A stretch of DNA of 33,063 bases from Microcaldota archaeon (lineage in GTDB: Archaea > Micrarchaeota > Micrarchaeia > Micrarchaeales > CABMGC01), in assembly GCA_021848095.1 (NCBI GenBank), contig JAJZMZ010000017.1:1-33063 (forward strand), read 5' to 3'. Positions within the stretch are counted from its first letter, which is position 1; each line of letters begins with the position of its first letter. The position numbers and the translations under genes are program-made. A model generated the notes under the pieces. It saw nothing but the letters and a program-made list of their open reading frames with translations. It made no database searches and had not been told where the DNA came from. Positions 1 to 33,063 of the stretch are shown in pieces.

Positions 1-3000
1 CACGTTATAGAACTCAACATTAAATGGACCTACGCCGCCGAATACTTGTGCAGTTAAGTTATCAGTATAGCCACTGTCAACTACATACTTAGAAGGTGTT
101 AATACAGCCGTTGGAGCTCCTGCAGAACCTATTAAGAATGCTTTTGAGTAGGAAGATTGGATTACTTCTGAAGGAGTTGCATTGTCGTAGATAGTTGTTG
201 TTGCTTGATATATTCCATTGTTTGGTGGATTAAATACTATACTGTTTCCAAGCATTGAATTTTGAGTTGATTCAGTAAAGACAGTTGCTCCTGTTGTTGC
301 GTTTTGTACGGTGAATTCGTAAGTGTATGGTGGTGTTCCACCTTCGCCCAATATATTTGCAGTTATTAGTACAGGTACTATTTCAGAATTAATTAATGCA
401 TTTGTAGATGTTGAAGCTCCTTCTGCGCTGAAATCAGGATTTACTGAATAAGATGGAATCGTGTTAGATACTGTTGAAGGTATTGATGCACTATCAGTAA
501 CTGTTAATGTTCCTGTGTAGGTTCCTGTTTGAGTTGCAGTAAATGAACAAACTCCACTTGCTATTTGTGTACAAGTAAAGAATGTTTTCGATAAGTTTTT
601 GTTCTTTACATTGAATGTGTAAATGTATGGTGGTGTTCCTCCGGTTATTGATCCTGTTGTTATTTCTACGGTTTCGCCTTGGTCATAACTCTTTCCACTA
701 ACCAAAATAGATGGCGCAATTAATGCAGGATTAACTGTTATTTCTTGTGTCGATGCGGAAGTTATTGCATACTTTGATGGTGCTGCATTTGGAGATACTC
801 CAATATCAGTAACTACTACATCGAATACGCAGTTGTTTGTTGTTGATGTTGGCGTGTAAGTAAATGACGCAGTTGTAGCGGAAGTAAATCCTGGACATGA
901 ACCAGTATTAGTCCAAGAGTAAGAGAACTTTCCAGTTCCACCTGTTACTGTTGTTGATACTGTTACACTGCTTCCTAAGTCTAAAGATGTTGGTGCATTT
1001 ATGTTGGTTGTAGCTACTGGATCTGGATAAACTTGTATCGTATTTGTATTTGATATGAATGAATACGTGTTAGGTGGGATTGTTCCATCATCAAAAGCTG
1101 ATACAAAGTAGGTATCAGTTCCTATTGTTGGAGTGAAAGAACCAAATGAAAGTGTATTTCCATTTACATTTCCTAAACCATTAGCACCAATATTAATTGT
1201 ATTAATTAATATAAATGTTCCAGCTCCAGAACAACCTACGCCAGCAAGCAATCTTGAACAATCAATTGTTGTTGGAATTGTGTTTGAACCGTATTGATAC
1301 AAGATAGTATTAGGGAAGTTTCCTATTCCATTGTATATGCTAGCTGAGTATGATTCATTTTGACCATAATCAAGAATTTCTGCGTTAGCTGGAGATAGCA
1401 TTACAGTAGGTACTTGATAAGTTCTTATGTCTCCAACTATAGCTGGATTTGATACGCTGTTATCAGTCATTACTTGATCTCCTGGAGGATATACTGTATA
1501 AGTATATGTATCGCCCCATACTGGGAAGTTAATTCCCGATTTTAATGTAAAGTACTCACTTAGATAATGATTGAATGTTGAAGCGGGTGAGTAAGAAGAT
1601 TTACTTTGTGCAGCATAATTTCCTAATAATATATATGATGAAGTTCCTCCATTGTTGAATGGTGCTACATATTGACCATTTGTATAAATAGGATATGTTC
1701 CAGGATTAAATATTCCACTAAATGCTAATTGATCAAAACCAGTTAATGAAGCCACACCATTGTAAGGTTCTGTTACTCCACCTCCTGGACTAATTGCCCC
1801 TGCGAATGTTGTTGCCATTCCAGTATCATATACATTAGCTGTATATGAGTTGTATGTTGTTGATGATGTTGCTAATGTAGTTTGATATATTTGCATATTT
1901 CTTGAAATATTATCTAATGCCCAGTAACCTAAATTACCGCTATCTGGATCGTTTTTAATATTTGCAGTTATGTCAAGCACTAATTTAGGTGACGTGAATG
2001 TTGGTGTTACTGTAACTGAAGTTGATGATGAATTAAATGTTTCTGGTGTTGATGCGCTATCTGTTGTAGATAACATAAATGTGTATTTACCAGAGATAGT
2101 CATTGTATTTAAGTTAAAGTTAAATGTTTTTGATGTTGCTCCAGATATTGGACTAAATGTTGACGCTCCTGGTGTTTCCATATACCATTGATAAGTGTAA
2201 GAAGGTGTTCCTCCGGTTATTGTACTAGTTAATGTTGATTCTTGATCTGGAGTTATTATTGCATTGCTTGCTGAAATTGTAGAACTTGGAGTTGGATTTA
2301 TTGTAATTTTAAATATATTTGTTGGTGATATATCAAAAGGTGTTGTTACCCCACTATCGAGACCATTTACATAGAAGATGTTTTCTGTTACGTTAGGTAC
2401 AAAATTAACAAATGATTGTGTACCATCTCCTGCACTCGATATTGATTCTTTTACATAATTAGTTGGTGAAACATATAATGATAATGACATATCTGAATTG
2501 CTTCCTCCATTTATATAAGTACTGAATGTTTCGCTTTGACCTAAATCGATTATTGCGTTGCTAGCTGTAAAGTCAGTTAAATAAGGAGTAGTATAAACTG
2601 TAAATGGATGTGAAGTTTCGCTGATTATTTTTTGTGATGTTGCGTTTTTTGATGTACCAGTATCTGTTATTGTAAATGTAACTTCACACGATTGACTGTT
2701 TGGTCCTCCTGGAATATAATTCGTTGCTGTCTTATAAACTAAAACATTTGATCCTGTTTGAGGTATACTACTACTTAAACATGTGAATCCAGATGCTCGT
2801 TCCCAGTCATAATTAAATTGACCTGTTCCTCCAGATATTGTTGCGGAAATCATAGTATTTTGACCTGAATCTATTGAAGTGTTTGTTGGATCAGTTAATG
2901 ATATAGTTGGCTCAGAGTATACAATTACATTAGCTACATCTTTACTGTAATTAACAAAGTTAGCTCCATCCTTGACTTCGAATCCTATTAATACATTTCC

Positions 3001-3480
3001 ACTTGTTGTTGGAGAGTAAGTATATGTTGAAGATGTTGCTCCAGGAATAACTGTATTTGTACTTCCTGAAATAGTATACCATTTATATGAGTAAGGTGAT
3101 GTTCCACCATTTACTGTAGAAGTTAATTTTACGCTTTGACCGACATCCATTATTGTGTTTGTTGGAGCTACTGTTAGTATAGGATCAGTATTTACTGTTA
3201 CAGTTGTTTGTTTAGAAAGTATTGATACAGGTGTTGTTGCACTGTCAGTTACATTAACATAGAATATATAATTTCCAATAGTTGATTTACCAGTGGTTAC
3301 AAAATCATAAGTTGAGCTAGTTGCACCAAGTATTTTTGAGAAAACACCACTTCCCGGAAGCTCTTGATACCATTGATATGAGTAAGGTACTGAACCACCT
3401 TTTACATTTGCGGATAAAGTAGTACTTTGTGATAAATCTATAGTTGTTGAAGGAGATACTGAAACAGTCATTTGTGGATT
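1..3480 (-). repeat. ~100-aa (about 300-bp) tandem protein-domain repeats
   Basis: Codons for the GG(T/V)PPY-type motif occur at 337, 637 and 937 (exactly 300 bp apart), and again near 2209, 2827, 3103 and 3397. The repeat is diverged at DNA level. Confidence 0.7.
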
Positions 3481-5247
3481 AACGGTTACTAATGTACTTG
3501 TAGAAAATAATGAGTAATTTGCTGCGTCTGTTGTGTTAACTTCAAAATTGTACTTTCCTGTTGGAGTAGATGTTGATGTTTGGAAACCACATAATGCGGT
3601 TAGAGCATCTGTATTAACATTATTAATTGTACCAGAAATTTTTGGACATATTGTACTTGATGTTTTTGAATAAGTAGATCCATTATAAGAATCAAACCAA
3701 CTCCAGGTAAAAGGTAATAAACCATATTGACCAGTAGAATAAGTAGAAAGATAAGTATATTGACCTTGATCTAATATTGAGTTAGTTACGGATGGTGCAG
3801 GTGTGCTAGATAAAGTAGGTACAGTAGTTATTGTGAAGTTGATTAAATTAATATAATATGGATTTGCATTAGCATATGTACCTTTATCGACATAATTAGT
3901 ATTTATATTAAATTTAGTAGCAGGGGAGTTTAGTGTTTGAAGAGATGTTGTGTTTTTGAAGTTATTTGTATTATCTAATATAACATTTGCAGTATAAACA
4001 TTTAGACTTTGTGAAGATCCAGGAATATTGTTTTCAACACAATCAACAAAAGTTTCTATTGCAGTAGGATTACACACTAAGTAAACTTTAATTGGAGAAC
4101 CTGTTCCTCCTGTTGAAGAAACGTGGAAAGTTATAATTTGAGAGGCATCTGTTGAATATATATTATTGTTGTAAACTGTGTTACTAGTAGTAATACTTAT
4201 AATTGGAGTGGGATAAACATTCCAAACAGAATTTTCAGTAACTGAATAACCTGTAGTAAGATCAGTTATAGTAAACATTGCATTATAAGTACCGGCTTCT
4301 AAAGGAGTAAATATGTAGGAAGTTGGAGTTGAATTAGTTAACTGCTTTGATCCGCTTATTAAATTATTATTATAAAATAAAGCATTAGATATTTGATAGC
4401 TACCACTACCTGTACCTAAATCTAAGTTTATTATTGCGTTTTGACCTATATCAAGATTTTTATTTGTTGGATATTCACTTATTGAAATAGGTGGATAAAC
4501 AGTTACAGATATTGAATTAGAAACTGTTACTCCAAAACCATCAGTATATGAAACAGTTATCTTTCCGAGTGTTTTGGTACTTACTGAATTAAATGTTATA
4601 GGGCATGAAATTGATGATGAACCAGTAGTACAACTTGAATAAGAAACTTTGAATAAATTAGAAGGATTTGATGAAAATACAACATTTGCTGGGTTGAAGT
4701 TGTCATTTAAATTAGTTAATGCTACTGTTCCAGTAACTGTTTCACCGGAATTAAAGTTTGTTGTAGAAGGAGTTGAAGTAAGCAACACTGTAGGAGCATT
4801 TAGAACATTGAAAGTTAATGTATTTGTTGATTTTCCTGAAGATGAATCATTGAATATATATGATACAGAAGTAGTAAATTGACCAGAAGTTGTAAATGTT
4901 ACAGGACATGCGAATGTAACTGAGTTTTCGCTGTCTGTTGCACCTTGTTTAAATATTGGAGAAGTTGAATAACCAGCGGAGTTGCATGTAGTTATTGCAG
5001 TATTTACATCCGGAGAAGTTGATGTAAATAAGGTAAGATTTACAAGAGATGATGCAGTTGTAGGGGTTATGCTGCTTCCGGTTATTGTTATTATTCCATT
5101 TGCTATTTGGCCAACTTCATAATTATTTAATGAGGGTCCATTTGTTGTGAATACAATTGAGTTAGCACTCAATACTCCAACAAACGTCATAGCAAATAAT
5201 GCTATCATTACAAAAAAACTTATCTTATTTACAACTTTATTCTCCAT
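1..5247 (-). CDS. Giant secreted surface protein with tandem Ig/PKD-like repeats, partial (C-terminus beyond the left window edge)
   Basis: Reverse-strand frame starting ATG at 5247 (MENKVVNKISFFVMIALFAMTFVGVLSANSIVFTTNGPS...) reads through to base 1 (...GGVGPFNVEFYNV); no stop was found in the lines checked codon by codon. Signal-peptide-like N-terminus. Recurring motif D-x-GQ...x-GGTxPYxYxWY. Missing from the ORF track, probably because no stop falls in the window. GGAGGT ribosome-binding site just upstream. Confidence 0.9.
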   Translation of the reverse strand, partial: MENKVVNKISFFVMIALFAMTFVGVLSANSIVFTTNGPSLNNYEVGQIANGIITITGSSITPTTASSLVNLTLFTSTSPDVNTAITTCNSAGYSTSPIFKQGATDSENSVTFACPVTFTTSGQFTTSVSYIFNDSSSGKSTNTLTFNVLNAPTVLLTSTPSTTNFNSGETVTGTVALTNLNDNFNPANVVFSSNPSNLFKVSYSSCTTGSSSISCPITFNSVSTKTLGKITVSYTDGFGVTVSNSISVTVYPPISISEYPTNKNLDIGQNAIINLDLGTGSGSYQISNALFYNNNLISGSKQLTNSTPTSYIFTPLEAGTYNAMFTITDLTTGYSVTENSVWNVYPTPIISITTSNTVYNNNIYSTDASQIITFHVSSTGGTGSPIKVYLVCNPTAIETFVDCVENNIPGSSQSLNVYTANVILDNTNNFKNTTSLQTLNSPATKFNINTNYVDKGTYANANPYYINLINFTITTVPTLSSTPAPSVTNSILDQGQYTYLSTYSTGQYGLLPFTWSWFDSYNGSTYSKTSSTICPKISGTINNVNTDALTALCGFQTSTSTPTGKYNFEVNTTDAANYSLFSTSTLVTVNPQMTVSVSPSTTIDLSQSTTLSANVKGGSVPYSYQWYQELPGSGVFSKILGATSSTYDFVTTGKSTIGNYIFYVNVTDSATTPVSILSKQTTVTVNTDPILTVAPTNTIMDVGQSVKLTSTVNGGTSPYSYKWYTISGSTNTVIPGATSSTYTYSPTTSGNVLIGFEVKDGANFVNYSKDVANVIVYSEPTISLTDPTNTSIDSGQNTMISATISGGTGQFNYDWERASGFTCLSSSIPQTGSNVLVYKTATNYIPGGPNSQSCEVTFTITDTGTSKNATSQKIISETSHPFTVYTTPYLTDFTASNAIIDLGQSETFSTYINGGSNSDMSLSLYVSPTNYVKESISSAGDGTQSFVNFVPNVTENIFYVNGLDSGVTTPFDISPTNIFKITINPTPSSTISASNAIITPDQESTLTSTITGGTPSYTYQWYMETPGASTFSPISGATSKTFNFNLNTMTISGKYTFMLSTTDSASTPETFNSSSTSVTVTPTFTSPKLVLDITANIKNDPDSGNLGYWALDNISRNMQIYQTTLATSSTTYNSYTANVYDTGMATTFAGAISPGGGVTEPYNGVASLTGFDQLAFSGIFNPGTYPIYTNGQYVAPFNNGGTSSYILLGNYAAQSKSSYSPASTFNHYLSEYFTLKSGINFPVWGDTYTYTVYPPGDQVMTDNSVSNPAIVGDIRTYQVPTVMLSPANAEILDYGQNESYSASIYNGIGNFPNTILYQYGSNTIPTTIDCSRLLAGVGCSGAGTFILINTINIGANGLGNVNGNTLSFGSFTPTIGTDTYFVSAFDDGTIPPNTYSFISNTNTIQVYPDPVATTNINAPTSLDLGSSVTVSTTVTGGTGKFSYSWTNTGSCPGFTSATTASFTYTPTSTTNNCVFDVVVTDIGVSPNAAPSKYAITSASTQEITVNPALIAPSILVSGKSYDQGETVEITTGSITGGTPPYIYTFNVKNKNLSKTFFTCTQIASGVCSFTATQTGTYTGTLTVTDSASIPSTVSNTIPSYSVNPDFSAEGASTSTNALINSEIVPVLITANILGEGGTPPYTYEFTVQNATTGATVFTESTQNSMLGNSIVFNPPNNGIYQATTTIYDNATPSEVIQSSYSKAFLIGSAGAPTAVLTPSKYVVDSGYTDNLTAQVFGGVGPFNVEFYNV

Positions 5248-5370
5248 TTAATTTACCTCCACGGTGTTAAGTACAAATCCAATACTTTTATGAGATTATT
5301 AAAGCAAGTAAGACCTCCACGTCTAAACTTGTGAACTATCTAAATGTAGAAAATCATTAAACTTTAACAT

Positions 5371-5380
5371 ATTTATATCT
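5371..5380 (-). promoter_or_regulatory. Candidate TATA box for the giant surface-protein gene
   Basis: Reverse strand AGATATAAAT about 125 nt upstream of the ATG at 5247, implying a ~100-nt leader. Confidence 0.35.
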
Positions 5381-5426
5381 TTCTTTAAAAAATTTTAAGG
5401 TTTGCGAGTAAGATAAAAATAAAAAA

Positions 5427-6521
5427 TTAATCAAGTAACTTTGTAAGAGAATTTGTGTATGGAAACTCTGCTACGCCTTTTTCGGTTATGATTGATGAGA
5501 CTAACTCAGGAGGAGTTCTGTCGAATGCTGGATTGAATACAGAGACACCGTCTGGTGTTATCTTTGTCCCATTAAATAAGTACTCTACTTCTTTTGGGTT
5601 ACGTTCTTCTATTTTTACATCTGAAACCTTACTTACCTTATCTATTGTCGATATTGGTGCTGCAACATGAAGTTTTACTTCATTTGAGTTGGTACTTAGT
5701 TGTTTTGCAATTAGTGCAAGATTAAAGGTTCCTATTTTATTATAAACAGTACCTACTTCATCAGGATTTGTAGTGTTACAAAGTATTCTATCTGCTCCTG
5801 CAAAGATACTTGTTGCTTTCTTTTCACGCATTAAATGTCCTGCCATATTGTCAGTTATTACATGAATAGGTATGCCATCTTTATGAAGTTCCCATGCAGT
5901 TAAGCGTGCTCCTTGATAAAGTGGTGCAGTGTATGTAACTAGAACTTCAAAGTTTATACCTTCTGCAAATGCTGTTCGCATTGGAGCTGTTGCTGTTCCT
6001 ATCCCATCACAAGCCAATGTTCCAGCATTACAAACTGTAACTAAAACATCTCCGTCTTTTATAAATTTTTTTCCGTGTTTTCCTATTTGAATAGTAGAGT
6101 TAATGTTTTCTTTTTGTATTCTTTTTGCATTTGTAATTGCAAGATTTTTTACCTCTGATGGAGAAAGACCTTCTTGAAGTGAGTTTTCTACCATGTCTTT
6201 TATTTGGGCAACTCCCCAACTTAAGTTTACTGCAGTAGGTCTCGCAGTAGCAAGAAGGTTGCCAAAATTACTTAAATTTTTTATAATATCTTCTTTTGAG
6301 TTTTGTGAGTTGTTCACTATCATTGCAGTTCCGTATGCACCTGCTTCCCCTAATATTGGTGCACCTCTTATCTCTAAAGTTTTAATTGCAGTTATTAATC
6401 TTTCAATACTTTTAGTTGAGTTGTACACTTCTTCTGAAGGAATGCGCGAGTTATCTAACCAAACTATTTCATTGTTGTCATCATTCCATTTTATTGGAGA
6501 GATGTTTGTTGATATATCCAT
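5427..6521 (-). CDS. mtnA: S-methyl-5-thioribose-1-phosphate isomerase (MtnA family)
   Basis: 364 aa. IRGAPILGEAGAYG, VCNAGTLACDGIGTATAPMRTAFAEG (CNAG) and TDNMAGHLM match MtnA rather than ribose-1,5-bisphosphate isomerase. Confidence 0.85.
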   Translation of the reverse strand: MDISTNISPIKWNDDNNEIVWLDNSRIPSEEVYNSTKSIERLITAIKTLEIRGAPILGEAGAYGTAMIVNNSQNSKEDIIKNLSNFGNLLATARPTAVNLSWGVAQIKDMVENSLQEGLSPSEVKNLAITNAKRIQKENINSTIQIGKHGKKFIKDGDVLVTVCNAGTLACDGIGTATAPMRTAFAEGINFEVLVTYTAPLYQGARLTAWELHKDGIPIHVITDNMAGHLMREKKATSIFAGADRILCNTTNPDEVGTVYNKIGTFNLALIAKQLSTNSNEVKLHVAAPISTIDKVSKVSDVKIEERNPKEVEYLFNGTKITPDGVSVFNPAFDRTPPELVSSIITEKGVAEFPYTNSLTKLLD

Positions 6522-6751
6522 TTTTACACGTGAATGATTTTTTATTTAAATGGGATTAAAATATTTTATGCCTTTCGTAGGAAGTAAGTAGAATAAATAA
6601 AGTAATTTTAATTTTAAAGTTAATTAGAGGCAGTAGAAATAATTAGATTAAGTAAATTAGAACATTAGAATAATAAATTAGAATAAATTAATAAAAATAA
6701 AAATAAAAGAAAAAAAGAAAAACGTTTTATTCTTTAAATAAAGTTTTCCTG

Positions 6752-7087
6752 TTATCTTTTTCTTGCTTGTAAAATTGCATTTGCTCTTCTTCTTACTAAT
6801 TGATTAAGATTTGCGTTGTTAAGCATATTATCTAGAAGTTGGGAAGTTGCGCTTGGATTTTCTAATAAAGATATGCATATTTTTGTTGTTACATTTGTAT
6901 GTTGTAACAATGCAAATGCATATATCTTATCCATAACAAGAGGACTTAAGTCTGAAGAAGCTTTGATACACAAATCTTCTACCGTTGATCTCTCTGAAAA
7001 GATTCCTTTCAAATCTTTCGCTCTTTCTCTTTCTTGAGTGGTCTTTTGTTTCATTTGAGTTGGGGGTACAGTTTGGATTTTTACCAT
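6752..7087 (-). CDS. Hypothetical small basic protein
   Basis: 111-aa ORF (MVKIQTVPPTQMKQ...NAILQARKR), mostly helical with a basic C-terminus; no family recognised. Confidence 0.5.
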   Translation of the reverse strand: MVKIQTVPPTQMKQKTTQERERAKDLKGIFSERSTVEDLCIKASSDLSPLVMDKIYAFALLQHTNVTTKICISLLENPSATSQLLDNMLNNANLNQLVRRRANAILQARKR

Positions 7088-7269
7088 AAAATCAGAGTTT
7101 TATTATATTTTTTAGATATTTAAAGTTATCTAATAATTATCTAATAATAATGTATAATAGGTTTTATAGGTTTTTGTGTTTTTAAATTGAGTTTCTCTCG
7201 ATAATGAGCAAAAAATGTATTTAAATAATTTAAAGATTTTAAAAATAAATTTAATGTTTAAACGAACAT

Positions 7270-7848
7270 GTGCAGAAGTTCTTTAAGCTTTTTTATATAA
7301 TTAGTATTGTGGAAAAAATACTGAGCAGTGGGGCACTGTATTTTGCAAGAAAGGGAGAGTTTGATAGTGTCATACAGCTGATTAGAAAAAATACTAAAAG
7401 AATACAGATAAATGAAGTAGATAGAGAATGTAGAACAATACTAAGTTATGCTTCTGAAAAAGGAGATCCGAATCTAACCAGATTATGTTTAACTTTAAAG
7501 GCAGATCCAAGAATATCAGATAAAAATGGAGTCTCTCCATTAATGTATTCTTCTAAAAATGGAAATACAGAGTGTACTGAAACAATTTCTTCTACTTTAT
7601 TAGGAAGAGAAAGTATAAACTTTTTAGATAAAGAAGGTTGGACAGCTTTAATGCATGGAGCAAGATTTGGAAGACGGTGTGATGTTATAATTTTGTTAAG
7701 AAAAGGAGCAGATAAAACATTGAAGAATAAAGAAAATTTAGATTCAAGAGCAATTGCAAGAATAAATGGTTGGAAGGAGTTATCAATATATATCAAAGAA
7801 TATACAAATGGTGATGTAAAAGCAATTAAAAAAGAATTAAGAAAATAA
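7270..7848 (+). CDS. Ankyrin-repeat protein
   Basis: 192 aa with DKNGVSPLMYSSKNGNTECTETI and DKEGWTALMHGARFGRRCDVIILLRKGADKTLKNKE. Starts at GTG 7270 (a later in-frame GTG at 7309 is possible). Ends 16 bp before mvk. Confidence 0.75.
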   Translation: MQKFFKLFYIISIVEKILSSGALYFARKGEFDSVIQLIRKNTKRIQINEVDRECRTILSYASEKGDPNLTRLCLTLKADPRISDKNGVSPLMYSSKNGNTECTETISSTLLGRESINFLDKEGWTALMHGARFGRRCDVIILLRKGADKTLKNKENLDSRAIARINGWKELSIYIKEYTNGDVKAIKKELRK

Positions 7849-7864
7849 TAAAAAATGTGGAAAA

Positions 7865-8887
7865 ATGGATAGCATAATAGTTAAAGCGCCTTGCGTAGTT
7901 AAGTTGTTTGGAGAACATGCAGTAGTTCATGGAAAAACTGCAGTAGCAATAGGTATAGGTTTATATGCTACTGCAACATTTAAAATAGAAGAACAAAAGT
8001 TATTTAAAGTAGTTTTAGTAGATTTGAAAAAAGAAATACCTGTAGATGAAAAGTTATTGAGTAAATTATATGAAAAGTATATCAGAAAGGAAAGCATTGA
8101 TTTTTATATAAAAGAAAATTTAAGTATTGATAAAGATATTTTACCATATATTACAATACTTTCTATTAGTTATTGTAAATATAATTGTATTATTTTTGGA
8201 GAAATAAAAGTAACATCTGAGATACCAAAACAAAGTGGCTTAGCTAGTAGTGCTTCTTGCTACACTGCTTTTACAATGGCAATATTAAAAGCTAATAGTA
8301 AAAAATTAAGTGATGAAGAAGTTATAGAGCTAGCTAGAGATGGAGAAAGAGTATCGCACAAAAACGAAGGTGCTGGACGTATAGATGTAAGTACAGCTTA
8401 TTATGGCGGTTATGTAAGCTTCTCAGGAGCTAAGTTCATAAAGCACGAATTAAACGCTAAGCCTAATTTACTTATAATAAACACAGGACCTAAGCTACCA
8501 ACATCAGAAACAGTAGGTAGAGTAACCAAGCTACTAAAGGAAAGAAAGGAGTACGCAGAAGGCATACTAGATAAGATAAATGAGTGCTCGGTGAAGGGCT
8601 TAGAATACTTATATAAGAATAACTTCCAAAAGGTTGGAGAGGTAATGTATGAGAATCAAGAGCTACTCAGAACACTTAATGTATCATCAGACAAGCTAGA
8701 CAAAGCAGTAAGCATAGCTAGGAAGCACAAAGCTCACGGAGCTAAGCTAAGCGGTGGTGGCGGTGGAGGCGTAGCTGTTGCTATTCTTGAAGCACATAAC
8801 GCAGTACTAGAAAAGGAGCTTTCAGATGAAGGCTTTGTATGTATTAAAACAGAGATCTCTGAAACTGGAGCTAAAGAGAGTAATTAA
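7865..8887 (+). CDS. mvk: Mevalonate kinase (GHMP kinase)
   Basis: 340 aa: APCVVKLFGEHAVVHGKTAVA, PKQSGLASSASCYTA (GHMP ATP loop), KLSGGGGGGVAVAI. Confidence 0.9.
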   Translation: MDSIIVKAPCVVKLFGEHAVVHGKTAVAIGIGLYATATFKIEEQKLFKVVLVDLKKEIPVDEKLLSKLYEKYIRKESIDFYIKENLSIDKDILPYITILSISYCKYNCIIFGEIKVTSEIPKQSGLASSASCYTAFTMAILKANSKKLSDEEVIELARDGERVSHKNEGAGRIDVSTAYYGGYVSFSGAKFIKHELNAKPNLLIINTGPKLPTSETVGRVTKLLKERKEYAEGILDKINECSVKGLEYLYKNNFQKVGEVMYENQELLRTLNVSSDKLDKAVSIARKHKAHGAKLSGGGGGGVAVAILEAHNAVLEKELSDEGFVCIKTEISETGAKESN

Positions 8888-8924
8888 TATTTAAAATTTA
8901 ATGTATATTATATAATGTGAGTTT

Positions 8925-10001
8925 ATGAACAGTAAAGTGATAACGGCATTGGCTACACCAAACATAGCTATGATAAAGTACTGGGGTAAAAGAGATTACA
9001 CAGGATTAAACACTCCGAATAACTCAAGCATTAGCATGACGCTTGATGAGACATTAAACACAAAAACAACTGTTATGTTTTCAGATAAATTAGATTCTGA
9101 TAAATTATACATAAATGGAGTTGAAGAAAACATACACGGAGATAATGTTTCAGAAAAATCAAAGTACATTAAAAATACACTTATAGAAATGAGAAAACTT
9201 TCAGGTGTTAAAGAAAATGTAGTAGTTGTTTCAGAAAATAACTTCCCTTCAGGAGCTGGAATAGCATCTAGCGCTTCTGGAGCTGCTGCTTTAATTTATG
9301 CATTGAATGAAGCCTTAGAGCTTAAAATGGATGGAAAACAACTTTCTATAATGGCAAGAAAAATAAGCGGAAGCGCTTGTAGAAGTGTTTTTGGAGGAAT
9401 AGTTAAATGGAATGTTGGTTCTCATGATGACGGAAGTGATTCATTTGCAGAGATGGCCTTCGATGTACAACATTGGAAAGAACTTATAGACATGATAGCG
9501 GTTGTTGATCCAGACACAAAGAAAGTATCTTCAAGTATAGGTCACGAAGCTACTGTAAGAACTAGCGTTTTATATAAAAATAGAGTACCTTTTGCAGAAG
9601 AAGGAGTCACTAAAATAGAAGATGCAATAAAGAACAAAGATCTTGATAGTTTATCAAAAGTTATAATGCGTGATAGCAACAACATGCACGCTACAATGTT
9701 AGATACATGGCCACCTATAATGTATCTGAATGACTCTTCAAAGGAAATTGTTTATAAAATACACCAATTGAATGATTCACAACAAGACAAAAAATGTATT
9801 GCAGGTTATACATTTGATGCTGGACCAAATGCACACATAATAACAACTGATGAACATAAAGAAGAAGTGCTTACTGCATTAAAGGATGTTCAAGGTATTA
9901 AGAAAATATTTGAATCTCATCAAGGAGTAGGACCAAGAATACTTCCAGAAAATGAGTCTTTATTAGATGAAAATACATTGACACCTAAGAAGATGAAGTA
10001 A
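8925..10001 (+). CDS. mvaD: Diphosphomevalonate or phosphomevalonate decarboxylase
   Basis: 358 aa: TPNIAMIKYWGKRD, PNNSSISMTLDE, PSGAGIASSASGAAA, SGSACRSVFGGIVKW, AGYTFDAGPNAH. Lys, Arg and Asp positions of the decarboxylase catalytic set look retained. Phosphorylation state of the substrate cannot be decided from motifs. Confidence 0.85.
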   Translation: MNSKVITALATPNIAMIKYWGKRDYTGLNTPNNSSISMTLDETLNTKTTVMFSDKLDSDKLYINGVEENIHGDNVSEKSKYIKNTLIEMRKLSGVKENVVVVSENNFPSGAGIASSASGAAALIYALNEALELKMDGKQLSIMARKISGSACRSVFGGIVKWNVGSHDDGSDSFAEMAFDVQHWKELIDMIAVVDPDTKKVSSSIGHEATVRTSVLYKNRVPFAEEGVTKIEDAIKNKDLDSLSKVIMRDSNNMHATMLDTWPPIMYLNDSSKEIVYKIHQLNDSQQDKKCIAGYTFDAGPNAHIITTDEHKEEVLTALKDVQGIKKIFESHQGVGPRILPENESLLDENTLTPKKMK

Positions 10002-10798
10002 TGCAAACAGTATTTATCAAGATAGGAGGAAGTGCAATAACTGACATAAATAAGGAAAGCACTGCAAAAAAAGAAGAGATAAAACGTTTGTTAAATGAAA
10101 TAAAACCTTGCTTAAATAAAAAGAAGGTTTTAGTAGGTCATGGAAGTGGCTCTTTTGCACATATTCCTGCACATAAATACAAACTAAATTTAGGACTTAC
10201 AGAAAAAGATAGTTTATATGGCGCTTCTGTAACGCAAAGCGCAGCTGCAAAGTTACATAGAATAGTAGTAGAGTGTGCAGTGCAAGAAGGACTTTCTACT
10301 TTTTCTTTTTCTCCATCCACTACGGCAGTAGCTGAAAGTGGTAGGATATTTAATTGGGACGTATCCGCAATTGAAAAAGCACTTGAGTTGGGATTTTTGC
10401 CAATAACTTATGGTGATGTTGTTTTAGATAAAAAACAAGGTGTTTGCATAGCTTCAACAGAAGAAGTTTTCAGAGCACTTTCTAAAAAAATAAAACCAGA
10501 AAAGTTGATTATAGGTACAGATGTTGATGGCATATTTGATAAAGATCCTAAATTAAGTCCCGATGCTACATTAATTAAAGAAGTAAATAAAAATAACATA
10601 AAAGATGTATTAAATTACTCGGGAAAATCAACAAAGATTGATGTTACAGGTGGAATGAAAAGTAAAGTTTCACACCTTTATGAAATATCAAAAGAAACAG
10701 GAGCTGTTTGTCAAATTGTAAATTTACAAAAACCTGGAAGATTAAAAGATGCAATATTAGGAAATGAAGTTATTGGAACAATAATTAATGCAAATTAG
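10001..10798 (+). CDS. Isopentenyl phosphate kinase (amino acid kinase family)
   Basis: 265 aa: FIKIGGSAITD, VGHGSGSFAHIPAHKY (IPK-type His), GTDVDGIFDKDP, DVTGGMKSKV. Start overlaps the previous stop (TAATG). Confidence 0.88.
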   Translation: MQTVFIKIGGSAITDINKESTAKKEEIKRLLNEIKPCLNKKKVLVGHGSGSFAHIPAHKYKLNLGLTEKDSLYGASVTQSAAAKLHRIVVECAVQEGLSTFSFSPSTTAVAESGRIFNWDVSAIEKALELGFLPITYGDVVLDKKQGVCIASTEEVFRALSKKIKPEKLIIGTDVDGIFDKDPKLSPDATLIKEVNKNNIKDVLNYSGKSTKIDVTGGMKSKVSHLYEISKETGAVCQIVNLQKPGRLKDAILGNEVIGTIINAN

Positions 10799-10801
10799 TA
10801 A

Positions 10802-12529
10802 CTATTTTTTAAATACTTTAATTAACTTCTCGTATGGTAATGTGTTAATTACATCTTTTTTAATTAGCCAACCGCGTTTTGCCATCCCAACTCCATAACG
10901 TAGTAACTCTAAATTATTAACCCTGTGAGAATCAGTATTTATTGAAAACTGTAAGTTAAACTCCTTTGCTCTAAGTATATTTTCATCATTTAAATCTAAT
11001 CGTTCGGGATATGAATTTATCTCTAAAACTATGTTGTTATCTTTTGTCGCTTGAAAAACCTTATCAAGATCAAACTCAATAGGTTGCCTTTGATTTATTA
11101 AACGTGCAGTAGGATGTGCAATAATATTTATTTTGTTTGAGGTTATTGCAGTAAGTAATCGTTTTGTCATGTCTTGTTTGTTCATATTTAAGTTTGTATG
11201 AATACTTGCAAGTACATAATCCATTTTTTCTATAATTTTATCTGAAAAGTCTAGTGAACCATCTTTTAAGATATCAGTTTCTGCGCTTTTTAAGATTTTT
11301 ATCTTTCCATTTAATTTATCATTTAATGTATCTATTTCGTCAAAGTACTTCAAAACACGTTTTTCATCCATACCCCTAGCTATATACTCTGATTTTGAGT
11401 GATCTGTCATACCAATATAACTCCTACCTAGCTTTGCAGCTTCTAATGCCATCTCTTCGATAGTATTTAATCCGTCGCTATGTGTTGAGTGAACATGTAA
11501 ATCTCCTAGTATATCATCAAGTTGAATTAACTTTGGAAGTTTATTTTCTTTTGCAAGCTCAATCTCTCCGCGGTTTTCACGCATCTCTGGTTCAGGGTAC
11601 TCCATGCCTAGTTTTTCGTATATATTGCTTTCATCTTCGCTAGCAACTATCTTGCCTTTCAAATCATAAAGCCCATACTCATTTAATTTATAACCTTTTT
11701 TGATTGCAATCTGACGCACCTTTACATTATGATCCTTACTTCCTATGAAGTACTGCTGTGCTGCACCAAAACTTTCTTTTGAAACAACACGAATATCACA
11801 ACTTATTCCTATCTTAAGCCAAACAGTTGTTTTTGTAGGACCTATGACTATAGTATTTTCTACTTCAGATAATTTAGTAACAAACTCCATAACTTTTTCT
11901 GGAATATTTGAAATTACAAGAATATCCAAATCTCCGACAGTTTCCTTCATTCTTCTAGTTGAACCTGCAAGTACTACCTTTTCAACAAGTCCAGAATCTT
12001 TTAATTGTTTAATTATTAACTCAGCTTCAGGAAGTGCTTTACCGAGAAGTATTCTACCTTTTGATGACTCAAGAAGTTTTAGGCCTTTTTCCAACTCCTC
12101 TTCACTCTTTTGACCGAAGCCGGGAAGTGATCTTATCTTTTTTTCATCGATTACTTTTTTTAGGTCTTCTACATTACTAACTTTTAAATTTTTATAAAGA
12201 GCATAAATACGCTTTGGGCCCAAACCTTGTATTCTTGTTAGATTTTTAAAATCAATAGGATATTTTTTCTTTAGTTCTTGATATTTTTTAATTTTTCCAG
12301 TTTTGACAAACTCGTTTATCTTTTCTGCAAGTGCCTTTCCTATGCCATTAAGTTCTGTTAAACCTTCAATGCCATTTTTTTCAATTATATCGGATACATC
12401 TTCTGGTAAAGATTCAATAGTAAGTGCTGCTTTTTTGTAAGCCCTTATCTCAAAAATGTTAGAGGTTTTTGATAACTCAAGCATGCTTGCAATTTCATTA
12501 AAAATCTCTGCAATTTTTTGATTGTTCAT
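10802..12529 (-). CDS. polX: Family X DNA polymerase with C-terminal PHP domain (PolX)
   Basis: 575 aa. N-terminal HhH/PolX region (AGSTRRMKETVGDLDILV nucleotidyltransferase motif) and PHP motifs DLHVHSTHSDG, MTDHS, ASIHTNL, IAHPTAR. Confidence 0.92.
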   Translation of the reverse strand: MNNQKIAEIFNEIASMLELSKTSNIFEIRAYKKAALTIESLPEDVSDIIEKNGIEGLTELNGIGKALAEKINEFVKTGKIKKYQELKKKYPIDFKNLTRIQGLGPKRIYALYKNLKVSNVEDLKKVIDEKKIRSLPGFGQKSEEELEKGLKLLESSKGRILLGKALPEAELIIKQLKDSGLVEKVVLAGSTRRMKETVGDLDILVISNIPEKVMEFVTKLSEVENTIVIGPTKTTVWLKIGISCDIRVVSKESFGAAQQYFIGSKDHNVKVRQIAIKKGYKLNEYGLYDLKGKIVASEDESNIYEKLGMEYPEPEMRENRGEIELAKENKLPKLIQLDDILGDLHVHSTHSDGLNTIEEMALEAAKLGRSYIGMTDHSKSEYIARGMDEKRVLKYFDEIDTLNDKLNGKIKILKSAETDILKDGSLDFSDKIIEKMDYVLASIHTNLNMNKQDMTKRLLTAITSNKINIIAHPTARLINQRQPIEFDLDKVFQATKDNNIVLEINSYPERLDLNDENILRAKEFNLQFSINTDSHRVNNLELLRYGVGMAKRGWLIKKDVINTLPYEKLIKVFKK

Positions 12530-12545
12530 TTAATATCAACAAAAA

Positions 12546-13919
12546 TCATATGTAAAATTTCTTCATTAACTCATAAGCTAGTTCATTGTCAATTTTACTA
12601 GAAAAATTATTTTTTGATATTTTTGCATTTGATAAATCAATGTCTTTATGTAAAGATAATTGTTTATTCTTTTTTATTGCATTTAATGCTTCAAGAATAT
12701 TTTTATAATAAACATAATCTAATGAGTAGATTCTTGAATCTATAAATGTAAATCCAAGACTCTTTGAATGAGACTGCATAAACTGTTCTGTTCCTTTTTT
12801 ATTATTTGTTTCAGGTCCTTTAAACAATCTACTTTTCTTTTCTTGTTTTGGTGCCAAAATTGCTATAACTCCATTTCCATTTGTAATAAATTGTAATGAG
12901 GTGTAAACCTCAAACTCATTCTTTTTCAAGTACTCTTCAATTATCGTAGATGATTTTTTAAGTTGTGGCCAGATTATTTCTTCACTTTTATCAGGAACTT
13001 TTGTAATTAAATAAAATAAATCTAACTCACTTTTTTGAATAAATGTTTTTAAGTAACTTTTTAACTTTGTATCAGAGTATTTCATACCATAAAAATAATC
13101 TAATGATGGACTTTCTAAGAACTTTCTTGATATTAATATAAAACGAGATATTGATTCTTTTGATAGAACTGCTGCAACATTTCTTTCTTTATCAATTGGG
13201 TCTACAATTATGAACTCAGAGTTAAATTTTTTAATTAACTCGTTGTGGTTCAGAGTTTCATTGTTTCCAGGAGAAATGATTATTTTATCAGATAATGCAG
13301 AGCCCCACTTTAAAACATTTAAAAATGTTCCAAAGTTATATATGAGTACCTCACATAAATAACCAGAAAACCCTGATGTTTTTGTTTCTGCACCATATAA
13401 AAAATGATTTTTTAAAAAGTACTTTAACAAACGTACTTCATCTTTTTGCTTTTCTTTTAGCTTTTCATTTATGAAGGTTGTATGTAAAGGTGTTCTATCT
13501 ACAGCTGTTGCGAGCTGTTCGGCACTTTGAATTTTCAATGCAGGAACTATGTCTGCTTTTATATTTAAGGATTTTAGAAAAACCCTCACATAAGGATGTT
13601 CAGCATATTTTATTTCATACGAATCGGATTTATTTTTTACAAGAGCTTTTCCATACTTTAAACCCACTCTTTCTAAATAATCTTTTGTTGTTCCGGTTTT
13701 AAAAAGTAAGAATATATCAATATCAGAGTTTCCTTTTAAGTTTGTGCCTCTTGAAACTGAACCAGTAACTGTTATTTCAACATCTTTTGGAACTATTTCT
13801 TTTAAAGAAGATATAATCAAATTTATTTTAACTATAGTATCTTTGTACTCTTTATTAGAGGGCTTTATCTCCTTTAATACATGTTTTAAAATACCATCTA
13901 TGACAGTTTTATTTGACAT
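12546..13919 (-). CDS. cca: Archaeal class I CCA tRNA nucleotidyltransferase
   Basis: 457 aa: TGSVSRGTNLKGNSDIDIFLLF, EHPYVRVF, VDRTPLHTTFINEKL, FLKNHFLYGAETKTSGFSGYLCEVLIYNFG. Confidence 0.92.
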   Translation of the reverse strand: MSNKTVIDGILKHVLKEIKPSNKEYKDTIVKINLIISSLKEIVPKDVEITVTGSVSRGTNLKGNSDIDIFLLFKTGTTKDYLERVGLKYGKALVKNKSDSYEIKYAEHPYVRVFLKSLNIKADIVPALKIQSAEQLATAVDRTPLHTTFINEKLKEKQKDEVRLLKYFLKNHFLYGAETKTSGFSGYLCEVLIYNFGTFLNVLKWGSALSDKIIISPGNNETLNHNELIKKFNSEFIIVDPIDKERNVAAVLSKESISRFILISRKFLESPSLDYFYGMKYSDTKLKSYLKTFIQKSELDLFYLITKVPDKSEEIIWPQLKKSSTIIEEYLKKNEFEVYTSLQFITNGNGVIAILAPKQEKKSRLFKGPETNNKKGTEQFMQSHSKSLGFTFIDSRIYSLDYVYYKNILEALNAIKKNKQLSLHKDIDLSNAKISKNNFSSKIDNELAYELMKKFYI

Positions 13920-13998
13920 CTAAACATATACCTATTAAAAGTAAACAAATAAAAACCACTCGCAAATACCCTAAATATACTAACAATTAGACATAGTA

Positions 13999-14030
13999 TT
14001 TATATTTTAATAGTCATTTTATAGCGGTGA
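13999..14030 (+). promoter_or_regulatory. Candidate TATA element (13999-14008) and Shine-Dalgarno GGTGA (14026-14030)
   Basis: tttatatttt ... ggtga upstream of the ATG at 14035. Confidence 0.4.
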
Positions 14031-14034
14031 GAGA

Positions 14035-14592
14035 ATGGCAAGACCAGATAAAAAAATTAAAAAGAATATTGTGGAAGAATTTTCTGCAATTGTTGCAGAT
14101 GGAATGTACAGAGATAACAATTTAGGTGTTGTTCCTTTAACAAAAACTATTCAGAAAAAACTAAAGGTACTTCCAGGAGATATAATAGAGTTAAGTTTTA
14201 GTGGTAAAAAGACAGTTGCAACTGTAATAGAGGGTTACAACAAGGACTCAAAATCTAATTATGTAAGATTAGATAAAAGAACTAGAGATCAATTAGGAAT
14301 AATATTAGGTGAAGAAATAACATTAACAAAACCACAGGTTTTCAATGCAAATGAAGTAATTGTAAGGCCAAAAGGAAAGATACCGCATACAATACCAGTA
14401 CCGATAGATTGGCAAACATACTTTAGACAAAGATTAGTAAACAAAGGAGTTATAGAAGGCGATAAGATAAGCATGCCAGTCTTAGGAGTTAACATTGAGT
14501 TTGATGTTGTAAATGTACAACCTTTAGGTGTTTGTAAAGTAACTTCAGAAACTACATTTGATTTTTCTGAAAACAGACAAGCTTGTTGTTAA
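14035..14592 (+). CDS. Stand-alone Cdc48/VAT N-terminal-domain-like protein (no AAA module)
   Basis: 185 aa. LKVLPGDIIELSFSGKKTVATVIEG..., NYVRLDKRTRDQLGIILGEEITLTKPQVFNANEVIVRP, VEGDKISMPVLG...FDVVNVQPLGVCKVTSETTFDFSE follow the Cdc48 N-domain layout (double-psi barrel plus CDC48_2). No Walker A/B. Ends -RQACC. Confidence 0.75.
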   Translation: MARPDKKIKKNIVEEFSAIVADGMYRDNNLGVVPLTKTIQKKLKVLPGDIIELSFSGKKTVATVIEGYNKDSKSNYVRLDKRTRDQLGIILGEEITLTKPQVFNANEVIVRPKGKIPHTIPVPIDWQTYFRQRLVNKGVIEGDKISMPVLGVNIEFDVVNVQPLGVCKVTSETTFDFSENRQACC

Positions 14593-14620
14593 TTAGTTTT
14601 TCTATTATTTCTTTTTATTT

Positions 14621-14998
14621 TTAATTTTTATAAGAATACTTCTTATTTTTTGGTTTTTCTTCTATTTGTTCTTCTATCTCAATTACAGAGTTTAATCTTA
14701 TACCTAAATCAGCTATTTTATAACCAATACTTGCAAATAAAAATAATATTATTATTTGTATTATTTCGTAAATCGGACCAGATAATACATTTGATATGTT
14801 AGTTGCTAAAGTATTGAAAGAGTTAGTAATATTATTTCCAGATATTTTATTTGATGTTTGCAGTAGTGAAGACTTACTTGCAGAGTTATATAAACCATAA
14901 CCCATGAAAAAAGCTATTACAATTAATAAAACACCTAAAACAATCAATATGTCTCCTTTATAAGCCATCTTATCACACTGAATAATATTAATTAGCAA
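14621..14998 (-). CDS. Small membrane protein, two predicted TM helices
   Basis: 125 aa (alternative Met start at 14968). Hydrophobic segments ILIVLGVLLIVIAFFMGYGLY and IIQIIILFLFASIGYKI; charged C-terminus. Confidence 0.55.
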   Translation of the reverse strand: MLINIIQCDKMAYKGDILIVLGVLLIVIAFFMGYGLYNSASKSSLLQTSNKISGNNITNSFNTLATNISNVLSGPIYEIIQIIILFLFASIGYKIADLGIRLNSVIEIEEQIEEKPKNKKYSYKN

Positions 14999-15027
14999 TA
15001 TATTAAATAACTTGTTTTTATTAGTTA

Positions 15028-15951
15028 TTAAGACTTTAATTCTTTTTTAATTTTGTTTGCTATCTCAACTCCAACGATATGTATGGCTTCTCTTGTTGAA
15101 GCGCCTATATGTGGAGTCATTATAAGATTTTTATTTTTTAATGCGTAATTTACGAACCTATTTCCTTTTTTAAGAAATGGTTCTTCTGGAAAAACATCCA
15201 ATGCTGCACCAGATATTATATGTTTTTTCAAAGCTACAAAAAGATCATTTGTGTTTATAACCTCGCCTCTTGAGGTATTTATTAGAAGTGCTGTTTTTTT
15301 CATTAGCTTAAACTGTTTTAATTGCAACATGTTTCTTGATGAAGTAGTAAGCATAGGATGTAGCGATATTATATCAGATGTTTTTAAAAGAGTGTTTAAT
15401 GAAACTAAAGGAACTGAGTTTTTTTTGATAAATGGATCATAGGCTATTACTTTCATATCAAATGCTTTTGCATACTCTGCAACCTGTGAACCTATTCTTC
15501 CAAGACCTATTATTCCGAGAGTTTTTCCATTTAATTGAGTACCTATAAACTTGTACCTTTCCCATTTACCATTTTTAAGATTTTCAAATGCCCAGGGAAT
15601 ATTACGTGAAAGAGCTAGCATTAAAGCAATAGTGTGTTGTGCTGTTGGAAGAGTATGTGCACCATGAAGATTTAATACCTTTATCTTTTTCTTTTTTGCA
15701 TACTCTATATCGATATGATTAAGCCCAGTTGTTGCTGAACCTATTAACTTTAGATTAATTGCTTTATCTAGTATCTTCTTTGTAACTTTTGTATCTACTC
15801 GTATAACTAGTATGTCAAAAATGTGAATTTTTTTCAAAAGTTCTTCGTTACTCATGTTTTTTGCAGTTACATTTCCAATGCCATTAAGTATTTTCATTGC
15901 ATCTTTGTCGAAGTATTCTGGATTATTTACTAAAATATTTAATTTTTGCAT
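15028..15951 (-). CDS. D-isomer-specific 2-hydroxyacid dehydrogenase (phosphoglycerate dehydrogenase-like)
   Basis: 307 aa: Rossmann GKTLGIIGLGRIGSQVAEYAKAF, catalytic NTSRGEVI, DVFPEEP, TPHIGAST. Confidence 0.88.
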   Translation of the reverse strand: MQKLNILVNNPEYFDKDAMKILNGIGNVTAKNMSNEELLKKIHIFDILVIRVDTKVTKKILDKAINLKLIGSATTGLNHIDIEYAKKKKIKVLNLHGAHTLPTAQHTIALMLALSRNIPWAFENLKNGKWERYKFIGTQLNGKTLGIIGLGRIGSQVAEYAKAFDMKVIAYDPFIKKNSVPLVSLNTLLKTSDIISLHPMLTTSSRNMLQLKQFKLMKKTALLINTSRGEVINTNDLFVALKKHIISGAALDVFPEEPFLKKGNRFVNYALKNKNLIMTPHIGASTREAIHIVGVEIANKIKKELKS

Positions 15952-15974
15952 TTTTACACATCGAAATTAAATTT

Positions 15975-17387
15975 TTATGCCATTGATGACTCTTGTGCCC
16001 TAGGATCTGTTGCTTTTATGATTTTTGTAACTGAACTTTTATTGAAGCCTTTGAATCCTTTTGTTCGTTCAAGATCCTCCATGTGACTACCTATTGCTCC
16101 GTTTTTTAAAAAATTATTGTATTGTTCTTTAGTTATTGAAGAGTTAGAGAGTAATTTATCTAATCGTGATTTTTCAACACGCCATAACTCTCCAGAAGTG
16201 AATGCTTGTTTTAAAAACTCAAAGTTAGAAAAGGGTGGCATCACAGTTACCCCAAATTTTGGAAGACTATTTCTTAAAGAGTTAAAATCAAATCTTGCTT
16301 CTAAATGATGCATACCAGCTTGAAGAATACTTTCGCCATGAAGTCCTACCCACAAACCAACTGTTCCTAATGTTTTTCTTTGTTGTAATCCTTTATGTGG
16401 AAAATCAATATCTGTTTCTTCAGAGTAAAGATCAACATCTGTAAATACAACTATATCGCAAACGTCATGTTCCATTATTTGAGCTCCCCAATGTGCTTGA
16501 TCACCTGCATAATATTTTTCTCTGCAAGTATAACCCATTAACTCAAAAATATGTATCATTTTTGAGAAGTTTTGTCTTGAAGAACGATATGTATGATGGT
16601 CTTGATTGCCCCAACCTAAACCTAATTTATCTTGCCTTGATTTTTGTACCTGTCCTGCTAAGTTTCTCCTTTGCCAGTATGCCCTTTCTGATCTGAAAAA
16701 TGCATCAGATACTCTTGCATTATCTAACTTTGAAAGTGCAGAATAAATTAATTTTTCTGTAAACTTTATTCCTTCATTATCATTTTTGAAGTAACGTTGT
16801 CGTGAAAAAAACATGCTCAAAACTGTTAGGTACTCAAAGACATCGTCTTTTGAATTTGTTGAAAAACCATTGTAACCGCGTCTTTCAACAGCAGATAATG
16901 TATAACTTCCTTCTTTTGAAATTATTGCTTTTCTAAAACGTGAAAATGGTTTACCTTCGATATTTGTATTTACTCCAATAGCTTGTATAAAATTATCAAG
17001 TTCTTCTGGTTTCAACACAACCTCAGTTTCATTACTTTTTCCAAGTATTACAGGAAAGAAGTAAGATCTACTGTGTTTGAATGGCTTTCCATATTTACAT
17101 TTTTTATCAACAGGAATAAATTTGCTAAACCCAAGTTTCAGAAGTGCTTTCTCATTTGTTTTACTTTCTGGAATAACAACATAATCCACCCAGTTAAAAA
17201 ACTTTGTTGATGTTTCTGTTGACATTTTTTTAGATAACTGAGCTGCAAACTTATTTTTTTTAAGAAAGTTATTAATTATTGAGGTAAGAAACTTTTCAGT
17301 TTCTGGATAAAGTTTCCAATCAAACTCTTCATTTATTGATGCATCATTTTTGTCTTCGTATTTGTTTTTGTTTTTAGAGTTTACCAT
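15975..17387 (-). CDS. Uncharacterised 470-aa protein; possibly VOC/DUF1338-like metalloenzyme fold
   Basis: 470 aa with His/Glu-rich blocks NQDHHTYRSSRQNFSKMIHIFELMGYTCREKYY, GAQIMEHDVCDIVVFTDVD and LQAGMHHLEARFDF. Layout resembles paired VOC modules, but the family is not confidently recognised. Confidence 0.6.
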   Translation of the reverse strand: MVNSKNKNKYEDKNDASINEEFDWKLYPETEKFLTSIINNFLKKNKFAAQLSKKMSTETSTKFFNWVDYVVIPESKTNEKALLKLGFSKFIPVDKKCKYGKPFKHSRSYFFPVILGKSNETEVVLKPEELDNFIQAIGVNTNIEGKPFSRFRKAIISKEGSYTLSAVERRGYNGFSTNSKDDVFEYLTVLSMFFSRQRYFKNDNEGIKFTEKLIYSALSKLDNARVSDAFFRSERAYWQRRNLAGQVQKSRQDKLGLGWGNQDHHTYRSSRQNFSKMIHIFELMGYTCREKYYAGDQAHWGAQIMEHDVCDIVVFTDVDLYSEETDIDFPHKGLQQRKTLGTVGLWVGLHGESILQAGMHHLEARFDFNSLRNSLPKFGVTVMPPFSNFEFLKQAFTSGELWRVEKSRLDKLLSNSSITKEQYNNFLKNGAIGSHMEDLERTKGFKGFNKSSVTKIIKATDPRAQESSMA

Positions 17388-17401
17388 TATTTCACAATTA
17401 T

Positions 17402-18241
17402 TTATTTTGTGGGTTTATAGCTAAACTTTTTGCCTTTCCAGATATCTTCATCTCCCCATAATCCAGCACGCCAAGCATTGAACTCGACTAATTGAGAGTA
17501 ATCAATGAAAAGATTTACATCCTTACCGAATTTTTTAAGATACCATTTGAATACAGGCGGATCTGAAGCTTCAAACATGAACTTATCAAAGCCAAACTCA
17601 TTTGTTATTTTTTTAATTAAATCTAAACGCCATTTATTTGGAGGAAGATCTTCAGTCAAACCTTCTGACTCTATCATTATTACATCAACACCTGCTTTGA
17701 TATGTGCCGATAACTCTGACATTACATCATCTATTTTGCGCATCTTCATTTCTCCTTCGTAACCTACCCTATGAGTACCTCCACCTGCATCATACATAAA
17801 TGAAACTTCAGGTTTTGCTTTCATACCTTTCTTTTGAACCTGCTTAACTATCTCTACTTTATCTTTTAATGAAATGTCAACAAAACCACTAGATACTTCT
17901 ATAACATCGAAGCCCAAGGATTTACACTCTTTTATGTATTGATCAACTGCCTTTGAGCCTTGAACAATTATACGTTCAACAAAACCCCCAGTAGATACAT
18001 AAACTCCATGATCATGACATGCATCAAGAATATCTTTTACTGTTTTTTTCGAAAGAAAACGCTCAGAACCTCCTGCAAATTTATATCCATCAAAGTAATT
18101 GCTCCAATCATGCAATAAGCCTTTCAAGTAACCGTAAGTTATTGAGGAGTAGTAAGGACCTCTGATTTCTATTATTCCTTTCTTTCTTGGCTTTTTTGGT
18201 AGTTCATATATATCGAGAAAATCAAATGCTCTTTTTTCCAT
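17402..18241 (-). CDS. Phosphosulfolactate synthase-like (ComA/HSA32 family) TIM barrel
   Basis: DGYKFAGGSERFLSKKTVKDILDACHDHGVYVSTGGFVERIIVQG, SLGFDVIEVSSGFVDIS, FIDYSQLVEFNAWRAGLWG. The track starts at 18307; the internal Met at 18241 (MEKRAFDFLDI) removes the overlap with the upstream gene. Confidence 0.75.
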   Translation of the reverse strand: MEKRAFDFLDIYELPKKPRKKGIIEIRGPYYSSITYGYLKGLLHDWSNYFDGYKFAGGSERFLSKKTVKDILDACHDHGVYVSTGGFVERIIVQGSKAVDQYIKECKSLGFDVIEVSSGFVDISLKDKVEIVKQVQKKGMKAKPEVSFMYDAGGGTHRVGYEGEMKMRKIDDVMSELSAHIKAGVDVIMIESEGLTEDLPPNKWRLDLIKKITNEFGFDKFMFEASDPPVFKWYLKKFGKDVNLFIDYSQLVEFNAWRAGLWGDEDIWKGKKFSYKPTK

Positions 18242-18245
18242 AAAA

Positions 18246-19595
18246 TCACATACATAAATCAAATAAACACGATATCTTTTTAATACTTTCAAGATTTCGT
18301 AGTTCATTTAGTAAAATCATTGATTTATTTTTGCTTAAGGACATTGAAGCAAGAGTGATGAACTTTTGTTCTAACTCTTTTTTACTCATTGGATTTTTAG
18401 GATGACCTTTTTGATAATAAACAACCTTATCTATTGTTTTATTTTTAGTAATTACATTTATTTCATTAGAGATACATGAAGGATACCTCGCAGTTAGCTC
18501 CTTCTTTTCTTTTACTGTTGTTAATTTTAGTAGTTTATTGATTCTGTTATCAGTTAATCTTTTCTCTGAATACGACTCAGGAGTTATGTCTCCATAAATT
18601 AATGCAGAACAAACAATAAATGGAAGACTATGATCTGCAGTTTCCTTTGTTTTTGGAGACCATTTTTCCTTGTCTTTCCCTAAAACTTTGTAACCACTTT
18701 CTGTTGTTAATATATTGATTTTTTTAATTTCATCTATGTTTTTGATTTCTTCTTTTGCAGATATTGCAGCTGTTATTGCACTTTGAGAACGTATCTCTGC
18801 AGGATAAAACTTAGTTATTCTTTGATTTATTAAAAATTGATTTTTTTTATTTCCAAATGTCTTTGTACTTAAATTAAACTTACCAGTTACTTGTTTCCAA
18901 AAACCCATCTCGCCTTCAAAGATTGGAGATGGCCCGGTTATGCCATTATTAGCTAGTTTAGCTGAGAATATTGCGTCTTTTGCAGCATTAGGAAATGATA
19001 TTGCTTTCCACATAGAGAGCTCGCCTGCACGTACCTGTCTCATAGCTATATGGGAGTTTAATGCTATGTTTATAGCTTGGGTGGTTTTTTTAACTCCTGA
19101 TTCCATTAAAAATGATGATGCAGTAGCAACACTAACTAAACCATAGCTAGTGTGATCCCAGCCTTTCTTCCATAAGCTCGCAGCTGTAGAAAGGCGGCAT
19201 TGTACTTCGTAAGCTAGTGCTATTGCAACAATGACATCTTTGCCTGTTCTGTTGTATTCTTCAGCTACGGCGAGCAATGGCATTATATTATCACTAGGAT
19301 GTGCAAACTCCTTCGACTCGAAAGAGTCATTATAGTCTAAATATCTAGACATTATTCCGTTCACAAAACCAGCGTCTTCAGAGCTAGCTTTTTCACTTGA
19401 ACATAATATTGAAGCTCCTTCTTTGCTTTTTTTAATTGTCTTTTTTGCGATTTGCACAGGAACCGCTTTCTGTGCGCCTAATGCGCAACCAAATGTATCT
19501 ATAACAGCGTCTTTTGCAATTTCTATTGTTTTACTAGGTAGTATTTTATAAGACAATGAATTTGCATACTCACTAATATCTTCTGCTAATGTCAT
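18246..19595 (-). CDS. MmgE/PrpD family protein (2-methylcitrate dehydratase-like)
   Basis: 449 aa: AVIDTFGCALGA, GIMSRYLDYNDSFESKEFAHPSDNIMPLLAVAEE, WKAISFPNAAKDAIFSAKLANNGITGPSPIFEGEMGFWK, ADHSLPFIVCSAL. Confidence 0.88.
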   Translation of the reverse strand: MTLAEDISEYANSLSYKILPSKTIEIAKDAVIDTFGCALGAQKAVPVQIAKKTIKKSKEGASILCSSEKASSEDAGFVNGIMSRYLDYNDSFESKEFAHPSDNIMPLLAVAEEYNRTGKDVIVAIALAYEVQCRLSTAASLWKKGWDHTSYGLVSVATASSFLMESGVKKTTQAINIALNSHIAMRQVRAGELSMWKAISFPNAAKDAIFSAKLANNGITGPSPIFEGEMGFWKQVTGKFNLSTKTFGNKKNQFLINQRITKFYPAEIRSQSAITAAISAKEEIKNIDEIKKINILTTESGYKVLGKDKEKWSPKTKETADHSLPFIVCSALIYGDITPESYSEKRLTDNRINKLLKLTTVKEKKELTARYPSCISNEINVITKNKTIDKVVYYQKGHPKNPMSKKELEQKFITLASMSLSKNKSMILLNELRNLESIKKISCLFDLCM

Positions 19596-19599
19596 AATC

Positions 19600-20685
19600 T
19601 CACTTTTTAATTTTTTTAATAATAGCCTTTGTCATTTCAGTAGTTGAAACTGGATTTTTAGGAGTTATGTCATAAGTAACATTAGTTTTTTCCTTTAGTA
19701 CTGAATAAACTGCATCTTCAAGAGCTTTTGAAGCTTTAATTTCTCCTAAATGATTCAATAGCATAGCTCCAGATAAAATTGCTGCTGAAGGATTAACATC
19801 GTTTTTTCCGGAATGTTTTGGTGCCGAACCATGTACAGGTTCAAAAACTGCCATACTTTTGCCTATGTTTGCACTTGGTGCAATGCCTAGACCTCCAACA
19901 AGTCCAGAACATAAATCAGAGATTATATCGCCGTATAAATTAGGACATAATAAAATATCAAAAAGTTCTGGTTTTGAAACTAATTTTGAACATGCGTTAT
20001 CTACAACTAAGTTATCACAAATTATTGATTTGAATTTTTTTGATACTTTTTCAGCTTCACTAACAAATAATCCATCAGTATATTTCAAAATATTTGATTT
20101 ATGTATTATTGTGACTTTTTTTCTTTTGTTTTTTTGTGCGTATGCAAATGCAAACTCTGCAACTCTTTTAGTAGCTGTTTTTGATATTGTTTTAAGTGCA
20201 ATTGAGCTATCATTAGGTATTTTTAATTTTGAATCTTTTTCAACAAATTTTATTAATTTTTTTGACAAGAAAGAGCTCTCTTTGAACTCTATCCCAGAAT
20301 AAAGATCCTCTGTATTTTCCCGTATTACTATTAAATTTACATTTGAAAAGTTAGTTTTAATTCCCTGAATTGTTTTTGTAGGCCTTACATTTGCAAATAA
20401 CTCAAGTTTTTTTCTAAGTTCTACATTGACACTCCTAAAACCTTTGCCTAATGGAGTTGTTATTGGTCCTTTTAATGCAAACTTATTTTTTCTAATAGAA
20501 CTTAAAGTTTCAGTAGGAAGTAATGAACCATACTCGTTTAATGCAACCTCTCCTGCAATATGTTTTTCCCAGTTTATTGAGAAGTTATATTTTTCAGAAA
20601 CTGTATTTATGCATTGCATAGCTGAGTTGATTACTTCTGGACCTATCCCATCTCCCGGTACAACAGTTATTGTATATTTTTTCAT
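19600..20685 (-). CDS. icd: Isocitrate dehydrogenase-like beta-decarboxylating dehydrogenase
   Basis: 361 aa: VVPGDGIGPEV, GKGFRSVNVELRKKLELFANVRP (SxNxxLR isocitrate-type motif), RENTEDLYSGIE, HKSNILKYTDGLF, EPVHGSAPKHSGKNDVNPSA. Confidence 0.87.
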   Translation of the reverse strand: MKKYTITVVPGDGIGPEVINSAMQCINTVSEKYNFSINWEKHIAGEVALNEYGSLLPTETLSSIRKNKFALKGPITTPLGKGFRSVNVELRKKLELFANVRPTKTIQGIKTNFSNVNLIVIRENTEDLYSGIEFKESSFLSKKLIKFVEKDSKLKIPNDSSIALKTISKTATKRVAEFAFAYAQKNKRKKVTIIHKSNILKYTDGLFVSEAEKVSKKFKSIICDNLVVDNACSKLVSKPELFDILLCPNLYGDIISDLCSGLVGGLGIAPSANIGKSMAVFEPVHGSAPKHSGKNDVNPSAAILSGAMLLNHLGEIKASKALEDAVYSVLKEKTNVTYDITPKNPVSTTEMTKAIIKKIKK

Positions 20686-20689
20686 AATA

Positions 20690-21835
20690 CTACTTTCTTT
20701 TTGATATAGGTATAAACTTTAGGTTTAAATTCCCAGTATACTCTTCAAGTGGTCTTATTAGCCTATTATTTTTATACTGTTCTAAGATATGTGCTAACCA
20801 TCCTGAACTTCTTGCTATTGCAAATATTGGCGAATACAACTCATGTGTAAGATTAAGATTATGGTAAACTATTGCAGAATAAAAATCAACATTTGGGTAT
20901 ATGTTCTTTTTATCTGACATCATATGTTCTAATTTTTGACCAATCTCAACATATGTTGTGTTGTTGTTTTTTGCACTTAGATTTTCAGCCATTTTTTTAA
21001 GTATTTTTGCTCTTGGATCATATACTTTGTATATTCTATGACCATAGCCCATTACTCTTCCATGAGATAAAATTATCTTATTTACATAAGAGGATACATT
21101 CTCTGGTTTTTTGATATTCTTAAGCATTAGCAATACTTCGGTAGCTGCACCTCCGTGTAAAGGACCTTTTAAAGTTCCAATACCTGTAGTATATGCAGAA
21201 TGGACATCACTTAATGTAGAGACAGTTACCCTCACTGAAAAAGATGATGCGTTAAATCCGTGTTCTGCATGAAGAACAAAGTCCTTATCTAAAACTTCTG
21301 CTCCTTCAGAATCAGGAATTTTTCCAGTTAACATATATAGAAAATTTTCTGCATGAGATAACTTTGGATTTGGAGGTATTGGAGTTTTTGAGTTTTTTAT
21401 TCTGTAATGATAAGCAACTATAGTAGGCATCTTTGCAATTATTGATAAACCTGTATCTAGCTTTTCTTCATATGATGAAATTCTTGAGTCTTTGTCATTA
21501 GAAGATAATGAACTGACTACGGTTCGTAGAGCTTCCATAGAGCTCATATTTTTTGTAAATGTGTGCAACATACGTATAGTATGTTTTGGAAGTGCTCTCT
21601 TTCTTTTAAGTGTTGTTGAAAAGTTTTTAAGTTCATTTTTATTTGGAAGTTTTCCGTATATTAAAAGATATGACACTTCTTCAAAAGTACAGTTTTCAGC
21701 TATGTCTTCTATAGAGTAACCACGATAAAACAGCCTTCCTTTTAATCCGTCAATAAAAGAAATATTAGTTTGACCTGCTATAATACCCTCAAGTCCTTTT
21801 ACTTTGACATTTGAATTTTTGTTAATTTTTGCCAT
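20690..21835 (-). CDS. gltA: Citrate synthase / 2-methylcitrate synthase family
   Basis: 381 aa: GLEGIIAGQTNISFIDGLKGRLFYRGYSIEDIAE, LHAEHGFNASSFSVRV, GTLKGPLHGGAA, GYGHRIYKVYDPRA, NVDFYSAIVYH. Confidence 0.92.
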   Translation of the reverse strand: MAKINKNSNVKVKGLEGIIAGQTNISFIDGLKGRLFYRGYSIEDIAENCTFEEVSYLLIYGKLPNKNELKNFSTTLKRKRALPKHTIRMLHTFTKNMSSMEALRTVVSSLSSNDKDSRISSYEEKLDTGLSIIAKMPTIVAYHYRIKNSKTPIPPNPKLSHAENFLYMLTGKIPDSEGAEVLDKDFVLHAEHGFNASSFSVRVTVSTLSDVHSAYTTGIGTLKGPLHGGAATEVLLMLKNIKKPENVSSYVNKIILSHGRVMGYGHRIYKVYDPRAKILKKMAENLSAKNNNTTYVEIGQKLEHMMSDKKNIYPNVDFYSAIVYHNLNLTHELYSPIFAIARSSGWLAHILEQYKNNRLIRPLEEYTGNLNLKFIPISKRK

Positions 21836-21982
21836 ATTAACACATAAAAATAATACATGAGTAAACCTTAAATAGTAATGTTTTAGTTTAGCTAGAGTTT
21901 AGCAATGAAGAACGTATTTTGAGACAAATAATAAAAAGTAAGATTTAAATATGGACATAGTTTATGGTATAATTGCATTTAA

Positions 21983-23338
21983 ATGGAAAATGATTACGAT
22001 GTAATAATTGTAGGAGGAGGAGTAATAGGCACATCATTGTTGTATACACTTTCAGAGTTTACAGACATTAATAATATACTTTTAATAGAAAAGAAAAAAA
22101 TAGGTAGAGGTTCATCTTGGAGTCACAGTAATAGTCAAACATTACATGTAGGAGACATAGAAACAAATTACAACACAGAAAAAATAATAGAAACTAGAAC
22201 AGCGTCGCATCTAATTTTAAAGTATACAAAAAAACTTAGAGAAAGTAATTTTATAAAACCAGTACAGAAAATGGTATTAGGAGTTGGTAACGAAGAAGTA
22301 GAGAATATAATAAAAAGATATGATGAAAAATTTATTTCTCTTTTTCCAAGTATTAAAGTTATAAAAACATCTGAGATATTAAAGGTTGAACCAAATTTAA
22401 TTAAAGGTAGAGATAAAGATGAAGAAGTTATTGCTGCTTATTCCAAAGATGGACACATGGTGAACTTTGGCTTGTTGTCTTCTTCTTTTGTTAATTCAGC
22501 ACTAAAAAGTAAGAAGAATATAAAATTACGATTAAATGAAGAAGCAATAGATATCGAAAGAAAAAATGCCCATTATATAGTAAAAACTGAAAAGTCAACA
22601 TATAGGGGAAGATTTGTTGTTTTTGCAGCTGGAGGATATAGTTTATACTTTGCAAAAAAATTAGGTTATGGTAGAGATTTGTCTATGCTTTCAGTAGCAG
22701 GTAATTTTTATTATTCAAGAAATGTAATTAAAGGAAAAGTTTATAGAGTTCAAAAAGGTGGAATACCTTTTGCTGCGGTGCATGCAGATGTAGATATTAC
22801 AAATAAAAAAATAACAAGATATGGACCTACTGTAAATATAGTTCCATTTTTAGAGCATACAAATGTAATGTCAACATATAAATACATCAAAGCAATGGGT
22901 CTTGATAAGGAAACTGTTGAAAGTTTAATCAACATATCGGAGGATAAAGATATACAAAGAATAGTAGAAAAAAACTTTATCTACTCGATACCTGATTTAG
23001 GAAAGTATTACTTCTTAAAAGAAGAGGTAAATAAAATAATTCCTAGTTTAAAGTATAATGATATAAAATTCTATAAACAAGGTGGAGGAATACGGCCACA
23101 GATAATAGATAAAAAAATGAGGAGGTTAATATTAGGAGTAGTAGATTTAAGAGGAGATGGAATTGAGTTTTCAATGGCACCTTCCCCAGGAGCTAGTTCT
23201 TGTTTAAAAGAAGCATTAAAATATACAAGAAGTGCAACTGAATATTTAGATAAAAAATTCTATAAAGAAAAATTTGTAAAGATGTTTTGTAATAATGAAG
23301 AAGAGTATAAACTCTTGACAAAAAAACAAAAACATTAA
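21983..23338 (+). CDS. mqo: FAD-dependent malate:quinone oxidoreductase-like protein
   Basis: 451 aa: DVIIVGGGVIGTSLLYTLSE, GSSWSHSNSQTLHVGDIETNYN, VVFAAGGYSLYFAKKLGYG, GGGIRPQIIDK, GIEFSMAPSPGASSCL. Confidence 0.75.
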   Translation: MENDYDVIIVGGGVIGTSLLYTLSEFTDINNILLIEKKKIGRGSSWSHSNSQTLHVGDIETNYNTEKIIETRTASHLILKYTKKLRESNFIKPVQKMVLGVGNEEVENIIKRYDEKFISLFPSIKVIKTSEILKVEPNLIKGRDKDEEVIAAYSKDGHMVNFGLLSSSFVNSALKSKKNIKLRLNEEAIDIERKNAHYIVKTEKSTYRGRFVVFAAGGYSLYFAKKLGYGRDLSMLSVAGNFYYSRNVIKGKVYRVQKGGIPFAAVHADVDITNKKITRYGPTVNIVPFLEHTNVMSTYKYIKAMGLDKETVESLINISEDKDIQRIVEKNFIYSIPDLGKYYFLKEEVNKIIPSLKYNDIKFYKQGGGIRPQIIDKKMRRLILGVVDLRGDGIEFSMAPSPGASSCLKEALKYTRSATEYLDKKFYKEKFVKMFCNNEEEYKLLTKKQKH

Positions 23339-23370
23339 TCTTTATATCTTAACAAACTAATTATTTGCGT

Positions 23371-23480
23371 GGGCTCTTAGCTCAGGAGCAGAGCGTTCCG
23401 TTCGCAAGAAAACCTTTTAGAAAAAGTTTTATCAAAATCGAAAAACGGAAAGGCCGCGGGTGCGAATCCCGCAGAGTCCA
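23371..23480 (+). tRNA. tRNA-Ala(CGC) with a 38-nt intron (23407-23444)
   Basis: Acceptor GGGCTCT/AGAGTCC with a G3:U70 pair and A73; D stem GCTC/GAGC; anticodon stem TTCCG (23396-23400)/CGGAA (23446-23450); loop TTCGCA|intron|A; T arm GCGGG-TGCGAAT-CCCGC. BHB at the splice junctions. CCA not encoded. Confidence 0.93.
23458..23480 (+). repeat. Left att-like copy: tRNA-Ala 3' end
   Basis: gggtgcgaatcccgcagagtcca; 21/23 identical to 24479-24501. Confidence 0.75.
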
Positions 23481-23481
23481 C

Positions 23482-23504
23482 AAAACTCTTCGGGAAAGAG
23501 TTTT
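23482..23504 (+). terminator. Perfect 9-bp hairpin immediately 3' of tRNA-Ala
   Basis: AAAACTCTT-CGGGA-AAGAGTTTT, ending in TTTT. Terminator role is a guess. Confidence 0.4.
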
Positions 23505-23615
23505 ATCAGAAATTATGAGTGCAACTTACTAATAACTGTGAATGACAGTGTTTGTTGATAAAGACTTTGCAGCAATATTTAAATATGTTTATTCACATAA
23601 TAATTATGTGATTAT

Positions 23616-23858
23616 ATGCCTAACATAACTTTAGTAGTAAGTGAAGAACTTAGGAGAGATATGGAAAAACATCCGTCGATTAAATGGTCAAGTGCCGTAA
23701 GAAATATAATAGAACAGAAGCTTGCTGATTTCAAAGAGCTAGAAAAGCTAGCGGAAAAGAGCAAGTTTACTATGAAGGACTGGAAACTTATAGAAAAGAA
23801 GGTATCGAAGAGCATGGCAAAGCACGCAAAGGTGCTTCTCGATGAGAGTAACAGTTGA
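23616..23858 (+). CDS. vapB: VapB-like antitoxin
   Basis: 80 aa: MPNITLVVSEELRRDMEKHPSIKWSSAVRNIIEQKLADF (RHH-type start), followed directly by an overlapping PIN gene. Confidence 0.8.
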   Translation: MPNITLVVSEELRRDMEKHPSIKWSSAVRNIIEQKLADFKELEKLAEKSKFTMKDWKLIEKKVSKSMAKHAKVLLDESNS

Positions 23859-24252
23859 TGCAAATATCCTGTTTGCCTGTATGATAAAGGATTCGGCGAC
23901 CAGGCGCCTGATTTTTAACCCTACACTTACACTTTTTGCACCAGAATTCCTCAAGGATGAATTGGTATCCCACATAATAGAAATCAAGGATAAGTCAGGT
24001 ATGAATGATGAGAAACTATTACACATGATTCAGAAGGTATTTGCTCAAATAACATTTGTGCCAGACAAAAACCTTAAACCCTTCTTAAATGCAGCCGCTA
24101 GTCTGATTGCAGACCCAAAGGATTGGCTGTATATTGCATGTGCATTGCACGAAGATACTGTAATATGGAGCAACGATAATGATTTTGGTTCACAGAAAAG
24201 AATTAGAGTTCTTAAGACAAAAGAACTTGTGTCGATTGTTGGTTCGCTATAA
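23842..24252 (+). CDS. vapC: VapC-like PIN-domain ribonuclease toxin
   Basis: 136 aa: VTVDANILFACMI, FAPEFLKDEL, DPKDWLYIACALHEDTVIWSNDNDFGS. Overlaps the antitoxin by 17 nt. Confidence 0.88.
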   Translation: MRVTVDANILFACMIKDSATRRLIFNPTLTLFAPEFLKDELVSHIIEIKDKSGMNDEKLLHMIQKVFAQITFVPDKNLKPFLNAAASLIADPKDWLYIACALHEDTVIWSNDNDFGSQKRIRVLKTKELVSIVGSL

Positions 24253-24478
24253 ACAAGCACATGTGACCGCATATGCTGTTGTAAGCTCTTGTTTATTTTA
24301 ATTTTATCAGATGGGACTGAACTGATTCGGTAAATAAAGCTCCTGGGTCCACTAGCTTGTTTATTTCGACAAAACTATTAAGAAACCCTAGAAAGTTAGA
24401 GTAGAGGAAGTTGTACTTATGCCACTAGTTGGTAACAGCACTGAATAATTTAAATTATTTAAGCTGATAAATTTAATT

Positions 24479-24501
24479 GGGTGCGATCCCCGCAGAGTCC
24501 A
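24479..24501 (+). repeat. Right att-like copy: duplicated tRNA-Ala 3' end fragment
   Basis: gggtgcgatccccgcagagtcca; same T-arm/acceptor 3' strand plus discriminator A, with no 5' half of a tRNA upstream. Confidence 0.8.
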
Positions 24502-24580
24502 AACTTCTTTTTATTGTAAATAAATTTAGTCTAAAAAGCAACTAATTTATAATTTATTTGATAAGTAAATATGCGATTAT

Positions 24581-25001
24581 ATGAACGAATTTAGACCATA
24601 CCTATTTTTTAATAAGAATTCTGAAGAAGCATTAAAACTTTACAAAGAATGTTTTGGTGGAGAAATAAGTGAAGTCAATAGAGTTTCAGACACTCCAATG
24701 AAAGATAAGATGCCTCAAGAATTACAAAATAAATTATGTATGCTCGCTTTAAAAGTGGGACAGTGAAGTTTAGCGTATCTGATTGGATGCATCCGACAAG
24801 AGCATATAACAAAGGAAATAATGTTTCATTGTTATTTGAAAGCACTCCTGAAGAGGTAAAAGAGTTTTCGGGATTCTAGCAGTAGATGCAGATAATGATA
24901 CAATAGAGAATTTAAGAGAGGAGTTTTTTGGTTATTATGGTGCATTAACTGATAAATTTGGCATATGTTGGATGTTTAGATCAGATACCAAGAAACAATA
25001 A
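24581..25001 (+). pseudogene. Frameshifted VOC/PhnB-like protein
   Basis: Frame 1: MNEFRPYLFFNKNSEEALKLYKECFGGEISEVNRVSDTPM...; shifts near 24760 to TVKFSVSDWMHPTRAYNKGNNVSLLFESTPEEVKEFS; shifts near 24880 to AVDADNDTIENLREEFFGYYGALTDKFGICWMFRSDTKKQ*. Together these follow the PhnB-like layout. Confidence 0.8.
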
Positions 25002-25121
25002 TTAAAGGAGTTTAGAATGTAAAATAAAGATATTTCTAAAATTTATATAAATAATAATGAATAAATTGAATTTAATGAAGATTTATATATCTGATAACAC
25101 AAAAAATAACTTTGTGAAAAT

Positions 25122-25877
25122 ATGGCAGTTAAACAAATAAATTCTGAGCAAAACAAAAAAACAAAAGCGCATAATGAATATATAGCTATGCTAATTAAAG
25201 GAGATTTTCATGCTGCGGGTGTAGTAGCAGAGTATTATGAATTAAGTAATAAAGAAAAAAAATTAATAATAGTTGAATCGTATGAAAAGTGTTTTACAGA
25301 TAGGAAATTTTTTCAAGCAGCAAATATTGCAAAGTACGGTGGACTTGAAAAAGAAAAACAGATGTTAGCTGCAGAAATGGCTTATGACGTATTAATGGAT
25401 AAAAAATACTTTGAAGTAGCTGCGCGTGTTGCAAAAGAACACGGTTTGGGAGTAAAAAAACAAAGATCAGCAGCAAAAATGTTTTTTAAAATGTGTATGG
25501 AAAATAAAGATTACCAATTTGCAGTATATGCTGCTTCAGAATTTGATTTAGGAAAAGATGTAGTACAGTTTGTTGCATTGAAATTTTATAAAATTCTTTT
25601 TAATAATGATATGTTCATAGCTGCTGCGCGAGTAGCAAAAGAAAATGGATTAAAAAAAGAAGATGAACAAATTGCTGCGTGTAGAGGTTATGAAAAGGAA
25701 CTGATTAATGGAAATTTTGATAATGCAGAATATGTTGCAAGATATCATAATTTAAACGAAAACCAAAAACTTATTGCAACAACTAGGGCATATGTAATTT
25801 GCAATTATAAAGGAAATTTAAATAGAGCCCAAAAAATAGCTTCTAATAATGAACTTAATAAAATACATAGGATATGA
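25122..25877 (+). CDS. Alpha-helical ~36-aa repeat (solenoid) protein
   Basis: 251 aa with about seven units of the type FxxAAxVAKExGLxxxxQxxAAxxxYxxLxxxK (e.g. YFEVAARVAKEHGL, MFIAAARVAKENGL). Confidence 0.7.
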   Translation: MAVKQINSEQNKKTKAHNEYIAMLIKGDFHAAGVVAEYYELSNKEKKLIIVESYEKCFTDRKFFQAANIAKYGGLEKEKQMLAAEMAYDVLMDKKYFEVAARVAKEHGLGVKKQRSAAKMFFKMCMENKDYQFAVYAASEFDLGKDVVQFVALKFYKILFNNDMFIAAARVAKENGLKKEDEQIAACRGYEKELINGNFDNAEYVARYHNLNENQKLIATTRAYVICNYKGNLNRAQKIASNNELNKIHRI

Positions 25878-26000
25878 GTATTTAAATTAAATAAGAATAA
25901 ATTAAGATTAAGGTATATATATTCGATATACAAGTAATTATATAATACGATGAGTTATATACAGTATAGAATTAAAATATCATAATCTAGGACTGAATTA

Positions 26001-29000
26001 ATGGTTAGAAGTTTTTATAAAAGGAAAAAGGATAAACAACTTATATTATTAAATAAAGTTTTACTTATAATTCTTATTGGTATAATTTTAATACCTGTTA
26101 TTTTTACAATAAATAAAACAACTACAACTAATAGTAGCAACATTCATTTAATAAAAAATAATAATATTACGAATAGAACAAATGAGAATACATCAAATAG
26201 AAAGATATTAAATGTACAAAAACAAACAGAAACAGAGGCACAACTACAAGCATTTGATGCAAAATATTACTCTTATTATGATGTTTTATTAATATGTAAT
26301 CCTGCAAGCCAAGAAAGTGAAAATGTTTGTAATTACTTTAAAAATGCAAGAATAAATGAGGGATTTAACACATCTCACGTTCTTAATTTGACTAATATTC
26401 CTAACTCTGAGTATGTTAATAACACGGTGACAAACTCGATATTGCTTCAGATAAAAAATAAATTAGCAATTACACCAAATATACAATATATAGTAACAAC
26501 AGTAGGAGTACCACTCGATGATAACGCATATACAAATCCATACATTGGTGTTGGAGCATCAATAGATTCGCTTATTGCAGATAACTTAACAAACAATCCA
26601 GTAGATTTGTGTGGTAATTGTGCAGGTAGTGTTAGTAATCCGTATTATGGTAGTCTTGAATACGGCTTTGGTGCAGGTGAATTAATAAATCAGTATACTT
26701 TAGAACAAATAGTATTCAATAATTCAAATCCTTCATATAGAGGGATGTATATAGTAACAAGATTAGATGGGCCAACACAACAAAGTATATATAATCTTAT
26801 AAATGATGCATCTAATGCGAAAGACGCATATAGTAGCGGCAATATACTTTTAGTTGGAAATACAAGTGGGTATTTAACTGATAGTTTAGAATATGAGATG
26901 GTAGACTCAAATTCACTTTTAAATGATATTCCTAAAAATACTACATATGTACTAAATACTTTTCCAATAGGTAATAAAGGATTATCAGGGTATATTTCGT
27001 GGGGTTCAAATTGTGGTTGCAACGCAGGTCAGAATTCTAGTAAATGGAATTATGGTTTTGTCCCAGGAGCTATTGGCGAGACATATGTTTCTTCTAGCGC
27101 AAGAACTCTTTTACAATATCCATGGACTGGAGGTCAATCACTAATATCAGATTTAATACTTGACAACATAACAGGGGTAAGTGGATATGTTAGTGAACCA
27201 TTTACTACTTGTTTAGAACAATCAGATCTACTTCTTCCATTATATTATGGGGGTTTGACATTAGGAGATGCTTTTTACGCGGCTATGCCATGTCTAGAAT
27301 GGAAAAATGTAGTTATAGGAGACCCTAAGGCACACGTATTTACATTTGACGCAACACAACCAGTACTTTCTACGTTAATAACAAATGTTTCAACAACAAA
27401 TATTAAAACTGGTGAAAATCTTACGATTACTTTAAAAGTATATAACGAAACTGTATATTATGATAATGAAAGTGAATCAGGATCAACGACATATTTAGCA
27501 TCTTTAAGAACAGGTCAATCTAGTTCTTGTTCGCAGGATAGTAATTACACCAAAGGAATAGGATCTTTTGGTATAGGAGTGTATACTCGTAGTATTAATA
27601 TAACTCCAAATAGTACAGAGTATTATTGTTTTTATGTACAACAACAAGGACACAATGTAGGTACAGGTGCAATTATTTATGCACCGGTACAATATTCGCC
27701 TACAGTTTTAGTAAAGTATAACTCGCAGAATATTTCTACAAGTACCTCAACAAGTACAAGCACCAGTACTTCGACTTCGGTTCAGACAACAACACCTACT
27801 ACAAAAACCACTACATCTACAAGTACTTCGACTTCGGCATTAACTACTCAGACTACAACTTCAACAAGTACAAGCACTAGTACTTCTACTAGCACCTCGA
27901 CTTTAATTACTACTAGTACATTACCAGTTATCACAACCCCAACAACTACAACAATTCCACAAATTACGTCTAACTTAAATAACTTTTTTCAAAATTCAAA
28001 TGCAAATATTGGAATTGCACCACAACTTACTTCAATATATGGAGAATTTGATAATGGGAAAAATGTATTTGATTTTTATGATAACTTCAATGGAAAAATA
28101 TTGGGCACTGTTTGGAATACAGTACAATCATGCCAATACGGGATAGCCGTAAATAATGGAGCTAGTATAAATACATCCTACTGCCCATACCAATATTCAG
28201 GTGTTCCGTCCCCAATAACTTCACCCAATAATGGAATAATATTATCATATGTTAAAAATGTTAAAGGAACAGGAACGGTTATATGGTGCTGGTTACATAA
28301 TGGAGGTTATTGCGGTCCGAGTGAAAATATTCAGAACGGAAGTGTTTACCTATATTCAGATGCTCCAGGAAATGATCTGAATTTATACGCGATAGATATA
28401 TTGACATCTAATAATATAACTTCGTTCAAAGATTACACATTAAATTTCATAGGAATAGCCACATACCCACCAAATGGAGTAATGCCAACAGTAAAAACAG
28501 GAGGTATTTATAACTCTGGAAATGGAGTTTGTGGAAGTATTCCGAGCTCATTAAAATCTGAAACCGAATACTGTATACCAATAAGTATTCAAAATACTCA
28601 GACTGTAGCGATGAAGAGTGGATCTGATTTAATGATACCGTTTAATTCATTAAATTACTCGAATTACTTAGCTACAACTTTACAAAATATTTATTTATAT
28701 AATAAAACTTCTGGAAGTACAGCTCCTGCATGGATTCAAGGAAACGCATCTAACGGAGCACAGTATACTAACTTAAATATGGTAAATAATGTTAGTCTTT
28801 GGGTAAAACTTCCTGAAACACTGCAAGGAACAAGTATAGACAATAATTGGGTAATAGGCGTAGGAGGTATAGGAATACAACAAACCACTTCAACAACCAC
28901 AACCGCTCCGATAGGTGGCGGAGGAGGTGGGGGCGGTGGAGGAGCAGCCGCTGGTGGTGGATTACCACACCCTACCGTAATTGGAACTGAATATGGTTAT

Positions 29001-30320
29001 TTAGTAACAAACATAGGAGTCCCTGCAACATTTACATTTGATTATTGTGGTCAGAATGTATTCAGTACATTAAACTTTATAAGTCCTGATTCTGCAGGAA
29101 TTACATTAAATAATCAACCATATACATTAAACTTAAATACTCAACCGATAGAGGTATTAGGAAACACTAAATGTAGTATGCAGTTGTATAACGTTTCGTA
29201 CATACCATTACAACAAACAGTTGCAATAAAGTTCTTTGAAAATAACGTACAGAGTAGCTCAAATACAACTAAACTTCAAAATAGTACTGTAAATACTAGT
29301 ACAAGTACTGGAACAACTAATTTAATAAATACAACAAAAGCTTCAACAAGTAACTTCACAGTAATACAAAATTCTGGAAAGAACTTCTCAGTAACAAATA
29401 CAAACTCATTCGGTTCAACATTTAATTTGAATGCTTCTTCTCCAATAACTATTTATCAAACAGGAAGTAGCTATAAGTCAGTAGATGTTGTACTTTCTTC
29501 TGAAACAGAAGCAAATGCAACTGTAAATATAAATATTCCAAAAATAAATTATACAGTACCTAAAGGATATTCTAAGTTATTAACAATATTTAACTTAACT
29601 GTAAAAAGCAACTCTAACTCATTAAAAATAAGTACAAATATGTCTTATCAGTGTAGTATTCCAGAAAGTAAGATAAAACCATATGTATTTGAGAATAACA
29701 CATGGGTTCAATTAAAGAATTATTCAATAAATGCAAATCGTTGTATAATTACTGTTTACATACCAAAAGACCCAATAATAGGAATTTTTGAGAATATAAC
29801 TGTACAAACTACAACAGCAACAACAACGATTAAAAATATCTTGACTACAACAACACAAAGCGGTAACGCTACAGTTACAGTAAAATCAAGCAATAACTCT
29901 AAATCAGTATTTGGAGATATTTTAGTTGTAATAACAGTAATAGTGGCTTTATCGATTATTTACTTACTTTATAAAATCTTTGAAGATAGAAAAGCTTCGA
30001 ATATTAGCTCAGAAGGTATTAAAGAAATTAGAGAACAGAAACAAGATACAAAAATAGAAAAGACAGATAATGAAACATGGTTTGATGATGAAGATGAAGA
30101 AGAAACTTCTGATGAATATAATAACGACAATAATAATTTAGATGAAGAAAGTAATGATAGTATAAATAATGAAGGTATAGATAAGGAAACTATAAATAAT
30201 GAAACCGCATCAGAAGATAATAACAAAATTAATGAAGAGGATGAATCTTCTTCTAAGGAATATATAAATGAAGAAACTACACAAACAGATACTGAAGAAA
30301 CAACAGAGAGTAATGAATAA
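26001..30320 (+). CDS. Large cell-surface protein: TM anchor, TIGR03790-like domain, Ser/Thr-rich linker, Gly-rich segment, C-terminal TM and acidic tail
   Basis: 1439 aa. N-terminal hydrophobic segment; YDVLLICNPASQESENVCNYF...IQYIVTTVGVPL and GMYIVTRLDG; STSTSTS linker; GGGGGGGGGGAAAGGG; C-terminal TM ILVVITVIVALSIIYLLYKIF followed by a long D/E/N/S tail. Confidence 0.85.
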   Translation: MVRSFYKRKKDKQLILLNKVLLIILIGIILIPVIFTINKTTTTNSSNIHLIKNNNITNRTNENTSNRKILNVQKQTETEAQLQAFDAKYYSYYDVLLICNPASQESENVCNYFKNARINEGFNTSHVLNLTNIPNSEYVNNTVTNSILLQIKNKLAITPNIQYIVTTVGVPLDDNAYTNPYIGVGASIDSLIADNLTNNPVDLCGNCAGSVSNPYYGSLEYGFGAGELINQYTLEQIVFNNSNPSYRGMYIVTRLDGPTQQSIYNLINDASNAKDAYSSGNILLVGNTSGYLTDSLEYEMVDSNSLLNDIPKNTTYVLNTFPIGNKGLSGYISWGSNCGCNAGQNSSKWNYGFVPGAIGETYVSSSARTLLQYPWTGGQSLISDLILDNITGVSGYVSEPFTTCLEQSDLLLPLYYGGLTLGDAFYAAMPCLEWKNVVIGDPKAHVFTFDATQPVLSTLITNVSTTNIKTGENLTITLKVYNETVYYDNESESGSTTYLASLRTGQSSSCSQDSNYTKGIGSFGIGVYTRSINITPNSTEYYCFYVQQQGHNVGTGAIIYAPVQYSPTVLVKYNSQNISTSTSTSTSTSTSTSVQTTTPTTKTTTSTSTSTSALTTQTTTSTSTSTSTSTSTSTLITTSTLPVITTPTTTTIPQITSNLNNFFQNSNANIGIAPQLTSIYGEFDNGKNVFDFYDNFNGKILGTVWNTVQSCQYGIAVNNGASINTSYCPYQYSGVPSPITSPNNGIILSYVKNVKGTGTVIWCWLHNGGYCGPSENIQNGSVYLYSDAPGNDLNLYAIDILTSNNITSFKDYTLNFIGIATYPPNGVMPTVKTGGIYNSGNGVCGSIPSSLKSETEYCIPISIQNTQTVAMKSGSDLMIPFNSLNYSNYLATTLQNIYLYNKTSGSTAPAWIQGNASNGAQYTNLNMVNNVSLWVKLPETLQGTSIDNNWVIGVGGIGIQQTTSTTTTAPIGGGGGGGGGGAAAGGGLPHPTVIGTEYGYLVTNIGVPATFTFDYCGQNVFSTLNFISPDSAGITLNNQPYTLNLNTQPIEVLGNTKCSMQLYNVSYIPLQQTVAIKFFENNVQSSSNTTKLQNSTVNTSTSTGTTNLINTTKASTSNFTVIQNSGKNFSVTNTNSFGSTFNLNASSPITIYQTGSSYKSVDVVLSSETEANATVNINIPKINYTVPKGYSKLLTIFNLTVKSNSNSLKISTNMSYQCSIPESKIKPYVFENNTWVQLKNYSINANRCIITVYIPKDPIIGIFENITVQTTTATTTIKNILTTTTQSGNATVTVKSSNNSKSVFGDILVVITVIVALSIIYLLYKIFEDRKASNISSEGIKEIREQKQDTKIEKTDNETWFDDEDEEETSDEYNNDNNNLDEESNDSINNEGIDKETINNETASEDNNKINEEDESSSKEYINEETTQTDTEETTESNE
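27738..27960 (+). repeat. Low-complexity Ser/Thr-coding repeats
   Basis: Degenerate acaagtac/agtact units; exact 16-mer agtacttcgacttcgg at 27765-27780 and 27822-27837. Confidence 0.8.
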
Positions 30321-30466
30321 AGTAGTAACAATGAAACCTCTAATGAAAATAGCGACTCTTACGAAAGTAATACCAAGGAAGAAGTAAGCGAAACAAAATC
30401 TGAAACTGACTATAAAACAGACAGTGATGAAGACAGTATTTAAAAGTTATATTTTTAAAAAGTATA

Positions 30467-30541
30467 CGGGCCCGGTGGGATTTGAACCCACGACTTAAAG
30501 GTTAAAAGCCTTCCACTCTGGCCAAGCTGAGTTACGGACCC
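30467..30541 (-). tRNA. tRNA-Lys(TTT)
   Basis: Reverse strand GGGTCCG-TA-ACTC-...-GAGT-G-GAAGG-CTTTTAA-CCTTT-AAGTC-GTGGG-TTCAAAT-CCCAC-CGGGCCC-G. Full cloverleaf, no intron, no encoded CCA. Confidence 0.95.
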
Positions 30542-30618
30542 ATAATATGCGTATTATATGTTCAAAAACAAATAAAAACACTTGTTTATTTTTATTTAAG
30601 TATAATTCAACTATAAAA

Positions 30619-31623
30619 CTATTTATTACTTTTTGAAATGAACTTTTGCGATACTTCTTCTAACACTTTATTGAATGCTAGCTTTATTGCTTCTTTCTTA
30701 CTACCATATGCTCCGGCTGCACAAGGATGACCACCGCCAGTTCCATTTAGAATGTTCCCTATAGGTTCCATTAATTTTCCTAAATGAATATTTAATTCTT
30801 TATCTAGAGGTGATCGCAGCCTTGTTGAAATTGAAACTTCGTTTTCATGTACAGAATAAAAAATTGAAAAATCAGCCCCAGCATTTAAAGCAGCTTCAGC
30901 GGCAAGGTTTGCATGATGCATTGCCATGCCACTAACTACCAAATATCTACCTTTTTGTGTTATTCTTGCATTTAATAAATCAATAAGAATATTTTTTCTG
31001 GAGATAGGACTAGATAATTGTTGAGCAGAAATTGCTTCTGAGTATCTCAAACCAGAATTTTTTAAAAGTTCTGATATTTGAAGAAATGTTAATGGAGAAG
31101 AGTTTTGAAAGTTAGCACTATCTGAAACTATACCGTTAAGAAGAAGTATTGAGTCATTATTATCAAGATTTACTTTTAACTTCTTTAAAACTTCATAAAT
31201 TATGCTTGATGTGGAGTTATATGCTTCATCATTAAAGATAAATTGGTTTGAGTAATAATTAGGATTAGATGGAAGTTCGTGATGATCTATAAACAAAACT
31301 TCTGCTTTGGAAGACATAATGGATTCTTTTTCTTTGCTTAGTAACTCAAATCTATTTGAATCCAATACAATAATAAACTCAACATTTTTTCTAGAAAAAT
31401 TAGTTATTGTTTTATTTAATTGAAGGTTTTCTAATAATTTAGATGAGTTTTTGGTTATAAAATCAGGCGTGCTTATTTCCACATTTTTAAAAAAGTTGCT
31501 TAAAGGTATAGAAGAGCCAATACAGTCTCTGTCACCAATACTGTGAAATGTTATTAATGTATTTTTATCTTTTCTGTCTGTTATAAATTTGGCTAATTCT
31601 TCTATACTCTTTAATCTCTTCAC
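30619..31623 (-). CDS. DHH-family phosphoesterase (RecJ/NrnA-like)
   Basis: 334 aa: FHSIGDRDCIGSSIPL, VLDSN, LFIDHHELP, VSDSANF, GTGGGHPCAAGAYG (DHHA1). Confidence 0.85.
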   Translation of the reverse strand: MKRLKSIEELAKFITDRKDKNTLITFHSIGDRDCIGSSIPLSNFFKNVEISTPDFITKNSSKLLENLQLNKTITNFSRKNVEFIIVLDSNRFELLSKEKESIMSSKAEVLFIDHHELPSNPNYYSNQFIFNDEAYNSTSSIIYEVLKKLKVNLDNNDSILLLNGIVSDSANFQNSSPLTFLQISELLKNSGLRYSEAISAQQLSSPISRKNILIDLLNARITQKGRYLVVSGMAMHHANLAAEAALNAGADFSIFYSVHENEVSISTRLRSPLDKELNIHLGKLMEPIGNILNGTGGGHPCAAGAYGSKKEAIKLAFNKVLEEVSQKFISKSNK

Positions 31624-31982
31624 TGTTGTCCCTGTCCAGCTTTATATATTTGAGTTAACTTCTCATTAAGCTGTTTGTCTTTGCTTTTCATTTCTGTATA
31701 TTGTTTATTCATTGATTGTAAACGTATCTCGACCATTGAGTGCTTATCATCAATATCTGTTTTTGCTTTATCTTTTGAGCTTTCTATTATTACATTGCCA
31801 ACTGTTAGAAATATCTTTCCTGATGACTTTTCAATTTCCTCTTTAGCACGTTCTAGTTCTATTTTTTGAGACTGCATTTGTTCTATTTGCATAGCTACGC
31901 TTCTCATTTGTTCTTGAAGAAGTTGGTAATCCTTCAATAATTTCTCTATTTCTTCCATTCCTGCTTGGTTCTGTGTTGCCAT
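31620..31982 (-). CDS. pfdB: Prefoldin subunit beta
   Basis: 120-aa coiled coil with central beta motif GKIFLTVGNVIIESSKDKAKTDIDDKHSMVEIRLQSM. Stop overlaps the start of the DHH gene by 4 nt. Confidence 0.82.
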   Translation of the reverse strand: MATQNQAGMEEIEKLLKDYQLLQEQMRSVAMQIEQMQSQKIELERAKEEIEKSSGKIFLTVGNVIIESSKDKAKTDIDDKHSMVEIRLQSMNKQYTEMKSKDKQLNEKLTQIYKAGQGQQ

Positions 31983-32114
31983 TTAATTACCTATAAAGTA
32001 TTGGTAAATAAACCTATTTATATAATTCCATTAGATATTTTATATTGAAATTTAAGATAAATTTATGATTTAATGAACTGAAATGTGACCGTTTAGATTA
32101 ATAATATTAAACTA

Positions 32115-32516
32115 TTGATAAGATATGATAACATGGATAAAAAAGATAAAAATAATTATAATAAATTAACTAAAGAGGAAGAAGATGTAATCGTAAGAAA
32201 AGGCACTGAAATGCCTTTTTCAGGAGAGTATGAACACGAAAATAGAAAAGGCATTTATATTTGTAAAAGATGTAATGCTCCATTGTACAAATCAGACGAT
32301 AAGTTTGATGCAAACTGCGGATGGCCAAGTTTTGATCAAGAAATAAAAGGAGCTGTTAAAAGAGTACCAGACCCAGATGGAGAAAGAACAGAGATACAGT
32401 GTGCAAACTGTGGAGCACATTTAGGACATGTATTTTTAGGAGAGAGATTTACAAAAAAGAATACAAGACACTGTGTAAACTCAATATCAATGAAGTTTAT
32501 ACCTGATAAAAATTGA
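32115..32516 (+). CDS. msrB: Peptide methionine (R)-S-oxide reductase MsrB
   Basis: 133 aa: GTEMPFSGEYEHENRKGIYICKRCNAPLYKSDDKFDANCGWPSFDQEI, CANCGAHLGHVF, RHCVNSISMKFIP. A later Met at 32133 may be the real start. Confidence 0.93.
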   Translation: MIRYDNMDKKDKNNYNKLTKEEEDVIVRKGTEMPFSGEYEHENRKGIYICKRCNAPLYKSDDKFDANCGWPSFDQEIKGAVKRVPDPDGERTEIQCANCGAHLGHVFLGERFTKKNTRHCVNSISMKFIPDKN

Positions 32517-32520
32517 TTTT

Positions 32521-33045
32521 ATGATTAAAAAGATTGTTTTTGGAGGAGGTTGTTTCTGGTGCACAGAAGCTGTTTTTGCAATGTTAAAAGGTGTGAAAAA
32601 TACAATCCCAGGATATGCAGGAGGTAATAAGCCAAATCCAAGTTATGAAGAAGTTTGTAATGATGATACAGGACATGCAGAAGTTTTAATGATAGAGTAT
32701 GAAGAAGAAAGTATTTCCTTAAATATACTTTTAGAGGTATTTTTTGAGATGCATGATCCAACATCATTAAACAAACAAGGAGCAGATACTGGTACTCAAT
32801 ACAGATCTGCAATATTTTACTCCGATGAACTTCAAGAAAAAGAAATTAGAGAATTTGTAGAGGAAAAACAAAACAAATTTGATAAAAAAATTGTAACTGA
32901 AATAAAAAAACTTGGAGAGTTTTATCCTGCAGAGGAGTATCATAGAAAATATTATGTAAAAAATAAAGAGCAGCCTTATTGTGATTATGTAATAACTCCA
33001 AAAGTTGAGAAAATTAAAAAAGATTTTAAGAAATTTACAAAATAA
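32521..33045 (+). CDS. msrA: Peptide methionine (S)-S-oxide reductase MsrA
   Basis: 174 aa: FGGGCFWCTEAVFAMLKGV, PGYAGG, GHAEVLMIEYE, FFEMHDPTSLNKQGADTGTQYRSAIFY. Confidence 0.95.
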   Translation: MIKKIVFGGGCFWCTEAVFAMLKGVKNTIPGYAGGNKPNPSYEEVCNDDTGHAEVLMIEYEEESISLNILLEVFFEMHDPTSLNKQGADTGTQYRSAIFYSDELQEKEIREFVEEKQNKFDKKIVTEIKKLGEFYPAEEYHRKYYVKNKEQPYCDYVITPKVEKIKKDFKKFTK

Positions 33046-33063
33046 ATTAAGCCAATTTAGATG

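Follow-up and report, generated by a model that had tools for sequence, protein, structure and literature searches.

The operon analyzed here joins genes for citrate synthase (CS) and isocitrate dehydrogenase (ICDH) with none for aconitase, which raises the question of how citrate would be converted to isocitrate. It lies in a 33,063-nt stretch of a micrarchaeal contig, the whole of which is called the window below. To our knowledge, aconitase is treated as near-universal wherever CS and ICDH are used. In the TCA cycle, sensitivity to oxygen and iron is classically placed at the Fe-S cluster of this enzyme. The operon was confirmed as six minus-strand genes with gaps of 4, 4, 4, 14, and 23 nt, the reading frames, strands, and families being those given in an earlier note on this DNA; a TM protein is encoded 29 nt past the 2-hydroxyacid dehydrogenase gene (14621-14998). 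The earlier note had made its reading depend on conserved gene order, and the six genes do recur in the same succession, with a divergent flavoprotein gene, in L041, L042, and L043, from two congeners and another family of the order, which is more than chance would explain; the ComA-like reading frame of L041 is masked by an overlap there and is visible in L061. The absence of aconitase, first remarked on for the window, extends to the genome: a PF00330 profile search of this 0.81-Mb, 91%-complete Micrarchaeota genome returned no aconitase candidates, with 14 of 14 control genomes positive.

The CS gene (20690..21835, minus strand; PF00285, 451 bits) scores above the cut-off of the cit_synth_II subfamily of type II citrate / 2-methylcitrate synthases (TIGR01800, 480 versus 421). 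The ICDH gene (19600..20685, minus strand; PF00180, 354 bits) scores below the ICDH equivalog cut-offs of NCBIfam. Its product carries the ICDH-type R-S-V-N substrate motif, its nearest solved relatives are ICDHs, and the aligned GFRSVNV segment is of the isocitrate type (S-x-N), not of the homoisocitrate/isopropylmalate type. On the plus strand (21983..23338), a divergent flavoprotein resembling Mqo and L-2-hydroxyglutarate oxidase (PF06039, 94 bits) possibly oxidizes malate ahead of citrate synthase; its gene stays next to the CS operon in relatives, and in others MDH stands there.

The distribution of the genes was assessed in 148 genomes of the order and in a wider sample of 295 genomes of the phylum. 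An MmgE/PrpD dehydratase, designated type A, and a ComA-like TIM-barrel protein occur in the identical set of 18 of the 148 genomes, and none of these has aconitase. Among the 82 genomes with both CS and ICDH, 63 possess aconitase, 17 the PrpD and ComA-like pair, none both, and two neither, the last being only 73-74% complete. Two further ComA-like genomes in the wider sample likewise lack aconitase (20 of 20 in total). The exchange takes place within genera (seven aconitase genomes and one PrpD genome in g11, three and five in g23), and in one genus the arrangement MDH-CS-ICDH-aconitase is matched by MDH-CS-ICDH-PrpD, in which the ComA-like gene adjoins that for PrpD. Replacement of aconitase by PrpD and the ComA-like protein in this order is well supported on genomic grounds. 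That an aconitase was simply overlooked, in incomplete genomes or through extreme divergence of the gene, is barely credible: all genomes are metagenome-assembled, at 72-95% completeness, but the gene is absent from all 20 ComA-like genomes and present, at approximately 480-560 bits, in 63 of 65 comparable genomes with CS and ICDH, and the PF00330 profile found every control.

Both domains of the type A dehydratase (18246..19595, minus strand; PF03972 and PF19305) score above the curated MmgE_PrpD cut-off (231 and 144 bits versus 32.1), and the protein remains far below the equivalog cut-offs for 2-methylcitrate dehydratase (TIGR02330, 127 versus 458; NF006943, 149 versus 575). Type A proteins form their own clan in the tree (support 99/96), with conserved YxDYNDxY, HPSDN, WKA, and PAE motifs. 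The PAE motif (PVE in one sequence) is that of PrpD, whereas IRG1 has PAH; a cis-aconitate decarboxylase of the IRG1 type was rejected because the H277-type FPAH active-site motif is absent. The residues W110-G111 of E. coli PrpD, which contact the methyl group, are replaced in type A (F/P-A/S). They are changed in all archaeal groups, including the type found in methylcitrate operons, and are therefore uninformative as a marker of citrate versus methylcitrate and no proof of citrate specificity.

A second PrpD clade in the same order, type B, occurs in prpD-prpB-prpC operons, without a ComA-like gene and together with aconitase, while type A adjoins CS and ICDH and not prpB/prpC. Since type B fills the prpDBC role, type A is not simply an ordinary methylcitrate enzyme. 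A propionate pathway, in which CS would be a methylcitrate synthase, the pair would make methylisocitrate, and the right half of the TCA cycle would be broken, is improbable in our view. It would accommodate the subfamily of CS and the presence of PrpB beside ComA and PrpD in Parvarchaeota and Nanoarchaeota, but the operon in this order has ICDH instead of PrpB, and the genuine prpDBC operons hold the other PrpD clade. Propionate users keep aconitase, so mutual exclusion with aconitase would be unexpected under a methylcitrate reading.

The ComA-like gene (17402..18241, minus strand) starts at 18241, as the earlier note had placed it, and not at 18307, judging from conservation across 16 homologues. 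Its PF02679 domain is unambiguous (219.8 bits versus 25.2), whereas the score against the archaeal ComA (phosphosulfolactate synthase) equivalog is 76 versus 280 (TIGR03849). In the tree, the ComA-like proteins form a long-branch clade distinct from true ComA. The ComA residues K137, R170, and K209 are lost, the acidic and GG core residues are kept, and a new N-terminal KPR..E.R..YY motif has appeared. The pocket of the ComA-like protein is predicted to be formed in part by H76, K143, H157, R205, and the KPR motif. A true phosphosulfolactate synthase is ruled out by the NCBIfam score, the tree, and the residue loss, and PEP/sulfite chemistry is unlikely because of the lost residues and the distance from the synthase model. 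Distances had hinted at separate acquisition of the ComA of the window, but the tree groups all micrarchaeal ComAs (86/80), and a separate origin is not claimed. In favor of a joint role of the pair, PrpD distances within the order track those of the ComA-like protein (r 0.76).

Taken as a whole, the first four genes probably constitute an oxidative unit that takes citrate to 2-oxoglutarate and in which two non-homologous, Fe-S-free proteins have displaced aconitase. From what is known of its family, PrpD type A would dehydrate citrate to cis-aconitate. The ComA-like TIM barrel would then add water across the C=C bond of cis-aconitate to give isocitrate, a proposal drawn from the genomic pattern and from chemistry, and ICDH would yield 2-oxoglutarate. 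ComA itself joins sulfite to the C=C bond of PEP, and the proposed hydration is likened to that addition; we know of no member of the ComA family that acts as a hydratase. What the genomes show directly is a linkage close to gene fusion, the unfailing co-occurrence of type A with the ComA-like gene, their mutual exclusion with aconitase, and the exchange in one operon slot; the substrates and the division of labor between the two proteins are what we infer, and the hydratase reaction is an extrapolation.

The earlier note had proposed that PrpD by itself stands in for aconitase; the aconitase slot and the strict mutual exclusion in 148 genomes bear out the substitution, but a route through PrpD alone is probably incomplete, because the PrpD that has been characterized, that of E. 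coli, carries out the dehydration but not the rehydration that leads to the iso-form (PMC9468356). We regard it as unlikely that type A is a full aconitase beside which the ComA-like protein was co-selected for other work, such as formation of a sulfonate or PEP adduct. E. coli PrpD slowly accepts citrate and cis-aconitate (PMC9468356), which, like the operon position of type A, would suit such an enzyme, but all 18 type A genomes also have the ComA-like gene, a ComA-like gene adjoins a PrpD in 56 of 80 archaeal and bacterial loci, and PEP/sulfite chemistry is doubtful on the grounds given above.

Outside the order, a woesearchaeal locus unites ICDH, PrpD, CS, ComA, and MDH, with no aconitase. 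Four Parvarchaeota/Nanoarchaeota loci have the arrangement PrpB-ComA-PrpD, PrpB bearing a KRCGH motif, and the ComA-like protein stands there where methyl-cis-aconitate needs rehydration, which fits a hydratase role in the methylcitrate cycle. Some gene of the aconitase superfamily was present in 44 of 50 ComA-like genomes outside the order, and full-length aconitase resides alongside PrpD and ComA in Nitrososphaerales, one soil lineage (G176), and three Parvarchaeota. The pair is therefore not an aconitase replacement in every organism and need not act on citrate everywhere. We see about an even chance that it is a two-protein, Fe-S-free aconitase with the ComA-like protein as stand-alone cis-aconitate hydratase, and more generally a dehydratase/hydratase isomerase of citrate-type acids, methylcitrate included, in many archaeal and bacterial phyla.

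In the earlier note, the last three genes formed a linked branch that starts from PEP or a 2-oxo acid, a grouping that is not supported: the ComA-like gene goes with the PrpD module, and the 470-aa gene (15975..17387, minus strand) and the D-2-hydroxyacid dehydrogenase gene (15028..15951, minus strand; NAD type, PGDH-like, no ACT domain; PF02826/PF00389) form a module of their own, which occurs equally in genomes that have aconitase and at other chromosomal positions. A six-gene cluster that arose incidentally in a streamlined genome, without joint function, is very unlikely. Short gaps occur everywhere in small genomes and these two genes are separable, but for the first four genes it is contradicted by linkage that survives numerous rearrangements and extends to another phylum. 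Of the 295 genomes of the phylum, 26 have the 470-aa gene, and these belong to a single order; the neighbor of this gene encodes a D-2-hydroxyacid dehydrogenase in 15 of 25 genomes and a GlcD-type FAD D-2-hydroxyacid dehydrogenase in nine others, never both. The 470-aa product, already called an orphan, has no match in Pfam, NCBIfam, or PDB sequences. An AF2 model from 25 sequences (pLDDT 78.5, pTM 0.82), used in place of a poor one from nine sequences (pLDDT 55), suggests a VOC fold; HPPD/HMS proteins account for all top Foldseek matches (E 4e-6, prob 1.00), at a TM-score of only ~0.2. An HxxxR motif hinted at membership in HglS (2-oxoadipate dioxygenase, PF07063), which was rejected for lack of a Pfam match and an hhalign probability of 0.2% versus YdcJ. 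Tentatively, a VOC-type 2-oxoacid dioxygenase may make a D-2-hydroxyacid that the dehydrogenase reoxidizes.

The open-licence literature searched gave no account of aconitase being replaced by PrpD or ComA, and papers on Micrarchaeota name aconitate hydratase or describe a nearly complete TCA cycle with no remark on the matter (PMC5864196; PMC5468238). If the proposed scheme is true, a lineage has repeatedly swapped aconitase for a metal-cluster-free two-protein system, and the step is replaceable. It would also supply a function, cis-aconitate hydratase, new to the ComA family as known, for a large ComA-like family (396 relatives in one genome collection) presently annotated as phosphosulfolactate synthase, and 'incomplete TCA' pathway calls in small archaeal genomes would need correcting.

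Compared with known systems, the pair would share with AcnA/AcnB the net conversion of citrate to isocitrate and shares the operon slot beside CS and ICDH, but it has no homology to them and no Fe-S cluster ligands, consists of two proteins, and never occurs together with aconitase in this order. AcnD-PrpF of the methylcitrate cycle likewise replaces one dehydratase step by two proteins; however, AcnD is an Fe-S aconitase homologue, PrpF is an isomerase, and AcnB is still needed for rehydration, which aconitase carries out in that cycle (PMC5690661). Type A agrees with PrpD/MmgE in family, fold, catalytic motifs, and the proposed dehydration of a citrate-type substrate, and differs in its low equivalog scores, the replaced W110-G111, and the CS-ICDH neighborhood. 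The ComA-like protein has the PF02679 domain and the acidic and GG core residues of ComA, HSA32, and YitD, from which its long-branch clade, low synthase score, loss of K137/R170/K209, and N-terminal motif set it apart. HglS, hydroxymandelate synthase, and HPPD resemble the 470-aa protein as its best fold matches, and HglS and hydroxymandelate synthase yield 2-hydroxyacids; in contrast, the 470-aa family is order-specific, with low TM-scores and no detectable sequence relation to HglS.

The minus-strand operon at 14621-21835 was confirmed as the six-gene unit described in the earlier note, with intergenic gaps of 4, 4, 4, 14, and 23 nt and a small transmembrane protein gene 29 nt beyond the sixth gene. 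Family matches assigned its genes to citrate synthase II (20690-21835), the isocitrate/isopropylmalate dehydrogenase family with the isocitrate dehydrogenase (ICDH) motif RSVN (19600-20685), MmgE/PrpD (18246-19595), PF02679 (ComA) (17402-18241), and, as the sixth gene, D-2-hydroxyacid dehydrogenase (15028-15951); the fifth, encoding a 470-aa protein (15975-17387), lacked any family match. A gene for an Mqo/L-2-hydroxyglutarate-oxidase-like flavoprotein diverges from the operon at 21983. The ComA-like protein of a near relative (L079) is 96% identical to that of the window. The operon is also adjoined by a gene for a stand-alone CDC48 N-domain protein (14035-14592; 185 aa, CDC48_N and CDC48_2, no ATPase domain), conserved in the congeneric loci L041 and L042.

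In line with the earlier note's suggestion that PrpD stands in for aconitase, no PF00330 gene was found in the host genome (0.81 Mb, 41 contigs, 91% complete), while 14/14 control genomes were positive. Aconitase, PrpD, citrate synthase, ICDH, and ComA were all searched in the same 148 genomes of the host's order. The ComA family occurred in 18 of them, exactly the 18 holding the PrpD class of the window operon (type A), counting a fragment at a contig end in G085 that was assigned by its position beside ComA (Fisher p = 1.6e-23, uncorrected for phylogeny). Among the 82 genomes with both citrate synthase and ICDH, 63 encoded aconitase, 17 encoded the type A PrpD and ComA-like pair, and none encoded both (Fisher p = 1e-15, uncorrected for phylogeny); the two with neither are 73-74% complete. 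When the sample was widened to 295 genomes from the phylum, two further ComA-like genomes appeared, neither with aconitase.

Single inheritance does not explain this distribution, since genera g11 (aconitase in seven genomes, the pair in one) and g23 (three and five) are mixed, and genus g7 (G012, G117) is split between PrpD-tree sublineages, beside members of the other family. Within g23, the operon reads MDH-CS-ICDH-AcnA in G061 (L159) and MDH-CS-ICDH-PrpD with adjacent ComA in G092, G112, and G087 (L053, L051, L052), so that aconitase and PrpD swap in one slot.

In the PrpD tree, type A (17 rows, support 99/96) stood apart from a second class of the order, type B (15 rows, 100/100). Type B PrpD is located in prpD-prpB-prpC operons and never adjoined a ComA-like gene among the loci of the order; the PrpB proteins of these operons are 40-48% identical to E. 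coli PrpB, and several contain a KKCGH or KRCGH motif. It follows that the order probably employs type B for methylcitrate, and type A alongside citrate synthase and ICDH. Eight such methylcitrate operons with their own PrpD clade (L165-L172 in G017, G026, G100, G022, G118, G031, G076, and G047) lie in genomes that also contain aconitase. G115, which has no aconitase, carries the type A pair and a second PrpD next to a second citrate synthase fragment (L173, contig C4); the latter may be contamination (4%) or belong to a methylcitrate pathway that employs the ComA-like protein.

E. coli PrpD performs a one-step dehydration of 2-methylcitrate, does not rehydrate the product, and shows promiscuity toward citrate (PMC9468356), and 2-methyl-cis-aconitate is rehydrated by aconitases (PMC5690661); any bypass built on PrpD accordingly requires a hydratase. 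The simplest reading, with predicted substrates throughout, is that PrpD would act as a citrate dehydratase (citrate to cis-aconitate) and the ComA-like protein as a cis-aconitate hydratase (cis-aconitate to isocitrate).

Scanning the ComA-like alignment against the genome-contig collection yielded 396 relatives. Among the best 80 of these, 56 loci had a neighboring PrpD gene, in archaea (Micrarchaeota, Parvarchaeota/Nanoarchaeota, Woesearchaeota, Nitrososphaerales, and soil lineages labelled Bathyarchaeota and Thaumarchaeota) and bacteria (Chloroflexi, Acidobacteria, Deltaproteobacteria, Armatimonadetes, Parachlamydiales). PrpD and ComA-like distance matrices were correlated (r = 0.53 overall and 0.76 for the order alone), exceeding all 999 permutations. 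Woesearchaeota locus L117, from a genome without aconitase, encodes ICDH, PrpD, and citrate synthase, then ComA-like and MDH; L131, also from Woesearchaeota, has a CS-ComA arrangement. In Parvarchaeota and Nanoarchaeota the ComA-like gene is positioned between PrpD and PrpB, matching the point at which 2-methyl-cis-aconitate would have to be converted to 2-methylisocitrate; the PrpB-ComA-PrpD arrangement occurs at L123, L125, L127, and L129. In the Parvarchaeota locus L116, from a genome without aconitase, a fumarase/aspartase-family lyase lies immediately upstream of ComA-like, whose reading frame has a stop inside the matched stretch, and PrpD is convergent. The Nitrososphaerales-type ComA-PrpD operons L083, L085, L086, and L106 have a gene of the aldo/keto reductase family downstream, which matches PF00248 in L083.

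Outside Micrarchaeota, 44 of 50 ComA-like genomes had an aconitase-superfamily match. Thirteen soil archaea carry a type-A-related PrpD, 12 of them with citrate synthase; their matches were ≤482 aa (LeuC-like by length) or fragments, and no ~900-aa aconitase was found. Full-length aconitase accompanies the pair in soil genome G176, Parvarchaeota/Nanoarchaeota G183-G185, Nitrososphaerales, and several bacteria, where the pair may work in methylcitrate metabolism, function as a second aconitase that tolerates oxygen, or act on a different acid.

The 470-aa family is highly conserved (mean identity 65% over 25 sequences) and limited to the host's order, occurring in 26/295 genomes of the phylum (once as a fragment). 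Because aconitase and PrpD/ComA genomes alike contain it, it falls outside the replacement. Adjacent to its gene is a D-2-hydroxyacid dehydrogenase of the NAD type (15 of 25 genomes) or a GlcD-type FAD enzyme (nine), never both. An AF2 model (pLDDT 78.5, pTM 0.82) best matched HPPD and hydroxymandelate synthase (E = 4e-6, prob 1.00, TM only about 0.2); no sequence link to HglS was found. Tentatively, the modeled fold suggests a VOC-type 2-oxoacid dioxygenase that might form a D-2-hydroxyacid for reoxidation by the partner dehydrogenase.

Elsewhere in the window, consecutive genes (7865-10798) encode mevalonate kinase, (di)phosphomevalonate decarboxylase, which scored above the diphosphomevalonate model and far under the phosphomevalonate model, and isopentenyl phosphate kinase. 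Genes at 1-5247 and 26001-30320 encode two predicted surface proteins, both very large, repetitive, and S/T-rich, the second having a C-terminal transmembrane segment, an acidic tail, and no Pfam match. Tandem MsrB and MsrA methionine sulfoxide reductase genes (32115-33045) are consistent with oxidative stress.

Micrarchaeota studies describe a near-complete TCA cycle and mention aconitate hydratase just as present (PMC5864196). We found no description in the open-access literature of a PrpD or ComA-like protein displacing aconitase; the system is read here as a TCA cycle with non-orthologous displacement, possibly with a new enzyme function for the ComA family. A very long branch separates ComA-like proteins from true ComA and YitD, and the PSL synthase model scored 76 on the window protein against a cut-off of 280. 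The 80 ComA-like proteins keep the ComA scaffold residues D51, K54, GG85-86, E89, E115, S117, E145, E191, FE223-224, and N243 but lack K137, R170, and K209 of MJ0255 (ComA), and they have gained invariant R19, E25, R27, Y30, H76, K143-P144, E193, T196-E197, W204, W233-Y234, D247, and Q250. In the ComA reaction, sulfite is the nucleophile added across the C=C bond of PEP, and the proposed addition of water to the C=C bond of cis-aconitate by the ComA-like protein would be the analogue of that reaction.
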